Of a DNA stretch of 64,000 bases, positions 1 through 64,000 are shown piece by piece (the first letter of the stretch is position 1; each line of letters begins with the position of its first letter). The notes under the pieces are model-generated. The model ran no database searches. It was not told the origin of the DNA and was given only the letters and a program-made list of their open reading frames with translations. The stretch comes from Trinickia dinghuensis. GTDB lineage: Bacteria > Pseudomonadota > Gammaproteobacteria > Burkholderiales > Burkholderiaceae. The DNA lies in NCBI RefSeq assembly GCF_003367175.1, contig NZ_QRGA01000017.1, positions 62,001-126,000 of the forward strand. Direction: 5' to 3'. A program made the position numbers and the translations under genes.

Positions 1-88
1 CAAGGCAACGCGAAGAGGCTGGCAAGGGTCTCGGCGATGCCTACAATCGCGACATGGCGGCACGGCCGGCCGGATCGGGAGAACGAGA

Positions 89-1030
89 ATGGACAGATTG
101 CGCGAGATGGAAGTGTTCGTGGCCGTCGTCGACCAAGGCAGCTTTACGAGTGCGTCGAACAAACTCGGTTTGTCGACGGCCGCGGTGTCGCGCGCGGTCG
201 CTTCGCTGGAAGAGCGTGTCGGCGCGCAACTGCTTGCGCGCACGACGCGCACGCTACGTCCGACGGACGCAGGCGCGGCTTATGTCGATGCCTGCCGCAA
301 AGTGCTGGACGCGATCTCCGATGCCGAAGCGAACCTTGCGGCCGATCGCCTCAATCCCGTGGGCACGTTGACCGTTTCCGCGCCTGTCCTGTTCGGCCAG
401 CGCTTCGTGGCTCCGCTCGTGAATGCGTTTGCACTCCGTTTTCCGGATGTCGGCATTCATGCCACCTATGTCGATCGCACCACGCGGCTGCTCGAGGAGG
501 GCGTCGATGTCGCCATTCGGATCGGTCACCTCGGCGACTCCTCTATCTTCGCCGTGCCGCTGGGCTTCGTGCGGCGCAGGACGTACGCGGCGCCCGCTTA
601 TCTTGCCGCTCACGGAGAGCCTCGTCATCCGAGAGAGCTGATCGACCACGATTGCGTGTCGTGCACGGGCGTGTCGCTTCCGCTCGAATGGGTGTTCAAC
701 GATAAAGGGACGAGGCTACCGGTTCGGTTTCGGCCGCGAATGATCGTCGATTTGGTTCCGGCCGCCGTCTCGGCTGCCGTCGATTGCGTGGGCATTACGC
801 AGTTGCTGTCGTATCAGGCCGCGCCTGAAGTGAGCGAGGGCAAACTCCACCCCATACTGACAGCCTTCGAGCCGGAGTCGACCCCGGTGAGTCTGCTGCA
901 TGTGGAGCGGCGCGGTGCCAGCGGAAAGGTGCGCGCCTTCCTGGAGTTCGTCACCGAAACGCTACGGAACAACGCGCACCTTCAGGACATGGACGTCATC
1001 CCGGCTTCGGCGACCCCTCGAAACCGTTGA
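89..1030 (+). CDS. LysR-family transcriptional regulator
   Basis: A 313-residue LysR-type regulator. The N-terminal winged helix-turn-helix (about residues 1-60) starts MDRLREMEVFVAVVDQGSFT and carries the usual 'AVSRAVASLEERVGAQLL' recognition-helix region. Residues 90-295 form the LysR substrate-binding domain, so the protein should bind DNA as a tetramer and respond to a small molecule. The start at 89 follows a 'gggagaacgag' Shine-Dalgarno-like stretch. No target gene lies next to it in the window; a divergent target could lie left of position 1. Its last 49 bp overlap the 3' end of the converging GlxA-type gene. The family call is secure and the inducer is unknown. Confidence 0.93.
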   Translation: MDRLREMEVFVAVVDQGSFTSASNKLGLSTAAVSRAVASLEERVGAQLLARTTRTLRPTDAGAAYVDACRKVLDAISDAEANLAADRLNPVGTLTVSAPVLFGQRFVAPLVNAFALRFPDVGIHATYVDRTTRLLEEGVDVAIRIGHLGDSSIFAVPLGFVRRRTYAAPAYLAAHGEPRHPRELIDHDCVSCTGVSLPLEWVFNDKGTRLPVRFRPRMIVDLVPAAVSAAVDCVGITQLLSYQAAPEVSEGKLHPILTAFEPESTPVSLLHVERRGASGKVRAFLEFVTETLRNNAHLQDMDVIPASATPRNR

Positions 1031-1965
1031 CGGTATTGAGCCGGCGTGACGTCGAGCCGGCGGGAAAAGGTCATTCGCATGTGGGTGGCGCTTCTGAAGC
1101 CGCAATTGAACGCAACGGTCTTGAGCGGCGCGTCCGAGCCTTCTAGCAGCTTCCTCGCCGTGTCGACGCGAATCTGCTCGACGAAAACGGATGGGGTGAC
1201 TTTCGCATGCATCGAGAACAGCCTCGAGAAGGTCCGGCGGCTCACCGATACGGCGCTTGCAAGTTCTTCGATGGACAGCGCGTCGGTAATATGGTCAGTC
1301 ACGTATCGGTGCACCTTTCCCACGATCGGATCGTTTTCCTTGCTGGCCGAGACGAAGGGGCTGTACTGAGATTGCCCGCCTTCGCGCTGGATATAGACCA
1401 CCAGTTGTTTCGCGACGCGCACGGCCATCTCATGTCCCCAATCTTCCGACACGAACGACAGGCATAGATCGATGCCGGCCGTGACGCCGGCGGAGGTAAA
1501 TAGGCTTCCGTCACGGATGAAGATTCGATCGGGCTGCACGCGCGCGAGCGGGAATTCGCCGGCCAGGCGTTCGGCCACGGCCCAATGCGTCGTCACTTCC
1601 TTATGGTCGATGAGGCCGGCGTGTCCGAGCATGAATGTGCCGTTGCAAACCGACCCAAACCGCGCCGCGCCCTGTGCCTGACGTCTTAGCCAATCGAGCA
1701 GGCCGCTCGGCGGTTGCGAATCCGGCAGCTGCGGGCCGCCCGCCACCAAGATCAGGTCAAATTGAAAGTCGAGTTCGCAATAGCCGAAGCGAGCGGTCAA
1801 TTGCATGCCGTTCGAGCAGGTGACGGGGCCGGCCTGGCTCCCGACCAGCGAAACTTCATACCTTTGGTGCTTGGGGAGATAGATATTGGCTTCCGCGAAC
1901 ACATCCAATGGGCCTGCGACATCCAGTGCCTGAACCCCATCGAATATGACAATGCCGACTTTCAT
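982..1965 (-). CDS. GlxA-type transcriptional regulator (DJ-1/PfpI + AraC HTH)
   Basis: A 327-residue regulator with an N-terminal DJ-1/PfpI (class I glutamine amidotransferase-like) domain, about residues 1-190, beginning MKVGIVIFDGVQALDVAGPL. The nucleophile-elbow motif GSVCNGTFMLGHAG keeps the cysteine. A C-terminal pair of AraC-type helix-turn-helices occupies about residues 215-315 (SIEELASAVSVSRRTFSRLF and the GFRSATHMRMTF region). I chose the ATG at 1965 over the upstream in-frame ATG at 2055 because the family begins with this MKVGIVIFDG strand and an 'aagggg' ribosome site sits just upstream. Members of this family often control catabolic or stress genes; the target here is not visible. 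Confidence 0.92.
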   Translation of the reverse strand: MKVGIVIFDGVQALDVAGPLDVFAEANIYLPKHQRYEVSLVGSQAGPVTCSNGMQLTARFGYCELDFQFDLILVAGGPQLPDSQPPSGLLDWLRRQAQGAARFGSVCNGTFMLGHAGLIDHKEVTTHWAVAERLAGEFPLARVQPDRIFIRDGSLFTSAGVTAGIDLCLSFVSEDWGHEMAVRVAKQLVVYIQREGGQSQYSPFVSASKENDPIVGKVHRYVTDHITDALSIEELASAVSVSRRTFSRLFSMHAKVTPSVFVEQIRVDTARKLLEGSDAPLKTVAFNCGFRSATHMRMTFSRRLDVTPAQYRQRFRGVAEAGMTSMS

Positions 1966-2425
1966 GTTCGCCCCTTGACCAATGTGAGCACGCTTGCGTT
2001 GACGCCATGCGGGTGGTTTTGCATCGCGGCGTTCCGGTTCGGCTTCCCGACTCACGGTAACGAGCGTTGCGCCAGCTTACCGCGCGAGTCTCGCCGCACC
2101 CAGCCGTGCATCCGGTAAATGACTTTTGCGGCATCGTAAGAAGGCGAAATGCCCGCCATCCCCTACCGCGCCCCGCGTTGGCCCAGATTTGATCGTAATT
2201 GGCCGCAAACCGATCCAAGGTGATGTGTTCGTCGGGGCGGCGCATGACTAGACTGGGTTTCGAAGTTTCGAAGACAAGGCCGGTCTGGGCGCCACGCTCT
2301 GGGCGAGAGACTCGGCAGGTATATCGCTTGAACGTTGCCGAAAAGGTTGCCGATGCAACGATCGGCTTGGCAATCCGATCGTTGCGGCATTGTTACGACT
2401 TATGACGATAGGGGCGGAGGTCGAA
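1966..2425. other. divergent intergenic region (GlxA-type / ArsR-type)
   Basis: 460 bp between the divergent starts of the GlxA-type and ArsR-type regulators. No open frame here looks like a real gene. It should hold both promoters. The only clear structure is a perfect inverted repeat at 2355-2385, close to the ArsR-type start. Confidence 0.6.
2355..2385. promoter_or_regulatory. inverted repeat, candidate ArsR-type operator
   Basis: Perfect 11-bp arms GCAACGATCGG (2355-2365) and CCGATCGTTGC (2375-2385), separated by 9 nt, lie 41 bp upstream of the chosen start of the ArsR-type gene. Dimeric ArsR/SmtB proteins bind inverted repeats around their own promoters. Autoregulation from this site is an inference from position and symmetry. 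Confidence 0.5.
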
Positions 2426-2725
2426 ATGATGGACGCGAATCTGATTCACAGGGCGCTGGCGAACCCGTTTCGGCGAGAAATCCTGGCGTGGCTGAAAGTG
2501 CCCGGTGAGGCGTTCGTACGAGGGCCGTTCGATTTTTGCCATGGCGTCCCGGCGAATGCGATTCATGCGCGCAGCGGTCTATCGCAGTCGACCGTGTCGG
2601 TGCATATCGCGGCATTGATCGAGGCGGGGCTCCTCGTCGCGACCCGGGTGGGGCAGTGGACGTTTTTGTCCCGGAACGAAGACGTCATTCACGCATTCGC
2701 CGAGCAGATCCGCTTGCACCTGTGA
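2426..2725 (+). CDS. ArsR-family winged-helix regulator
   Basis: A 99-residue winged helix-turn-helix protein. 'HRALANPFRREILAWL' is the conserved first helix of the ArsR/SmtB fold, and 'SGLSQSTVSVHIAALIEAGLL' is the recognition helix and wing entry, followed by the 'GQWTFLSRN' beta-wing. I place the start at 2426 (or the next ATG at 2429) because a GGAGG ribosome site ends 5 nt upstream; an upstream in-frame start at 2390 lacks this. There is no cysteine cluster of the metal-sensing type, so a non-metal signal is likely. It stands alone between the GlxA-type regulator and the chemoreceptor. A nearby inverted repeat suggests self-regulation. Confidence 0.88.
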   Translation: MMDANLIHRALANPFRREILAWLKVPGEAFVRGPFDFCHGVPANAIHARSGLSQSTVSVHIAALIEAGLLVATRVGQWTFLSRNEDVIHAFAEQIRLHL

Positions 2726-2778
2726 ACGGGCCGGCGGCCGCATGGCCAGCCAAGGCCCGTGCTCCGAACGCCCCGACC

Positions 2779-2818
2779 ATTAAGGATTTTCCGGCAACGA
2801 AGTAAGAATATCCTTAAT
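2779..2818. repeat. inverted repeat upstream of the chemoreceptor gene
   Basis: Arms ATTAAGGAT (2779-2787) and ATCCTTAAT (2810-2818) are perfectly complementary, with a 22-nt spacer. It lies 54 bp past the ArsR-type gene and 178 bp before the chemoreceptor start. The AT-rich arms stand out from the GC-rich surroundings. It could be an operator or a weak terminator; no T-run follows. Confidence 0.4.
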
Positions 2819-2995
2819 TGGGTAATGCGACGCGACATTCCGCCAATTGGAATGCCGCCGTGTCAATCGCCAATGGCCAATTTTTTTGGTGCGTCGCGTC
2901 TCAAGTTCCTATTGCAACCTGTCGTTATCTCCAACGTAGTGCTTTCGCATTCCAAACGCTTCATCGCAGCTCTTGGATCTTGGAGAACCACAGCA

Positions 2996-4798
2996 ATGCT
3001 CGGAACCATCCGCGGCCGAATCCTGGCGACCTGCGTCGCGATCGTCGTCACTGCGCTCGCGGTAACCGGCGGTCTTATCTACTACGTCGTCAAGATCCAC
3101 AACGACGAGATTATCGACCAAAACTTCCAGTCGATTTTGACCGGCCATGCGCTCGCCATCGACGGATGGATCGAAAGCCGCACGCGCGAAACGCAAGCGC
3201 TCGCCGATACGATTTCGATCGGAGACGGCGATCCCTTGCCGGCGCTGAAACTGCTGGCCAAATCGGGCGGCTTCGAGATCATGACGCTCGGCCTGCCCGA
3301 CAAGACGGCATTCTCGAACGTGCCGCTCGCGCCGGGCTACGATCCGACGGCGCGGCCCTGGTACAAGCAGGCGGTCGAGGCCGGCCACATCGTCGTCACC
3401 GCGCTCTACCGCGATGCCTCCTCGGGCAAGCCCGCATTCGCTTTCGCGGTGCCCATCGTTCGTGACGGAAATGTGAAAGCCGTCATGGCGGCGAGCCTGT
3501 TCATGCAGAGCGTGAGCGAGATCGTGACGGCCGTGCATCCGACGCCCGCGAGTTTCGCGTTCCTCGTGGACGAGAAGGGTGAGGTCATCGCAAGCGCGAA
3601 AACCGATCTCATCATGAAGCCGGCCACGGACATGGCGCCGGAGCTGACGCCCGAGGCACTGAAGGCGATGCAGGGCGCTTCGTCGTCGACCGCCGTGCAC
3701 ATCGATGGTGCGGCGAAACTGCTGCGCGCTCAGCCGATCAAGGGCACCGATTGGAGCCTCGTGCTCGCCCTGGACAAATCGGATGTGACGGCCGGCATGC
3801 GTGCCGTGGCCACGACGACGCTCGTGGCGATCATCCTGGTCGCGCTGATTTCGGCGGCACTCGTCGGGACGCTGACGAACGCGGCGTTCAAGCGCATTTT
3901 GCTCGTGCGCGACGCGTTGACCGACGTGGCCAGCGGCAGCGGCGACCTCGCGCGGCGGCTGCCCGTCAGCGGCGACGACGAAGCGTCCCAGATCGCCCAC
4001 GCATTCAATCTCTTCGCGGAAAAGATCAGCGAGATCCTGCGGCATATTCGCGACTTCAGCGAGTCGGTCAACGTGGCAAGCGCCGAGATCGCACAGGGCA
4101 ATCAGGATCTGTCGAGCCGCACGGAACTCGCCGCCTCAAACTTGCAAAGGACCGCCGCCGCGCTCGAGGAGATTTCGGGAACGGCACGCAATTCGGCGGA
4201 TGCGGCCACGCAGGTGAGCCAGCTCGCGGAATCGGCGTCCAGCGTCGCCATGCGGGGCGGCCAGGTGGTGGGCGACGTCGTGTCGACGATGGATGCCATT
4301 ACGAAAGCCTCGACGGAGATCGCGAACATCATCGGCGTGATCGACGGCATCGCTTTCCAGACCAACATCCTCGCATTGAACGCCGCCGTCGAAGCGGCTC
4401 GCGCGAGCGAGCATGGACGCGGCTTCGCGGTGGTGGCGGGCGAGGTGCGCGCACTCGCGCAGCGTAGCGCGCAAGCGGCCAAGGAGATCAAGCAGTTGAT
4501 CAGTTCGTCGGTCGAGCGGATCGAGACTGGGTCTTCGCTGGTGCAGACGGCCGGGGCGACGATGGATGAAATCGTGGAAGGCGTGCGCGGGATCACGAAC
4601 GTGATCGGCGAGATCTCGGTGGCGGCGACGGAACAGAGCACGGGCCTGGGCCAAGTCAATCAGGCACTCGCCCAGCTCGACAACACGACGCAGCAGAACG
4701 CGGCGCTCGTCGAGCAATCGGCCGCCGCCGCGCAAATGTTGCGCGAGCAAGCAGCGAAGCTTGCCGAGGCGGTGGGCGAGTTCAAGTTGTCGGCTTAG
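2996..4798 (+). CDS. methyl-accepting chemotaxis protein (dCache type)
   Basis: A 600-residue transmembrane chemoreceptor that should feed a CheA/CheW array. A first membrane helix (about residues 9-32) is followed by a periplasmic dCache ligand domain (about 35-275; '[17 protein letters not shown]' is the typical dCache signature). Then come a second membrane helix (about 278-305), a HAMP linker, and the methyl-accepting signalling domain. The highly conserved hairpin tip shows as '[18 protein letters not shown]'. The ATG at 2996 has GGAG about 10 nt upstream and begins exactly before the first membrane helix; the longer frame from 2759 adds 79 implausible residues. The protein ends without a CheR-docking pentapeptide. 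A strong hairpin follows about 100 bp downstream. The ligand is unknown. Confidence 0.93.
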
Positions 4799-4897
4799 CG
4801 CCGGCTGTGTTCGCGCCGGTACGCGAACCACCCGGAAAACGAGCAACGAGCGCAACGAGCGCGAGGCATAGCGCACAGAGCGCAGATATTCTTTAGC

Positions 4898-4928
4898 GGC
4901 CTTCCCGCATAGCGTATGCGGGAAGGCC
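4898..4928 (+). terminator. strong stem-loop, probable terminator
   Basis: A perfect 14-bp stem GGCCTTCCCGCATA / TATGCGGGAAGGCC closes a 3-nt loop and is followed by TTATGTTG. It lies 99 bp downstream of the chemoreceptor stop and before the next operon. The T-run is poor, so efficiency is uncertain. Confidence 0.6.
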
Positions 4929-5075
4929 TTATGTTGCGCGGTTCACGCGGAACCGGCATATTGGCATGTAATCGTTGTGAAAGCGGCCTTTTGCTGATTG
5001 CAAGGTCCGCATAGCGCGCCGGACCGGCAGGCGGCGTTAAAGATTTTCTAAAAAGTGTCACACGCGGGGCGAAGC

Positions 5076-6197
5076 ATGAGTGTGGTCGTTCGTCGAGCCA
5101 TACGGGGATGGTTTGCTTGCCTGCGCGCGGGCAACGTCGTCACGTCGCTCGCCGTCATCCTTTTCTTGCTTGGCTTTTTTTGGACGGCAACGCTGGCCGA
5201 TTCGGGCTCGCCGCGCAAAGCCGTGTTGCGCGTGCTCGCTTGGCCCGGCTATGCGGACGACGATTGGATCAGCGCGTTCGAGAAGCGTTTCCATGCCAAG
5301 GTCGAGGTCACGTTCGTCGATTCCGACGAAGCGTTATGGGCTCGCATGCATAGCGCCGCTCCCCCGCCGTTCGATGTATTGGCTGCCAATACGGCGGAGA
5401 TTCAGCGTTATGCGCACGACGGCCTGCTCGCGCCGCTCGACTTATCACTGATTCCGAACCGGTCGCGGCAGCGGCCGTATTTCCGGCAGCTCGATGCGAT
5501 CGGCGGGCTCGTGACCGAGCGCACCGCCTACGCGATTCCATTCACCTATTCGTCGATGGGGCTGATTTACGACCGCAAGCAGATTGCCGTTGCGCCGCAT
5601 TCGATGCTCGCGCTTTGGGATCCGCGCTATCGCGGCAAGGTGCTCGATTTCAATAGCGCGCAGCACAACTTCTCGTTTACGGCGCTGGCGCTCGGCTACG
5701 CCGATCCGTTCCGCTTGTCGCCCCCGCAGATGAAGACCGTGGCGCGCAAGCTGGTCGAACTGCGGCGCAATCTGCTCACGTACTACACGTTGCCCGAGGA
5801 AGCGACGGCGCTGTTCGTCCAGCACCGTGTCGCATTGATGTTCGGCAACTACGGCACGCAGCAAGTCGAGTCGCTGCGCCGCGCCGGCGTCGACGTGGGC
5901 TACGTCATTCCGGACGAGGGCGCGCTCGCTTGGCTCGATTGTTGGGCGATCGCTCGAAATTCAGGCAATCGCGAGCTTGCCTACGAGTGGATCAACTACA
6001 TGCTGCAGCCGGCGATCGGCGCGTCGTTGACGCAACGCGAAGGGCTCGCCAATACGTTGACACCCGCGCCCGGCGAGGAGCCGCGTGCCGGTGGACAGCA
6101 TCTGGTCTGGCTCCAGCGCGTCGAGAGCACCGGGCAGCGCGAAGCGCTATGGCAGAGAATCGAAGCGGGCGACCGGCTGAGGAGCTTTCGGCAATGA
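5076..6197 (+). CDS. PotD-like periplasmic polyamine/solute-binding protein
   Basis: A 373-residue extracellular solute-binding protein of the spermidine/putrescine (PotD/PotF) type. An N-terminal signal anchor (about residues 22-43) precedes the mature domain, which opens with 'LRVLAWPGYADDDWISAFEKRF', the usual beginning of this family. Later signatures include 'FDVLAANTAEIQRYAHDGLL' and 'AIPFTYSSMGLIYD'. The ATG at 5076 is preferred to the GTG at 5055. No permease or ATPase gene accompanies it. Instead its stop codon overlaps the start of a membrane diguanylate cyclase (ATGA), so it is more likely a periplasmic sensor subunit than a transporter component. This matches the Vibrio NspS/MbaA arrangement. 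The ligand is not known from sequence. Confidence 0.86.
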   Translation: MSVVVRRAIRGWFACLRAGNVVTSLAVILFLLGFFWTATLADSGSPRKAVLRVLAWPGYADDDWISAFEKRFHAKVEVTFVDSDEALWARMHSAAPPPFDVLAANTAEIQRYAHDGLLAPLDLSLIPNRSRQRPYFRQLDAIGGLVTERTAYAIPFTYSSMGLIYDRKQIAVAPHSMLALWDPRYRGKVLDFNSAQHNFSFTALALGYADPFRLSPPQMKTVARKLVELRRNLLTYYTLPEEATALFVQHRVALMFGNYGTQQVESLRRAGVDVGYVIPDEGALAWLDCWAIARNSGNRELAYEWINYMLQPAIGASLTQREGLANTLTPAPGEEPRAGGQHLVWLQRVESTGQREALWQRIEAGDRLRSFRQ

Positions 6198-7960
6198 TCA
6201 AGCTCGGTCTGACCTCCAGGCTTTCGATTCTGCTCGTTTGTATCGGCGTCGCGGCTTCCGGGGCCACCGGCTATTACGCCTATCGCGCCAATCGCGCGAT
6301 GATCAAGCAGGAAGCGGAGCGCAGCTTGCTGACCTCGACGCAGTTGCTCGATCAGCGCTTCACGGCTGCGCTGGGCGACGTTGCCGTCGACGTCCTCGTT
6401 CTGGCGACGTCGCCTTCGGCAGTCGCGGTGGCACGAGGGGACGAGAAGTCCGGGGGCGGCCGCCTTAGATTGGAGCAGGTCATTGTCGGATTCATGGTGC
6501 ATCACCCGGAGTATCTGGGGATTCGCCTCATCGCGCGCGCCGATCATGGGCTCGAGCGGTTGCGCGTCGAGCGAGGCGCGCAGGGTGTCGTGGTCGTTCC
6601 CGACAGCGAATTGCAGGAGAAAGGCCAGTTCGCCTATGTGTTCGATACGCTCGCGACGGCGTCGGGCGACGTCTATGTGTCACCGATCGGTCTTAAGCGC
6701 CAAGCCGGTTCGAACGCGAGCAACGGAAAGCCGGCGATGAGAATCGGGGCGCCCATCGTCGATGCGAACGGAAGCAAGGTGGGGGTGCTCGTCATCGACA
6801 TCGATCTGACGCAAGTGTTCGGGCGATTGGAGCGTGACTTGCCGGGCGGTTATCTCGTGTATCTCGCGAACGAGTGGGGCGATTTCCTCATTCACCCGGA
6901 TCCGAGCCAAACATTCGGTTTCGAGCGCGGACGGCGCGTGCTGATGCAGGCCAGCTTTCCCGCAACGCGCCCGCTCTTCGACGGCGGCCCGGCGAATTTG
7001 ACGTTTCACGCAAGAGCGGGCGCGAATGGGACGCCGGCGCAAGCTTTTGCATTCGTGCGCTCGCCGTTCGGCAAGGTGGATGGCAATCGCTTCATCGTGC
7101 TCGGTCTGGGACGTCCGCTGACCAATGTGCTCGCGTCCGCCAACGCGCTCGGCTCGCAGATCGTACGCATGGTGGTGATATCGAGCGCCGTTGCGATCGT
7201 ACTGGCCACGCTGTTTGCCCGCGCCTTGGCGCGCCCGCTGAGGGCGCTCGCCCATGCGGCGACGCACGTGTTCGACGATGCCCACGTGGAGCGGCTGCCG
7301 GTTTCGCGCTCGGACGAGATCGGCGTCCTCGCGCGCTGCTTCGATCGCATGCGCCACGAGATCCGTGTGCAGATGAAGACGCTTCAAGCCAAGCAGCGGG
7401 AACTGACGCATCTCGCGGGACACGACACGCTCACCGGTCTGCCGAACCGGATGCGGTTCATGGAACAACTCGAAGCGTCGATTCTTCATGCGTCGCACAG
7501 CGGGGAGAGACTGGCCGTCATGTTCGTCGACTTGGACGGCTTCAAGCAGATCAACGATCAATTGGGGCACTCGGCCGGGGATCGAACGCTCGTCGTCGTT
7601 GCGCAGCGCTTGCGGGAGGCGTTGCAAGGCGCCGATCTCGTGGCTCGCCTCGGCGGCGACGAGTTCATCATCCTCGCCTCGGACGTCCGATCGCCCGAGG
7701 CGATCGACGATACGGCGGATCGCGTCCGGACTGCGATGGGCGAAGCCGTGACGCTCGGCGCGCACTGCATGACGGTGGGCGCGAGCATGGGTATCAGTGA
7801 ATTCCCGATCGACGGAGACCGAGCCGAGGAATTGTTGGCGAAGGCCGATGCCGCGATGTATGTCGCGAAGACTTCGTTGCATCGCCGCCACGTTCGCTAT
7901 CAGGAATTGGTGGCGAACGAGCCGTCGGCGCAATGCGACGAGATCAGCCGGCAGGCTTAG
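6194..7960 (+). CDS. membrane diguanylate cyclase (dCache-HAMP-GGDEF)
   Basis: A 588-residue membrane cyclase expected to make cyclic di-GMP from GTP. A first membrane helix (about residues 9-30) leads to a periplasmic dCache-like sensor (about 35-310), a second helix (about 325-343), a HAMP linker (about 344-397), and a GGDEF domain (about 405-570). The active-site motif GGDEF is intact at residues 487-491. The inhibitory RxxD site is absent (QGAD at 478-481), so product inhibition may be weak. There is no EAL domain. The start at 6194 forms an ATGA overlap with the upstream binding-protein gene; the longer frame from 5930 merely reads through that gene. Coupling suggests the binding protein controls this enzyme. 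Confidence 0.93.
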   Translation: MIKLGLTSRLSILLVCIGVAASGATGYYAYRANRAMIKQEAERSLLTSTQLLDQRFTAALGDVAVDVLVLATSPSAVAVARGDEKSGGGRLRLEQVIVGFMVHHPEYLGIRLIARADHGLERLRVERGAQGVVVVPDSELQEKGQFAYVFDTLATASGDVYVSPIGLKRQAGSNASNGKPAMRIGAPIVDANGSKVGVLVIDIDLTQVFGRLERDLPGGYLVYLANEWGDFLIHPDPSQTFGFERGRRVLMQASFPATRPLFDGGPANLTFHARAGANGTPAQAFAFVRSPFGKVDGNRFIVLGLGRPLTNVLASANALGSQIVRMVVISSAVAIVLATLFARALARPLRALAHAATHVFDDAHVERLPVSRSDEIGVLARCFDRMRHEIRVQMKTLQAKQRELTHLAGHDTLTGLPNRMRFMEQLEASILHASHSGERLAVMFVDLDGFKQINDQLGHSAGDRTLVVVAQRLREALQGADLVARLGGDEFIILASDVRSPEAIDDTADRVRTAMGEAVTLGAHCMTVGASMGISEFPIDGDRAEELLAKADAAMYVAKTSLHRRHVRYQELVANEPSAQCDEISRQA

Positions 7961-8063
7961 CGATGCTTGCCGGCGCTCGAACCGATCGTAATTTCAGCAA
8001 TTTGATCGATAGACAGGGTAGTACGTTCCAAGCGGCGCAGCAGTAGAATAGGGCCTCGAAATT

Positions 8064-8086
8064 GGCTGCAAAGCGATGTTGCAGCC
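8064..8086. promoter_or_regulatory. short inverted repeat in the rpfR upstream region
   Basis: Perfect 8-bp arms GGCTGCAA / TTGCAGCC with a 7-nt spacer lie 119 bp upstream of the rpfR start, in the 244-bp gap after the cyclase gene. It could be a regulator site or a small hairpin. No partner protein can be named. Confidence 0.3.
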
Positions 8087-8204
8087 GCGGTTGAGGCTCC
8101 GGGTCGCAATAGGCGCTGATGATGCTAATAGAGGCTAACGTGCTCGGATCGAATTTTGCTTGTTACGTAGATGCAATTTAGTTGCTTGTTCAACGGGGCC
8201 AGCT

Positions 8205-10208
8205 ATGTTCGACGAAAATGACGGCGCGGTGCTTGAAGTCCTGCTTGGAACGAAAAGCCCCTGCTGGCGCCTGCGCAGCGACAGCAATGCCCTGGAATTG
8301 GCCGCGGTGCCCGGGCGGGCGAACGTCGCCGTCGCACTCAGCGCCGCGCAAGCCAAGGAGATCCGCGACCTGACGGGCGTGACCTCGCACCTGCTGCTCG
8401 ATATCGCGCTTTACGGCCAGGCGATAAAGCTCCACCTCGTCGGCAAGAAGATCGATACCCACGACTGGGCCGGGACCGCCTCTGACTATGCGGATGCGCT
8501 TTCCGTGGCCGAAGCATTGTCGACCGGGCTCGCTTCGGCCGAGAAAGTCGTATCCGAAGTCAATTCGCTCGTCGTGATTCTGGATCGGAACGGTATCGTG
8601 CAGCGTTTCAATCGGATGTGCGAAGAGGTCACCGGCATGCGCGAGGTCGACGTCATCGGCAAGAGCGCGTTCGAAATGTTCATGAGCCCCGACCAAGGCC
8701 GGCAATCGCGCACCAACATCAAGCAATTTTTCGAAAACCGGCAGTCGTTCGAGGTCGAGCGCCTCATCAACACGGTCAAAGGGCCGCGGCTGTACCAGTT
8801 CCGCAATAAGTTCGTTCATAGCAGCAGCGGGGTTGACGAAGTCTTCATCATCTCTTCCGGCACGGACATCACCGACGAGCGCGATGCGCAGCGGCGCCTG
8901 AAAGAACTCGCATCGACCGACGTCCTGACGGGGCTCATGAACCGCTATGCGATCAACGCGAAAATCGAGTCCGCGCTCGAGGACGCGAGCAGCGATCCGT
9001 CGCGCGTGCTCGGCGTCGTGTTTCTCGATCTCGACAATTTCAAGCGCGTCAACGATCACTACGGACACGTCAACGGCGACCGGCTGATCAAGCGTGTGGC
9101 TCAGATCGTGAGCGAATGCCTGCCCGAGGGGGCGACGCTGGCCCGCCTCGGCGGCGACGAGTTCCTGATTCTGGTCGATCCTTGTACGCAAGCGCTGCTC
9201 GAGAATCTCGCGCAGACGATCATCGATCGCTTGCGCGCACCGATCCATCTGGAATTCATGGACGTCTATTCGAGCTGCTCGATCGGCATCGCGCTTTACC
9301 CCGAGCACGGCAAGACGATCGAGGCCATGATCTCGCACGCGGATACGGCGATGTACGCGGCCAAGGAGGCCGGCAAGCATACCTATCGGGTGTTCTTGCC
9401 CGAGATGAACCAAAAGGTGGCCAAGTATATTTGGCTCGATACCGAACTGCGGAAAGCGATAGACGAGAAGCAGTTCATCCTGTTCTATCAGCCGCTGATC
9501 AACCTTTGCACGGGGCGGCTGCATAGCGTCGAAGCGCTGATCCGCTGGCGCTCGAACAGTCGCGGGCTGGTGGCGCCCGGGGAGTTCATCCGCTTCACGG
9601 AAGAGTCGGGCCTCATCATTCCGATCGGCCGATGGCTGATGCAGGAAGCGGCGTGGCAGGCGGCGCGGTGGCATGAAAGCGGGCTGAACATTCGGATTTC
9701 CATCAACATTTCCGCGAGACAACTGCGCGACACGGCGATCGTCAACCAGTTGCGCGAGCTCGTCGAGCAGAGCGGCACGGCGCGGACGCTGATCGACATC
9801 GAGTTGACCGAGAGCAGCTTCATCGAGGATGAAAAAGCCGCAATCGAATTGATGAGGCAGTTCAAGCAAATGGGCGCGCGCATCCTGCTCGACGATTTCG
9901 GCACCGGATATTCGTCGTTGTCGCAACTGACGCGCCTGCCGATCGACGTGATCAAATTGGACCGAAGCTTCATCACGGGCATCGATCAGAATTTCCAGGC
10001 CCAGTCGCTCGTGCGCTCGGTGCTGGGGCTCGCGCGTGCGTTCGGCTTCACGGTCGTGGCCGAGGGTGTCGAGACAGAGCGCGAAGTCCAATTCCTCAAG
10101 GACATCGGGGTCGACTACGCTCAGGGATTCTTCTACGCAAGGCCGATGGCTGCCGAGGCGTTCGAGGCTTGGCTGGACGATAAGAAGAAGCTGAGGCTCA
10201 TTGCCTGA
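8205..10208 (+). CDS. rpfR: RpfR, BDSF receptor with GGDEF and EAL domains
   Basis: A 667-residue cytosolic protein with the four-part layout of B. cenocepacia RpfR and its E. coli relative PdeR/YciR. Residues 1-105 form the RpfF-interacting region ('LGTKSPCWRL', 'LHLVGKKIDTHDWAGTASDY'). A PAS domain (about 108-225) binds the fatty-acid signal BDSF in the family. A GGDEF domain (about 235-400) has intact GGDEF at 316-320, and an EAL domain (about 415-665) has EAL at 443-445 plus 'DDFGTGYSSL'. In RpfR, ligand binding raises phosphodiesterase activity and lowers cyclic di-GMP. The ATG at 8205 matches family length; an upstream TTG frame adds 15 poor residues. It converges on rpfF, as in Burkholderia. 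Confidence 0.93.
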   Translation: MFDENDGAVLEVLLGTKSPCWRLRSDSNALELAAVPGRANVAVALSAAQAKEIRDLTGVTSHLLLDIALYGQAIKLHLVGKKIDTHDWAGTASDYADALSVAEALSTGLASAEKVVSEVNSLVVILDRNGIVQRFNRMCEEVTGMREVDVIGKSAFEMFMSPDQGRQSRTNIKQFFENRQSFEVERLINTVKGPRLYQFRNKFVHSSSGVDEVFIISSGTDITDERDAQRRLKELASTDVLTGLMNRYAINAKIESALEDASSDPSRVLGVVFLDLDNFKRVNDHYGHVNGDRLIKRVAQIVSECLPEGATLARLGGDEFLILVDPCTQALLENLAQTIIDRLRAPIHLEFMDVYSSCSIGIALYPEHGKTIEAMISHADTAMYAAKEAGKHTYRVFLPEMNQKVAKYIWLDTELRKAIDEKQFILFYQPLINLCTGRLHSVEALIRWRSNSRGLVAPGEFIRFTEESGLIIPIGRWLMQEAAWQAARWHESGLNIRISINISARQLRDTAIVNQLRELVEQSGTARTLIDIELTESSFIEDEKAAIELMRQFKQMGARILLDDFGTGYSSLSQLTRLPIDVIKLDRSFITGIDQNFQAQSLVRSVLGLARAFGFTVVAEGVETEREVQFLKDIGVDYAQGFFYARPMAAEAFEAWLDDKKKLRLIA

Positions 10209-10218
10209 GCTTCTTCTT
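10182..10218. terminator. stem-loop across the rpfR stop codon, probable bidirectional terminator
   Basis: A 16-bp stem with one mismatch, AAGAAGAAGCTGAGGC (10182-10197) and GCCTGAGCTTCTTCTT (10203-10218), closes a 5-nt loop. It spans the end of rpfR, including its TGA (10206-10208), and lies 35 bp from the converging rpfF stop. The A-rich and T-rich flanks allow it to act in either direction. Confidence 0.6.
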
Positions 10219-10253
10219 TGGGGTTAAACAATATCAAGCATTGATGCCATTGC

Positions 10254-11120
10254 TTACGGCACGGCTTTCAGTTTCGATACGCGCCGGTTCTGCAACACGA
10301 CGAGCCGCTCCATGAACGAAATGTCTTTTTCCTCGAGCATGAAGGCGGATCGCACCCAATCTTCCGTGATGTCCATGAGTTCCGAGCGCGAGAGCGGCAA
10401 TACGCGTTGACGGGCCCTGAGCATCGCGCGCGTGCCGTTGAGCATGGGGCGCATGACGTCGATGAACGTTCGTGTCGCCAAGACGGCTTCATCGGTATCG
10501 AACAAGCCGTCGACGAGCCCGCGTTCCGCATGCCATTCGGCGAAGCGCGATTCGCCCGTGCTGATCAGCGTTTCCGCGACGTGCATGTCCGACTTGCGCG
10601 TCACGAGCGAATAGCCGCCCATGCCTGGGAACAGATTGAACGCGATTTCCGGAAACCCCAGTTTCGTGCCTCGTTGAGCAAGGACGTAGTGGTGCGCCAG
10701 CGCGGCCTCGAAGCCGCCTCCGAGCGCGCTGCCTTCCACCATCGCAATGGTGATCGCGTCGGTACCGAAGCCGTTGTAGATCTCCCAAACGCCATCGATG
10801 CACGAGCGTGCATAGGCCATGAGCCGATCGCGTTCGCCTTTGCGAATGGCATCGACGAAGAAGCTGAGATCGCCGCCGACGTTGAAGATCTCGGGCACCA
10901 GCGAGCCTGTGACCCAGAAGTCGAATCTGAGTCCGGACTCTCGAGCAGCGCGAGCCAAGCGAATGATGTCCGAAACCAACTGCTGGTTGAAGCAAGGGCG
11001 CGGCGCGGAGCGAAGCATCATCCACATGGCGCGCCGGTCCTCTTCATAGTACGCCGTGAGTTGACTGAATTCGCCTGCCTCGTGGAAAGGCCGGCATGCA
11101 GAGCTGACGTCGAATCGCAT
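10254..11120 (-). CDS. rpfF: RpfF, DSF/BDSF synthase (crotonase family)
   Basis: A 288-residue crotonase-fold enzyme, the same size as B. cenocepacia RpfF. The family converts 3-hydroxydodecanoyl-ACP into cis-2-dodecenoic acid (BDSF), combining dehydratase and thioesterase activities. The oxyanion region 'VEGSALGGGFEAALAHH' and 'GFPEIAFNLFPGMGGYS' are present. The two catalytic glutamates match E138 (GGGFEAA) and E158 (GFPEIA), equivalent to E141/E161 of Xanthomonas RpfF. The start at 11120 has an AAGGAA ribosome site; the longer frame from 11195 adds 25 residues without one. The gene converges on rpfR, whose N-terminal domain is known to bind RpfF. No rpfC/rpfG pair is seen, as expected for the Burkholderia-type circuit. 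Confidence 0.94.
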   Translation of the reverse strand: MRFDVSSACRPFHEAGEFSQLTAYYEEDRRAMWMMLRSAPRPCFNQQLVSDIIRLARAARESGLRFDFWVTGSLVPEIFNVGGDLSFFVDAIRKGERDRLMAYARSCIDGVWEIYNGFGTDAITIAMVEGSALGGGFEAALAHHYVLAQRGTKLGFPEIAFNLFPGMGGYSLVTRKSDMHVAETLISTGESRFAEWHAERGLVDGLFDTDEAVLATRTFIDVMRPMLNGTRAMLRARQRVLPLSRSELMDITEDWVRSAFMLEEKDISFMERLVVLQNRRVSKLKAVP

Positions 11121-11250
11121 GTTATTCCTTTGCTTGATTGGCGTTGAGATGAACCGCTCTTCAAGATGAGATCGCACCTTGGAAAGCCTCGCCAATTTTG
11201 CGTGACGTCACTCGTTTGTCGTAATCAGTCAGTGAAAGTCCGGAGAGAGC

Positions 11251-11274
11251 GACGCCCCATCGTGATGGGGCGTC
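11251..11274. terminator. perfect 10-bp stem-loop
   Basis: GACGCCCCAT (11251-11260) and ATGGGGCGTC (11265-11274) pair perfectly around a 4-nt loop. No T-run follows on either strand. It sits just past the 3' end of the binding-protein remnant and about 130 bp upstream of the rpfF start. It probably terminated the original transcript of that gene. Confidence 0.45.
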
Positions 11275-11349
11275 GTCGAGGTGAAGCACGCGGCTCCGAC
11301 GGATACCAGGGCCCGAGAACGAGGATGAGAGCCGATGACTGTGCGACGG

Positions 11350-11652
11350 GTTTGGTCACGTCGGTGCCGAACCAATGCATCGAGATCTTCTTCAGCGTGC
11401 CGTCTTGCTCCATCGCGTCGAAGCGTCGTCGATCGCCTTTTCGAATTGCGGGTTGCCTTCGCGAAACGGGATTCCCATTTCCTGCTCGCCGCCGGGCAGG
11501 AGGGCGCCGGTCCTGAGCGGGAGCTTCGAGGTCTTGATGATGGAGGGCAGCATGAGCCGATCGTCGAGCGTCGCGTCGATTCGTCCGTCGGCAAGGTCGC
11601 GCAGTTTCTCCGGCGCACCGGGGTAGGCCTGTACGTTGATGCCCGGAACGGC
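11350..11652 (-). pseudogene. remnant of an amino-acid ABC transporter substrate-binding protein
   Basis: The C-terminal part of a SBP_bac_3 periplasmic binding protein is readable on the minus strand in two frames. One frame, down to about 11425, reads 'INVQAYPGAPEKLRDLADG', then 'RIDATLDDRLMLPSIIKTSK' and 'EQEMGIPFREGNPQFEKAID'. From about 11422 another frame continues 'FDAMEQDGTLKKISMHWFGT'. Joining them needs one extra base near 11420-11428. In intact relatives this is the ordinary end of the protein. The N-terminal half, including the signal peptide, is missing. The gene is therefore both truncated and frameshifted and should not make a working transporter subunit. Confidence 0.75.
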
Positions 11653-11889
11653 GCGGGTCCTCCCATTCTCTGAGAAGGAGTCCTAACGATTGCACGCCGT
11701 CAAACCGTATCATTTTCAAAAATGATCGGCATCCATAGTGTGCGGCGGCTCGCCTACGCAGTTGCGGAAAACACTTACACTATGGCGGCTTGCATCGGGC
11801 CGTAGCCCATCATAAAAAGCGAATGGCCGGGCGCTTTATCCGCTTTATTAATTTTGCCTACAGGGCGAAAGCGTGCACTGGAATAACAA

Positions 11890-12957
11890 ATGACCACATC
11901 GACAAAGGGGTTGCGGCTGGCCGAAGTATGGTATCAGCGCGCATTGTGGATTATCGCGGTCGTATTCGCGAGTTTCCTGATCGGTCTCGGCGGTAAAGTG
12001 GTGGACGATCTCCCGCAGGTCGAGCACGCGCCGAGCCGCGACGCATTCATCGACCAGCAGGCGGCCGCGCCGTTGCAAGCACGGCTGTCGAAGGCGCAGG
12101 CCGCGCTGACCGACAATAGCGATGCGACGGACCAGGCTTCGCTGATGCTGACCGCCGCTCGGCACGACACGCAGCAGGCGCGCGAAGCGTTTCGGACGAC
12201 GGTCGCCACCCGCCATGCGACCGCCGATGCGGCCCAAGACCCGGCGGTGATAGCGCATGCGCAGGCACTCGAGGCGGCGACGCAGCGCGAGCGGGCGGCG
12301 CAAGCGAAGATCGACGCGCTGAAGCAGGACGCATTCCAATTGTCTCGCGAGCGCGACGACGCGACGCAGGCGCTCGCGACACTGAACGCGCAGGCGGACG
12401 AGCGCTACGAAGCCGCGCAGCGCAAGGTCGAGTTGAGCGTATTCGGTATGCGGCTGCTCTTTACGCTGCCGTTGTTGCTGATCGCAGCTTGGCTGTTCGC
12501 GAAGAAGCGTCACAGCCGCTATTGGCCGTTTGCGTGGGGCTTCATCTTCTTTGCGTTGTTCGCGTTCTTCGTCGAACTCGTGCCGTATCTGCCTAGCTAC
12601 GGCGGCTATGTTCGCTATACCGTCGGGATCGTGCTGACCATCCTGCTCGGCCGATATTCGATTCGCGCGCTTTCGCGGTATTTGGAGCGTAAGCGCGAGG
12701 AGGAACAACAGCCCGGCGCGACGCGGCGCGAGTCGCTCGACTTGGTCAAGGCCTACGCGCGCGTCACGGCCAAGGTGTGTCCCGGCTGTGAGCGAACGAT
12801 CGACATCGCCGATCCGAAAGCGAACTTTTGCCCCCATTGCGGAATTGGCGTGTTCAACACGTGCGCCCATTGCCACACCCGCAAGAACGCGTTCAGCCGG
12901 TTTTGCCACGCGTGCGGTCAGATCGAGGCGGGTTCGCCGGATACAGCATCCGCCTGA
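11890..12957 (+). CDS. membrane protein with coiled coil and C-terminal double zinc ribbon
   Basis: A 355-residue protein I cannot assign to a named family. A membrane helix (about residues 19-38) is followed by a long Ala/Gln/Arg-rich helical segment (about 55-178) that looks coiled-coil. Three further hydrophobic helices lie at about 183-202, 210-228 and 236-256. The C-terminus carries two CxxC pairs of zinc-ribbon type: CPGC...CPHCG and CAHC...CHACG (about 297-345). The ribbons probably bind two zinc ions on the cytosolic side. The coding sequence is full length with normal codon use. A role as a membrane-tethered scaffold is only a guess. Confidence 0.8.
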   Translation: MTTSTKGLRLAEVWYQRALWIIAVVFASFLIGLGGKVVDDLPQVEHAPSRDAFIDQQAAAPLQARLSKAQAALTDNSDATDQASLMLTAARHDTQQAREAFRTTVATRHATADAAQDPAVIAHAQALEAATQRERAAQAKIDALKQDAFQLSRERDDATQALATLNAQADERYEAAQRKVELSVFGMRLLFTLPLLLIAAWLFAKKRHSRYWPFAWGFIFFALFAFFVELVPYLPSYGGYVRYTVGIVLTILLGRYSIRALSRYLERKREEEQQPGATRRESLDLVKAYARVTAKVCPGCERTIDIADPKANFCPHCGIGVFNTCAHCHTRKNAFSRFCHACGQIEAGSPDTASA

Positions 12958-13131
12958 AATGCTTGAACAAGAGAGACGACGAGAGGCGTAGCGGCACGAC
13001 GACACAAAGCAGTGTTCCCCGGTGCACGGGCACGAGGCATGCTTCCCCGTTCATGCGTTCATTCCGTACGGACCCCGATCGAACCGCATGAGAGGAGCCC
13101 GGGATAGCCGAGGCTCCGGGAGATACAAGTC

Positions 13132-14298
13132 ATGGCCGAACTCGACGCACCTGCAGGGCGCGCGGCATTGCCGCCGGAAGACATCGCCGTATGGCGGCGA
13201 CATGCCGCCGTCGTTTCTTGGAGCGCCGTGTTCGCGGGCGCCATCGCCGCCGCGGCGTTCGGGTTGATTCTGCTGACGCTGGGCACGGGCCTCGGGCTGG
13301 CCTCGCTGTCGCCCTGGCGCGCGGCGAGCGCTAGCGCGGGCGCATTCGGCGTCGCCGCGATCATCTGGGTATGCGTGACGCAGATTCTTACCTCGGGCCT
13401 GGGCGGCTACCTGGCAGGACGTCTCAGGCATCGCTGGCCCGCCGTGGAAGCCGATGAAGTCTACTTTCGCGACACGGCTCACGGGTTTCTGGCATGGGCG
13501 CTCGCGACGCTGGCTACTGCGGCGCTCGTCGCCGTGATGCTGCCTGCTGCCGAGCACGCCGGTGTGCAAGCTGTCGAGAAAGCGGCGCCGGTTGCTCCGG
13601 CTATCGATCGGGGCAACGCGCGGGCCGAAATGGATCGCTGGCCCGTCGGGTATTACATAGACGCGCTGTTTCGTCGTCCCGCTCCGCCGGCGGCCGGCCC
13701 GTCTGCCTCATCCGCGGTGCAGCCGTCCGCCGCGCCGGCTATTTCCGCCCCGGCGTCGAGTGCCGCAGCGTCGGGTGCCGCGGCGAGCGCGGTGATCAAT
13801 GCATCGGCGCCCGTTGCCGCCGCTTCGGCGACACCTGCTACCCCGAACCCGAGTCCGAATGCCAGCGTCGCATCCGGTGCGGTAGTCAGTCCCGTGACTA
13901 CGCCGAGGGTTTCCGCTACTGCCATGACGGAGCCTACGAGCGCCCAGGAAAACGAACCCGTGGCAACCGGTATGCCGCCGAAGCAGGAAGTGACGCGCAT
14001 TTTCCTCAACAGCCTGGCGACGGACGACCCGCTATCGGTCGCCGACATCGCCTACGTGGCGAGGATCGTTTCGCGTTACACGGGGCTTTCGACGCAAGCG
14101 GCACAGGTGCGTGTTGCTGCCACGTATGCGCAACTTCAGCAGAAGATCGTCGCTATCGAGGGTGTCGCCAAAGTGGCTGCCGACCGCGCGCGCCGCGCGA
14201 GCGTCTCCGCGTCGCTCTGGCTGTTCGTCTCTTTGCTGCTGGGGGCGTTTTCGGCGAGCTTCATGGCGATCGTCGGCGGACGCCTGCGCGATGTTTGA
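13132..14298 (+). CDS. membrane protein of unknown function with low-complexity linker
   Basis: A 388-residue inner-membrane protein. Hydrophobic helices occur near residues 27-62, 74-98 and 118-140, and a last one near 360-382 ('SLWLFVSLLLGAFSASFMAI'). Between them lies a long Ala/Ser/Pro/Thr-rich linker (about 180-270) that is probably disordered and periplasmic. A conserved-looking segment around 'EVTRIFLNSLATDDPLSVAD' follows it. The glycine-rich helices suggest a conserved membrane-protein family common in Burkholderia, but I do not recognise a function. It is followed by a tiny hydrophobic peptide gene on the same strand. Confidence 0.8.
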   Translation: MAELDAPAGRAALPPEDIAVWRRHAAVVSWSAVFAGAIAAAAFGLILLTLGTGLGLASLSPWRAASASAGAFGVAAIIWVCVTQILTSGLGGYLAGRLRHRWPAVEADEVYFRDTAHGFLAWALATLATAALVAVMLPAAEHAGVQAVEKAAPVAPAIDRGNARAEMDRWPVGYYIDALFRRPAPPAAGPSASSAVQPSAAPAISAPASSAAASGAAASAVINASAPVAAASATPATPNPSPNASVASGAVVSPVTTPRVSATAMTEPTSAQENEPVATGMPPKQEVTRIFLNSLATDDPLSVADIAYVARIVSRYTGLSTQAAQVRVAATYAQLQQKIVAIEGVAKVAADRARRASVSASLWLFVSLLLGAFSASFMAIVGGRLRDV

Positions 14299-14388
14299 CG
14301 GAGCGCCGCCTAGACACTTCACGGTTGGGGATCGAGGCTAACCGAGTTCGATCCTCGACCAAAATTCCCAACCGAACAAGGAGGACGT

Positions 14389-14463
14389 ATGCGCTCGATC
14401 CTGCTTTATCTGCTCGGTGTACCGATTCCAATCATTATCTTGATCGCTTTGATCTACCACTGA
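14389..14463 (+). CDS. 24-residue hydrophobic peptide
   Basis: A 24-codon frame encodes MRSILLYLLGVPIPIIILIA followed by LIYH, essentially one membrane helix interrupted by a GVPIP kink. A good AAGGAGGA ribosome site stands 5 nt upstream of the ATG. It starts 90 bp after the preceding membrane-protein gene on the same strand. Peptides of this type are often overlooked; the strong ribosome site and the purely hydrophobic composition argue that it is real. Function unknown. Confidence 0.65.
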   Translation: MRSILLYLLGVPIPIIILIALIYH

Positions 14464-14480
14464 CACCATTTGACCGCCGA

Positions 14481-14780
14481 TTAAACGTGATCCGGAGCAA
14501 AGAGCGTTTCCCAACCGACGAACGAGCCGAGCGGAATGATTTCCCAACCGATGAGCCCCGCTTTGGCCAGTGGGAATTCGCTTAGGACTGTGCGGGCCGC
14601 GTCCACCGAATCGCATTCGGCGACAATGGCGACGCCTGGCCGATCCTGGCGGAAGTAGATATCGCGCACGAAGCCGCTCTTATAGAGCTTCCAACCGTGA
14701 CGCGTCTCATCGAGCAGGTGCGGCCGATATAGCTCAGCGGTTGCACCAGGTTGAGGGATGTCTAGGCACAGCAGTTTCAT
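14481..14780 (-). CDS. small dimeric alpha/beta-barrel (YCII/muconolactone isomerase-like) protein
   Basis: A 99-residue protein beginning MKLLCLDIPQPGATAELYRP. Its pattern, a short beta strand, helix and then 'AIVAECDSVDAARTVLSEFP', is that of ferredoxin-like dimeric alpha/beta-barrel proteins related to YCII or muconolactone delta-isomerase. The start at 14780 has a GGAG 8 nt upstream. It lies 81 bp downstream of the flavodoxin-family gene on the same strand and probably shares its transcript. The substrate is unknown, and I cannot name catalytic residues. Confidence 0.72.
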   Translation of the reverse strand: MKLLCLDIPQPGATAELYRPHLLDETRHGWKLYKSGFVRDIYFRQDRPGVAIVAECDSVDAARTVLSEFPLAKAGLIGWEIIPLGSFVGWETLFAPDHV

Positions 14781-14861
14781 GGCGAGGCTCCAAGGGGCAA
14801 AAGAAGCGACCACGGCTCACGGCGGTGGCGGTGGTCGTGGTCGCAGTAGCGGTGTGCTCGG

Positions 14862-15416
14862 TTAGGCGTTCGCCTTGAATCGGCTCGTGATCTCGGCCAC
14901 CCGTTGCCCTAAATGAGCGGCGGTGTGCAGGTCGCTCGCGATCGGCGAGAGGTCGGGCGAGACGTTGTCGGATTGCGCCATCGCACCGAGCCAGCCACCG
15001 ATGCGGTTGGGGTCTTCTGTGCCTTTTCCGGCGAAGAGATCGAGGCCTACCCAGATCATCCCGTGCTGGGCGGCGAAGAGGGCCATTGTCATCAGCGAGT
15101 TCAGCTTGTCGCCGTGCTGCGCGCCGGAGTTCGTGAAGCCGGCGGCGATCTTGTTGCGCCAGGTCTGCGGGATCCACGCCGGACGCGTCGAGTCCTCCAT
15201 GAACTTCTTGAGACGGGCGCTGATCGTGCCGTTGTACGTGGGCGAGCCGAAGATGATGGCGTCGCTGGCGGCCAGCTTGTCCCAGGGGATATCGCCGTCG
15301 GTGACGGCGATCAGTTGCACTTCGGCGTGCGGCACGCGGCGAACGCCTTCGGCGACGGCATGGGCCTGCTTTTCCGTATGGCCGTAGCCGCTGTCGTAGA
15401 GGATGGTTGCCAGCAT
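14862..15416 (-). CDS. flavodoxin-family NAD(P)H:quinone oxidoreductase (WrbA-like)
   Basis: A 184-residue flavodoxin-fold protein beginning MLATILYDSGYGHTEKQAHA. The 'YDSGYGHTEKQA' loop corresponds to the FMN phosphate-binding loop, and 'AIIFGSPTYNGTISARLKKF' and 'FTNSGAQHGDKLNSL' are the remaining WrbA-type FMN contacts. It should catalyse two-electron quinone reduction. The ATG at 15416 has an AAGGAAG ribosome site; the longer frame to 15560 is not supported. It appears to be the first gene of a two-gene unit with the small alpha/beta-barrel protein. Confidence 0.86.
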   Translation of the reverse strand: MLATILYDSGYGHTEKQAHAVAEGVRRVPHAEVQLIAVTDGDIPWDKLAASDAIIFGSPTYNGTISARLKKFMEDSTRPAWIPQTWRNKIAAGFTNSGAQHGDKLNSLMTMALFAAQHGMIWVGLDLFAGKGTEDPNRIGGWLGAMAQSDNVSPDLSPIASDLHTAAHLGQRVAEITSRFKANA

Positions 15417-15570
15417 CGGATTGCTTCCTTTCGTGGATGTTCGATGGTTGGCATTGTGTTGGGGCCGCGGGTGGTCCGGAAGGTGGGGGCGGGTTGATTC
15501 GGTGTCAACTTGGGGTTGAGAATGGGAGCTTCTTTGAAGTAGCGGGCCTGGATGCTGCATGTCCGCCGGG

Positions 15571-16005
15571 CTAGCTCAGCAACGGGAGTCTCGCCCTGAC
15601 CCAATCCCATCGTGTGGGAGGCATTTCAATCCGGTGCTTGAAATTGCTCTCTCGGGAGGCATCATAGTAGGTCACGTGATCAACTCCGTACTCTAACTCC
15701 CTGGGGAAATTTGTTATCCAATCGACATGGAATTTGCGCTGAGCAAGCAATTCTCCTTGCTCGGAAAAGATCTGTAATCTGATCTTATCATGCATAAAGT
15801 TTTCGTCTCCACCGGTGCCGCACAGAATTAAATTATATGATTTCCCTGCGTAAATTCTGTCTCCGCCATGCAGATCCTTCGTGTCACGCCCGCAGTCGTA
15901 GAATTTGTCGGGGAATTTTTTGTCGAGAGCGAATATAGCCCCGTACCCCACAAGGACGACAATTAGAAGTCGCTTGATTGATTTTGTGGTTAAATTAAGT
16001 TGCAT
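15571..16005 (-). CDS. small membrane-anchored protein coupled to the DUF6402 gene
   Basis: A 144-residue protein of unknown family. An N-terminal hydrophobic helix (about residues 13-28, 'LLIVVLVGYGAIFAL') could be a signal anchor, followed by a beta-rich domain with two cysteines. Its ATG overlaps the stop of the upstream DUF6402 gene in the form TAATG, which implies translational coupling; an ATG 18 bp upstream is an alternative start. The base composition is clearly AT-richer than the neighbours. A small exported protein coupled to a candidate secreted toxin is the usual layout of an immunity protein, but this is inference from position only. Confidence 0.7.
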   Translation of the reverse strand: MQLNLTTKSIKRLLIVVLVGYGAIFALDKKFPDKFYDCGRDTKDLHGGDRIYAGKSYNLILCGTGGDENFMHDKIRLQIFSEQGELLAQRKFHVDWITNFPRELEYGVDHVTYYDASRESNFKHRIEMPPTRWDWVRARLPLLS

Positions 16006-17318
16006 TATTTTCGAGGTAAACATATTTCATCTAGAGTAAATATAATCGACTCGGGCAGCGTTACTTTTACTGGTGACGAATAAATTAGGAAATCACCCCC
16101 TCGATTAAATTTGTCTCGCCAGAAATTGTAATCGCTGTTGTGAATTGGATAGTATACATCTTGCTTCCTTAGATTCTTCTTGAATAGTCCGTTAATTATG
16201 TCAACCGGATATTTGAACCCGTTGTCGTAAACGGATGACATAAACGGTGTGGCGGGACGATCGCCGAACTGAAAATTGCCGCCCTTCTCTCCTGCAACAT
16301 TGTTTATGAAATCTGAGGCGACGGAGGCCGGGACGAGAATCATTCCATCTCTATTCCAGTGGCCAAGATACTGCGACGCTTCTTTCCCTGGTTTATCCGA
16401 AAAGGAGTAGCTGTCCCGGAGGTACACAAAGATTTCGGTCACTTCAGCGCTTGATTGGCAACAAAGAACCGGACTTGGAGGGTCATATCTGTAGTATTTA
16501 TCCGAATGCACGGTGACGCTAGCAATGGCTGCCACGTAATAAAAATTCCCCAATGAGGCCGTCAAATCACTCGGACCGAATCTATCATTCATCGTGTCAA
16601 GGGTCATGACCTTCATCATTTGAAATTGATAGTTTCTATGGAGAGTTTGGATGTCCCCGTTTGAAGCTTTCCAAGTGTCGAGGTTGCCTGTGTAAGCAAC
16701 TCCGCGAGCGATGAATTCCTTTGTTACGAAACGATGTATGGATCTCTTCAATTCGTGTATTGCGGCATCGTTGTGGATTGCCGATGCAAGCAATTTTCTT
16801 AGCTTTTCTTTTGCTCCACGATAGTTGAGTGTGAAATTTAGTGATACGGTATTTAAATCTACCATGTCATCTGGGTAAAAATCAGATGACCGAGCGGAGA
16901 GGAGGTGTTTTCGCCCATTGAACCACCGTCGCGCCAACTTGGCTGCGACACGAAAACCAGTTTTCTCCATCGCGTTGGGGATGTCGAGCATATCGAACGG
17001 AGGTGGCGTGCGGCAGTCGCGACTGTCGTCCTTGCTCGCGTCCACAGCCTCGGATTTCTCCCGGTCAGTAAGATGTGGCTCGTCGTTTATGTTTGTCTTC
17101 TGCTTACCGGCCCTCGGCCGGTCGCCCTTCGGCAACACAGGCGCAGGCGGTGGAGGCGGTGGCGGCGGCGGGGTCCACCCGCGAGGCGGCCTTTCCACGA
17201 GCACCCGAGCCTGCGGATTGTTCAGCGGCTTGCAGACGTCCTTTTTCCACTGTCTATCGCGCGAAAAGAAGCCGACCTTTTCCGGCTTGAAGTAATGAAT
17301 GCGATTGGGTGTTGTCAT
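16005..17318 (-). CDS. DUF6402 family protein, candidate T6SS cargo
   Basis: A 437-residue protein whose body (about residues 105-437) matches the DUF6402 pattern as I know it. Signatures are 'IPNAMEKTGFRVAAKLARRW', 'EIFVYLRDSYSFSDKPGKEA', 'SQYLGHWNRDGMI' and the C-terminal 'NRGGDFLIYSSPV'. The N-terminal 100 residues are linker-like with a run of nine prolines (about 51-59). No signal peptide is visible. Members of this family recur beside VgrG/T6SS genes in Burkholderia, so delivery by the T6SS at 31-56 kb is plausible but unproven. The biochemical activity is unknown to me. The gene is AT-richer than its surroundings, suggesting transfer, and is translationally coupled to a small partner. 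Confidence 0.82.
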   Translation of the reverse strand: MTTPNRIHYFKPEKVGFFSRDRQWKKDVCKPLNNPQARVLVERPPRGWTPPPPPPPPPAPVLPKGDRPRAGKQKTNINDEPHLTDREKSEAVDASKDDSRDCRTPPPFDMLDIPNAMEKTGFRVAAKLARRWFNGRKHLLSARSSDFYPDDMVDLNTVSLNFTLNYRGAKEKLRKLLASAIHNDAAIHELKRSIHRFVTKEFIARGVAYTGNLDTWKASNGDIQTLHRNYQFQMMKVMTLDTMNDRFGPSDLTASLGNFYYVAAIASVTVHSDKYYRYDPPSPVLCCQSSAEVTEIFVYLRDSYSFSDKPGKEASQYLGHWNRDGMILVPASVASDFINNVAGEKGGNFQFGDRPATPFMSSVYDNGFKYPVDIINGLFKKNLRKQDVYYPIHNSDYNFWRDKFNRGGDFLIYSSPVKVTLPESIIFTLDEICLPRK

Positions 17319-17677
17319 TGCGATTGCTTATCCTGCGTTTGATTCGAGTCGCATATCGTTTGCGACCGTGTACGGTTGCTTGCCCCATCGGGTGAAACGA
17401 ACACGCCGATGTGGAAGGAGAGTCCGCACTGTCGCGGGCCAGAAGGCCGCGCGGGACAAGAGTTCGGGCTGGGTTGCAGCGTAGCCCGCAGTGGTGGTCA
17501 TGTTGGCAAGCCTGCGCTACTATCGGACCGATTCACGTTTGCCTATGCTGTTCGGGTAGCCGACGCGCCTTATCCGCGCGCCTAGTCTTATTTCAAACAT
17601 CAGAATTGCGCTTTCGAAACGCCGTTTATTCCGATTGCCGCGAGCGTCCCTCGCACCGCCCCACGATCCCGATCGAA
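17319..17677. other. intergenic region without recognised gene
   Basis: 359 bp between the divergently transcribed DUF6402 gene and the MEKHLA gene. Several overlapping short frames exist, but none has a ribosome site or recognisable content. It should carry both promoters. Confidence 0.5.
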
Positions 17678-18145
17678 ATGTCTCAGCCGATTCCGCTCCA
17701 CAGCGATCCCGCTTTCTACCAGCTGCTGGCCGACAGCTACGCTCGGCTCCTTGGTCGCCCGCTGGTGCCGAACGCCATGTCCGTAACGGATGCCGCCGCA
17801 TGGCTCTACGAGCGCGCGCCATTCGCGGTGCTCGCGCACAACGTCGATCCCGATCCGGTCTTCATCTATGGAAACAAGGCCGCGCAGCAGAGATTCGGCT
17901 ACAGCTGGGATGAAATCACCCATCTACCGTCACGCCTCTCCGCCGAAGCCCCCAATCGCGAGGAGCGGCAGCAGTTCCTCGAGCGTGTGCGCAGGCTCGG
18001 CTACGAGACGGGTTACAAGGGCGTGCGCATCACCAAATCGGGCGAGCGCTTCATGATCGAGGAAGCGACGCTATGGCAGCTTCTCGATGCGGAGGGCAAA
18101 CTGCACGGGCAAGCGGTTGTCATCCCGCGCACGCGGGACATCTGA
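17678..18145 (+). CDS. MEKHLA-domain (PAS-like) protein
   Basis: A 155-residue single-domain protein. The stretch 'PFAVLAHNVDPDPVFIYGNK' followed by 'AAQQRFGYSWDEITHLPSRL' and a terminal 'LWQLLDAEGKLHGQAVVIP' is characteristic of bacterial MEKHLA proteins, a PAS-like sensor fold. No output domain is attached, so it would act by binding a partner or small ligand. The ATG at 17678 is the natural domain start; the frame continues upstream to 17411 without sensible sequence. It stands alone, with a stem-loop downstream. Confidence 0.85.
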   Translation: MSQPIPLHSDPAFYQLLADSYARLLGRPLVPNAMSVTDAAAWLYERAPFAVLAHNVDPDPVFIYGNKAAQQRFGYSWDEITHLPSRLSAEAPNREERQQFLERVRRLGYETGYKGVRITKSGERFMIEEATLWQLLDAEGKLHGQAVVIPRTRDI

Positions 18146-18216
18146 TATTCGCGAATCCGGTAGCAATAGGGCGGTGCGACAGGGCATTCGCCCTCTCGCA
18201 CATGGCTGGAAGCGTT

Positions 18217-18252
18217 GAGTCGAATGCGCACGCCGTTTGGCGCGTTCGACTC
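18217..18252. terminator. 13-bp stem-loop between converging genes
   Basis: GAGTCGAATGCGC (18217-18229) pairs with GCGCGTTCGACTC (18240-18252) with a single G-U pair and a 10-nt loop. It lies 71 bp after the MEKHLA gene and 68 bp before the end of the converging LivK-type gene. No T-run is present. Confidence 0.45.
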
Positions 18253-18320
18253 AGGACGAGAATCGCTTCAGATCACGCGGCGCTCGGTCGCCAACTCGAT
18301 GTGGAGTGGCAGTCGGGCCA

Positions 18321-19451
18321 TCACTTCTCGCCCTTCCCATAAGGAACGGGCAAACCGTCGCGGATCACGTACACCGTCGTGGGCGCGCCTACGAGGTCGC
18401 CTTTCTCGTCGAACGAGTACGTCCCGGCGATCCCCTTGTAGTGCTCCTTCTTCAATTGCGCGATGAGCTTGGCCTTATCCGTCGTCGTCCCGGCTTTCTT
18501 CATCGCGTCGGCGAGCATCATCACGCCGTCGTAGTAATTGACGCCGTAGACCTGCGGTTGCGTGTGATAGGTATCGAGGTACTTCTTCAGAAACGCCTTG
18601 CCCTCCGACGTCGAATCCAGCGCGACGCCGCCTTGCGAACAATAAACGATCGACGCCGCGGGCCCCGCGACCTTGCCCATGTCGGCCGAGCAAATGCCGT
18701 CGCCGCCGAGCAGTTTCGCGCGCAGCCCGCGCTCGCGCATCTGCTTGGCCATCGGTGCGCCTTGCGCCGCATAGCCGCCGAAAAAGATCACGTCGGGGTT
18801 CTTCGATTTGATCGTCGTGAGAATGCCGAGAAAATCGGTGGCTTGCGAATTCGTATACTCGCGATCGACGATCTTGATGTTGTTCTTTTTCGCTTCCTTG
18901 ATGAACTCCTCGGCTACGCCTTGCCCGTAAGCGGTTCGGTCGTCGATGACGGCCGCCGTCTTGGCTTTGAGTGTCTTCGCGGCGAAGTCGCCCATCGTCC
19001 CGCCGAGCTGCGAATCGTTCGCGCCGATACGGAAGATGTTGTTGAAGCCCTGCTTCGTGAGGTCGGGGTTCGAGGCAACGGGCAGCATCGGGATGCCCGC
19101 GGTGTTGTAGACACGAGACGCTGGAATGGCCACGCCGGAGTTATAAGGGCCGACCACCGCGACGACGTTCTTATCGACCAAGTTCTGTGCGACTTGCACG
19201 CCCACCTTCGGGTCGGCTTGATCATCCTCTGAAACCAACTTGAAAGTCACCGGCTTGCCTGCGACGGAGACCTTCTGTTGATTGAGTTCATCGATGGCCA
19301 GCCGCGCGCCGTTTTCGTTGTCTTTCCCGTTCGCCGCCTGAGGGCCCGTCAGCGGCGCCGAATGACCGATCAAGACGTCTTCCTGAGCCTGTGCCGCCGT
19401 CATGGCGCCGAATGCCGAGAGGACTGCGATGAGGGTTGTGAGGGAGCGCAT
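18321..19451 (-). CDS. branched-chain amino-acid ABC transporter substrate-binding protein (LivK-like)
   Basis: A 376-residue periplasmic binding protein. A signal peptide (residues 1-22, ending AAQAQ) precedes the mature start 'DVLIGHSAPLTGPQAANGKD', typical of the Leu/Ile/Val-binding family. Other signatures are 'VVAVVGPYNSGVAIPASRVY', 'FRIGANDSQLGGTMGDFAAK' and 'VIFFGGYAAQGAPMAKQM'. The start at 19451 is chosen because it begins the signal peptide. The ligand is probably a branched-chain or related amino acid. No permease (livHM) or ATPase (livGF) genes are adjacent, so it must work with components encoded elsewhere. Confidence 0.93.
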   Translation of the reverse strand: MRSLTTLIAVLSAFGAMTAAQAQEDVLIGHSAPLTGPQAANGKDNENGARLAIDELNQQKVSVAGKPVTFKLVSEDDQADPKVGVQVAQNLVDKNVVAVVGPYNSGVAIPASRVYNTAGIPMLPVASNPDLTKQGFNNIFRIGANDSQLGGTMGDFAAKTLKAKTAAVIDDRTAYGQGVAEEFIKEAKKNNIKIVDREYTNSQATDFLGILTTIKSKNPDVIFFGGYAAQGAPMAKQMRERGLRAKLLGGDGICSADMGKVAGPAASIVYCSQGGVALDSTSEGKAFLKKYLDTYHTQPQVYGVNYYDGVMMLADAMKKAGTTTDKAKLIAQLKKEHYKGIAGTYSFDEKGDLVGAPTTVYVIRDGLPVPYGKGEK

Positions 19452-19694
19452 GGTCCGTTCGAAATGGGGTGGATGGAAGAACCAATGTAGTCCACATTTC
19501 GGGAAAGCGAGAGAATTCAAAAATAAACCGGGCTTTATACCGCAAGCCACATGCAAGGTGTGACGGCGGTTGGATGCGGGTAAACTCTGCGTCGATTTCG
19601 ATAACGCGCCGTATTCGATAACCGGCTAGCGCGCCTTGTTCCCCGAAGGCACCGTGTATTGCGCCCCAACGCGATTGACTAACGAGGACTAACG

Positions 19695-20741
19695 ATGACA
19701 ATGCCCCGGCTTTTGCCGCCCTCTCGCCGCAGTCTACCGTTTCCGCATTGGATTGGCTTGATCGCACTAACGGCGATCCCCCTTGCGAGCCATGCGGCGA
19801 GCTTCGATTGCGCGAAGGCTGCTTCGCCGACCGAGAAGGCGATCTGCACGACACCGGAAGTCTCCCGGCTCGACAGCGAACTCGCTGCTGCCTGGAAAAA
19901 GGCGCTGGCAGATAGCCGCGACGTCTCGACGCTCAAGGCGGCCCAGCAGCGATGGCTTCATGAGCGCAACGCATGCGATAGCGCCGCTCCGTGCTTGAGC
20001 GACCGCTATCGCGAACGGCTCGCTCAGTTGGCGGGAACACCGCTTGCCACGAACCGCTGGGAGCAAACGTGGATGCTCGACGTCGACAATCCGACCGTAG
20101 GCGGTCAACTGACGTTCACCGGCAAGGCGCCGCATTTGTCGTTTGAGCTTTCCGTATACAACGGCGGCCATACCAGCGAGAGCGAGGGCGATGTCACGCT
20201 CGTCGGCGAAACGGCGAGTTATAGTAATTCGGACGGATGCAAGCTGACGTTCACGCGCGCGAATCAAACGATCGGGGTGACGGAGAACTCTGGTCCGACC
20301 GCATGCGGCGAAGCGATGGGCGTATCGTTCGGCGGCAAGTACGTGACGTTCGCCGCGTTCAATGCTAAACCGTCGGCGAATCTCGTCAGCCTCAAGGTCT
20401 TGGAAAACCGCGGCGAAGACGATGCGGCGCGTGCGTTGCTGGGAGCCGACTACGACACGCTGGTATCGACGATCAATCTCGGTAGCGGCACCGACGACCT
20501 GGATCATCTCGGGGCGCATGCGCAGAATTTTTTCGTGCGAGGTCTCGCGAACACGAATGCGGCGATCGTGATGAACAACGGCAGCCAGTTGTGGATCGGC
20601 TTGCTTGTGTTCGACAAGAGCAACAACGTGAGGATGCGTTATTACACGAATGTGCCCGCATGGAAGAAGCGGGTGCCGAAGACCATCCTCGCATGGCACG
20701 ATCAGATCGATAAAACTTATCCGATCGACATGATGCCGTGA
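19695..20741 (+). CDS. secreted protein with LprI-like N-terminal domain (DUF1311)
   Basis: A 348-residue exported protein. A signal peptide (about residues 1-32, '...ALTAIPLASHAAS') is followed by an LprI-type domain: 'FDCAKAASPTEKAICTTPEV', 'LDSELAAAWKKAL' and 'AQQRWLHERNACDS', with its conserved cysteines. The remaining 230 residues are a beta-rich region I do not recognise. The LprI family includes a lysozyme inhibitor, but most proteobacterial members have no proven role. The start lies right after a small direct repeat, 'gactaacgaggactaacg', which contains the GAGG ribosome site. A strong stem-loop follows the stop codon. Confidence 0.82.
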   Translation: MTMPRLLPPSRRSLPFPHWIGLIALTAIPLASHAASFDCAKAASPTEKAICTTPEVSRLDSELAAAWKKALADSRDVSTLKAAQQRWLHERNACDSAAPCLSDRYRERLAQLAGTPLATNRWEQTWMLDVDNPTVGGQLTFTGKAPHLSFELSVYNGGHTSESEGDVTLVGETASYSNSDGCKLTFTRANQTIGVTENSGPTACGEAMGVSFGGKYVTFAAFNAKPSANLVSLKVLENRGEDDAARALLGADYDTLVSTINLGSGTDDLDHLGAHAQNFFVRGLANTNAAIVMNNGSQLWIGLLVFDKSNNVRMRYYTNVPAWKKRVPKTILAWHDQIDKTYPIDMMP

Positions 20742-20745
20742 TTGG

Positions 20746-20787
20746 CGCGCGCTTGCGTCGGAAGGAAAGCGGCGACGCAAGCGCGCG
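20746..20787 (+). terminator. strong 15-bp stem-loop after the LprI-like gene
   Basis: CGCGCGCTTGCGTCG (20746-20760) and its perfect complement (20773-20787) flank a 12-nt purine-rich loop, beginning 5 bp after the stop codon. The stem is very stable but lacks a T-run. Confidence 0.55.
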
Positions 20788-20919
20788 ATCGATGAACTGC
20801 ATTTCCCGTGTCCGCGCACGCTTATAGCCGGTATTTGACCTAGCCCTCTTCCCTGAAGCAGCTAAAGAAAACCCGCGAGTTGCCGTTGATGGAGACAGCC
20901 AAACCGATATCTCGCGGGA

Positions 20920-22035
20920 ATGTTTCGACCCTTTTCTTTAGCACCTGTCCGCGTTCTCTCGTTGGGCGTTGTGTTCGTCGTAGTCCTTACGGCGCCGGCC
21001 GCCCACGCCGGCGACGCTTCTTCGATGTTCACCCTCAGCGGGTTCGGCACGCTCGGCGCGACGTACTCGAGCCTGCGCACGGCCGATTACGCCGGCGCGC
21101 CGTTCGAGCCCTATGGTGCCGGCGCGAGCCGCAATGTAGATTTCGCCGACGACTCTCGCATCGGCGTGCAATTGACCGCCAAATTCACGAGCCAGCTGTC
21201 GGCACTCGTCCAAGTCGTCTCGCACAACAACTACGACGACAGCTTCACGCCCACGCTCGAGTGGGCGAACCTGAACTATGCGTTCACGCCCGACCTCAAT
21301 GTGCGAGTCGGCCGGATCGAGTTGCCTACCTTCCTGACTTCCGACTATAGAGAAGTCGGCTACGCGAACCCATGGGTGCGCGTGCCGCCCGAGTTGTACG
21401 ACGTCGAGCCGATCTCGAACAGCGACGGCGTCGACGGGTCGTATCGGATGCACTTCGGTCCGGTGACGAACACGGTGCACCTGCTCTACGGCGAAAGCAC
21501 CTTCCACGTCGTGCCGGGGCCGCTGCGCGTACAAGGCACGGGCATCTTCGGCATATTCGATACGGTCGAATACCGCGCGTTGACGACGCACGTGGGCTAT
21601 CTTCACGCGCATGTCTCGGTGCCGTTTGCGACTGGAATGCCGGTCGCCGTCTATAGCGCGGCCGTCAGTCTCGACATGGAACGCTGGTTCGCGCAGGCCG
21701 AGATCGCGCGCGCGACCGTGGACGGTTTGACGCCCGGCTATGTCGCCGGCTATGCGACCGTGGGCTGGCGCGTCGGGAGATTCACGCCTTATGCGACCTA
21801 CGCGGTGGAGCATTCGCTCGATCGTCCGGTGCTGGCGCCGAACTTCAATACCGGGCAGCGTTCGGCATCGGCCGGCGTGCGCTGGGATTTCGCGAAGAAC
21901 CTGGATTTGAAAGTCCAGTACGACCGCGTCTGGACACCGGCGGGATCGACGGGGCTCTTCGTCAACGAGCAGCCGAATTTCCAGCTTGGCAGCGGCACCA
22001 ATGTGGTCACCGCAACCCTCGACTTCGTCTTCTGA
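20920..22035 (+). CDS. outer-membrane porin-like protein
   Basis: A 371-residue exported protein. A signal peptide ends at 'APAAHAGD' (about residue 31), and the mature part opens 'SSMFTLSGFGTLGATYSSLR', a classic porin first strand. Alternating amphipathic strands continue to the final 'GTNVVTATLDFVF', ending in the terminal phenylalanine required for outer-membrane insertion. It is the first gene of a unit with a small PstS-like protein and a GGDEF-EAL protein. Its role could be solute entry for the downstream periplasmic sensor. The substrate is unknown. Confidence 0.84.
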   Translation: MFRPFSLAPVRVLSLGVVFVVVLTAPAAHAGDASSMFTLSGFGTLGATYSSLRTADYAGAPFEPYGAGASRNVDFADDSRIGVQLTAKFTSQLSALVQVVSHNNYDDSFTPTLEWANLNYAFTPDLNVRVGRIELPTFLTSDYREVGYANPWVRVPPELYDVEPISNSDGVDGSYRMHFGPVTNTVHLLYGESTFHVVPGPLRVQGTGIFGIFDTVEYRALTTHVGYLHAHVSVPFATGMPVAVYSAAVSLDMERWFAQAEIARATVDGLTPGYVAGYATVGWRVGRFTPYATYAVEHSLDRPVLAPNFNTGQRSASAGVRWDFAKNLDLKVQYDRVWTPAGSTGLFVNEQPNFQLGSGTNVVTATLDFVF

Positions 22036-22045
22036 GGGGGGCGCG

Positions 22046-22483
22046 ATGAAACACTCGATACGAATTCTGTGGTCGACACTGGTCGGCGCCGCGCTGGGCC
22101 TCTGCACTTCGCTATGCGACGCGCAGCTCGTGGTGATCGTCTCCGCCAAGAGTCCGGTCAGTTCGCTGTCCGAAAACCAAGTGGCCGACATCTACCTTGG
22201 ACGCATGGGCCAGTTGCCCGGCGGCGCCCAAGTCGTACCGATCGATCTGGCCGACGACGCCGCGAATCGGGCGAAGTTCTACCGGATCGTTTGCGGCAAA
22301 TCACCCGCGCAACTGCGTGCGTATTGGTCGAAGCTCGTCTTCACGGGCAGTGGGCAGCCGCCGCGTGAAGTGGCCGATGCCGAAGCCATGAAAAAGCTGG
22401 TGGCGAGCGGCGCGAGCACGATCGGCTACGTCGATAGCAGCCAGCTCGACGCGAGCGTCAGAGCCGTGCTGACCTTGCAGTGA
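22046..22483 (+). CDS. small PstS-like periplasmic substrate-binding protein
   Basis: A 145-residue exported protein beginning MKHSIRILWSTLVGAALGLC with a signal peptide ending near 'CDAQ'. The rest ('SLSENQVADIYLGR', 'DLADDAANRAKFYRIVCGKS', 'LVASGASTIGYVDSS') matches the short single-lobe relatives of the phosphate-binding protein PstS. The ATG at 22046 has a GAGGGGGG ribosome site 11 bp after the porin stop. No pst transporter genes are adjacent. Sitting between a porin and a membrane GGDEF-EAL protein, it is more likely a signal-input subunit than a transport component. Ligand unverified. Confidence 0.82.
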   Translation: MKHSIRILWSTLVGAALGLCTSLCDAQLVVIVSAKSPVSSLSENQVADIYLGRMGQLPGGAQVVPIDLADDAANRAKFYRIVCGKSPAQLRAYWSKLVFTGSGQPPREVADAEAMKKLVASGASTIGYVDSSQLDASVRAVLTLQ

Positions 22484-22518
22484 CTTCGCACTGACCGCGC
22501 CCTCCATGCCCGATCCCT

Positions 22519-25500
22519 ATGAGCGATAGCGAATCCACCACAGGCCGTCGAGCTTCCTCCGTGCTACATCGGATGCAGGCGCGGGTGCGTGCGCTGATCG
22601 CGTTCGCGCGGCCGCGCTTGGCGGAGACCTGGGCGTGGTTTCCGCTGTTCGCCATCGTCGTGCTCGTGCTTGCTTGGGGGGCGTTGATCGACGTGCTCGA
22701 AGTCGAGCGTGCGGCGGTTACGTTCGCCGCCGTGAAGTCGAGCCGGGAACTGGCCGATACCTACGAAGCGCAAGTCGTGCGCAGTCTCGTATCGATCGAC
22801 CAGACGCTCAAGACCGTCGCGTACGCCTATGCGGTCAGCGGAAATGCCGCGCTGGCCGAGCTGCAGAACAGGGACATGCTGCCTTCGGCGATCGTTTTCC
22901 AAATGGCGATCACGAACAGCCGAGGCGACGTGACGGCCAGCACGCGAAGCCCGTCGCCGGGGAACGTCGCCGATCAGCCGTATTTTCTGGCGCAGCGGCA
23001 GAGCGATAGGCTGTTCATCAGTCGCACGAGGACCGACCGGGACTCGCATGCGCCGGCGCTGATCTTTAGCCGTCGATTGTCGGACGCCGCGGGCGCTTTC
23101 GCCGGCGTCGTCACGCTCGCCGTCGATCCGTCGTATTTCACGAGCAGCTACGATTCGCTGCGGATGGGCAGGCACGGCTTCCTCGGCTTGCTGGGTACGG
23201 ATGGATCGATGCGCGTGCAGCAGACCGGCGAGGACGTGTCGTGGGGCGCCAGGGTGCGGGCCGGCCTCGATAGCGCGGACGCGACAGAGGAGGTCGCGGA
23301 TCAGCCATGGGACGGCGGCGTCGAGCGCTTCACGAACGTGCGGGCGCTGCACGGGTTCCCGCTGGTGGCCATCGTCGGGCTGTCGCGCGACGAACAACTG
23401 GCGCGCTATCGGCACGATCGATGGGTGTATATCGGCGAAACGGCAGCCGGCAGTCTGCTGCTTGTGGTGCTGACGACGATCCTGAGCCTGAAGAGCCGCG
23501 AATTGCTGAGGAGTCGAGCGCGCGCGCGACGGCTGCGGCAAACGTACTTCGCGGCTTCCGACGCGAGCCGGGATGCCTTTTTCGTGTGGGAGCGCGTGCC
23601 TAGCGAAAGCGAAGGCGAGAGCTTGGCGAATGTGGTATCGCGCGCGTTTCAGGCGGCCGATTTCAGCTTCGTGCTGCGCGACGTCAGCAAGCGGGGCCTC
23701 GAGATGATGGGCAAGCCTCGCGAGGCGCTGATCGGCGCCTTGTCGGACGACGTGCTCCTCGATCTCGGCGAGGGCGGGACGTCGCGTGAGTTCGCCCAAG
23801 TGTTCGAGACGGGCGAGGTGGCCGAGCGCGAATGGCGGCATGTCCTGCCGGACGGTTCGCGCGTTTGGCTGCATCGGCAGCTGGTGCGCGTGGACGACGG
23901 CGTCGTCGCGATCGTGCGCGACGTAACCGCCCGCAAGCGTTCCGAGGTCATGCGCGCCGAGCAGAACCGCGTGCTGGAGATGATCGCGACGAGCACGCCG
24001 CTCGAGGATGTCCTGAGCGCGCTCATGCATTTGCTCGAATCGCAGATTCCCGACAGCGCGTGCGCGGTCATGCTGCGCGACGAGGACGGGCAGCATTTGC
24101 GTGTCGGCGCGGCGCCGAGCCTGCCCGCCGCCTTCAGCCAGTTGGCGAACGGCTGGACGATCGGCCCAGACGCCGGGCCGAGCGGCGTTGCGATCTATAC
24201 CCATCAGCCCGTTTCGATCGGCAACCTGCTCGCCAGCGTCCCTCATTGGGACTTCATCCAGAAAGCGCATATGCAGGAATACAGCGCGTGCCGGTCGATG
24301 CCGATCCTCTCGCATGAGGGCAGCGCGTTGGGCGCGCTCACGGTGTTCGCTCGCGGCGAGCGCACGCCCGACGAGATCGAAGCGCAGACGATGGCGATGG
24401 CGACGCGTATCGCGGGCATCGCGATCGAGCGCACCCGCGCCGAGGACAGCATTCGCCACATGGCGAATCACGATGCGCTGACGGGGCTGCCGAACCGCAC
24501 GCTGCTCGGGGACCGGTTGAGCCAGGCGCTCTTGCACGCGCGTCGTTATACACGCGGCGTCTCGGTCGCCTTCGTCGATCTCGACAACTTCAAGCTCATC
24601 AACGACAGTCTCGGTCACCATGCCGGCGACGAATTGCTGAAGACGATCGCGGGGCGCATGCGCGACTGCGTGCGCAGCACCGATACGGTCGTGCGTCTCG
24701 GCGGCGACGAATTCGTGTTGGTGCTGTTCGACGATCAGCTGGGCGAAGAGGAATTGAGAGCCGTGATCGAACGGCTGCGCAAAGCGATCTCGGAGCCAGT
24801 CCATTTGAATGGGCAAAGCTATAAAGTGACGTGCAGCATGGGCTTCGCGCGCTATCCGGGCGACGGCGAGGATGCGCAGACGCTGCTGATGAACGCCGAC
24901 GCCGCGATGTATCGCGCGAAGGAGATGGGTCGCAACAACTTCCAGTTCTATACGTCGGAGATGAACATCAAGGTGCACGAGCGGCTGCGCCGACGCGAGC
25001 AATTGCGGGTGGCGCTCGAGGAGAACCAATTCCGCTTGGTGTACCAGCCGCAAGTCGACGTGCGCACGGGGACGATCTTCGGCGTCGAGGCGCTGCTGCG
25101 CTGGGACCATCCGATCGAAGGGACGATCTCGCCGGCCGATTTCATTCCGATCGCCGAGGAAACCGGCTTGATCTTGCCGATCGGGGATTGGGTGCTCGAG
25201 ACGGCCTGCATGCAGAATCGCCGGTGGCAGGACGAGGGGTTGCCGCCGATCACGGTATCGGTGAATGTATCGGCTCACCAGTTCCTGCAGAAGCGGTGGA
25301 TCGACGAGGTGGCGAAGACGCTCGCGCGCACCGGTTTGGCGCCGCAGTACCTCGAACTCGAATTGACCGAGAGCCTGATCATGCGGGATTTGGAGGCTTC
25401 GATCGAAGCGATGCAGCGTCTAGAGGACATGGGCGTGCGGCTGTCGATCGACGATTTCGGCACTGGCTATTCGAGCCTGAGTGCGTTGAAGCACTTCCCG

Positions 25501-25761
25501 GTCGGCCGGCTCAAGATCGACAAGTCGTTCGTGCGCGAGCTGCCGCATGGCGAAGACGACAAGGCGATCGCGATCGCGGTGATTTCGCTGGGGCAGCGCC
25601 TGAATCTGAGCGTGATCGCGGAGGGCGTCGAGACCCAGGCGCAGGTCGACTTCCTGAGCGACAACAATTGTCACGAGATTCAGGGCTATCACTTCAGCCG
25701 GCCCGTGGCGCCGGGCGAGATCGAGGCGATGCTGCGTGCGACGGGGCCGGTTGCGGCGTAG
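22519..25761 (+). CDS. membrane sensor with PAS, GAF, GGDEF and EAL domains
   Basis: A 1080-residue bifunctional cyclic di-GMP enzyme. A membrane helix (about residues 40-58) precedes a periplasmic double-PDC/dCache sensor (about 65-300; 'GNVADQPYFLAQRQSDRLFI'). A second helix lies at about 310-330, then a PAS-like region (about 345-475), a GAF domain (about 485-640), GGDEF (about 650-815) and EAL (about 825-1075). GGDEF is intact at 728-732 with an RSTD inhibitory site just before it. EAL is intact at 857-859, with 'DDFGTGYSSLSALKHFP' later. Either synthesis or breakdown of cyclic di-GMP is possible. It is 35 bp downstream of the PstS-like gene and is probably its output partner. Confidence 0.92.
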   Translation: MSDSESTTGRRASSVLHRMQARVRALIAFARPRLAETWAWFPLFAIVVLVLAWGALIDVLEVERAAVTFAAVKSSRELADTYEAQVVRSLVSIDQTLKTVAYAYAVSGNAALAELQNRDMLPSAIVFQMAITNSRGDVTASTRSPSPGNVADQPYFLAQRQSDRLFISRTRTDRDSHAPALIFSRRLSDAAGAFAGVVTLAVDPSYFTSSYDSLRMGRHGFLGLLGTDGSMRVQQTGEDVSWGARVRAGLDSADATEEVADQPWDGGVERFTNVRALHGFPLVAIVGLSRDEQLARYRHDRWVYIGETAAGSLLLVVLTTILSLKSRELLRSRARARRLRQTYFAASDASRDAFFVWERVPSESEGESLANVVSRAFQAADFSFVLRDVSKRGLEMMGKPREALIGALSDDVLLDLGEGGTSREFAQVFETGEVAEREWRHVLPDGSRVWLHRQLVRVDDGVVAIVRDVTARKRSEVMRAEQNRVLEMIATSTPLEDVLSALMHLLESQIPDSACAVMLRDEDGQHLRVGAAPSLPAAFSQLANGWTIGPDAGPSGVAIYTHQPVSIGNLLASVPHWDFIQKAHMQEYSACRSMPILSHEGSALGALTVFARGERTPDEIEAQTMAMATRIAGIAIERTRAEDSIRHMANHDALTGLPNRTLLGDRLSQALLHARRYTRGVSVAFVDLDNFKLINDSLGHHAGDELLKTIAGRMRDCVRSTDTVVRLGGDEFVLVLFDDQLGEEELRAVIERLRKAISEPVHLNGQSYKVTCSMGFARYPGDGEDAQTLLMNADAAMYRAKEMGRNNFQFYTSEMNIKVHERLRRREQLRVALEENQFRLVYQPQVDVRTGTIFGVEALLRWDHPIEGTISPADFIPIAEETGLILPIGDWVLETACMQNRRWQDEGLPPITVSVNVSAHQFLQKRWIDEVAKTLARTGLAPQYLELELTESLIMRDLEASIEAMQRLEDMGVRLSIDDFGTGYSSLSALKHFPVGRLKIDKSFVRELPHGEDDKAIAIAVISLGQRLNLSVIAEGVETQAQVDFLSDNNCHEIQGYHFSRPVAPGEIEAMLRATGPVAA

Positions 25762-25763
25762 GT

Positions 25764-26333
25764 TTATCGGCCCGATCGAGCCCGCTTCGGTATCAGCCAG
25801 TGCGGCAGCATTGATTCCAACACGCCGTCTTTGAGCACGAAGTGGTGAAAAAGCGCGGCAAGCGCGTGACAGCCGGCTACCCACATGATGATGTCGCCGA
25901 GCCATCCGTGTATCGATGCGACGATTGCCCCCGCTGCTTTCGCATCGGGAAACAACGGCGCGACATCGATCCCGGCGACGAGCGTGAGCGGATGCCCTTC
26001 GAGCCAAGCCCCCGTGATGGCGGTCATTGGAAGGGCGAGCAACAGCAAGATGAGCACCCATTGGACAACAGTCGCCGCGGCTTTCATCCATGGCGATGCC
26101 GGTTCGGCATCCGGCTGCTTGTCGATCGCGCGCCACAGCAGACGCAGTATCGCGAGCGTGAACACGCATAGCCCAAGCGTTTCGTGAATCCGTCGGCCCA
26201 TGTCCGAGGCGGCGGAGTACACGCGTGCTTCCGGACCCCCGGGACCGTAAATGAACGCAACCAAAACGAGAACGGCCGTGACCCAATGAAAAAGCTGGGC
26301 GACTGCTCCATAGCGGATGATAGAAGGTTTCAA
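25764..26333 (-). CDS. cytochrome b561
   Basis: A 189-residue four-helix membrane cytochrome. The four expected haem-ligand histidines are visible at 16 ('LFHWV'), 50 ('RRIHETLG'), 142 ('SIHGWLG') and 156 ('GCHALAALFHH'). The family oxidises ubiquinol or shuttles electrons to periplasmic acceptors, including superoxide in E. coli CybB. It lies tail-to-tail with the GGDEF-EAL gene, with only 2 bp between stop codons, and stands alone in its own direction. Confidence 0.92.
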   Translation of the reverse strand: MKPSIIRYGAVAQLFHWVTAVLVLVAFIYGPGGPEARVYSAASDMGRRIHETLGLCVFTLAILRLLWRAIDKQPDAEPASPWMKAAATVVQWVLILLLLALPMTAITGAWLEGHPLTLVAGIDVAPLFPDAKAAGAIVASIHGWLGDIIMWVAGCHALAALFHHFVLKDGVLESMLPHWLIPKRARSGR

Positions 26334-26579
26334 GACTTACGGACTCCTCGCGTCGCAGGGGGTATCGTCGGGCCAGACATCGGGCAACGACATACGATAG
26401 CGGCGCGAAGCTGAAGGCAACCTTAAGCAGGATCGCGTGTATGCAATAAACGTCGGCCTCCGCAATTTGGCCGATTGCTTCCATTCCATGGGAACACCAA
26501 TCGGATATCCGACAGCCAAAGATCGGTTTGTATTTACTTAACCGGGGCCTATTAAAATAGGCGAAAATCCCGCGAGCTA

Positions 26580-26789
26580 TTGTCGGATAAAACCAGGGCA
26601 TTTCGATCGTCGCATGTGGTGCCGGTATCAAGGGTCGTCAGCGCGATCGGCTCCTCGGCGCCGTTGATGCCGTATCTCGATCCGCATACCGCTCTGGATA
26701 TGGCGCCGCGCATAGTCGACAATCCTGAGGGACGTGCCGCGGTGGCGATGACGACGAAAGATAGGGACATTTTTATTGTGGGAGCCTAG
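26580..26789 (+). CDS. hypothetical small protein
   Basis: A 69-residue frame starting at TTG with no convincing ribosome site. The product contains 'PRIVDNPEGRAAVAMTTKDR' and matches nothing I know. It ends 9 bp before another small frame on the same strand, which is the main reason to mention it. It may be spurious. Confidence 0.25.
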   Translation: MSDKTRAFRSSHVVPVSRVVSAIGSSAPLMPYLDPHTALDMAPRIVDNPEGRAAVAMTTKDRDIFIVGA

Positions 26790-26798
26790 GCTCATTCG

Positions 26799-27191
26799 AT
26801 GGGGGGCAGCCAGGGTCTCCGCCTCTTGTTTGACGCTCCGGGCCGATGGATCGATCAGCCGCCGGCGGGCATGCTTGTCAATCGCCGTAACATGCGCGAC
26901 GTGAAGCGTGTAGTTGAGGGAATCGAGTCGAACCTACCGGTTGATGATGTGCACCGGATCCAAGCCCGGTCCATGAGTCATCGACTGGATACGATGACGG
27001 CGAGTCGAGTTGAATTCAGCCAATTTCTGCAGCATCGGGCTGGCGTGCATAAGCGAGCGGCCAACGAGATTTCGGAGATAATTATCCAGTTGCGCCGCGC
27101 CCACAGCAGAAGTAATCGCGATTTCACAACTGGCGATCTCGCTAAGCTCTTGGAGGACATGCGCGTTCCGATGCCTGAGGGGGCCTTGTAG
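26799..27191 (+). CDS. hypothetical small protein
   Basis: A 130-residue frame starting at ATG with GGAG about 13 nt upstream. The second half ('SRVEFSQFLQHRAGVHKRAA', 'NEISEIIIQLRRAHS') is strongly helical and charged, as in small chaperones or secretion-rod proteins, but I cannot assign a family. Codon use is mixed and less GC-biased at third positions than in the neighbours. It may be a remnant of a larger lost operon. Confidence 0.35.
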   Translation: MGGSQGLRLLFDAPGRWIDQPPAGMLVNRRNMRDVKRVVEGIESNLPVDDVHRIQARSMSHRLDTMTASRVEFSQFLQHRAGVHKRAANEISEIIIQLRRAHSRSNRDFTTGDLAKLLEDMRVPMPEGAL

Positions 27192-27232
27192 TGCTTTGAC
27201 AAACGGGGCACGGCTGAAAGCTGCAGGAAGCT

Positions 27233-28153
27233 TTAAGCCGGATCGCTAGGCGGGTTCGGCGAACCCGCCCACTCGCGTACCGCCTGCGCGAACAGGTGGA
27301 GCGCGGTCGGTGGGTGGCGATTCGCGGGGTAGTAAAGACACAAGCCGGCGAAAGTCGGGCTCCACTCGGGCAAAACCGGTACGAGGCGTCCCGCCTCGAG
27401 ATGCTCCGCCACGCGTTCTTGCGGTACCCACGCAATGCCTATCCCGGCCAGCGCGGCATCGATCATGAGGCCTACATTGCCGAGCGTGAGCGGCCCTTCC
27501 ACGTCGATCGTCGCGCTCTTGCCCCGGCGCGCTAGATCCCACCGATAGATAGCGCCGCTCTCGAACCGAAAGCGAATGCACTCGTGCTTCAGCAGGTCGT
27601 GTGGCGCTTTCGGCGGTGCACGCCTCGCAAGGTACGCGGGCGAAGCCACGGCGCAAAATCGCATGTCGGGCCCGAAGCGGATCGCGATCATGTCACGGGG
27701 CACGTCCTCGAAGATTCGGATGCCCGCATCGAATCCTTGCGCGACGATATCCACGAGCCGCGAATCCACGACGAGTTCGACCCGTATGTCCGGATAGCGA
27801 GCGAGAAAGCCGGGCAGTACATGGCGGACGAGCGGCCGCGCCCCCGATTCCGACGCGCTGATCCGCAGCGATCCCGACGGATGGTCGCCGGTCGATGCGA
27901 TTTCGTTCATCGCATCGTCGAGGTCGGCGACGGCCGGTCTCACGCGGCGCAGCAATTGTTCACCGGCTTCAGTCGGCGCGACCGATCGCGTTGTTCGATT
28001 GAACAGCCTGACGCCCAAACCGGCTTCGAAATTGCGGATCGTATGACTGAGCGCGGAAGGGGAAACGCCGAGCACGCGCGCGGCCGCGCTGAAACTGCGA
28101 TGCTCGGCGATCGCGATGAAGGCGTTCAGTTCGGTCAATCCGGCGCGCGTCAT
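27233..28153 (-). CDS. LysR-family transcriptional regulator
   Basis: A 306-residue LysR-type regulator with helix-turn-helix 'HRSFSAAARVLGVSPSALSH' near the N-terminus and a CrgA/PecT-like effector domain ('DHPSGSLRISASESGARPLV' onward). It is divergent from an aldo/keto reductase gene with 120 bp between the starts, the usual layout in which a LysR protein controls its neighbour. The inducer is unknown. Confidence 0.93.
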   Translation of the reverse strand: MTRAGLTELNAFIAIAEHRSFSAAARVLGVSPSALSHTIRNFEAGLGVRLFNRTTRSVAPTEAGEQLLRRVRPAVADLDDAMNEIASTGDHPSGSLRISASESGARPLVRHVLPGFLARYPDIRVELVVDSRLVDIVAQGFDAGIRIFEDVPRDMIAIRFGPDMRFCAVASPAYLARRAPPKAPHDLLKHECIRFRFESGAIYRWDLARRGKSATIDVEGPLTLGNVGLMIDAALAGIGIAWVPQERVAEHLEAGRLVPVLPEWSPTFAGLCLYYPANRHPPTALHLFAQAVREWAGSPNPPSDPA

Positions 28154-28219
28154 TGATGAATTTTCCTCATTAGCCTATGAAATCGTACGCCGATTGTTGA
28201 GCACGAGCCAGCAACCTAA

Positions 28220-29257
<1,038 letters not shown>

Positions 29258-29455
29258 GACGCCAACGCACGATGTCATGATCAACAACGATCCCGGCCGA
29301 CTCGTTCGCGCGCGGTCGCATTCGCGATCAGCCAGCCGGCCGACGTCGACATCGACGACATTCTGTTTCGGCCCACCCGGCAGGAACTTTGACGTGCAGC
29401 CGGCGCTATCTCAGCGCCTTAACCCCGCTTGCGGGGCGGCATCGAACCTCGAACC

Positions 29456-30676
29456 TCAAACGTAAAGCCCCATGCTCGACATGCTTGCCGTGAGCTGCTG
29501 CGGGGCGATCTCCACCGCCTGCTGGCCACCGCCGCGCAGCGGAAGCAATACGGTGGGGACCCCGCTCAAGCGCGTGGTCTGAAAGCCGATGTCGACCAGC
29601 GACTGTTTGAGCGCCGTGTGAAACGCGGCTTTCTTGAAGTCCTGCATGACCGCCCGGTTGTCGCTTCCCTGGTTCTCGAAGACCCACATGTAAAGCGCGG
29701 GCAGGGTCCGTTTGAAGATGCGCCGATGATGCTCGCTGATAAAAAAATCCGAAAACTTGACGTATTGATCGATTCGATTATTGAGGAAATCCCGAGTCTT
29801 TCTTGCGCCGAGAAAAGCCCCGCCGAAACCGGGACTCGTATTTTTATACCCTGGCATCTTGGCCTTCATCTTCGCGTATAGGTTGCATTGCTCGAGCCCG
29901 TCGTAATCGAGTGAGGGAGGCGCAGTGAACCGTGTCCCGAAATGGTCGAGAAATTTCCATGCGAGGAACCAGACCATCTGTGCGGATTCACCTAATTCTT
30001 TCTTGACGCTTTTGTCGAGATTAACCTGGCCACTGTGATTTCCTGGGAATGGCACGTATATTGCGTTCGTTCCTGTGTTGGTAAACGTCACCCGCTTGAT
30101 ATCCTGAGGCTTAAAAAACCCCCTGGTCTCGTGCATCGACAGAACGGCTAAATAATTCCTTACGTTTCCACGGATGGTGCTGGTGTCGTCGTCACCTTTA
30201 TTCCCGATGCCCGCGACAGGATCCACCGCGAAGATATTGACCGCGATATCCGGAAAAATCTCTCGAAGCTTGTACGCGAGCTTCGTGCAGGTCACCGCGC
30301 CGCGACTCCACCCAAGCATATTGATGGTTCTGGGGGCGGGATTCAGTTCCGCGATGGTCGCGACGGCATGCATGACGTTATCGTCCCAGCCTGCACCCGT
30401 CATAACACCGGTTGCTTGCCAATTGTGATGGGTGTGTCCCATTTCCTTGTTGCCGAAGAACGATTTCGCTTGCTTGTCGCGCGTGAACGGATTGAATTGC
30501 CCTGGGATTGCGCTCGTGGTCGGATTGCTGCCGGGCCCGTCGCAGATGAGAAAGTCCCGGTATTCGACGCCCGCGGCCAAGCGGCCGAATTCCGCGACGA
30601 TTTCCCCTTGGCCGTCACGGCTGGCACAGGTTCCGTGATTAAACACCGTGAATACAGGCGAGGTAAATGCAGGCAT
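29456..30676 (-). CDS. alpha/beta-hydrolase, DUF2235/Tle1-like, candidate T6SS lipase effector
   Basis: A 406-residue protein with no signal peptide. The nucleophile elbow is GWSRGA with S124, and 'NIFAVDPVAGIGNKGD' supplies an acidic residue near D152. 'PFPGNHSGQV' supplies H214 in the position of the 'PGxHSDVGG' motif of DUF2235/Tle1 phospholipases. This triad order and the absence of a secretion signal fit a T6SS-delivered lipase. A GGGGAA ribosome site precedes the ATG. It lies 884 bp from tssB on the opposite strand. No obvious immunity gene is adjacent. It could instead be a housekeeping esterase. Confidence 0.68.
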   Translation of the reverse strand: MPAFTSPVFTVFNHGTCASRDGQGEIVAEFGRLAAGVEYRDFLICDGPGSNPTTSAIPGQFNPFTRDKQAKSFFGNKEMGHTHHNWQATGVMTGAGWDDNVMHAVATIAELNPAPRTINMLGWSRGAVTCTKLAYKLREIFPDIAVNIFAVDPVAGIGNKGDDDTSTIRGNVRNYLAVLSMHETRGFFKPQDIKRVTFTNTGTNAIYVPFPGNHSGQVNLDKSVKKELGESAQMVWFLAWKFLDHFGTRFTAPPSLDYDGLEQCNLYAKMKAKMPGYKNTSPGFGGAFLGARKTRDFLNNRIDQYVKFSDFFISEHHRRIFKRTLPALYMWVFENQGSDNRAVMQDFKKAAFHTALKQSLVDIGFQTTRLSGVPTVLLPLRGGGQQAVEIAPQQLTASMSSMGLYV

Positions 30677-31560
30677 GGGTATTCCCCGTTAATAAGGCGA
30701 TAAAGTATTATTAATTAGGGTTTTTACTGAGTGAGCGGAGCGCTGCCGCAACTTGGGATCGCAGCATAGGGCGTGATTGTGAATGTTGCAATCAATGAAA
30801 GGAAAGCCGCATCCGAGGACGAAGGGTGCGCAGTTCAGCGGCGATGCCGCCTCAATGCCGGTGTCATTGAAATGAAAGACAATGCTGATAGGGAATATTC
30901 GTGAGGGAGGATGGAACCGTTTTCACCGGCAAAAGGAAAATGAGCAGCCAATTCTTATTCTTCGTACGAAGAGCGCGGCCTCAAGACAGACTTGTATAGT
31001 AGATGGTTCGGCTGTTCGCAATTAGGGTTTGCACGTAATTTCGCTCTGACATCGGTGGCAAACATTTCATCGCCTTACTCGGGATCGATCATGAGCGGCG
31101 GCGCCAAAAGCGGATGCCCGGAATGCCTTGCGCGCTCAACACTTTTTAAACTTTCTATGCTAGAGTCCGGCCTCAAAGAAGCCAGAAAAGTATTGCTTTG
31201 TTTAGTACATCGGACCACATAAGCTTTTCAACACAGGGATAACCCACGGATAGTCGAACGTCGACCGTTTGAGTGACTCATCACGAGGATGCGTGGCGTC
31301 GATCGGCGCACGCTCGCCTCGGCAGTGAATTGGCGTGCGGTCGGGGGGCGTGCCGGTTCATTGTTGTAGCTGAGAATCGGCGCGGAGCAGCGGCCTATCG
31401 GTTCGTCTCGTCTCGCGTCTCGTTCCGGCATCTTCAGGGGTGATGTCCTTTCCCCGTCTCGCAGCACCCGCCCCCCTACGAATCCGAGTCATTTCATCGC
31501 GAAGCGCCGTGCACGCGGCTACCTAGATTGCGTGTTCGTGTTTTCAATCCGGAGGGGACC
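30677..31560. other. long intergenic region upstream of the T6SS operon
   Basis: 884 bp separate the divergent hydrolase gene and tssB. It is AT-richer than the operon. Small frames such as 30992-31222 have no ribosome site or family match. The T6SS promoter must lie here, but I could not identify confident sigma70 or sigma54 elements. A TATAGT hexamer at 30995-31000 lacks a matching -35 element. Confidence 0.5.
30959..30972. promoter_or_regulatory. 14-bp perfect palindrome, possible operator
   Basis: TCTTCGTACGAAGA is perfectly self-complementary and lies in the divergent region between the hydrolase and the T6SS operon, about 22 bp upstream of a TATAGT hexamer. Position and symmetry fit a dimeric regulator site. 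No regulator can be named. Confidence 0.35.
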
Positions 31561-32118
31561 ATGTCCAATAGTTTGCAGAAGTGGGTCGGGCGCAATCGTC
31601 CGCCGCGCGTCCAGATCACCTATGACGTCGAGATCGGCGACGCAGTGGAAAAGCGCGAGTTGCCGTTGGTCGTCGGCTTGCTCGCCGATCTTTCGGGCCA
31701 GCCGGCCACGCCGCTCCCCAAGCTGAAGGAGCGCCGCTTCGTCGAGGTCGATCGCGACAACTTCGACGAGATCATGGGCAAGGTTGCGCCGCGCCTCGAT
31801 ATTTCGGTGCCGGACACGATGAAGGGCGCAGGCAATCTGAAGGTCGAACTGAATTTCAAGCAGTTCGCCGATTTCCATCCTGAGAGCATCGTTCGCCAAG
31901 TGCCGCGCCTCGCGAAGCTGCTCGAAGCGCGCCAGCAGTTGCGCGACCTGCTCGGCAAGCTCGACGGCAACGACGAACTCGATTCGATCCTCGAGCGCAT
32001 CGTCCAGAGCTCCGAAGAGCTGAAGAAGGTGCAGAGCGAAGCGAACGCCGGCGGGGCAGCTCCCGCGGCGGCGCCGGCAGCCGGCGAACCGGCGGCCGAA
32101 GACGCACCGGCGGCATGA
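31561..32118 (+). CDS. tssB: TssB, T6SS contractile sheath small subunit
   Basis: A 185-residue TssB/VipA/ImpB protein, which forms the contractile sheath with TssC. The opening 'SLQKWVGRNRPPRVQITYDV' and 'LPLVVGLLADLSG' are family hallmarks. The last 25 residues are an Ala/Pro-rich tail ('GGAAPAAAPAAGEPAAEDAP'). The ATG at 31561 has GGAGGGG directly upstream; the longer frame from 31528 is not needed. It is the first gene of the T6SS operon, 63 bp before tssC. Confidence 0.97.
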   Translation: MSNSLQKWVGRNRPPRVQITYDVEIGDAVEKRELPLVVGLLADLSGQPATPLPKLKERRFVEVDRDNFDEIMGKVAPRLDISVPDTMKGAGNLKVELNFKQFADFHPESIVRQVPRLAKLLEARQQLRDLLGKLDGNDELDSILERIVQSSEELKKVQSEANAGGAAPAAAPAAGEPAAEDAPAA

Positions 32119-32181
32119 GCGGCGCGACGCGGGCAACGCGCCCGTAGTCGCTGATGCAACGAACTCACAAAGGACTACCAG

Positions 32182-33675
32182 ATGGAAACGAATTCCGCCG
32201 TCGAATCGTCGGCCGCCGGCGCCACGACGAATGCAGACCTGAGCCTGCTCGACCGCATCGTGCTCGAGGGCAACATGGCCGTCGAACCCTCGCAGGGCGT
32301 CTATGCAAAGAAGCTGATCGGCCAGCTCGCCTCGCAGATTCTCGATGAAGGCATGCGCACGAGCCCGGACAAGGGCGTGGTCGCGATGATCAACGAGCGT
32401 GTCGCGGAGATCGACAAGCTGCTCACGGATCAGCTCAACGCGATCATGCACGACGAAGACTTCCAAGCGCTCGAAGCTTCGTGGACGGGCTTGCACGACA
32501 TGGTGTTCGGCACCGAGACGAGCACGCGCCTGAAGCTGCGCCTGCTCAACGTCACGAAGAAGGAACTGCTCAAGGACCTCGAGACCGCCGTCGATCACGA
32601 CATGAGCGTGCTCTTCAAGAAGGTCTATGAAGAGGAATACGGCACGTTCGGCGGCTACCCGTACTCGCTGCTGATCGGCGATTACACGTTCGGCCGGCAT
32701 CCGCAGGACGTCGCGCTGCTCGAGCGGATCTCGAAGGTGGCCGCTGCCGCCCACGCCCCGTTCATCGCCGCGGCCGCTCCGGCCCTGTTCGATCTGAAGT
32801 CGTTCACCGATCTCGGCGTGACGCGCGACCTCTCGAAGATTTTCGAAAGCGCCGAACTCGCGACGTGGCGCAGCTTCCGCGACTCCGAGGATTCGCGCTA
32901 CGTTTCGCTCGTGCTGCCGAGCTATGCCGCGCGTCTGCCTTATGGCGCGAAGACGAAGCCCGTCGAGTCGTTCAACTTCGAGGAAGACGTCGACGGCACG
33001 GATCACGGCAAGTACCTCTGGGCGAACTCGGCTTATCAGATGGGCCTGCGCATTACCGATGCGTTCGCGAAGTACAGCTGGTCGACGGCGATCCGCGGCG
33101 TGGAAGGCGGCGGCAAGGTGGACGGTATCGCCGCGCACGCATACAAGACGTCGGAAGGCGACGTCGCGCTCAAATGCCCGACCGAGGTGACGATCACCGA
33201 TCGCCGCGAGAAGGAACTCAGCGATCTGGGCTTCATCGCGCTCGTCAACTCGAAGGGTTCGAACTTCGCGGCGTTCTTCGGCGGCCAGACGACCAACAAG
33301 CCGGTGCTGTACAACAAGGACGAAGCCAATGCGAACTCCCAACTGTCGGCACGCCTGCCGTACGTGTTGGCCGCGTCGCGTTTCGCGCATTATCTGAAGG
33401 TCATCATGCGCGACAAGATCGGCAGCTTCCAGACGCGCGGCGGCATCGAGGCGTATCTGAACAACTGGATCTCCGACTACGTGCTGATCAACCCGTCGGC
33501 GTCGCAGGAGCAGAAAGCGCGCTTCCCGCTCGGCGAGGCACGCGTTGACGTGACGGAAGTGCCCGGCAAGCCCGGCTCGTATCGCGCCACCTGCTTCATC
33601 AAGCCGCACTTCCAGATGGAAGACCTGACGGCTTCGATCCGGCTTGTGGCCGACCTGCCGGCGGCCGCCGCCTGA
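32182..33675 (+). CDS. tssC: TssC, T6SS contractile sheath large subunit
   Basis: A 497-residue TssC/VipB/ImpC protein, typical length. Signatures include 'EDFQALEASWTGLHDMVFGT', 'YPYSLLIGDYTFGRHPQDVA' and 'RLPYGAKTKPVESFNFEEDV'. It pairs with TssB to build the sheath that contracts to propel the Hcp tube. An AAAGGA ribosome site precedes the ATG. It lies between tssB and hcp in the conserved order. Confidence 0.97.
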   Translation: METNSAVESSAAGATTNADLSLLDRIVLEGNMAVEPSQGVYAKKLIGQLASQILDEGMRTSPDKGVVAMINERVAEIDKLLTDQLNAIMHDEDFQALEASWTGLHDMVFGTETSTRLKLRLLNVTKKELLKDLETAVDHDMSVLFKKVYEEEYGTFGGYPYSLLIGDYTFGRHPQDVALLERISKVAAAAHAPFIAAAAPALFDLKSFTDLGVTRDLSKIFESAELATWRSFRDSEDSRYVSLVLPSYAARLPYGAKTKPVESFNFEEDVDGTDHGKYLWANSAYQMGLRITDAFAKYSWSTAIRGVEGGGKVDGIAAHAYKTSEGDVALKCPTEVTITDRREKELSDLGFIALVNSKGSNFAAFFGGQTTNKPVLYNKDEANANSQLSARLPYVLAASRFAHYLKVIMRDKIGSFQTRGGIEAYLNNWISDYVLINPSASQEQKARFPLGEARVDVTEVPGKPGSYRATCFIKPHFQMEDLTASIRLVADLPAAAA

Positions 33676-33752
33676 CGGCAAACGACGTATGAACGCGCGG
33701 CGTGCGCCAAGGCGCCGCCGCCCTTTTCGCCATTTACCGATTCGGATCAGAC

Positions 33753-34241
33753 ATGGATACAGTCATCCTGCAGTTCAAGGACATCAAGGGCAACTCGCTC
33801 ATCGACGGCTACGCCGACGGCATCATCCTCTATTCGTTCAGCCACAGCGTCAGCATGCCGATGAACTCGGACACGGCCAACACGGAACGGACGATGGGCC
33901 GCCCGAGCTTCAGCGAATTCTCGATCAGCAAGGCGACGGACCAAGCGACGCCCGCCCTGTACGCGGCCTGCGCGGCCGGCACGAAGCTCGGCGACGCGAC
34001 GATTTCGATCGGCCGCAACGAAGGCGGCAAGTTCATGCTGCTGATGAAGTACGTGCTGACGAACTCGATGATCTCGCATATCAGCACCGGCGGCGGCAGC
34101 TCGGAGATGTCGGATTCGATCACGATCCACTTCACGCAGATGACGTCGCAGTACACGCAGCAGAACAGCGATTCGACGAAGAAGGGCAATGCGTCGTTCG
34201 GCTGGGATCTGGCCGCGAACAAGGCGGTCAGCGTGTCGTAA
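33753..34241 (+). CDS. hcp: Hcp (TssD), T6SS inner tube protein
   Basis: A 162-residue Hcp. 'DTVILQFKDIKGNSLIDGYA' followed by 'FSEFSISKATDQATPALYAA' and 'GRNEGGKFMLLMKYVLTNSM' is the hexameric-ring tube family. It has normal Hcp length without a C-terminal toxin extension. The start at 33753 gives the standard N-terminus. It is secreted and may chaperone small effectors inside the ring. Confidence 0.96.
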   Translation: MDTVILQFKDIKGNSLIDGYADGIILYSFSHSVSMPMNSDTANTERTMGRPSFSEFSISKATDQATPALYAACAAGTKLGDATISIGRNEGGKFMLLMKYVLTNSMISHISTGGGSSEMSDSITIHFTQMTSQYTQQNSDSTKKGNASFGWDLAANKAVSVS

Positions 34242-34307
34242 TGAAGTGATCGCGGCGCGCCGCCCGAAGGTGGCGCGCCGCGTTGTCGTTCGTCCAAGGC
34301 TTACGTT

Positions 34308-34757
34308 ATGTCGACCATGCGCCAAGGCTACCCGATGCCGCTGTTCGAGCGCCTCGTCGAAAATGCCGACGCCTGGCTCGAAGGCGAGGGTGCGCTGCGC
34401 GAATCGGTGGCGCGGGAATTGTCGCGCCTGCTCAATGCGCGCTCGCGCTTGACGATGGCCGAATTCACCCGCAGCGAATGCGGCGTGCTCGATTATGGCG
34501 TGCCGGATTTTTCCGAACGATCGTTGCGCTCGGGCGCCGATCGGGATGCGATCCTCGTGGCGGTGCGCCGCGCGATCGCGCTGTTCGAGCCGAGGCTTGC
34601 CAACGTCGCCGTGAAGTTCGACTTCCACGGCGTGGACGGCCGCGATGCGATGCTCGTCGTCGAAGGCGACATTCGCGTCGAGCGCTCGGTCGAACATGTG
34701 TTTTTCGAATTGGCGGCCGGTGCTGGCGTGGGCCAGGACGACCCGGACGATTGCTGA
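34308..34757 (+). CDS. tssE: TssE, T6SS baseplate gp25-like protein
   Basis: A 149-residue gp25-like baseplate subunit. 'PLFERLVENADAW', the 'ESVARELSRLLNARS' helix and 'CGVLDYGVPDF' with a downstream 'AIALFEPRLANVAVKFDF' region fit TssE. A second ATG three codons in (34317) is an alternative start. Its stop lies 5 bp before tssF. Confidence 0.94.
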   Translation: MSTMRQGYPMPLFERLVENADAWLEGEGALRESVARELSRLLNARSRLTMAEFTRSECGVLDYGVPDFSERSLRSGADRDAILVAVRRAIALFEPRLANVAVKFDFHGVDGRDAMLVVEGDIRVERSVEHVFFELAAGAGVGQDDPDDC

Positions 34758-34762
34758 CCGAC

Positions 34763-36526
34763 ATGGCGCCAGACGACATTCTTCAGTACTACAAGCGCGA
34801 GCTGTCCTACCTGCGCGTGCAGGGGGCCGACTTCGCCGAGCGCTACCCGAAGGTGGCGGCGCGTCTCGCGCTGCACGGCACGGAGTCGCTCGACCCTCAC
34901 ACCGAGCGCCTCATCGAAGCCACCGCGTTTCTCGCCGCGCGCGTGCACCGCGATCTCGACCAGGCATTTCCGCAAATCGCCTCGGCGCTGCTCGAGAATG
35001 TCTGCCCGTCGCTCGCGCAGAGCGTGCCCTCGATGACCGTCGCTCAGTTCGAGCTCGATCCGACGCAAGGCAAAGTGACGGCGGGTTTTCGGGTGCCGCG
35101 CCATACGGGGCTGTCGGCGCTCACCGAAGGCGGTGAGGCGTGCCGTTTCCGCACCGCGTGGGAAACCGTTTTGTGGCCGCTCGTGATCGGCGATGCCCAC
35201 TTCGGCGACGACGCGACGCTGCGGCTTCGCCTCGATTGCGAGCCGGGCGTCGATTTCTCCGAACTCGAAGTGACCACGCTCAGGCTGCATCTGCACGGCG
35301 ACTGGATGGTCACGATGCCGCTCTACGAGCTGCTCGTATCGAGCGTCTCCAGCGTGTGGCTCGAACCCGAGGGCGCGCCGCGCGTGCGCCTTTCACAGTC
35401 GGCGTGGCGTGAAGTGGGGTACGCCGAAGAGGACCGCGTGCTGCCGCTGCCCGCCCATGCGCACCCGGCCTACGGCTTGCTGCAGGAATATTTCGCGTTT
35501 GCGCGCAAATTTCACTTCTTCGACTTGGAAGTGCCGGCCGGCGCGTTCGGCAGCGGACGCAGCTGCGAGATCGTCTTGAAGCTGGACCGGATGCCGCGCG
35601 CGCTCACGCACATCGGCGCGCAGCATTTCCGCCTCGGCTGCACCCCGATCGTCAACCTGTTCGCGCAGACCACCGAACCGCTCGTGGTGGACGGGCGCCG
35701 CTACGAGCACCGTCTCGTCGCCGAGCAGAAGCGCGAGGCGATCACGGAGATCCATTCGATCGTCTCCGTGATCGCTTCGGATCCCGTCGCGGACCGCGCG
35801 ATCGTGCTGCCCGGTTATACGGCGGTCGACCGCATGGATGTGGGTGGCCCCGAAAAGCAATCGACGTTCTGGTTCGCCCGCCGCGAGCACAGCATGCGCG
35901 GCAACGTGCCGGGCGTCGATACGTATCTGAGCTTTGTCGACGCGGGCCACAACTTCGTCGATCCGGCTTCTCCGGTCGTCTACGCGAACGTGCTCTGCAC
36001 GAACCGGCGCCTTGCCGAGCATGTGCCGATCGGCGCCCGCATGCTGGTCGAGCGGGTCTCGCGCAATGCGCGCGTGCGGTGCCTCTACGAGCCGACCGCA
36101 CCGCGCGATCCGCCGCTCGGCAGCGATACGCTGTGGCGGCTCGTGTCGCTGTTGACGCGCAACTATTACTCGCTCGTCAGCGGTCCGAACGCCAGGGTCG
36201 AGTTGCAGGAGATGTTGAGCTTGTTCGCGTCGGACGGCCTGCGCGAGCAGGATCAGATTCGCGGCATCAGCCGCATCGGCGCGCGCCACGTGACCGCTCA
36301 TGTCGGCACCGACGCGTGGCGAGGCTATTGCCGCGGCACCGAGGTCAACATCGAGTTCGACGCGGATGCGTACGTGGGCAGCTCGCCGCTGTTGATGGCC
36401 GCCGTGCTCGCGCGCTTCTTCGCAATGTGCGCGTCGGTCAACTCCTTCGTCCGGCTCGTGGTTTGCCGTGGAGATGAGATATGGAAGCAATGGGAACCGA
36501 TGACCGGTTGCCAGCAGCTGCTCTGA
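34763..36526 (+). CDS. tssF: TssF, T6SS baseplate wedge protein
   Basis: A 587-residue TssF/ImpG/VasA. The opening 'ILQYYKRELSYLRVQGADFA' followed by 'RYPKVAARLALHGTESLDPH' is diagnostic. It forms the baseplate wedge with TssG, TssE and TssK. The ATG at 34763 is the family start; the frame extending back to 34283 is the shadow of tssE. Its last 46 bp overlap the start of tssG, so the two products are probably co-translated. Confidence 0.96.
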   Translation: MAPDDILQYYKRELSYLRVQGADFAERYPKVAARLALHGTESLDPHTERLIEATAFLAARVHRDLDQAFPQIASALLENVCPSLAQSVPSMTVAQFELDPTQGKVTAGFRVPRHTGLSALTEGGEACRFRTAWETVLWPLVIGDAHFGDDATLRLRLDCEPGVDFSELEVTTLRLHLHGDWMVTMPLYELLVSSVSSVWLEPEGAPRVRLSQSAWREVGYAEEDRVLPLPAHAHPAYGLLQEYFAFARKFHFFDLEVPAGAFGSGRSCEIVLKLDRMPRALTHIGAQHFRLGCTPIVNLFAQTTEPLVVDGRRYEHRLVAEQKREAITEIHSIVSVIASDPVADRAIVLPGYTAVDRMDVGGPEKQSTFWFARREHSMRGNVPGVDTYLSFVDAGHNFVDPASPVVYANVLCTNRRLAEHVPIGARMLVERVSRNARVRCLYEPTAPRDPPLGSDTLWRLVSLLTRNYYSLVSGPNARVELQEMLSLFASDGLREQDQIRGISRIGARHVTAHVGTDAWRGYCRGTEVNIEFDADAYVGSSPLLMAAVLARFFAMCASVNSFVRLVVCRGDEIWKQWEPMTGCQQLL

Positions 36527-37611
36527 TCGCGCGGCTTCTCGCTCGTCCTCATGACTTCGACTTGTTCCAGGCCATTCATATTCTGGAGCGCGCTCAGCCG
36601 TGGGCGCGCGCCGTCGGAACGGGCGATGGGACGGACGAGGCGGTGCGCTTCGCGGGCCACGTGTCGCTCGCGTTCGAGCCCAGCGATATCCGCAGCGTGC
36701 GCAGCCAAAAGCAGAAGGCGGGCGGCGATCGCGCCACGTATACCGTGAGCACCGCCGCGATGACGCTCGCCGGCGCGAGCGGGCCGCTGCCGCTGCCGTT
36801 CACCGAGTGGCTCTTGATGCGGCGCGCGGCGCGCGAGACGGCGATGTCGGATTTTCTCGACATCTTCAACCATCGCTTCCTGTCGTTTCTGTATCGCAGC
36901 CGGCAGAAGCATGCACCGGGACTGAACGGGCGCGCGCCCGACGAAGCGGCGCTGACCGCCTGCCTCGATGCGCTCGGCAATCTTGGGCTGCGTGCCGGCG
37001 AGCGCGGGCCGGGCGGCGCCCGGCGCTGGCTGCGCCATGCCGGTCTGCTCGGCGGCGCGCCGCGCTCGATGTCGGGCCTGCTGGCGATGCTGTCCGACCG
37101 GCTGGGGGTGGCGGTGAAAGGCGGGCAATTCGTCGGCGGCTGGCGCGATCTCGACGCGCGCGATTCGGCGCGCGTCTCGGGCCTTGGCTGGACGGCCGCG
37201 CGGTTGAACGGCAGGGCCGTGGTCGGACGGCGGTGCTGGGATCAGGCAGCGGGGATCCGCATCGAATTCGTCGATCTGCCGCGAGCCCAGTTCGAAGCCC
37301 TATTGCCCGGCGGGGCGCTGCACGAGCTGACCGCGTGGCTCGTGCAATCGTATCTGGAGCAGGATCTCGAGGTTCACGTCGTGCTGCGGCCGGCGCCTCG
37401 CGCCGCGGCCTGCGCCGTCGGCGGCGGGAGCGCGGTCCGGCTCGGCTGGACGTCATGGCTCGGTGCACGAAGCGCCCCGAACGCGAACCCCGGCACGGAC
37501 GCCAAGGCTGCCGTGCGCGCTGCGTCTTCGACTCCGACTCCGCTTGCACCCGCCCGATTCACTCTGCGCATGCCGCCGTCCTCGGCGGCATGGCACTCAT
37601 CGAATGCGTAA
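36481..37611 (+). CDS. tssG: TssG, T6SS baseplate wedge protein
   Basis: A 376-residue TssG/ImpH/VasB. 'ARPHDFDLFQAIHILERAQP' and 'GPLPLPFTEWLLMRRAARET' with 'DFLDIFNHRFLSFLYR' are family signatures. The C-terminal 60 residues (Ala/Ser/Pro-rich) extend beyond the conserved core. It overlaps tssF by 46 bp, with a GGAG site inside the tssF frame. Confidence 0.95.
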   Translation: MEAMGTDDRLPAAALIARLLARPHDFDLFQAIHILERAQPWARAVGTGDGTDEAVRFAGHVSLAFEPSDIRSVRSQKQKAGGDRATYTVSTAAMTLAGASGPLPLPFTEWLLMRRAARETAMSDFLDIFNHRFLSFLYRSRQKHAPGLNGRAPDEAALTACLDALGNLGLRAGERGPGGARRWLRHAGLLGGAPRSMSGLLAMLSDRLGVAVKGGQFVGGWRDLDARDSARVSGLGWTAARLNGRAVVGRRCWDQAAGIRIEFVDLPRAQFEALLPGGALHELTAWLVQSYLEQDLEVHVVLRPAPRAAACAVGGGSAVRLGWTSWLGARSAPNANPGTDAKAAVRAASSTPTPLAPARFTLRMPPSSAAWHSSNA

Positions 37612-37626
37612 CGCGCCCGAGCCATC

Positions 37627-40329
37627 ATGGAAATTGACATTCGCACGTTGGTGAGCCGGCTCGATCCGGCATGCAAGCACGCCATGGAGCTGGCGGCGCA
37701 GCTGTGCGTGCGGCAAACGCATTACAACGTCGACGTCGAGCATTTCTTGCTGCAACTGCTCGAATCCGACGCGCCCGACCTGCGGGTCATTCTCGAACAT
37801 TTCGAGGTCGCCTCCGCCGATGTCGGCGGGCAGTTGCAGAAGGCCGTCGATCAGTTCAAACGAGGCAACGGCCGCACGCCCGCGCTGTCGCCGAATTTTT
37901 CGCGTTTGTTTCAAGAGGCTTGGCTCTTGAGTTCGATGCTGCTCGGGCAGCAGCAGATCCGCTCGGGCACGGTGCTGCTGGCGCTGCTCGAAGTCGATAG
38001 TCTGCGCGGCTTGCTGATCGATTCCGCACCCTCGCTGCTGAAGATTCCGCGGGCGACGCTGCGCGAATCGCTGCCGGCCGTGCTCGCCGCTTCGAACGAA
38101 GACGGCGGCCCGGCCGCCGCGCCTGCCGCGGGCGCCGCCGCAAGCGGCGCGGCCCCCGGGAAATCTCCGCTGCCGGCGATGCCGTCGGCGGCCGGCGGCG
38201 GGCCGGGCGGATCGGCGCTCGCGCAGTACACGATCGACCTCACGGAGCTGGCCCGCGAAGGCGCGATCGACCCGATCTACGGGCGCGATCTGGAAATCCG
38301 CCAACTGATCGACGTGCTGCTGCGGCGGCGTCAAAACAATCCGATCCTCACGGGCGAAGCCGGTGTCGGCAAGACGGCAGTGGTCGAGGGGTTCGCCCAG
38401 CGCATCGTGCAAGGCCAGGTGCCGCCCGCGCTGCTGAACGTCACTGTGCGCTCGCTCGATCTCGCGCTCTTGCAAGCCGGCGCGGGCATCAAGGGCGAGT
38501 TCGAGAATCGCCTGAAGTCGGTCATCGCCGAAGTGAAGGCGTCGCCGGTCCCCGTGATTCTCTTCATCGACGAAGCGCATCAGCTGATCGGCGCCGGCGG
38601 CAGCGAAGGCCAGGGCGATGCGGCCAACTTGCTCAAGCCCGCGCTCGCGCGCGGCGAGCTGCGCACGATCGCCGCCACCACGTGGGCCGAGTACAAGAAG
38701 TACGTGGAACGCGATCCGGCGCTCGCGCGCCGCTTCCAAGTGGTCAAGGTGGACGAGCCCAGCGAGGCGGTCGCCATCGAGATGCTGCGCGGCATGGTGC
38801 CCAAGCTCGCGCACCATCACGGCGTCGAGATCGTCGACGAAGCGGTGCGCGACGCGGTCAAGCTTTCGCATCGCTACATCTCGGGACGTCAACTCCCGGA
38901 CAAGGCGATCAGCGTGCTCGATACGGCCTGCGCGCGCGTGGCGATCGGACAAAGCGGCGTGCCGGAGGACATCGAGGCGCTCGGTCGTTCGCTCGACTCG
39001 GGCGAGAATCAGTTGCGCATTCTTCGCCACGAGGCTGCGACGGGCGCCGATCACGCCGATGCGATCGCCGCGCTGACCAAGCAGCTCGACGAGCAGCGCT
39101 CGAAGCATGGGCGGCTGACCGACAAATTGGCAACCGAGCAGCGCGCGGTGGATGAAATCCTCGCATGGCGGCGCAAGATCGCGCGGCAGGTGGAGGCGCA
39201 GGAGCCGGCGGAGGAGGGCGAGGACGCCCATTCGCTGCTGGCCAATCTCGGCCGCCTCGAAAAGGGCTTGGAAGCGGTGCAGAACGACGAACCGATGGTG
39301 CCGGTGTACGTCGATTCGGCGATGGTTGCCGAGGTGATCTCGGGCTGGACCGGCATTCCCGTCGGCCGCATGCTGGCCGACGAGCTGCATACGGTGCTCT
39401 ATCTGCACGACAAGCTGGCCGAACGCGTCGTCGGACAAGACGAGGCGCTCGATGCCATCGCGCGGCGCGTGCGCACGTTCCGCGCCGATCTCGACGATCC
39501 GAGCAAGCCCGTCGGCGTGTTCTTGCTGGTGGGGCCGAGCGGCGTCGGCAAGACCGAAACGGCCGCCGCGCTTGCGGACACGCTCTACGGCGGCGAGCGC
39601 AACATGATCACGGTCAACATGTCGGAGTTCCAAGAGGCGCATAGCGTATCGGGCCTCAAGGGCGCGCCGCCCGGCTATGTCGGCTATGGACGCGGCGGCG
39701 TGCTGACCGAAGCCGTGCGGCGCCGTCCGTACAGCGTCGTGCTGCTCGACGAGATGGAGAAGGCGCATCCGGACGTGCTCGAGCTGTTCTTCCAGGTGTT
39801 CGACAAAGGCGTCATGGAAGACGGCGAAGGCGTGCCGATCGACTTCAAGAACACGTTGATTCTGCTGACCTCGAACGCCGCTCAGGAGGTCATTACGGAA
39901 GCGTCCCAAGGCGGACGACGGCCGCCGCCCGAGGAACTGATCGAGCGGCTGCGCCCGGTGCTGCTGCGCCAGTTCAGCCCGGCCTTTCTCGGCCGGCTGG
40001 TACTCGTGCCGTACTACCACCTTGGCGACGCGCAGATCGCCGCGATCGTGAACCTGAAGCTGAACCGGCTCGCGGAGCGCTTCGCGCGCAATCATCACGC
40101 CGAGTTGACGTGGGACGACGAGTTCGCGCGCGTTATCACGGAGCGCTGCAAGGAAGTGGACAGCGGCGCGCGCAACGTGGATCACATCCTCACGCAGATC
40201 GTGCTGCCCGAGCTTGCGAGAGAGGTGCTCGAACGGATCTCCGTGGCCGAAGCGTTCGACGCCGTGCATCTAGCGTTCACGCCTACGGGCGGCCTCGCGT
40301 TCAGCTTCACGGCGGGAGACGGAGTCTGA
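37627..40329 (+). CDS. tssH: TssH (ClpV), T6SS sheath-recycling AAA+ ATPase
   Basis: A 900-residue ClpB-like AAA+ unfoldase that disassembles contracted TssBC sheaths. An N-terminal Clp-N domain (about residues 1-155) is followed by an Ala/Pro/Gly-rich linker (about 160-200). The first AAA domain has Walker A GEAGVGKTA at about 242-250, a middle coiled region follows, and the second AAA domain has Walker A GPSGVGKTE at about 636-644 and 'VVLLDEMEKAHPDVLELFFQ'. Length and both P-loops are normal. It starts 15 bp after tssG and ends 1 bp before vgrG. Confidence 0.97.
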   Translation: MEIDIRTLVSRLDPACKHAMELAAQLCVRQTHYNVDVEHFLLQLLESDAPDLRVILEHFEVASADVGGQLQKAVDQFKRGNGRTPALSPNFSRLFQEAWLLSSMLLGQQQIRSGTVLLALLEVDSLRGLLIDSAPSLLKIPRATLRESLPAVLAASNEDGGPAAAPAAGAAASGAAPGKSPLPAMPSAAGGGPGGSALAQYTIDLTELAREGAIDPIYGRDLEIRQLIDVLLRRRQNNPILTGEAGVGKTAVVEGFAQRIVQGQVPPALLNVTVRSLDLALLQAGAGIKGEFENRLKSVIAEVKASPVPVILFIDEAHQLIGAGGSEGQGDAANLLKPALARGELRTIAATTWAEYKKYVERDPALARRFQVVKVDEPSEAVAIEMLRGMVPKLAHHHGVEIVDEAVRDAVKLSHRYISGRQLPDKAISVLDTACARVAIGQSGVPEDIEALGRSLDSGENQLRILRHEAATGADHADAIAALTKQLDEQRSKHGRLTDKLATEQRAVDEILAWRRKIARQVEAQEPAEEGEDAHSLLANLGRLEKGLEAVQNDEPMVPVYVDSAMVAEVISGWTGIPVGRMLADELHTVLYLHDKLAERVVGQDEALDAIARRVRTFRADLDDPSKPVGVFLLVGPSGVGKTETAAALADTLYGGERNMITVNMSEFQEAHSVSGLKGAPPGYVGYGRGGVLTEAVRRRPYSVVLLDEMEKAHPDVLELFFQVFDKGVMEDGEGVPIDFKNTLILLTSNAAQEVITEASQGGRRPPPEELIERLRPVLLRQFSPAFLGRLVLVPYYHLGDAQIAAIVNLKLNRLAERFARNHHAELTWDDEFARVITERCKEVDSGARNVDHILTQIVLPELAREVLERISVAEAFDAVHLAFTPTGGLAFSFTAGDGV

Positions 40330-40330
40330 C

Positions 40331-42256
40331 ATGCTCGGAGTCACGACCGTTCAAGAAGGCAGCTTTCTTTCGGTGAGTACGCCGTTCGGTGCCGACGTGC
40401 TGTTGCTGGAGGGCTTCTCGGGCCGCGAGGCGATCTCCGAGCTGTTCCATTTCGAGCTGCGCATGCGCTCGGCGAACACCGCGCTTTCGGCCGCGTCGAT
40501 CGTCGGGAAAAGCGCGACCGTCACGCTGCAGTCGTCCGGCGGGGCGGCGCGCTACTTCAACGGCATCGTCACGCGCTTCACGCAGGTCGGCGCCGACGCG
40601 TCATACGGATACTATTCGGCGGCGCTGGCCCCGACTTTGTGGCTCGCCACACTGGGCCGCGACCGCGTGATTTATCAGAGCCTCAGTGTGCTCGACATCA
40701 TCCAGAAGGTGCTGGCTCCGTTCAACATCACGACGAAGCAGAGCACGACGGGTACCTACGCGGCGCGCGAGTACTGCGTGCAATACGACGAGAGCCCGTT
40801 CGATTTCGTGTCGCGGCTGATGGAAGAAGAGGGCATCTTCTACTTCTTCACGTTCGACGACAGCACCCACACGATGGTGTTGGCGGACAGCCCGTCCGTG
40901 CACCAGCCGGCAGCGAATGCCTCGCAACTGTGGTTTTCGAGCGATTCGGTGGCGCATAGCGCATCGGAGCGTGTGAGCGCGTTCGAACTCGTCACCGGAC
41001 TGACCGAGAACACGCATATCGTGGCCGATTACGACTTCACGTCGGCGACCGTTTCCACGGCGACCTCGTCGGCGGCGGCAGGCGTGACCAAAGGCACGCG
41101 CTACACCTTTCCGGGGCGCTATGCCGAGGCGTCGGACAGCGCGCATACCGCGGATCTGCGGCTCGCCGCGCAGCAGGTCGGCCAAGAGACCGGCCGCGGC
41201 ACGAGCGCCTGCTATGCACTCACGGCCGGTTCGAGCTTCACGCTCGGCGGCCATCCCAACAGCGCGGTCAATACGACCTACGTCGCGCGTGCGGTCGAGC
41301 ACAGCGCGACGAACGACGTCTACGCGAACGAATTCGTGGTGTTCCCCTCGACGGTGCCGTTCCGTCCGCCGCTCGTTACCCCGCGGCCCGTCGTCGCCGG
41401 CAACCACACGGCGGTGGTCACGGGCTCTTCGGGCGAGGAGATCTGGACCGACTCCTACGGGCGCATCAAGGTCAAGTTTCATTGGGACCGCTCGACCACC
41501 CAGAACGAGAACACGTCTTGCTGGGTGCGCGTCGCGCAGACCGTGGCCGGCAATGGTTGGGGGCACTTCTTCCTCCCGCGCGTGGGGCAAGAGGTCATCG
41601 TGAGCTATGTCGACGGCGATCCGGACCGTCCGCTCGTGACCGGCAGCGTCTACAACCAATCGAGCACGCTCCCCTACGCGCAGCCCTCGATGCAGACGCG
41701 CAGCACCATCATGTCGCGTTCGTCCAAGGGCGGCAGCGCCGGCAACGAAATCCGCATGGAGGACAAGACCGGCAGCGAGGAGCTCTATGTTCACGCGCAG
41801 AAGGACATGAACGTCTCGATCCAGAATGCCCTCGACACGACGGTGATCGCGGGCAACGAGACGCTCACGGTTCAGAAGGGCGACCGGACCGTCGACGTGC
41901 AGACGGGGAAGGAGACGCACACGGTCAAGGGCACGCGTTCGCTCGACGTGACCGGGGACGAGACGCATACGAATCATGGGAAGTTCACGCACAACGTGAC
42001 GGGAGACTACACGCTCAAGGTGAGCGGGAATTTGACGATAGACGTGAGTGGGTCGATCACGTTCAAGTCGGGTACGTCGTTGGCCATCCAAGCGGGCACG
42101 TCGCTCTCCAATCAGGCGGGTACCACGCTCGAGAACAAGGCGGGCACCACGCTGACGATTCAGGGTCTGGAGGTGCAGGCCAAGGCATCGGCGACGGCGA
42201 CCGTCGACGGCGGCGGGATGCTGACCGTGAAGGGCGGCATGGTGAAGATCAATTGA
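40331..42256 (+). CDS. vgrG: VgrG (TssI), T6SS spike protein
   Basis: A 641-residue VgrG. A gp27-like base occupies about residues 1-370 ('EYCVQYDESPFDFVSRLMEE'). The OB-fold/gp5-like region ('YGRIKVKFHWDRS', 'WVRVAQTVAGNGWGHFFLPR') is at about 375-460, and a beta-helical needle of short threonine/valine-rich repeats fills the rest. It ends at 'KGGMVKIN' with no C-terminal effector domain, so it is a plain spike that must be tipped by the PAAR-like protein encoded three genes on. It starts 1 bp after the tssH stop. Confidence 0.96.
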   Translation: MLGVTTVQEGSFLSVSTPFGADVLLLEGFSGREAISELFHFELRMRSANTALSAASIVGKSATVTLQSSGGAARYFNGIVTRFTQVGADASYGYYSAALAPTLWLATLGRDRVIYQSLSVLDIIQKVLAPFNITTKQSTTGTYAAREYCVQYDESPFDFVSRLMEEEGIFYFFTFDDSTHTMVLADSPSVHQPAANASQLWFSSDSVAHSASERVSAFELVTGLTENTHIVADYDFTSATVSTATSSAAAGVTKGTRYTFPGRYAEASDSAHTADLRLAAQQVGQETGRGTSACYALTAGSSFTLGGHPNSAVNTTYVARAVEHSATNDVYANEFVVFPSTVPFRPPLVTPRPVVAGNHTAVVTGSSGEEIWTDSYGRIKVKFHWDRSTTQNENTSCWVRVAQTVAGNGWGHFFLPRVGQEVIVSYVDGDPDRPLVTGSVYNQSSTLPYAQPSMQTRSTIMSRSSKGGSAGNEIRMEDKTGSEELYVHAQKDMNVSIQNALDTTVIAGNETLTVQKGDRTVDVQTGKETHTVKGTRSLDVTGDETHTNHGKFTHNVTGDYTLKVSGNLTIDVSGSITFKSGTSLAIQAGTSLSNQAGTTLENKAGTTLTIQGLEVQAKASATATVDGGGMLTVKGGMVKIN

Positions 42257-42290
42257 CGCCAACGCCAACGCCAACGCCGATGCCAACGCT
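42257..42290 (+). repeat. hexanucleotide tandem repeat after vgrG
   Basis: Five imperfect copies of a CCAACG-type hexamer (one copy CCGATG) begin right after the vgrG stop codon, in the 76-bp gap before the YwqK-repeat gene. It is non-coding and probably a slippage product. Confidence 0.55.
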
Positions 42291-42332
42291 ATCGCCCACC
42301 GAGCCTATCCAGCCCACCTAACCGAGACCGCC

Positions 42333-43061
42333 ATGTCCGATCCGAAACTCACGAGTTCACCGCTTGCCCCGGCCGTGCCGGCGGCGGCGGACGCTCGCGA
42401 GGTGGTCGAGCAGCGCGATCCGAGCGGCGCCGTGATCGGGCGCACGTCGATGCTGAACGGCGTGCCGCACGGACCGATGACGCGATGCATGCCGGACGGC
42501 ACGCCGACCTTCGATGCGCAGTACGCGCATGGCGCGTTGTCGGGACCGATGCACGCGTTCGACCCGCCGGGCGTGCCCGTGAAAGAGGCGCATTACGCGG
42601 ACGGCAAGGAGCACGGCGTGACGACGCTGTATCAGGACGGCCGCGTGTCCGCGCGGCAGCGGTATGTGGCCGGTGTGCTGCAGGGCGAGACCGTGGCCTA
42701 CGCGCCGTCGGGCCAGGTCACGTCGCGGCTTCCCTATGTGGCCGGGAAGCTCGACGGAGAAGCCGTCCATCTGCACGAAGGCGTCGTCGTGCGCCGCGTG
42801 CGCTACCGGGCGGGCGTGCTCGAGGGCGAGACGCGCGAGTACGCCGCGGACGGCAGCTTGGTTCAGAGCCTGCCGTATCACGCAGGCTTGCTGCACGGAA
42901 CCGCTCGCCGCTTCGACGCGGACGGCGCGGTGAGCGCGGAGCGCCGCTACGCGAACGGCAAGCCGGTGGAGGCGTGGCGCAGCGTCGACGCGCCCGTGGC
43001 CGGTGCGGCGGGCGGCTTGCCGAAGATGGTCGCGAATTTCGAAAAGTGGGTGAAGGGCTGA
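42333..43061 (+). CDS. YwqK/MORN-repeat protein of the T6SS locus
   Basis: A 242-residue protein built of about seven copies of a 23-residue MORN-like repeat with the pattern G..HG....Y..DG...... , for example 'YADGKEHGVTTLYQDGRVSA' and 'YHAGLLHGTARRFDADGAVS'. These are the repeats of the YwqK family, annotated as antitoxin-like in Bacillus. There is no signal peptide. The gene lies between vgrG and the PAAR-like gene, with which such proteins are often paired in Burkholderia T6SS loci, so it may help assemble the spike tip. The exact role is unknown. It ends 2 bp before the next gene. Confidence 0.82.
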   Translation: MSDPKLTSSPLAPAVPAAADAREVVEQRDPSGAVIGRTSMLNGVPHGPMTRCMPDGTPTFDAQYAHGALSGPMHAFDPPGVPVKEAHYADGKEHGVTTLYQDGRVSARQRYVAGVLQGETVAYAPSGQVTSRLPYVAGKLDGEAVHLHEGVVVRRVRYRAGVLEGETREYAADGSLVQSLPYHAGLLHGTARRFDADGAVSAERRYANGKPVEAWRSVDAPVAGAAGGLPKMVANFEKWVKG

Positions 43062-43063
43062 CG

Positions 43064-43450
43064 ATGGGCATTCTGGTCACCACCGGCACGATGTTGCAAT
43101 GCAGTTTCGGCGTGGCGCCTTCGTCGCTGAACGTGCTGCCGACGCCGTGCGTCATGTCGGGCGCGCCGGCCGCGACCATCATGGACAACGCGCCGATGGT
43201 CAACGTGATGCCGTTCGGCATGTGCAACTGCCCGGCCAACCCGGAAGTCGCGGCCGCGACCGCGGCGGCGCTCGGCGTATTGACGCCGATGCCGTGCGTG
43301 CCGGCCACGGCGGCGCCGTGGGCGCCGGGTTCGCCGACGGTGCTGGTCGGCGGTCAGCCTGCGCTGCAGAACAGTTCGAAATTGATGTGCAACTGGGGCG
43401 GCGTGATCCAGATCGTCGCGCCGGCGCAATTCACCACCATGGTGCCCTGA
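43064..43450 (+). CDS. DUF4280 PAAR-like spike-tip protein
   Basis: A 128-residue protein of the DUF4280 PAAR-like family. 'TTGTMLQCSFGVAPSSLNVL', 'TIMDNAPMVNVMPFGMCNCP' and 'WAPGSPTVLVGGQPALQNSS' are its signatures. Several cysteines probably bind a structural metal at the tip. It should cap the VgrG trimer. It carries no fused toxin domain. It sits 2 bp after the YwqK-repeat gene and 12 bp before the small membrane-protein gene, so it is co-transcribed. Confidence 0.9.
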   Translation: MGILVTTGTMLQCSFGVAPSSLNVLPTPCVMSGAPAATIMDNAPMVNVMPFGMCNCPANPEVAAATAAALGVLTPMPCVPATAAPWAPGSPTVLVGGQPALQNSSKLMCNWGGVIQIVAPAQFTTMVP

Positions 43451-43462
43451 GGACGACTCGCA

Positions 43463-43699
43463 ATGCCCTATGTGTTTTCCATGACCGCGCGAATGGCCAC
43501 GATCACGGCGTGCTGCGTTCTGCTGCTGTGCGTGCTGCTGTTCCTGCTCGGGGTCGAGATCGGCGCACGCTATGCCTCGCCGCCCGCCGCCGATGTGCCC
43601 GCGACGGCCTCCGGCGGCCCGGTCGTGAGCGAACGTACGCCCTTGCCGGCGAGTTCGGGCGCAGCCGCGTCCGTCGCGCCGGCTTCCAACGCTTCTTGA
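43463..43699 (+). CDS. small single-pass membrane protein of the T6SS locus
   Basis: A 78-residue protein with one strong membrane helix (about residues 12-32, 'ATITACCVLLLCVLLFLLGV') and an Ala/Pro/Ser-rich tail of about 40 residues. It starts 12 bp after the PAAR-like gene and ends 20 bp before the binding-protein gene, so it is operon-internal. No family is recognised. The helix-plus-flexible-tail design suggests an inner-membrane adaptor. Confidence 0.75.
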   Translation: MPYVFSMTARMATITACCVLLLCVLLFLLGVEIGARYASPPAADVPATASGGPVVSERTPLPASSGAAASVAPASNAS

Positions 43700-43719
43700 A
43701 ACTGCTAACGGTAATCGCT

Positions 43720-44694
43720 ATGCCTACGCTTCACACTTCGGGTCACACCTCGCACAGGCGGCATGTCGCGGCGCGTTCGCTGCGCGGATTGGCCGGCCGC
43801 ATCGCCGCCGCCGCGCTCGCGATGAGCTTCGGGCTTTTCGGTGCGGCGAGCGCCGCGCACGCTGCCGGCAAGCCGGCACCCGCGCCGGCCGTTGCGTCGC
43901 CGGCCAGCGCCCCGCCAGCGGTCACGCCGACCGGCCTCGTGCGTATGCCCGACGGACGCTTGCTCGCCCCCGAGTTCGCGCGCATCGTGAACCGGGGCGA
44001 ATTGGTGGTGGCGATGCTGGGCGTCGATCAGCCGCCGTTCTTCGAAACGCGCAACGGCCGCCTGCAAGGCGTCGACGTCGACCTCGCCGACGAACTGGCG
44101 GCGAAGCTCGGCGTCAAGGTGCGCTTCGATCGCGATGCGAAGACGTTCGACGACGTCGTCAGCCTGCTCGCGAACGGCGAGGCCGACCTGGCGATCAGCA
44201 AGCTGTCGCGCACCTTGGCACGCGCCGAGATCATCAGCTTCAGCACGCCGTATGTCCGCCTGCATCGCGCGCTGCTGCTCAACCGGATCAACTTTGCCCA
44301 GGTCGCTCACGGCCGTCCCGCGCCGGAGGTGATCCGTTCGTACGACAGCACGATCGGCGTGGTGATGAACTCGTCTTACTCGCAATACGTGCAGACCAAC
44401 TTCCCGAATGCGAAGGTCAAGGCGTATCCGAGCTGGGACGCGCTGCTCGCCGGGCTCGACAAGGGCGAGGTGACGGCCGCGTATCGCGACGAATTCGAAG
44501 TCAAGCATGTGCTCAAGAGCGATCCCACGGCGTCGCTGAAGCTGCGCGTCGTGACGCTGGACGATCTGGACGATCCGATCGCGATCGGCGTCAATGTGTC
44601 CACGCCCGCGCTGCTCTCGTTCGTCAATCAGTTCCTGGCGGAACGCAGCAACAAGCTCGATGTGAAGACATTGCTTCAAGCAACCGATAACTAA
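43720..44694 (+). CDS. periplasmic amino-acid-binding protein within the T6SS operon
   Basis: A 324-residue SBP_bac_3-type binding protein. A long signal region ends at 'SAAHAAGK' (about residue 50), followed by a Pro/Ala linker. The binding domain then starts around 'RIVNRGELVVAMLGVDQPPF', with 'GVDVDLADELAAKLGVKVRF' and 'ISKLSRTLARAEIISFSTPY'. The SRT..RAE..FS.PY motif contains the arginine that usually contacts an amino-acid carboxylate. No ABC permease or ATPase follows. Instead it is next to two symporter homologues and an Asp/Glu racemase. Aspartate, glutamate or a D-isomer is a reasonable but untested ligand. Confidence 0.9.
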   Translation: MPTLHTSGHTSHRRHVAARSLRGLAGRIAAAALAMSFGLFGAASAAHAAGKPAPAPAVASPASAPPAVTPTGLVRMPDGRLLAPEFARIVNRGELVVAMLGVDQPPFFETRNGRLQGVDVDLADELAAKLGVKVRFDRDAKTFDDVVSLLANGEADLAISKLSRTLARAEIISFSTPYVRLHRALLLNRINFAQVAHGRPAPEVIRSYDSTIGVVMNSSYSQYVQTNFPNAKVKAYPSWDALLAGLDKGEVTAAYRDEFEVKHVLKSDPTASLKLRVVTLDDLDDPIAIGVNVSTPALLSFVNQFLAERSNKLDVKTLLQATDN

Positions 44695-44732
44695 AACATG
44701 AAAGACCGAGGGCGCATTTCGGAGACCGGACG

Positions 44733-46010
44733 ATGAATACGAAAAAGCTTTATGCCATTGCTGTGAACCCGTGGGTGGTGATCGGCAGCCTCGCGCTCGG
44801 CAGCGCCTTCGGCTTATTGCTGCCCATGATGGCGGCAAAGCTCGATGTGATCGGCGACCTCTACGTGAACTTGCTGAAGATGACGACCTTGCCGTTCATG
44901 GTGTCGGCCGTGATCTTCAGCCTGCAGCGTCTGTTTCGCGACGGCGGGACGTCGCGGCTGATCGTACGGGTGGTGGCGGTGATCCTCGGTGCCTCGGCCA
45001 CGGTCGCGATCGTGGGCGCCATCGTGCTCTTGACGATGCGGCCCGGCGCCAACATCTCGACCGCGACGATGCATACGTTCGGCGCGATGGTCGGCAGCGA
45101 CGGCTCGGGTTCGAACGAGACCGTGATGAGCCTGTACGGGACGGACACCGTGCCGAAGACGGTCGGGTTGACCGACATGCTGAAAAGCATGGTGCCGAGC
45201 AATATTTTCGCGGCCCTCGCAAGCGGCGACGCGCTCAAGGCGCTCGTGTTCGCGCTGCTGTTCGGCCTCGCCGTCGGCCGCGTGCCGGAGCGCATCTCCG
45301 TGGGGCTGAGCCAGGCGCTGGAGACGGTCTACCACGCGTGCCAGAAGCTGATGCACTGGCTCAGCTATCCGCTGCCGCTGATTCTGTTCTGCATGAGCGC
45401 GGCGCAGTTGGGCAAGTCCGGGGTAGGGCCGCTGCATGCGATGCTGCAGTTCGTCATCGCATTCTTCGTCGTCGCGGTGCTGCTGCTCGTGCTCGCCGCC
45501 ACGATCATCTGGAAGCGCTCGGCGAATTCGCTGGCCAGCACGCTCGATGCCCTGCGCGCTCCGTTCGCGCTGGCGCTCGCCACGCGCAACAGCGCCGCCT
45601 GCATGCCGAGCATGATCGAAAGCCTCGTCGACCGCCTCGGCTTCGCCCGCTCGCGCGTCGAACTGATGGTGCCGCTCACGGTGTCGCTGCTGCGCGTGGG
45701 GCCGATGGTCTACTACGTCTGCGCGACCCTGTTCATCGCGCAGCTCTACGGCCGGCACCTCGGCGTGGTCGAGGTCAGCACGGTGCTGCTGGCCTCCGTT
45801 CTCGCGGGCTTCGCCTCGGCCGGCATGACCGGCCTCGTGACGGTGTCGCTGATCGGCATGACCTGCGTCTATCTGAGCCTGCCCTTCGAAGCGGCGTTCA
45901 TTCTGTTTCTCGCGGTCGATCCGCTGTGCGACATGCTGCGCACGCTGATCCTCGTCATCGGCAATACGGCTGCCGTGTCGGTCATTTGCCCCCGGCCGCT
46001 GAAGCTCTAG
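44733..46010 (+). CDS. divergent dicarboxylate/amino-acid:cation symporter homologue 1
   Basis: A 425-residue DAACS/SDF-family membrane protein with about eight helices plus re-entrant loops. The family frame is clear: 'VNLLKMTTLPFMVSAVIFSL' at the N-terminus, and the C-terminal 'DMLRTLILVIGN' keeps the D..R pair of the substrate site. However, the normally invariant NMDGT sodium/substrate motif is replaced by LRVGP (residues 320-324), and the serine-rich hairpin reads 'LATRNSAACMP'. Transport chemistry must differ from GltP-type carriers, or the protein is a sensor. It follows the binding-protein gene by 38 bp and precedes the racemase gene by 8 bp. Confidence 0.88.
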   Translation: MNTKKLYAIAVNPWVVIGSLALGSAFGLLLPMMAAKLDVIGDLYVNLLKMTTLPFMVSAVIFSLQRLFRDGGTSRLIVRVVAVILGASATVAIVGAIVLLTMRPGANISTATMHTFGAMVGSDGSGSNETVMSLYGTDTVPKTVGLTDMLKSMVPSNIFAALASGDALKALVFALLFGLAVGRVPERISVGLSQALETVYHACQKLMHWLSYPLPLILFCMSAAQLGKSGVGPLHAMLQFVIAFFVVAVLLLVLAATIIWKRSANSLASTLDALRAPFALALATRNSAACMPSMIESLVDRLGFARSRVELMVPLTVSLLRVGPMVYYVCATLFIAQLYGRHLGVVEVSTVLLASVLAGFASAGMTGLVTVSLIGMTCVYLSLPFEAAFILFLAVDPLCDMLRTLILVIGNTAAVSVICPRPLKL

Positions 46011-46018
46011 GACCCGCC

Positions 46019-46729
46019 ATGGCACTGATAGGCATCCTCGGCGGCATGGGCCCGCTGGCCACCGTCGATTTCATGGAGCGGCTGATCGCGTTGACGAGTT
46101 CGGCCGGGGCGTCGCGCGACCAACAACATTTGCCGATGCTGGTCGTGCATCTGCCGCATATTCCCGATCGTTCCGAAGCGTTGCTCGGCAACGGCGAAAG
46201 CCCGTTGCCGGCGCTGCTGCACGGCATCGGCATGCTGAACCGCAACGAAGTGGAGCTGATCGTCATTCCGTGCAACTCGGCGCATCACTGGTACGACGAG
46301 ATGCGCGCCGAGAGCCGCGCGCCGATCATCCACATCGCCGAGGCGAGCGTGGCGGCGCTGCCCGCCGGCGTGCGGCGCGTGGCCGTGCTGGCGACGGGCG
46401 GCACGCTGCATTCCGGGCTCTACCAGCGGATGCTCGCCGCGCGCGGGTTCGAATCCGTCGAGCCCGACGCCGCCACGCAGCACCATATCGACGCCTGCAT
46501 TACCGACGTCAAGGCGGGCAAGATCGGCGCATCGACGGAGCATCTTGCGCTCGCCCTCGATTGGTTCGCCCGTCAGGGCGCGCAGGTCGCGGTCCTCGGC
46601 TGCACCGAGCTGCCGCTCGCCGCGCAGCAGATGAGCGCCCCGCCGATCCCGACCATCGACAGCACGCTCGAGCTCGCGCGCGCGACGGTGTCCTACGCGC
46701 TCGCGCACGGCTGGAACCGGCCCCTATGA
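46019..46729 (+). CDS. aspartate/glutamate racemase family protein
   Basis: A 236-residue cofactor-independent racemase. 'MALIGILGGMGPLATVDFME' is the RacX/YgeA-type opening. The two catalytic cysteines are present at C85 ('VIPCNSAHHWYDEM') and C195 ('VLGCTELPL'), so it should be active and interconvert L- and D-aspartate, glutamate or a related amino acid. It is not MurI, which would have a different surrounding sequence. Its TGA overlaps the start of the second symporter homologue (ATGA). Placed inside a T6SS operon, it may process D-amino acids from peptidoglycan or make a regulatory D-amino acid; both are inferences. Confidence 0.92.
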   Translation: MALIGILGGMGPLATVDFMERLIALTSSAGASRDQQHLPMLVVHLPHIPDRSEALLGNGESPLPALLHGIGMLNRNEVELIVIPCNSAHHWYDEMRAESRAPIIHIAEASVAALPAGVRRVAVLATGGTLHSGLYQRMLAARGFESVEPDAATQHHIDACITDVKAGKIGASTEHLALALDWFARQGAQVAVLGCTELPLAAQQMSAPPIPTIDSTLELARATVSYALAHGWNRPL

Positions 46730-48147
46730 ACAAGCTCAGACAACTGCCCAATTCCGCGCTCGTCCTGCTGCTGTGCGTGTTGTTGGGCAGCGTCGCGGGT
46801 GCGTTCGCCGAGCCGGTCGGCGAGGCGGCCTATGCCGTCGGGCAGGTTTATATCTCGATCGTCAATATGGCGGCGGTGCCGTTGCTCGTGGTGGCGATGT
46901 TCTTCGGGCTGCGCCAGCTGATGGGCCTGCCGCGCCCCGGCATGCGCATCGGCACGATGCTGATGCTCGCGATTGCGCTCGTCTTGCTGTGCGGCTTCGC
47001 CGGCACGGTGGCCGGCGTAGCGGCGGCGCCGGGACAGCACATCTCCGGTGCCGCGCATGCGCAGCTCGGCCGGCTGATCCTCGGCAGCAGCGGCGACGCG
47101 GGCGAGTTGAAGATGGCCTTGTTCGCGCAAGGCGCGCAAGGGGCGGCCGATCACCTTTTCGCGCTCGCCGACGTCGTGCCCGACAACTTCTACAGCGCGC
47201 TCGCGAGCGGCCGCGCGCTGGGCATCCTCACGTGCACGATCTTCTTCGGCATGGCGTTCGCCGCGCTGTCGGGCGAACAGACGAGGGTGCTCAACGGGAT
47301 CTTCGAAAGCATCTATCGCACGCTCGAAGCGCTGATCGACTATGCGAACCTGCTGCTGCCGGTGCTCGTGTTCGGCACGGCGGCCCACTTGGTCGCGCAC
47401 ACGCCGAAAGAGATTCTTTCGGCGATGAGCGGTTTCATCTCGGTCTTCCTAATTTCGGCGGCCGTCTTGTCGTGCATCGCGCTGACGGCGATCGCCGCAC
47501 GGACGGGCGTCTCGTTCGGCCGCGCCGTCGCATGTCTGCGCGCGCCCATGCTGGTCGGCTTCACGGCCGGCACGGCGACGGCCGCGATTCCGCATACGAT
47601 CGAAGCGATGAGCGCGAAGCTCGGCTTGAGCCGCGGCGTGGCGGAACTGGTCGTGCCGTTCGGCGCGGTATTCTTGCGCGCCGGCTCGGCATTGTATTTC
47701 GCGTTAGTTGCGTCGTTCGTCGCTAACTTGTACGGTCACTCGCTTGGTTTCGGCGATTGTGTGATGATCGCCGTCGCCGCCTCGGTTGCCGCCTTCGCGT
47801 CGGCCGGCCGCAACGGCATCAGCGGCATCGCCGCCGCGGGGATCGCTTTGTCGGTGCTGCGGCTGCCCGTCGAGGCCGCCTTGGTGCTGTTCGTTGCGAT
47901 CGATTTGATTTGCGACGGGCCTCGCAATCTGCTGAGCCTGCTCGCCACGTGCACGGTCGTGGCCCTGGCGTCGGCGGGCTTGCAGGCCGACCGGGCCGCC
48001 GCGCCGTTGCAGCAGAAGGCACCATACGGCGATTCGGTGATGGTGCGCCTCGCTTTTACGCGGGCGCAGCTTGCCGTGGTGGCGGGCTGTGCGCTCGTGG
48101 CGGCTTCTTTGATCGTAGTGATGGGTATAGGAGTGGGGGCAAGATGA
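46726..48147 (+). CDS. divergent dicarboxylate/amino-acid:cation symporter homologue 2
   Basis: A 473-residue second DAACS/SDF homologue. It shares the family core ('SIVNMAAVPLLVVAMFFGLR', 'VPFGAVFLRAGSALYF', 'RLPVEAALVLFVAIDLICDG'). The NMDGT motif is replaced by LRAGS (residues 317-321), the same LRxG pattern as its neighbour, and the terminal helix has DGPRN in place of D..RT. The serine-rich hairpin reads 'TAGTATAAIPHT'. A C-terminal extension adds one more membrane helix (about 446-468). Start and stop both form ATGA overlaps, with the racemase gene and with tssJ. This binds the module into the secretion operon. Confidence 0.88.
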   Translation: MNKLRQLPNSALVLLLCVLLGSVAGAFAEPVGEAAYAVGQVYISIVNMAAVPLLVVAMFFGLRQLMGLPRPGMRIGTMLMLAIALVLLCGFAGTVAGVAAAPGQHISGAAHAQLGRLILGSSGDAGELKMALFAQGAQGAADHLFALADVVPDNFYSALASGRALGILTCTIFFGMAFAALSGEQTRVLNGIFESIYRTLEALIDYANLLLPVLVFGTAAHLVAHTPKEILSAMSGFISVFLISAAVLSCIALTAIAARTGVSFGRAVACLRAPMLVGFTAGTATAAIPHTIEAMSAKLGLSRGVAELVVPFGAVFLRAGSALYFALVASFVANLYGHSLGFGDCVMIAVAASVAAFASAGRNGISGIAAAGIALSVLRLPVEAALVLFVAIDLICDGPRNLLSLLATCTVVALASAGLQADRAAAPLQQKAPYGDSVMVRLAFTRAQLAVVAGCALVAASLIVVMGIGVGAR

Positions 48148-48725
48148 CGGACTGGCGACGCTCTGCGGGACAGCCTCTGCACGTGCATGGCGGCACACCG
48201 CGCGATGCGGATGCGTGCGCGCACGAGACGAGGTGCGCGGCGCGCGGCGAGACGGCGCGCATCCGGCGCTGGGCCGCGTCGTGCGCGGCCGTGCTGTGCT
48301 TTGCGGGTCTCGCCGGATGCTCGGTGCTGTTTCCGTCGGGCGAGAAAGTGAAGTGGGACGAGATGACGCTCGCGGCGAGCGACCAGGCGAACAACGACAG
48401 CCCCATCGCGGTCGACGTCGTGTTCGTGACGGACAAGACCCTGCTTGCCCGCGTCGCCGAGCTGCCCGCTTCGAAATGGTTCACCGTGCGCGGCGATCTC
48501 GCCGCCACGTTCCCCGATTCGCTTCACTATCAGAGCTGGGAGCTCGTGCCCGGCCAGCGGCTCGTGGTGCCGGGAGACAAGCTGCGCGGGCCTCGCGTGG
48601 CAGGCGTCTTCGTGTTCGCGGACTACCCGGGGCCGGGTGCCTATCGTGTGCGGGTCGAGCGCTTCAACGGCCGGCTCGTCGTGCAGCTCGGCGACAACGC
48701 ATTTTCCGTTTCGAGTGTGAAATGA
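48144..48725 (+). CDS. tssJ: TssJ, T6SS outer-membrane lipoprotein
   Basis: A 193-residue TssJ/SciN/VasD lipoprotein. The lipobox is 'CFAGLAGC' with the lipidated cysteine at about residue 59. The N-terminal cytoplasmic part before the signal helix is unusually long (about 40 residues, rich in Arg/His/Asp), so a later start is possible, though no better ATG is seen. The mature part ('NNDSPIAVDVVFVTDKTLLA', 'LVPGQRLVVPGDKLRGPRVA') fits the transthyretin-like fold. It anchors the TssJLM trans-envelope complex. Its ATG overlaps the stop of symporter homologue 2. Confidence 0.9.
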   Translation: MTDWRRSAGQPLHVHGGTPRDADACAHETRCAARGETARIRRWAASCAAVLCFAGLAGCSVLFPSGEKVKWDEMTLAASDQANNDSPIAVDVVFVTDKTLLARVAELPASKWFTVRGDLAATFPDSLHYQSWELVPGQRLVVPGDKLRGPRVAGVFVFADYPGPGAYRVRVERFNGRLVVQLGDNAFSVSSVK

Positions 48726-48806
48726 CAGAACTTGGCAGTGCTTTCGATTCCCGATGCTCCGCACCGCCGTGCGGCCGGGCCATTCCCCGCAGCGCGAGGT
48801 GCCGTC

Positions 48807-50138
48807 ATGCCTGATCGGCTCGTTCCCGTCGTTGACCGCGTCGAGTGGTTCGAGGGCATGCTGCTCGCGCCGCAGCACTTTCAGCTGCTCGGCGCGCGCG
48901 TCGATTCGCTCGTCGCCTGGCAGACGTTGGCAGCCGCTCCGTTCAGCTGGGGCGTGCGCCGCCTCGTGTTCGACGAAGGCTTGCTGGCAGCGGGCATCGT
49001 GCGCGTGCTCGCGCTCGAGGCGATCATGCCGGACGGCACGGCAGTGTCCTATGCCGCCGAGCTCGCTCAGCTCGGCCGCCTCGAATGCTCGCTCGCCCCG
49101 TTCGCGGAACGGCTCGCCACCGAGACGCTGCCGATTTATCTCACGCTGCCCGTCGCCGCGTCGATGCGCGGCGAGGCCGAAATGCGCCGGTTTCGTTCGG
49201 TGGCGGGAGACCCAGTCGAAGACGACACATCGGGTGCGCCGACGGCCGATATCCCGCGCCTCGTGCCCAATCTCGCGCTCGAGGCGGGCGACGTGCCGTC
49301 CGGCCGCTTCGTCTCGCTGTGCCTCGGCACCGTGTACAAGGACAACGAGATGGTCAAGCTGGGCGAGCGGCAGCCGCCGCTGCTCGAAGTCTCGCGCGAC
49401 AATCCGTTGTGGACGGCGGTCGCCGCGTTGCTCGGCCAGGTCCGCGGCAAGGCGGCGTTCGTCGCGCGCCAGACCGCCATTCCTTCGTCGAAAGCCGACG
49501 ATCGCTTGACGCAGCTCGAGCTGAAGGACCGATTGCGCAGCCTGCTTGCGGCGCTGCCGCTCGCGGAAGCCATCTTGCGCACGCCGCATCTGCATCCGCT
49601 CGCGCTCTATCATGCGCTCGCCGCGCTGCACGGCTCGCTCTCGATGCTCGCGCCCGGCGGCTTGCCGCCCGTGCCGCCCGACTACGACCACGCCGATCCG
49701 CTTGCCGTTTTCACGCCGCTGATCGCTTCGCTGCGCGAGGCGATCGCCGAGGTTAGCGAGGGCTACCGCGAACGCAAGTTCCACTTCGGCAACGACATGT
49801 TCGACATCGTCTTGCAGGCGCCGTGGGTGGAAGGACGGCTCGTGCTGGGCCTGCGCGGCCAATCCGATCGCGATCTGCTGGCTTGGATGGACGGCGCGGT
49901 GATCGGTTCCGAATCGGCCTACGCGTCGCTGCGCAACCGGCGCGTGCTCGGCGCTTCGCGCCGCGCGGTGGAGTATGCCGAGGAACTCGGCATCCGCTCG
50001 GGTTCGGGCTACCTGCTGTTCGAGGTCGAGGCCGATCCCGCGCTCGTACGCGCCGGCGAGGCATTTGTCATCAGCAATCCGAACGAAGGGGCGAGCGCGC
50101 AGCGGCCCCAGGAAATGCTGTTGTTCACGAAAGACTGA
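48807..50138 (+). CDS. tssK: TssK, T6SS baseplate-membrane complex connector
   Basis: A 443-residue TssK/ImpJ/VasE. 'VDRVEWFEGMLLAPQHFQLL' near the N-terminus and 'KFHFGNDMFDIVLQAPWVEG' are diagnostic. It links the baseplate to TssL/TssM and resembles phage receptor-binding proteins. I chose the ATG at 48807, which gives the standard family N-terminus and length with a GAGGT upstream; the TTG frame from 48732 adds 25 doubtful residues. Confidence 0.95.
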   Translation: MPDRLVPVVDRVEWFEGMLLAPQHFQLLGARVDSLVAWQTLAAAPFSWGVRRLVFDEGLLAAGIVRVLALEAIMPDGTAVSYAAELAQLGRLECSLAPFAERLATETLPIYLTLPVAASMRGEAEMRRFRSVAGDPVEDDTSGAPTADIPRLVPNLALEAGDVPSGRFVSLCLGTVYKDNEMVKLGERQPPLLEVSRDNPLWTAVAALLGQVRGKAAFVARQTAIPSSKADDRLTQLELKDRLRSLLAALPLAEAILRTPHLHPLALYHALAALHGSLSMLAPGGLPPVPPDYDHADPLAVFTPLIASLREAIAEVSEGYRERKFHFGNDMFDIVLQAPWVEGRLVLGLRGQSDRDLLAWMDGAVIGSESAYASLRNRRVLGASRRAVEYAEELGIRSGSGYLLFEVEADPALVRAGEAFVISNPNEGASAQRPQEMLLFTKD

Positions 50139-50152
50139 CGGTGGACACCAAG

Positions 50153-50911
50153 ATGGCACGCACCCGTATTGAAACCGAAGAGAACGACCTCGCGATGGAG
50201 CAGTTTCGCGCGTTCCTCGACGAGCTCGTCAAGGCACAGCGCCGTTTCTCCGAAGCGGCCGAGACCGACGCGGAGCAGGCCGCTCAGGGCATGTCGCGGC
50301 ATCTGCTGAATGTGCTCGAAATTCAGACGCTGCAGTCGCGCCGCGACAGCACGCGCTTCGACATCGAGAACGTGGCCGACGCGCGCTACCTCAAAGCCGT
50401 CATCGCCGACGAATTGCTGCTCAACACGCAGTGGGCGGGGCGCGAGCGCTGGACTGCCTACTTGCTCGAATCGGCGCTCTTTCGCACCAACATCGCCGGC
50501 GATCTCGTCTTCAAGAAGATCGAGGAATTGCTGTCGGACCGCGAGCCGTCGCGCCGCGATATCGCGCGGCTGTACTTGTTCGCGCTCGCGATGGGCTTTC
50601 AGGGGCGCTTCCGCGGCGCGGGCGAGGCGGCCGATGCGCGCCTGCGCAGCTATCGCGAAGAACTCTACGAATTCATCTATCAGCGCCGCGCCGATTTGGG
50701 CGGGCGCGATCGCGTGGTGGCCGAGTCCGCCTATACGAACACCCTGTCCCACATCGCGCCGCGCAAGCTGCCGACGGTCAGCCGATGGAGCGTGATGGCA
50801 TTGCTCGTGGTCGTGGCGCTGCTCGCCGTCTCGGAGATTTTGTGGCTGTGGCAATCGTGGCCGGTGCGCCAGGCGCTGCATGGCGACACGGTCGTGGGAG
50901 TGAGCTCATGA
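50153..50911 (+). CDS. tssL: TssL (DotU family), T6SS inner-membrane protein
   Basis: A 252-residue TssL/DotU/VasF. The cytoplasmic helical domain ('YLKAVIADELLLNTQWAGRE', 'LYLFALAMGFQGRFRG') is followed by one C-terminal membrane helix (about 212-234, 'WSVMALLVVVALLAVSEILW') and about 18 periplasmic residues. There is no peptidoglycan-binding extension, so anchoring to the cell wall must come from elsewhere. A GTG 12 bp upstream is an alternative start. The stop overlaps a 15-codon frame that leads to tssM. Confidence 0.93.
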   Translation: MARTRIETEENDLAMEQFRAFLDELVKAQRRFSEAAETDAEQAAQGMSRHLLNVLEIQTLQSRRDSTRFDIENVADARYLKAVIADELLLNTQWAGRERWTAYLLESALFRTNIAGDLVFKKIEELLSDREPSRRDIARLYLFALAMGFQGRFRGAGEAADARLRSYREELYEFIYQRRADLGGRDRVVAESAYTNTLSHIAPRKLPTVSRWSVMALLVVVALLAVSEILWLWQSWPVRQALHGDTVVGVSS

Positions 50912-50955
50912 ACGCCATCCATCGTTCGACCCATGCGGGGGCGGCGCTATGTTGA
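50908..50955 (+). CDS. possible 15-residue coupling ORF between tssL and tssM
   Basis: A 15-codon frame (MNAIHRSTHAGAALC) begins with an ATG overlapping the tssL stop (ATGA). It ends with a TGA that lies just inside the tssM frame, overlapping the tssM start at 50949 by 7 nt. This geometry would hand ribosomes from tssL to tssM. It may simply be a chance frame in a 37-bp gap. Confidence 0.3.
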   Translation: MNAIHRSTHAGAALC

Positions 50956-53900
50956 CGAGCAACCTGTTCCTCTTGTCGGTCGCCGTTCTGATCCTCGTTG
51001 TGCTCGTCGTGCTCGGCGCGGTGCTCTGGATCGCGGCGCACAGCGCGCAGAACAAGCCGGCCGCGGAGCGCAAGATCGTTCGGCTCCGTACCGATTCGCT
51101 GCGCAATGCCTTTCGCCACGCCGTCGAGTTGATCGAAGGCAACATTGCGTCGCGCGGCGAGCGTTACAACGTTCCCTGGGTCATCGTCCTGAACGAAGGG
51201 GACGACCCGCGGCCGCTGCCGATCGCCCAGGCGGGCGTCGCCAGCGTCCTGAGTTCGGAGGCGGCGAATCCGGCTGCGATCCAGGGCATCTCGTGGAACT
51301 TCTTCGATCGCGGCGTGGCGATCGACATCAAGGCCGCGTATCTCGGCTCGCCCGACGATGGCAGCGACGAAAAGCCCTGGGACGAATTCCTGAGCCTGTG
51401 CCGCAACTACCGGCCGCAGCGGCCGTTCGATTCGGTCGTGGTGACCGTCCCGGCCGCGATGCTGCTCGCCGATCACCCCGATGCGAGGCTCGAGCTGGAA
51501 CGCCATGCGAAGCAGGCGCACCGCCGGCTATGGCTCGCGCAGAATCGCTTCGCGATGCGGTTCGCGGTTTATGTCGTCGTGACCGGCTGCGAGGATCTGC
51601 CCGGCTTCGCCGCGTTCGCGCGGGCGCTGCCCGACCCGTTGCGCGCGAGCATGCTGGGATGGTCGTCGCCGTTCGATCTGTCCACAACCTACCAGTCGAA
51701 CTGGGTCGATACCGCGATGGCCAGCATGGAGCGCGCCGTGTCCGATGCGAGCGCGGAACTCTTCACGCTCGACACGGGGACGATCGACGTGCAGGGCTGC
51801 CTGCTGCTGCCGGCGCGTATCGACGCGATCCGCTCGCAGTTGCAGCTCTATCTCGACGAGTTGATGCGGCCTAGCGCGTACCACGAGCCGTTCTTCTTCC
51901 GCGGTATCTATCTGACGGGCGACAGCGGCGAACTCGCGCAGCGCGGCGAAGGCCGGCAGGAAGCGGGCGAGGGCGCGGGGCTCGATTCGCCCGAGGCTTA
52001 CGATCCGTATGGCGAGCGCGCGGAGCCTCACTTCGCGTCGGAAGGCGATGCCGAGGGAGCGGAGCAGGACGGCAGCCGTGTGCTGAACGACCTCATGCTG
52101 CAGCCGGCTTTCTTGCGCGACCTGTTCGAGAAGAAGATCTTCGTCGAATACGGGCTGACGCGGCCGTCGCGTTCGCAGCACCTGACACGGCCCATGATGC
52201 ACCGGGCGGTGCGTTGGGGCGGCGTTGTCTTGCTGGGCGGTTGGGCGCTGGGCCTGGCGGGCGCGACGTTGGCGCTGAGCCATCGCAATCCGCGGCTCGT
52301 GTCCGCATTGAACGAACTGCATGCCGATGCGCAGGAGCGCGATGCGGCGGCACGCGGCGGCGAGTCGCTGCCGTCGGACTGGTACCGCCGCAAGACGCTG
52401 GCGCTGATCGGCATGAACGGCCAGCATATCGGCACGCTCTGGACCGTCTTCATGCCTGGTTCGTGGAGCGTGTTCGACGATCTCGACGAACGCGTTCGCG
52501 GGCGCTTCGAGCATGAGTTCGGCGAGATCGCGCTGACCGCGCTCGAACGGGAGATGCTGGCGCACGTGAGCAAGATGACGGGCGTGGCGAGCGATCCGAG
52601 CACGGGGCAGCTGATCGTCGGCGACGACTGCATGGCACCGACGCTCGGCAGCGACTCGTCGGCCGTGAACAGTTTGGCCGTCGAGGATTTGCCCGCGATG
52701 CATGCGATGCAGCGCTACGTGACCTCGGTCGATCAGCTCGATGCGGCGCTGGTGGCCATGCAGCGCTTGCAGCGGCCGTCGCTCGGCAATGAGGAGGCGC
52801 TCAGGCTCGTCGTGCGCTATGCGTTCGGCACCGAGTTGCAGGGCAACGTCGCCGGCAGCTTGCGCTACTTTTATCACGATGCCTCGAACCGCGGCGATGC
52901 GTATACGGCGGACGGCACGGGCGGTTTGAACTTGTCCGTGATTCAGCAGGCGGTGCGCTGCACGTTCGACAAAGGCGCGCAGCAGCTCGACGCGCAAATG
53001 TTCACGGCCAACCCGCTGCTCGCGGCCGAGCGTGCGGTGACTGCCCAGATCGACGCGCTGTCGGTCGGCAGCGTGGGCCTCGGCGACTTCGCGCAGACGA
53101 GCGCGAGCTATCGGGCGATCGTCTCCGGCATCGACACGCAGCAAACCCTGCTTGCCGCGGGCAAGGCTGGCTGGATGCATCAGGCGCAGTTCAATCCCGG
53201 TCCGGTATGGGAGCGCACGTTCATCCACGCCACCCAGAACCGGCTGCTCGGGGTCGACCTCGTCACGCGTGTACGCGAGCGCTCCGGCACGGGGTTCCAG
53301 GTGTTCTCCAGCGAAATGGCGCAGCGTTTCGGCGGCCCGGACGGCGGCGTCGCCTGGGTCGACAAGGACGCGCGCTATGCGGTATCGCCCGCGCGGCTTG
53401 CGTTGCGCGACGGCTTGGCGAAGCTGCTGTCGCAGCCGTTCATGGTCGCGCCGCGCAATCTGCCGTTGCCGGCGGTACCCGACGGCTCGACCGTTACGTG
53501 GGACCGGACCCAGCTCGACCAGGCGATCGCGCTCGGCGACGAACGCAAGAAATATCTCGCCGATGGTTTGACGACGTTGCCCGATGCGGTGCGCCCGGCC
53601 GTGCAGCAGGCGCTCGATGCGCAGTTCGCGCGCCTGATCCTCGACCAAGTGGCGGGGGCAGCCGCGGTATCGCCGGCCGACGGCGATCCGGCGAGCACGT
53701 CGTTCGACGCCGCGCGCACCCGGCTCGTGAAGATTCGCGCCGTGCTGGCGGAAATGGGCGCAAACGCGCAGGCGGCCGATTTGGACACGCTCGTCTCGAG
53801 CGATGCCATGCAGCATCTGCGGCTAGTCGACAACGCGCTCGCGCAATCGGATCTCTACGCGACGCGCCCGGGGAGCATCGGCTCGGGCAGCGTGAAACCG

Positions 53901-55094
53901 ATCCTCGCGGCCTTCGGCGTCAACGATCCGGCGGCGCTCAACGTCTATCTCCAGCAGCAGTCGCTGCGCGCGCTCGATCTCGGCAAGGAGGCGAAGTCGT
54001 ATTTGTCGGCGCTCGACGCCGCCGACGCGAACTCGCCGCTGGCGCAGCGCTGGCAGGCGATCGTCGCCGATCTCGACCGCTACCAGCTCAAGAACCCGAA
54101 CAGCGGCTTGCTGATGCTCGAGCAGTTCCTGCAGACGGTCGCACTCGACCCGAACGCCGGCGCTTGCGTCGACCGCTTCCCGGCGCGTCCGGCCGGCGTG
54201 GACGGCGATTACTTCACGGCGCTGCACATGCGGCTGTACGACAGCCTGCTCGCGCGCTGCGGCTCGAGCTACGCGGATACGCTGCGCGGCGAATGGGACG
54301 GCTTCGCCTCGGTGTTCAACCAAAGCGTGGCTTGGCGCCGGCCGTTCGGCGGCCCGCTGCAGCCCGTCAAACTGAACGATGCGCAAGCGATGCCGGCCGA
54401 CTACGGCGAACTCGGCGCGGCGCTCAAGCGCTACGAGCAGGTGGCGTCATCGCTTCGTTCGGCCGGCGGCGCCGCGGGTGCGCGCGCCATTCGAGCGGAT
54501 GCGGTACGACAGTTCGTTCAGCAGTTCGATCCGGTCGATGCGTTGCTGTCGCCGCTCTATCCGGCGGCCGACGGCACGACGGCGGGCTACGACGTGAACG
54601 CCGATTTCCGTGCCGACCGCACGGCGGAGGTAGCCGGCAATCAACTGATCGACTGGACGCTGAAGATCGGCGATCACAGCTTGTCGATGCAAGACGCTCC
54701 GCATTCGCTGCATTGGGAGTACGGCATGCCGGTCACGCTCGTGCTGCGCTTTGCGAAGAACTCGCCGTTGGCCGCGAAGAACGATCCGGCGCAGCGCAAT
54801 TTCACGACGGACGGGACCACGCTGACATGGCAATTCGCCGATCCGTGGGCGCTGATTTCGTTCATCACCGAGCAGCGTGTTGCCGATACGACGGTTCGGG
54901 CGAGCGCTAGCGCGTCGCTGTTGAAGTTCGAGTTTCCGCTGGAGACGTCCAGCACGGCCGATGCCGCGCTCGTGGCGAAGTACCCGCGCGGCCGCGTTTT
55001 CGTCCGCGTGCGGTTGACCCCGGGCGGCAAGAAGGTTCCGCTTGCCTGGCCGGGCAGCTTTCCGACTCACGCCCCGAACTGGAGTGCATCATGA
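50949..55094 (+). CDS. tssM: TssM (IcmF family), T6SS inner-membrane protein
   Basis: A 1381-residue TssM/IcmF/VasK, at the long end of the family. One N-terminal membrane helix (about 5-29) is followed by the cytoplasmic domain, a second helix (about 419-442), and a large periplasmic part ending in the TssJ-binding beta domain. Two features are odd. The usual second N-terminal helix is missing. The P-loop expected after 'VPWVIVL' is replaced by 'NEGDDPRPLP', so no Walker A motif is present and nucleotide hydrolysis is unlikely. The sequence is otherwise intact. Its stop overlaps the tssA start (ATGA). Confidence 0.94.
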   Translation: MLTSNLFLLSVAVLILVVLVVLGAVLWIAAHSAQNKPAAERKIVRLRTDSLRNAFRHAVELIEGNIASRGERYNVPWVIVLNEGDDPRPLPIAQAGVASVLSSEAANPAAIQGISWNFFDRGVAIDIKAAYLGSPDDGSDEKPWDEFLSLCRNYRPQRPFDSVVVTVPAAMLLADHPDARLELERHAKQAHRRLWLAQNRFAMRFAVYVVVTGCEDLPGFAAFARALPDPLRASMLGWSSPFDLSTTYQSNWVDTAMASMERAVSDASAELFTLDTGTIDVQGCLLLPARIDAIRSQLQLYLDELMRPSAYHEPFFFRGIYLTGDSGELAQRGEGRQEAGEGAGLDSPEAYDPYGERAEPHFASEGDAEGAEQDGSRVLNDLMLQPAFLRDLFEKKIFVEYGLTRPSRSQHLTRPMMHRAVRWGGVVLLGGWALGLAGATLALSHRNPRLVSALNELHADAQERDAAARGGESLPSDWYRRKTLALIGMNGQHIGTLWTVFMPGSWSVFDDLDERVRGRFEHEFGEIALTALEREMLAHVSKMTGVASDPSTGQLIVGDDCMAPTLGSDSSAVNSLAVEDLPAMHAMQRYVTSVDQLDAALVAMQRLQRPSLGNEEALRLVVRYAFGTELQGNVAGSLRYFYHDASNRGDAYTADGTGGLNLSVIQQAVRCTFDKGAQQLDAQMFTANPLLAAERAVTAQIDALSVGSVGLGDFAQTSASYRAIVSGIDTQQTLLAAGKAGWMHQAQFNPGPVWERTFIHATQNRLLGVDLVTRVRERSGTGFQVFSSEMAQRFGGPDGGVAWVDKDARYAVSPARLALRDGLAKLLSQPFMVAPRNLPLPAVPDGSTVTWDRTQLDQAIALGDERKKYLADGLTTLPDAVRPAVQQALDAQFARLILDQVAGAAAVSPADGDPASTSFDAARTRLVKIRAVLAEMGANAQAADLDTLVSSDAMQHLRLVDNALAQSDLYATRPGSIGSGSVKPILAAFGVNDPAALNVYLQQQSLRALDLGKEAKSYLSALDAADANSPLAQRWQAIVADLDRYQLKNPNSGLLMLEQFLQTVALDPNAGACVDRFPARPAGVDGDYFTALHMRLYDSLLARCGSSYADTLRGEWDGFASVFNQSVAWRRPFGGPLQPVKLNDAQAMPADYGELGAALKRYEQVASSLRSAGGAAGARAIRADAVRQFVQQFDPVDALLSPLYPAADGTTAGYDVNADFRADRTAEVAGNQLIDWTLKIGDHSLSMQDAPHSLHWEYGMPVTLVLRFAKNSPLAAKNDPAQRNFTTDGTTLTWQFADPWALISFITEQRVADTTVRASASASLLKFEFPLETSSTADAALVAKYPRGRVFVRVRLTPGGKKVPLAWPGSFPTHAPNWSAS

Positions 55095-56200
55095 ACCCGT
55101 CCGATCTGATCGAAGCCGAATTGAGTTTCGCGGTCGATTTGGAGCGGCTGCTGAGCCCGCTGGCGGAAGGCGACGGCGTTGGCGTGTCGTTGCGCACGGA
55201 CCCTGTCTGGCTAAAGATACGCGACGCGCAGCGCGAGGACGACCCCTCGCTGCCGATGGGCGAGTGGGAGCGTCCGCTGATCAAGGCCGACTGGCAAGCG
55301 GTGGCATCGCTGAGCGCTGAGGCGCTGCGTCTGCGCAGCAAGGATTTCCAGCTGGCCGTATGGGTGTGCGAAGCGTGGACGCGGCTCTATCGCCTCGAAG
55401 GCATGATGGCCGGGTTGCAGTTGCTGATTGCGCTCGTCGATCGGTTCTGGGACCGTGCTTACCCGCAACTCGACGGCGATGACATGGAGGCACGCGCCGC
55501 GCCGTTCCATTGGATCAGCCGCAAGCTCGAGAGCGTGCTGAAGCTGCATGTCCCTTTGATCGGCCTGCCCGTCGAGCCGGGCTTCATCAATCTCGACGAT
55601 TGGCAGCGGGTGGTCGCGGCCTCGCTGCAGGAAGACGAGGACGCGCCGGCCACGCATTTGCCGCGCGAGATGCTCGACCGCGAGGCGGCGCAGGGATCGA
55701 ACCTTGCGTTGCTGCGGCAACTCGAGCGGACCGCCGGCACCGTGCTTTCCGCCATCGAGGAACTGGCGCGCCGGCTCGACGAGCGGTTGGGCGACGATGC
55801 GCCGAGCTTTACGCGAACGAAGGCGACGCTGGGCGAGTTGCAGCGCGCGGCGCGCGCGCTGCGCGGCAGTAACGCGCTGGACGACGAGCCGGTGGCCGTG
55901 CCCATCGAGCCGGCCGACATTCGAATGACTGAACACGATTCCCCGCAATTGGAGGTCGACATGCAGCCACGAGCGCTACCGGTTACCCTCGACCATATCG
56001 TCGATCGCGCGCATGCGTACCGGCTTCTCGAGGACATCGCCCGCTATCTCGCCGAGCAAGAGCCTCACAGCCCGACGCCTTATCTGCTTGCGCGTGCGGT
56101 CAGTTGGGGCCGCATGCCGCTGCCGGATCTGATGCGCGATATCGTTAGCCAGGAAGGTGATCTGGGGCGGTATATGACGATGCTCGGCGTGGAGCCGTAG
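55091..56200 (+). CDS. tssA: TssA (ImpA-N family), T6SS sheath assembly protein
   Basis: A 369-residue TssA. The ImpA N-terminal domain shows as 'DPVWLKIRDAQREDDPSLPM' followed by 'ADWQAVASLSAEALRLRSKD', 'LAVWVCEAWTRLYRLEGMMA' and 'FWDRAYPQLDGDDMEAR'. The C-terminal region (about 300-369, 'ARYLAEQEPHSPTPYLLARA') is of the short ring-forming type. The family primes and coordinates tube and sheath polymerisation. It is the last recognised core gene of the operon, overlapping tssM by ATGA. Confidence 0.95.
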   Translation: MNPSDLIEAELSFAVDLERLLSPLAEGDGVGVSLRTDPVWLKIRDAQREDDPSLPMGEWERPLIKADWQAVASLSAEALRLRSKDFQLAVWVCEAWTRLYRLEGMMAGLQLLIALVDRFWDRAYPQLDGDDMEARAAPFHWISRKLESVLKLHVPLIGLPVEPGFINLDDWQRVVAASLQEDEDAPATHLPREMLDREAAQGSNLALLRQLERTAGTVLSAIEELARRLDERLGDDAPSFTRTKATLGELQRAARALRGSNALDDEPVAVPIEPADIRMTEHDSPQLEVDMQPRALPVTLDHIVDRAHAYRLLEDIARYLAEQEPHSPTPYLLARAVSWGRMPLPDLMRDIVSQEGDLGRYMTMLGVEP

Positions 56201-56350
56201 GCTATTGAAATACCTCAACCGACGTCATCCGAGCGCGAGAGGTAAACGTTGAAACAAGGAATCGAACCACGCTGAGAGCGAAGCGAAGCTATCCTGACCG
56301 GCAGCTTGGCTATTTGCGAACGGAACTCCTCATTTAAAGGAGCGGGATTT

Positions 56351-57010
56351 ATGGTAATGGATGCGGTGATAGACCAAGCTCAGGCAGCTGACCTGTACAC
56401 TAGATCAAGACGCGCCGGCTACACGCCAATCAACGGCGTCTATCACTATTCCTGGCATCCAAACAATCGTATCGTCGTTGGCGTGGGGCGCGGCCCTGGT
56501 CATCATAGAAACTTCACATGCAACATCAGTAATGCCGTCGGCATCACGCTTGATGAAGGCCCAGGCTTCCTCGAGGTAGGCGGTGCGGGCGGGATCAATC
56601 CAGCGACATTACGCAACAGTGTATCCAGCGTGCTCAAGGCACGCTTCAGGACGTTGATCCGGACGGCTAACTTCAATAATATGGGCAGAACGCCCCAACG
56701 TGTAACGCTTCAAAATACCAAGATCGTCAACCGATTTAATCGTTCGACGATCATCATCAATTTAGGTGTCAACTCCACTGAGATCGCACCCGGGCAATCT
56801 CATACTTTTGTCAATGGATTTCTGACCGGATTTGCCGTGGTGCGTCATCTCGCCGACGGCGATACTTATTACCGCAACCTCGATGTCCGAGAGAATGTCG
56901 TGCTGACGAATGGTGAACCATTGAGAATAATGCAAGCCGACCCGTCCACTCCGGCAAAACCGGTAACACTAACCGGCACGGTGTCAGGGGCTATCGAGGT
57001 CGAGGTTTGA
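56351..57010 (+). CDS. protein of unknown function downstream of the T6SS operon
   Basis: A 219-residue protein with no signal peptide or membrane helix. It is rich in Asn, Gly and beta-strand-forming residues ('NGVYHYSWHPNNRIVVGVGR', 'TIIINLGVNSTEIAPGQSHT'), with several His residues in 'GRGPGHHRNF'. I do not recognise a family. The ATG at 56351 has AAAGGAG upstream; another ATG follows at 56357. The composition is AT-richer than the T6SS genes. It is 150 bp after tssA on the same strand and 52 bp before a lipoprotein gene, so it may be T6SS cargo or a partner of the lipoprotein. Confidence 0.68.
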   Translation: MVMDAVIDQAQAADLYTRSRRAGYTPINGVYHYSWHPNNRIVVGVGRGPGHHRNFTCNISNAVGITLDEGPGFLEVGGAGGINPATLRNSVSSVLKARFRTLIRTANFNNMGRTPQRVTLQNTKIVNRFNRSTIIINLGVNSTEIAPGQSHTFVNGFLTGFAVVRHLADGDTYYRNLDVRENVVLTNGEPLRIMQADPSTPAKPVTLTGTVSGAIEVEV

Positions 57011-57062
57011 AGGCACGTTGTTAAAACAAGCTAATAAGAAAGAAGAATACGGGGATACTTGC

Positions 57063-57899
57063 ATGACACGAACCTACAGAGCCTTGGCCGCTGCCGGCAG
57101 CTTGCTGCTCCTCGCGGCTTGCGCATCGGGGCCAACCTACCGCGATGTCGCCAAATCGATTCCTACGTTAGACGCGAACCTCGGACGCCTCTATTTCCTC
57201 CGCTCCGCGTCGCTACTGGGTGCCGCGATACAGCCGGAGATCCGGCTCAACGACCAAGTCGTAGGACGGTCGACGCCCGGGGGCTTCTTTTACGTCGACG
57301 AACCACCAGGAACCTACACCGTCATCACCGCCACCGAGGTCGAACGAAAGATCACCTTCGACCTGGCAGCAGGCCAGACACGCTACGTGCGCACGAAGGT
57401 CGGTCTCGGAGTGCTCGTCGGGCATGTGAGTCCATCGCTTGATTGGCCGGAAACCGCAGAGGCGGAAATCCAGGAGCTGCACTATACAGGGAACCCGGTG
57501 TCGGCAACGGCTCGGGCCGGACACGCGCAGGCGGCGACAGCCTTGGCGCCCGCTTCAGCGGCTCCGGAGCACAACGTGTCGACACGAGTGACGACGACGC
57601 GAGGCATGTCAGTGAGGCTATCGCAGCATGCGAGCTGGAACAAGCGCTGCGGCGCCGAGCAGGCTCCCGACCTGACCTTTATCCGCGAGCCGGCTCATGG
57701 GCACGTCGAAGTAAAGGCCGAATCGTTCCAACTCAGCAAGGCCATGACAACAAGAGCCTGGTGCGTCGGCGCAACGGTGCTCGGCAAGGCTGTTTATTAC
57801 ATTCCGGATCCCGATTATCACGGGGACGATCAAATCGACTATCGAATTTCATCGCCGCACCGGACGTACACGCGCTCTGTATCCGTCGAAGTCGACTGA
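57063..57899 (+). CDS. DUF2846-type lipoprotein with C-terminal Ig/cadherin-like domain
   Basis: A 278-residue lipoprotein. The lipobox is LLAAC (cysteine near residue 19). Residues 40-145 form a DUF2846 domain ('LYFLRSASLLGAAIQPEIRL', 'GRSTPGGFFYVDEPPGTYTV'). After an Ala-rich linker, residues 175-278 form a separate beta domain ending 'YYIPDPDYHGDDQIDYRISS', which resembles the bacterial Ig/cadherin-like 'Y.P..gf.G.D...Y' pattern. This fusion is unusual, since DUF2846 proteins are normally short. The ATG at 57063 starts the signal peptide. It ends 13 bp from the converging oxidoreductase gene. Confidence 0.8.
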   Translation: MTRTYRALAAAGSLLLLAACASGPTYRDVAKSIPTLDANLGRLYFLRSASLLGAAIQPEIRLNDQVVGRSTPGGFFYVDEPPGTYTVITATEVERKITFDLAAGQTRYVRTKVGLGVLVGHVSPSLDWPETAEAEIQELHYTGNPVSATARAGHAQAATALAPASAAPEHNVSTRVTTTRGMSVRLSQHASWNKRCGAEQAPDLTFIREPAHGHVEVKAESFQLSKAMTTRAWCVGATVLGKAVYYIPDPDYHGDDQIDYRISSPHRTYTRSVSVEVD

Positions 57900-57912
57900 C
57901 AAAGCTACGCGC

Positions 57913-60900
57913 TTACGCAGCAACCGCTACGCGCCGCGTTTCGCGATACGTTTGCAGCAGCCGTGCCTTTTTCTGCTCGGTCGCCAATACATTGCGCTCC
58001 TTGACGTGCCCGAAGCCGCGAATCTCATCGGGCAGATTGGCGAGTTGCAGTGCAGTCGGAAGCCGATCTTCTTCCAGCGTCGCGCAGAACTCGTCGACAA
58101 GCGCCACGTAATCGACGATCAACTGACGTTCGCCTCGGCGCTCCGCGGTCTTTCCGAAAACGTCGAGTGCCGTGCCGCGAAGCCCCTTCATTCGAGCGAG
58201 TGTCCGGAAAACCGGCAGCACCCACGGACCGAAGCGCTTCTTCTGCAAATGGCCGTGCTCGTCGCGTTTAGCAAGCAGCGGGGGAGCCAAGTAGAAGTTC
58301 AGCTTGTAATCGCGCCCAGGCTCGCCTTCGAACTGCGTGCGCAGCTTTTGCAGATAGCTCGGATCGGCGTAAAGGCGGGCGACTTCGTATTCGTCCTTGT
58401 AGGCCATCAGCTTGGCGAGGTTCTGGGCCACGGCCCTCGTGAGCGGAAGGGCGGAATCGCCGCCAACGCGCATTTCCTTCTCGCGGATGCGATCGACGGC
58501 TTGACGATAGCGCTGCGCATAAGCCGCGTTCTGATAATTCGTCAGCAATGTCTCGCGCGCCTTGATTAGATCGTCGAGCGATTCGATCTCGGCTACCGCC
58601 GGCTTGGCGGCCGGCGCCTTGACGAAAGCCTTGACCGCCGCTTCGCCATGATGGGCGACATACCGTCCCCAATGGAAGGCCTGCCGATTCTTTTCGATTG
58701 CGACGCCATTGAGTTCGATCGCACGCAGCAGGCTCGGCAGTTCCAGCGGCAGCCAGCCCTTCTGCCATGCGTAGCCCAGCAGCAGTGGATTGCTGTAGAT
58801 CGTGTCGCCGAGCAGCGATAGCGCGAGCGCGTTCGCGTCGATGAACGCACAACCCTCGCCGATCGTGTCGCGAAGCTGCGATTCGGTCTGCGTGCCGGGG
58901 AAGGTCCAATTCGGATTCTTCACGAAGTCGGCGGTCGGCGTCCCGCCGCTGTTGATCGCGGCCGATGTCACGTCGCGCTGGGTGCGGGAGAGCACATCGT
59001 TTGAGGCCGAGACGATCGCATCGCAGCCGATCACGAGCCGCGCTTCGCCTGTAGCGATACGGGTGGCATAGAGTCCTGCCGGCGAGGCCGCGACCTGTAC
59101 ATGGCTCAGCACGGCGCCGCCTTTCTGGGCAAGCCCTGCCATGTCGAGCACGGTCACGCCTTTGCCTTCGAGGTGCGCGGCCATGCCGATCAAGCCGCCG
59201 ATCGTCACGACGCCAGTGCCGCCGACCCCGGTGACGAGAATGCCGTAGGGGCGCGCCAGCGTGGGCAGCAACGGCGCAGGCAACGCATCGAAGTCGCTCC
59301 GGCTTCCGCCAGCGCTCTTCGCGGCCACCGCCGCAGGCTTGCGAAGCTGCGCGCCTTCAGCGGTCACGAAGCTCGGGCAAAAGCCCTTCACGCACGAGAA
59401 GTCCTTGTTGCACGAGGACTGATTGATCTTGCGCTTGGTCCCTAGCGGCGTATCGAGCGGCTCGACCGATAGACAGTTCGATTGCACCGAGCAATCGCCG
59501 CATCCCTCGCAGACGGCGTCATTGATGAACGCGCGCCGCGCCGGATCGGGGTAGGTGCCGCGCTTGCGGCGACGCCGCTTCTCCGTCGCGCAAGTCTGGT
59601 CGTAGATGAGGATGGTGGTACCGGCGATCTCCCGCAGCTCGCGCTGAACGGCGTCGAGCCGGTCTCGGTGATGCACCACGACGCCCGTCGGCAGCACGAC
59701 GCCCGACGCGTACTTCTCGGGTTCGTCCGTGACGATGACGATGCGCTTCGCACCCTCGGCATGCACCTGGTGCGCGATCTGCGGCACGGTCAGCACGCCG
59801 TCGATCGGCTGGCCGCCCGTCATGGCGACCGCATCGTTGTAGAGAATCTTGTAGGTAACGTTCGCGCTCGCCGCGATGGCCGCGCGGATCGCGAGCAGGC
59901 CCGAATGGAAGTAGGTGCCGTCGCCCAAATTGACGAACACGTGCTTGTCGCCCGAGAAATGCATCTGCCCGACCCAGGCTACGCCTTCGCCGCCCATCTG
60001 GCTGAAGGTCTCGGTCTTGCGGTCCATCCACATCGACATGTAGTGGCAGCCGATGCCGGCCAGCGCGCGCGAGCCTTCGGGCACGTTGGTCGACGTATTG
60101 TGCGGGCAGCCCGAGCAGAACCAAGGCTGGCGCTCGACCGTCACGCGCGGCTTCGCCGCCTCGCGTTCCTTCGCTTCGATGATCGCGACGCGTGCGAGCA
60201 TGCGTGCGCGCACGTCGGCGGGCAGATCCGCGCGAGCGAGACGGCGCGCGATGGCCTTCGCGATCAACGCGGGCGAAAGCTCGTAGTGCGCGGGCAGCAG
60301 CCAATCGCCGCGCGGCACGGACCATTCGCCCCCTGAGTTGTCGCGCTCGTCGAACTTGCCGTAGATCTTCGGGCGGACGTCCTCGCGCCAGTTGTACAAC
60401 TCTTCCTTCAACGCGTATTCGAGGATCTGGCGCTTCTCTTCGACGACGAGAATCTCTTCGAGCCCGGTTGCGAACGCGCGCGCATCTTGAGCGTCCAGCG
60501 GCCAAACGCAGCCGACCTTAAACAGACGCAGGCCGATTTGTACGCAGGTTTCGTCATCGAGACCGAGATCGCTGAGGGCTTGGCGCACGTCGAGATAGGC
60601 CTTGCCCGCGGTGATGATGCCGAAGCGCGGCTTGTCCGAATCGAGGACGATCTTGTTCAGCTTGTTCGCGCGGACGTAGGCGAGGGCCGCGTACCACTTT
60701 TCGTCGAGCAGCCGCGCTTCCTGGGCCAGCGGTGCGTCGGGCCAGCGAATGTTGAGCCCGCCGGCCGGCATCGTGTAGTCGGCCGGCGTGACGATGTCGA
60801 CTCGGTCCGGGTCGAGATCGATCGAGGCAGTCGATTCGATGACGTCGGTCACGCATTTCATGGCGACCCACAGGCCCGAGTAGCGGCTCATCGCCCACCC

Positions 60901-61494
60901 GTGCAGCCCATAGTCGAGATATTCCTGCACGTTCGCCGGATAGAGCACCGGGATGCCCGCCGCGATGAGCGCATGCTCCGATTGGTGGGCGACCGAAGAC
61001 GACTTCGCCGCATGATCGTCGCCGGCCAGCACGAGCACGCCGCCGCGCGCGTCGCTGCCGGCGGAGTTGGCGTGCTTGAACACATCGCCGGTCCGATCCA
61101 CGCCGGGGCCTTTGCCGTACCACATGCCGAATACGCCGTCACGTGTGGCGCCCGGCCATAGATTGATTTGCTGCGTCCCCCACACGGACGTCGCGGCCAA
61201 ATCCTCGTTCACGCCCGGCTGAAACACCACATCGTTGGCCTGCAGGTGTTTCTTTGCTTTCCATAGGGCCTGATCGAGTCCGCCAAGGGGCGAGCCGCGA
61301 TAGCCGGAGATGAAGCCGGCCGTGTTCAGCCCGGCTTTTCGATCGCGTTCTTTTTGCAGCATCGGCAGGCGCACCAAGGCTTGCGTGCCGCTGATATAGA
61401 CGCGGCCTCGTTCGAGCGTGTATTTGTCGTCGAGCGAGACGGTCGTGGCGGGGGAGGGCGCGGCTAGGTCGGATGCGAGATCGGGCGCTTTCAT
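57913..61494 (-). CDS. indolepyruvate ferredoxin oxidoreductase, fused single-chain
   Basis: A 1193-residue single polypeptide combining the alpha and beta/gamma parts of indolepyruvate (2-oxoacid) ferredoxin oxidoreductase. It decarboxylates aryl-pyruvates from aromatic amino acids to aryl-acetyl-CoA with reduction of an electron carrier. An N-terminal pyrimidine-type domain ('SGYRGSPLGGLDQALWKAKK') is followed by a thiamine-diphosphate domain ('NLGDGTYFHSGLLAIRAA'), a cysteine-rich cluster region ('CEGCGDCSVQSNC', 'CNKDFSCVKGFC'), a gamma-type domain ('VTGVGGTGVVTIGGLIGMAA') and a C-terminal DUF6537-like part. It is full length and divergent from a LysR gene that probably controls it. Confidence 0.92.
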   Translation of the reverse strand: MKAPDLASDLAAPSPATTVSLDDKYTLERGRVYISGTQALVRLPMLQKERDRKAGLNTAGFISGYRGSPLGGLDQALWKAKKHLQANDVVFQPGVNEDLAATSVWGTQQINLWPGATRDGVFGMWYGKGPGVDRTGDVFKHANSAGSDARGGVLVLAGDDHAAKSSSVAHQSEHALIAAGIPVLYPANVQEYLDYGLHGWAMSRYSGLWVAMKCVTDVIESTASIDLDPDRVDIVTPADYTMPAGGLNIRWPDAPLAQEARLLDEKWYAALAYVRANKLNKIVLDSDKPRFGIITAGKAYLDVRQALSDLGLDDETCVQIGLRLFKVGCVWPLDAQDARAFATGLEEILVVEEKRQILEYALKEELYNWREDVRPKIYGKFDERDNSGGEWSVPRGDWLLPAHYELSPALIAKAIARRLARADLPADVRARMLARVAIIEAKEREAAKPRVTVERQPWFCSGCPHNTSTNVPEGSRALAGIGCHYMSMWMDRKTETFSQMGGEGVAWVGQMHFSGDKHVFVNLGDGTYFHSGLLAIRAAIAASANVTYKILYNDAVAMTGGQPIDGVLTVPQIAHQVHAEGAKRIVIVTDEPEKYASGVVLPTGVVVHHRDRLDAVQRELREIAGTTILIYDQTCATEKRRRRKRGTYPDPARRAFINDAVCEGCGDCSVQSNCLSVEPLDTPLGTKRKINQSSCNKDFSCVKGFCPSFVTAEGAQLRKPAAVAAKSAGGSRSDFDALPAPLLPTLARPYGILVTGVGGTGVVTIGGLIGMAAHLEGKGVTVLDMAGLAQKGGAVLSHVQVAASPAGLYATRIATGEARLVIGCDAIVSASNDVLSRTQRDVTSAAINSGGTPTADFVKNPNWTFPGTQTESQLRDTIGEGCAFIDANALALSLLGDTIYSNPLLLGYAWQKGWLPLELPSLLRAIELNGVAIEKNRQAFHWGRYVAHHGEAAVKAFVKAPAAKPAVAEIESLDDLIKARETLLTNYQNAAYAQRYRQAVDRIREKEMRVGGDSALPLTRAVAQNLAKLMAYKDEYEVARLYADPSYLQKLRTQFEGEPGRDYKLNFYLAPPLLAKRDEHGHLQKKRFGPWVLPVFRTLARMKGLRGTALDVFGKTAERRGERQLIVDYVALVDEFCATLEEDRLPTALQLANLPDEIRGFGHVKERNVLATEQKKARLLQTYRETRRVAVAA

Positions 61495-61594
61495 GGTGGG
61501 GTGTCTCCGGCTTTCTCAATATTCCACGCGAGTATAGGAAGCCCGATTGATATCGTAAAATCACAAATAGGCAAACCAGATATCCGAAAAACAG
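61495..61594. promoter_or_regulatory. divergent promoter region of the oxidoreductase and LysR genes
   Basis: This 100-bp gap must hold both promoters and, by LysR precedent, the regulator's binding site. It is AT-rich on the LysR side and contains two copies of the self-complementary hexamer GATATC about 30 bp apart. No exact site can be assigned. Confidence 0.5.
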
Positions 61595-62500
61595 ATGTCA
61601 TTCGATCTCACACTCCGGCAGCTGCGCTACTTCGTGGCGGCCGCGCAAACCGGCCAGTTTTCGATGGCGGCGGCTGATGAGCACGTGTCGCAATCGGCGA
61701 TCACGAATGCCGTTCTGGCGCTCGAGAGCGGGCTCGGCACGCGCTTGTTCGAACGGCTGCCCCATGGCGTGACGCTGACACCCGACGGGCAGGATTTCTA
61801 CAATCACGCGCGGCGCGTGCTCGATGCGGCGCGGGATGCCGTGCATAAGCCGCCTTTCCGCTCGCACGATATGCGCGGCATCGCGCGTATCGCCGCTTCC
61901 TATACGGTGCTCGGGTATTTCCTACCGGAGCTGCTGGCCCGCTTTCGGGCGACGTATCCGTACATCGAGTTCGACCTGCGCGACATGGATCGCGCTGACA
62001 TCGAAAGCGCGGTGCTGGAGGGGGAGGTCGAGATCGGCGTGGTGTTGCTGTCGAATCTCGAGCGCTTGAGCCGGTTCGGTAGCCAGGTGCTGATTCGCTC
62101 GCGGCGGCAGTTATGGGTGGCGCCGTCGCATCCGCTGGCACAGTTGGATGCGCCCTCGCTGAAGGACATCGCGCCCCATCCGTACATCCTGATCACCGTT
62201 GACGAGGCGGAGCAATCGACGCAGCGCTATTGGAAGAAGAAGCGGCTCGAGCCGAACGTCGCGTTTCGCACGAGTTCGATGGAGGCGTTGCGCGGATTGG
62301 TGGCGCACGGCTTCGGCGTGACGATCCTGTCGGACATGGTGTTTCGCCCGTGGTCGCTCGAAGGCAAGCGCATCGAGGCGCGGCCGATCTTGGATGCCGT
62401 GCCGCAAATGGATGCGGGCATGATTTGGCGCAAGGGCGTGCCGCTGAGCGGACCCGCCACTGCGTTGCAGCAGTTTCTGATCCATGCTTGCGGCACGTGA
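61595..62500 (+). CDS. LysR-family transcriptional regulator
   Basis: A 301-residue LysR-type regulator. The helix-turn-helix ('TGQFSMAAADEHVSQSAITN') lies near the N-terminus, and the effector domain starts near 'GIARIAASYTVLGYFLPELL'. It is divergent from the indolepyruvate oxidoreductase gene with 100 bp between starts and converges on an MFS gene. Control of aryl-pyruvate breakdown is the simplest inference. Confidence 0.93.
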   Translation: MSFDLTLRQLRYFVAAAQTGQFSMAAADEHVSQSAITNAVLALESGLGTRLFERLPHGVTLTPDGQDFYNHARRVLDAARDAVHKPPFRSHDMRGIARIAASYTVLGYFLPELLARFRATYPYIEFDLRDMDRADIESAVLEGEVEIGVVLLSNLERLSRFGSQVLIRSRRQLWVAPSHPLAQLDAPSLKDIAPHPYILITVDEAEQSTQRYWKKKRLEPNVAFRTSSMEALRGLVAHGFGVTILSDMVFRPWSLEGKRIEARPILDAVPQMDAGMIWRKGVPLSGPATALQQFLIHACGT

Positions 62501-62551
62501 GAGGGATAACAGCAATCGCCGAGCGCTATCTCCGCGCCCGGCACCGGGCTC

Positions 62552-63997
62552 TCAGTGCGAAATACTTTCGAGCGATTGACCAAGCGTCTTCGGCCCCATC
62601 AAGCCGATTGCGAGCATGACGAGCATCATCGCGCCGGCGATGAAGACGAACACGCCGGTTACGCCGAATCCCTTTAGCGTGAACGCGATGACGAACGAGC
62701 TGAAGACGGCCGACAGGCGGCTCCACGAATAGACGAAGCCGACGGCGCGAGCGCGAATCGCGGTCGGATAGAGTTCCTGCTGATAGGTGTGGTACGTGAA
62801 CGAGATGATGTTCCCGGCCAGCGTCAACGCGACGCCGAGGAAGACAATCGCCAAGACCGACGACACTTGGCTGAACAGCAGCCCTGCGACGATATTCAGT
62901 GCGGCCATCCACACGATCACGTGCTTGCGTTCGAATTTATCGGCGATCCAAAAGCCGATCAGCGGCCCGAGCGGCGCGGCGAGGCCGATCACCGTCGTAT
63001 AGAGCAGGCTGTGCGTCACCGTGATGCCTTGCTTGACGAGCAGCGTCGGCACCCAGTTCGCGAAGCCGTAGAAGCCGACCGTCTGGAAGATGTGAAAGAT
63101 GATCAACATGATCGTGCGTTGCCGATAGGGGCCTTTCCACATATCGGCGAATCCGGCCTTTCTCGGCACCGGGTCGGGCGCCTCCGGCTGAGGCAGCGGC
63201 TTTCCGTACTGGCGTGCGACCTTCTCTTCGAGCTGAGCAAGGACCTGTGAAGCCTCGTCCGTGCGGCCTTGGCCCGCGAGCCAGCGCGGGCTCTCCGGCA
63301 GATTGCGCCGGAAGTACCAGATGAAGAGCGCGGCGACGCCGCCGAGCAGCACGACCCATCGCCATCCCGCGAGACCGAACGGTGCCTTGGGGACGAGCAG
63401 ATAGGAAAGAAACGCCACGACGGGCACGGCCGAGAATCCGATCGTCTGACAGATGGCGAAGGCTCTGCCGCGCAGGCGCTTGGGCGTGAGTTCGGAGATG
63501 TAGGTGCCGATGGTGACGAGTTCGACGCCGATGCCCATCCCCGAAATGAAGCGCCAAAGGTTCAGACCGTTCGCCGTGTCTTGGAACGCCATGACCGTGT
63601 TGGCCGCGACATACCAGAGCAGGGACCACGTGAAGATCGACCGGCGGCCGAAGCGATCCGCCAGGAATCCGCAGGCGATGGTGCCGAGAAACAGGCCCGC
63701 GAACAGCGCGGCGATGAAGCTGGCGACGCCCGAGGTACCGAACAGGCCCGAGGTGGTCGGCGTGAGAATCCCGCTTTTGACGAGGCCCGGTGCGACATAG
63801 CCCGTGTAGAGCAGATCGTAGAGTTCAAAGAAGAACCCGAGGCTGAGCAATACGATCAGCTTCCAGATCGCGGGCGTCGCGGGAAGCCGATCGAGGCGTG
63901 CCGATATCTCGCCGATCGCGGTCCCGGCTCGCGCCGCGGTATCGGCCGGCGTTGCCGTGCGGCCTCCCGCGCCCAACTGCGACGCACCCTCCATCAT
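62552..63997 (-). CDS. MFS transporter (sugar/organic-acid:H+ symporter type)
   Basis: A 481-residue 12-helix major facilitator. The motif between helices 2 and 3 reads 'GFLADRFGRRSIFTWSLLWY', and 'DLLYTGYVAPGLVKSGIL' lies after the first helix. The long central loop ('QLEEKVARQYGKPLPQPEAP') and overall pattern fit the metabolite/organic-acid:proton symporter groups. The ATG is 3 bp from the window edge, so a slightly longer N-terminus cannot be excluded, although 'MMEGASQLG' is a plausible start. It could import a substrate linked to the neighbouring aryl-pyruvate pathway. Confidence 0.9.
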   Translation of the reverse strand: MMEGASQLGAGGRTATPADTAARAGTAIGEISARLDRLPATPAIWKLIVLLSLGFFFELYDLLYTGYVAPGLVKSGILTPTTSGLFGTSGVASFIAALFAGLFLGTIACGFLADRFGRRSIFTWSLLWYVAANTVMAFQDTANGLNLWRFISGMGIGVELVTIGTYISELTPKRLRGRAFAICQTIGFSAVPVVAFLSYLLVPKAPFGLAGWRWVVLLGGVAALFIWYFRRNLPESPRWLAGQGRTDEASQVLAQLEEKVARQYGKPLPQPEAPDPVPRKAGFADMWKGPYRQRTIMLIIFHIFQTVGFYGFANWVPTLLVKQGITVTHSLLYTTVIGLAAPLGPLIGFWIADKFERKHVIVWMAALNIVAGLLFSQVSSVLAIVFLGVALTLAGNIISFTYHTYQQELYPTAIRARAVGFVYSWSRLSAVFSSFVIAFTLKGFGVTGVFVFIAGAMMLVMLAIGLMGPKTLGQSLESISH

Positions 63998-64000
63998 GGT

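Follow-up and report, generated by a model that had tools for sequence, protein, structure and literature searches.

A conserved block of a binding protein, two SDF-family carriers, and a racemase in a T6SS operon of Trinickia dinghuensis, a candidate amino-acid importer

A four-gene block between PAAR and tssJ

The window analyzed here, a 64,000-nucleotide stretch of a Trinickia dinghuensis contig (NZ_QRGA01000017.1), carries a T6SS cluster with the gene order PAAR, SBP, DAACS1, racemase, DAACS2, tssJ (Table 1). The binding-protein (SBP) gene is separated from DAACS1 by 38 bp and DAACS1 from the racemase gene by 8 bp; the racemase-DAACS2 and DAACS2-tssJ junctions are both ATGA. A preliminary description of this DNA had placed a four-gene block with these last three junctions between PAAR and tssJ, and our coordinates and Pfam assignments agree. 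The Pfam matches are to SBP_bac_3 (SBP, E-value 2.9e-21), SDF (DAACS1, 3.3e-58; DAACS2, 7.7e-46), and Asp_Glu_race (racemase, 1.5e-45). The PAAR-like protein of the operon is a DUF4280 protein, and the gene at the tssJ position gave no Pfam or NCBIfam match in profile scans.

Table 1. Positions of the block and the surrounding T6SS genes in the window.
Feature	Position	Strand	Description
Upstream T6SS genes	31528-43450	+	TssB, TssC, Hcp, TssF, TssG, TssH, VgrG, MORN protein, PAAR-like
MORN-repeat (YwqK-like) protein	42333-43061	+	between VgrG and PAAR-like gene; name YwqK from PMC8356804
Small ORF	43463-43699	+	78 aa; hydrophobic N-terminus
SBP gene	43720-44694	+	324 aa; SBP_bac_3 family; N-terminal signal-like stretch
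DAACS1 gene	44733-46010	+	425 aa; SDF-family carrier
Racemase gene	46019-46729	+	236 aa; Asp/Glu type
DAACS2 gene	46726-48147	+	473 aa; SDF carrier
tssJ-position gene	48144-48725	+	ATGA overlap with DAACS2; named by position and conservation
Downstream T6SS genes	48807-56200	+	TssK, TssL, TssM, TssA

Between positions 40200 and 51000 there is no sigma-70-like site, and an internal promoter was rejected on this ground. An internal terminator was also rejected, with six terminator-like sites in the same interval against a shuffle mean of 7.6. The one exact match to a sigma-54-like site, against 0.62 expected by chance, is at 30050, ∼1.5 kb upstream of tssB, and was set aside. A defense system was considered as well, and seven proteins run against PADLOC gave no match.

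Compared with the order given by Hug et al. (2021; PMC8356804), the locus is a T6SS-b type cluster, having the core genes and an SBP-SDF-racemase-SDF run after vgrG-PAAR. The T6SS-b gene order of Paraburkholderia phymatum STM815 is already published in that paper, unexplained in the sections available, and is like that of the window: vgrG, a YwqK-like gene, a PAAR-like gene, a small protein, an amino-acid binding protein, an SDF carrier, a racemase, and an SDF carrier. The same sections list 15 strains with this arrangement, one of them without the racemase. The STM815 carriers are read there as dicarboxylate symporters, unlike DctA, and we found in these sections no description of an SBP-carrier unit, of motif loss, or of cassettes free of T6SS genes.

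Across genomes the module is conserved along with this T6SS, and it is no insertion peculiar to one strain. DAACS2 has an orthologue in 17 of 249 Burkholderiaceae genomes, which are the genomes with the 17 highest-scoring TssK matches, and all 17 of the genomes in which this T6SS is the best match have the same placement with overlapping genes. Gene order is kept in relatives as far as 43% DAACS2 identity, mostly with junctions of 8 to 12 bp and ATGA, and the module sits at the same T6SS position in 33 of 41 named loci. A block restricted to this strain, with contiguous tss genes in relatives, had been named as the sign of a chance insertion; all best-matching clusters carry the block, and conservation across genomes and loci rules such an insertion out. 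However, the outcome of this check is mixed: three clusters of the same T6SS kind, more distantly related, are without the module, which is therefore optional. From the TssH-VgrG tree we used only the placement of one of these, L174, beside the module-bearing locus L052; L173 and L175 group with a support of 49. The small ORF upstream of the SBP gene has a matching stretch of 36 to 40 residues in the module-free clusters L173 and L174 as well. Among the loci surveyed, DAACS2 occurs only in T6SS loci. The racemase is missing from five loci (L051, L052, L093, L097, and L120) that retain the SBP and both carriers, so D-amino acid production, proposed earlier as a function of the module, cannot be a constant one.

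Binding protein, carriers, and racemase

The binding protein scores 76 bits against SBP_bac_3 (Pfam cut-off, 26.4), and residues S160, R168, and D257, which we take to be amino-acid-binding positions, are invariant among 14 aligned SBPs. By profile and residues it thus appears to be of the amino-acid type. The SBP of one distant locus, L125, has lost ligand-site residues, as have some distant cassette carriers.

SDF carriers are classic elevators, and GltPh, GltTk, DctA, and GltP share the SDF Pfam domain with the cassette carriers. The two window carriers reach 198 and 157.3 bits (gathering cut-off, 27.9), and the Pfam scan of both gives SDF only, with no TRAP, TTT, or TAXI-GltS membrane component. 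They differ from other DAACS/SDF (2.A.23) carriers in having an SBP gene alongside, in scoring far under the DctA and GltP cut-offs, and in the TM7 motif N-x-D-G, presumably the SDF cation site. Its Asp is present in 0 of 39 cassette carriers, including both of the window, compared to 8 of 8 controls; DAACS1 retains the TM8 Arg-Thr. Cut-offs and motif together rule out an ordinary DctA or GltP. With this Asp missing, the earlier name of DAACS homologue stands for fold and descent, but not for the coupling ion.

A tree evaluated by bipartition counts splits the cassette carriers from the controls with a support of 100, and the sisterhood of DAACS1 and DAACS2, in a group that also holds the Burkholderia carriers, receives only 79 by the same count. 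On the sequence evidence the two are paralogs, and the duplication probably took place within the T6SS branch. DAACS2 evolves faster and is variable at a substrate-site position. Its structure model has a GltPh-like fold and an extra C-terminal helix that is itself of low confidence; the structure models are middling (mean pLDDT, 68.2 each) and were used only for the fold and this end helix.

In the racemase, C85 (PCN) and C195 (CTE) are invariant in 13 aligned rows and are, we presume, the catalytic cysteine pair; both had been noted in the preliminary description. The protein scores 230.1 bits against the CuyB model NF052483 (cut-off, 190) and is the only match above cut-off in its own genome, and 14 control genomes gave one. 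CuyB is a cysteate racemase (PMC11382572).

The cassette outside the T6SS

The SBP and DAACS1, often with a CuyB-like racemase, form a cassette that also occurs without T6SS genes, which is new here. Examples come from Burkholderia, Gemmobacter, and other Pseudomonadota, and the stretches inspected around them contained no T6SS gene. Among the assessable distant loci, 9 of 9 (L123 to L129, L131, and L132; L130, which begins at a contig edge, was left out) have an SBP next to the carrier, versus 0 of 20 ordinary SDF carrier loci, these controls being of one family and mostly of what looks like one carrier type. SBP, carrier, and racemase also stand together in 15 of 16 further loci of one alphaproteobacterial genus (the 16th is cut), and L129 carries the SBP-carrier pair twice. 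Because the distant searches were run at strict E-values, divergent relatives without an SBP may have been missed.

The Gemmobacter SBP matches 5 of 72,556 plasmid records, four of which are the same four matched by the cassette carriers. At an E-value of 1e-5 DAACS1 matches 328 plasmid records, mostly ordinary carriers below 30%, and only the best four exceed 35%. No SBP-carrier fusion was seen in the matched plasmid records, the distant loci, or the further alphaproteobacterial loci.

In Burkholderia, the SBP-DAACS1-racemase trio adjoins an ATC hydrolase (PF14196) and an M20 carbamoylase-type hydrolase, and the ATC hydrolase shares the locus in six of seven named cases; this copy appears to have moved out of the T6SS into an ATC locus. 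Overall, the earlier interpretation holds as to conservation with this T6SS, but not as to a T6SS-confined module, a constant D-amino acid function, or a new arrangement.

Candidate function

What might such a block do in a secretion operon? Our main reading, to which we give about even odds (a probability near 0.5), is an amino-acid importer of SDF fold that depends on a binding protein, in the manner of TRAP, TTT, and TAXI-GltS, and that was adopted by a T6SS whose attack would free its substrate. The periplasmic SBP would capture an amino acid and pass it to DAACS1, which would operate without the usual SDF cation motif and for which we therefore propose a changed coupling. The CuyB-like racemase, where present, would convert the imported enantiomer, and DAACS2 would most likely serve as a non-identical partner subunit, not as an independent carrier of its own. 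The substrate in the T6SS setting is probably an acidic amino acid (of aspartate, glutamate, or cysteate type) that would be released as the T6SS damages neighbors and then taken up by the cassette; such salvage of the amino acids of attacked cells is our preferred guess at the function. Somewhat more tentatively, the cassette may have become a three-part SBP-DAACS1-DAACS2 heteromer in one branch and been wired into the T6SS operon, making attack and uptake of the released amino acid one regulon.

We favor an importer because the SBP adjoins the carrier in distant loci and not in ordinary SDF loci, because the motif Asp is lost and the cassette carriers form a separate group, because the ligand-site residues of the SBP are invariant, and because the typed operon genes, TssB to TssA, include no ABC permease or ATPase. 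RpoN controls T6SS-b when nitrogen is limiting (work cited in PMC8356804), and TAXI-GltS offers a precedent for an SBP working with an elevator-type carrier (PMC12344293), both of which also favor an importer. Against it we count the absent SBP-carrier fusions, the sisterhood support, the one-family controls, the lost ligand-site residues, the three module-free clusters, and the relatives that strict E-values could have hidden. According to the sections of PMC8356804 available, P. phymatum T6SS-b expression is low on glutamate, succinate, and fumarate and highest on citrate, which does not favor an acidic amino acid as the inducer.

Until TAXI-GltS was described, only TRAP and TTT were known to use a soluble SBP, as the 2025 report states (PMC12344293). 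TAXI-GltS, whose ligand is glutamate, is like the cassette in that the genes of a soluble SBP and a secondary carrier, considered to be of elevator type, are neighbors, but it pairs a TAXI-type SBP with a GltS-family carrier, compared to SBP_bac_3 and SDF in the cassette, for which no fusion was seen in the records and loci inspected. TRAP and TTT likewise join an SBP to membrane components, and TRAP has two unequal membrane parts (PMC12344293), as the DAACS1-DAACS2 pair might be, although the TRAP and TTT membrane families are unrelated to SDF carriers. The cassette may represent a new type of transporter that depends on a binding protein. It has been suggested that the elevator mechanism may permit SBP use and that further classes would test the idea (PMC12344293); if our reading is true, an SDF carrier accompanied by an SBP and missing the cation-site Asp would put it to a direct test. 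The reading also offers T6SS biology a testable idea for a peculiar gene order already in print, namely that uptake of prey contents is coupled to attack.

It is possible, though unlikely, that the block is instead a transceptor: the SBP and the carriers, which lack the motif, would detect an amino acid outside the cell and gate T6SS assembly or expression without bulk transport. Loss of the cation-site Asp from both carriers, the variable substrate-site position and extra helix of DAACS2, and a location directly before tssJ-K-L-M would all fit, but none of the typed operon genes encodes a signalling domain, SBP-carrier cassettes exist with no T6SS gene in the inspected stretches, and three clusters lack the module. 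Position and overlapping genes kept in all 17 Burkholderiaceae genomes, and the same placement in 33 of 41 loci, make it less likely still that this is an ordinary metabolic unit riding in the operon and functionally unconnected with secretion, even though the cassette is found elsewhere and the Burkholderia copy seemingly moved from the T6SS to the ATC locus. Hug et al. (PMC8356804) suggested that two ordinary cation:dicarboxylate symporters sense or import plant dicarboxylates and turn T6SS-b on. Both carriers are indeed of the SDF family, and T6SS-b is expressed in nodules and most highly on citrate; however, this is improbable given carriers without the cation motif and far under the DctA and GltP cut-offs, an SBP of apparent amino-acid type, and low expression on succinate and fumarate (PMC8356804). 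The least probable alternative is an effector or envelope-editing role, in which the racemase, or the D-amino acid it makes, would target prey or the cell's own wall during firing: its cysteines are intact and it follows vgrG and PAAR, a frequent effector site (PMC8356804), but five loci lack it and keep the rest of the module, and related racemases occur in cassettes without T6SS genes nearby.

A known pathway converts DL-ATC to L-cysteine (PMC10821248), and its hydrolase lies beside the Burkholderia trio, whereas none of the typed T6SS operon genes in the window encodes it. The racemase copies next to this hydrolase exceed the same NF052483 cut-off, so the substrate cannot be read from this model. 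A candidate gene can now be named for the ATC racemase of Burkholderia.

An SBP-linked cassette with and without T6SS

Substrate-binding proteins (SBPs) are known to be paired with transporters of the ABC, TRAP and TTT types, to which GltS was added in 2025 (PMC12344293). The cassette considered here, an SBP_bac_3 protein and an SDF-family carrier, often with a racemase, fits a further class of SBP-dependent transporter that would be built on SDF carriers. Among the papers listed in our literature searches, and in passages of PMC12344293, PMC4500139 and PMC8276074, we found no SBP-dependent SDF system, which is not proof of absence. The evidence also fits an SDF-based cassette older than its link to T6SS.

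Ten of the loci are distant and T6SS-free. On a Gemmobacter aquarius plasmid (L123, 11061-15297), an SBP-SDF-racemase-SDF cluster adjoins GMC oxidoreductase genes, and none of the 16 features shown there is a T6SS product. At E <= 1e-45, matches occurred in 4 of the 369 genomes of the class sample and 9 of the 398 of the phylum sample, with the own genome counted in each. The SBP adjoins the carrier in all nine distant loci that could be judged (L123-L129, L131 and L132; in L130 the carrier lies at the contig edge), with the order reversed to carrier then SBP in L131. L129 (3506-8043) has two facing SBP-carrier pairs, the second carrier having its own SBP_bac_3 gene. Only L123, L124, L127 and L128 show a match to the racemase. 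One alphaproteobacterial genus has a match in 17 of 101 genomes; beyond L113, 15 of its 16 loci read SBP-carrier-racemase, and the sixteenth ends before the SBP. A search of 72,556 plasmid records gave five matches to the Gemmobacter SBP (E <= 1e-12) and four to the cassette carriers (E <= 1e-20 or 1e-25), all within the SBP's five; the fifth is from Streptococcus suis (32%). As a separate observation, the L126 pair (1962-7511, minus strand; genome 63% complete) is flanked by two ATP synthase genes, one alpha-subunit-like and the other for the gamma subunit.

No such SBP lies beside the carrier in 20 ordinary SDF loci from the same family as the window (L144 has one ~2.9 kb off), a narrow control because by motif the carriers seem to be mostly of one type; these carriers are 25-28% identical to DAACS2 and were not typed singly.

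Seven named Burkholderia loci carry SBP-DAACS1-racemase without DAACS2 or T6SS matches. Downstream in six lie genes for a LysR regulator, a periplasmic binding protein, an ATC hydrolase and a carbamoylase-type M20 hydrolase (families typed on L056), and the seventh, L091, has LysR gene pieces and the M20 gene only. The described conversion of DL-ATC to cysteine requires an ATC racemase (PMC10821248), and the cassette racemase found beside ATC hydrolase in L085-L090, as in L056, is a candidate for that enzyme. The Burkholderia cassette appears to derive from one that was once part of a T6SS, because its copies are nested inside the T6SS branch of the DAACS1 tree (supports 95, 100 and 92) and, in the racemase tree, cluster with L077, a T6SS copy (support 98).

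Cassette carriers, binding protein and racemase

The Asp of the TM7 motif, the cation-site N-x-D-G of ordinary SDF carriers, is present in 0/39 cassette carriers versus 8/8 controls (N[LR]DG), and the Asn is kept in three of the 39 (L129 second carrier, L130 and L131). The carrier tree splits cassette carriers from controls with support 100; DAACS2 forms one clade (100), as do DAACS1 and the Burkholderia copies together (100), and DAACS1 plus DAACS2 stand against the remaining carriers with support 79. The pairing of DAACS1 with DAACS2 is weakened by the 79, and the separation from ordinary carriers strengthened by the 100. These two values leave the odds of our best and novel readings unchanged.

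TM8 Arg-Thr, which we take to point to acidic substrates, is kept in T6SS DAACS1 and missing in several distant carriers. In DAACS2 the Arg stays, and the position of the amino-group Asp is D, E, N or S. DAACS2 evolves faster, with a mean column identity of 57% (A3) versus 71% (A2) for two sets that are not the same. Its model has the glutamate-transporter fold among the Foldseek matches listed, and an additional C-terminal helix is predicted with low confidence.

All 14 SBPs compared from T6SS and Burkholderia cassettes share S160, R168 and D257; the L125 SBP deviates at the last position. The racemases of the window, L056, Gemmobacter, L127 and L128 score over the cut-off of the model for CuyB, which interconverts L- and D-cysteate (PMC11382572), and that of L124 scores under it (145 bits). 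The CuyB model does not fix the substrate, because the ATC-linked copy is also over the cut-off.

The module in T6SS operons

By Pfam and NCBIfam typing, a T6SS operon surrounds the four-gene module, whose genes lie where the preliminary description placed them. Its last three junctions agree as well: after a 38-bp SBP-DAACS1 gap come 8 bp, ATGA and, with the gene in the tssJ position, ATGA. Across 40200-51000 there are no sigma-70-like sites and no excess of terminator-like sites, which fits a single transcript without proving it.

Genes of the module in the window
Gene	Position	Strand	Typing
SBP	43720-44694	+	Pfam/NCBIfam
DAACS1	44733-46010	+	Pfam/NCBIfam
racemase	46019-46729	+	Pfam/NCBIfam
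DAACS2	46726-48147	+	Pfam/NCBIfam

DAACS2 orthologues occur in 17 of 249 Burkholderiaceae genomes (identity 43-100%; that of G015 matches as two pieces, 45 and 48%), and the 17 top-scoring TssK matches (56-100%) are in the same genomes; G052 has one further partial TssK match (57%). One gene order is kept in all 16 further DAACS2-bearing genomes, as VgrG, MORN protein, PAAR, small ORF, SBP, DAACS1, (racemase), DAACS2, TssJ, TssK, TssL, TssM, with the racemase in 14 (not L051 or L052). The named-genome scan gave 41 loci, in 33 of which the module has one or more T6SS genes next to it. The racemase is present in 31 of the 33, the exceptions being L093 of Bordetella hinzii and L097 of Pseudoduganella ginsengisoli; the other loci are the seven from Burkholderia and L066, too short to judge. 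The two sets of counts are not additive, because several named loci are the same contigs as in the Burkholderiaceae set. In the order-level sample, 5 of 399 genomes matched at E <= 1e-60, with three new T6SS loci, L121 and L122 with and L120 without the racemase.

VgrG, PAAR and TssJ run without the module in three clusters with other TssK matches: L173 (53%; its genome, G036, also holds a module-bearing cluster), L174 (two pieces, 56 and 53%) and L175 (39%). On the TssH plus VgrG tree, L173 and L175 have no firm place, and L174 falls together with L052, which bears the module (support 100); this suggests that the module was lost or exchanged at least once. The preliminary description said that a block confined to this strain, with contiguous tss genes in close relatives, would indicate chance insertion. 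The outcome is mixed, the block being present in all the best-matching T6SS clusters and missing from three more distant ones; we reject chance insertion on the conservation. The module is an optional yet long-kept part of this T6SS.

Several minor features were also seen. In L174 (3013-9653, minus strand), the matches to tssK and to tssM are both split over two frames, as decaying genes or sequencing errors. The small ORF at 43463-43699 (+) has no Pfam match, and its N-terminal 36-40 residues are conserved whether or not a cluster has the module. Divergent and upstream of the operon, the gene at 29456-30676 (-) has a weak Tle1-like match (2.9e-06) plus DUF5621 and is possibly a T6SS phospholipase-type effector. 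A sigma-54-like pattern matches exactly at 30050-30064 (+), 1.5 kb 5' of tssB, within a gene on the minus strand; chance alone would give 0.62 such matches.

Possible roles and the P. phymatum T6SS

Within a T6SS operon, the cassette would likely take up an amino acid from damaged neighbors. The main rival to uptake is a sensing role for the module; that it is a mere passenger in the operon is possible.

Hug et al. 2021 (PMC8356804) described the same gene order in T6SS-b of Paraburkholderia phymatum and a similar cluster in fifteen strains, that of Janthinobacterium lacking the racemase. They named the carriers sodium:dicarboxylate symporters, with a substrate probably unlike that of DctA. 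Of the carbon sources, citrate gave the highest T6SS-b expression, whereas glutamate, glucose, succinate and fumarate gave low expression; positive control by RpoN under nitrogen limitation is cited there, and tssBC deletion reduced swimming (PMC8356804). A P. phymatum T6SS, BURPHP1_0486-506, is down-regulated by Mimosa root exudate (PMC5789663). We consider it probably T6SS-b because it is reported as syntenic with CCGE1002 and B. kururiensis (PMC5789663). Root exudate is reported to lower the probable T6SS-b, whereas germinated seeds activate T6SS-b (PMC8356804).
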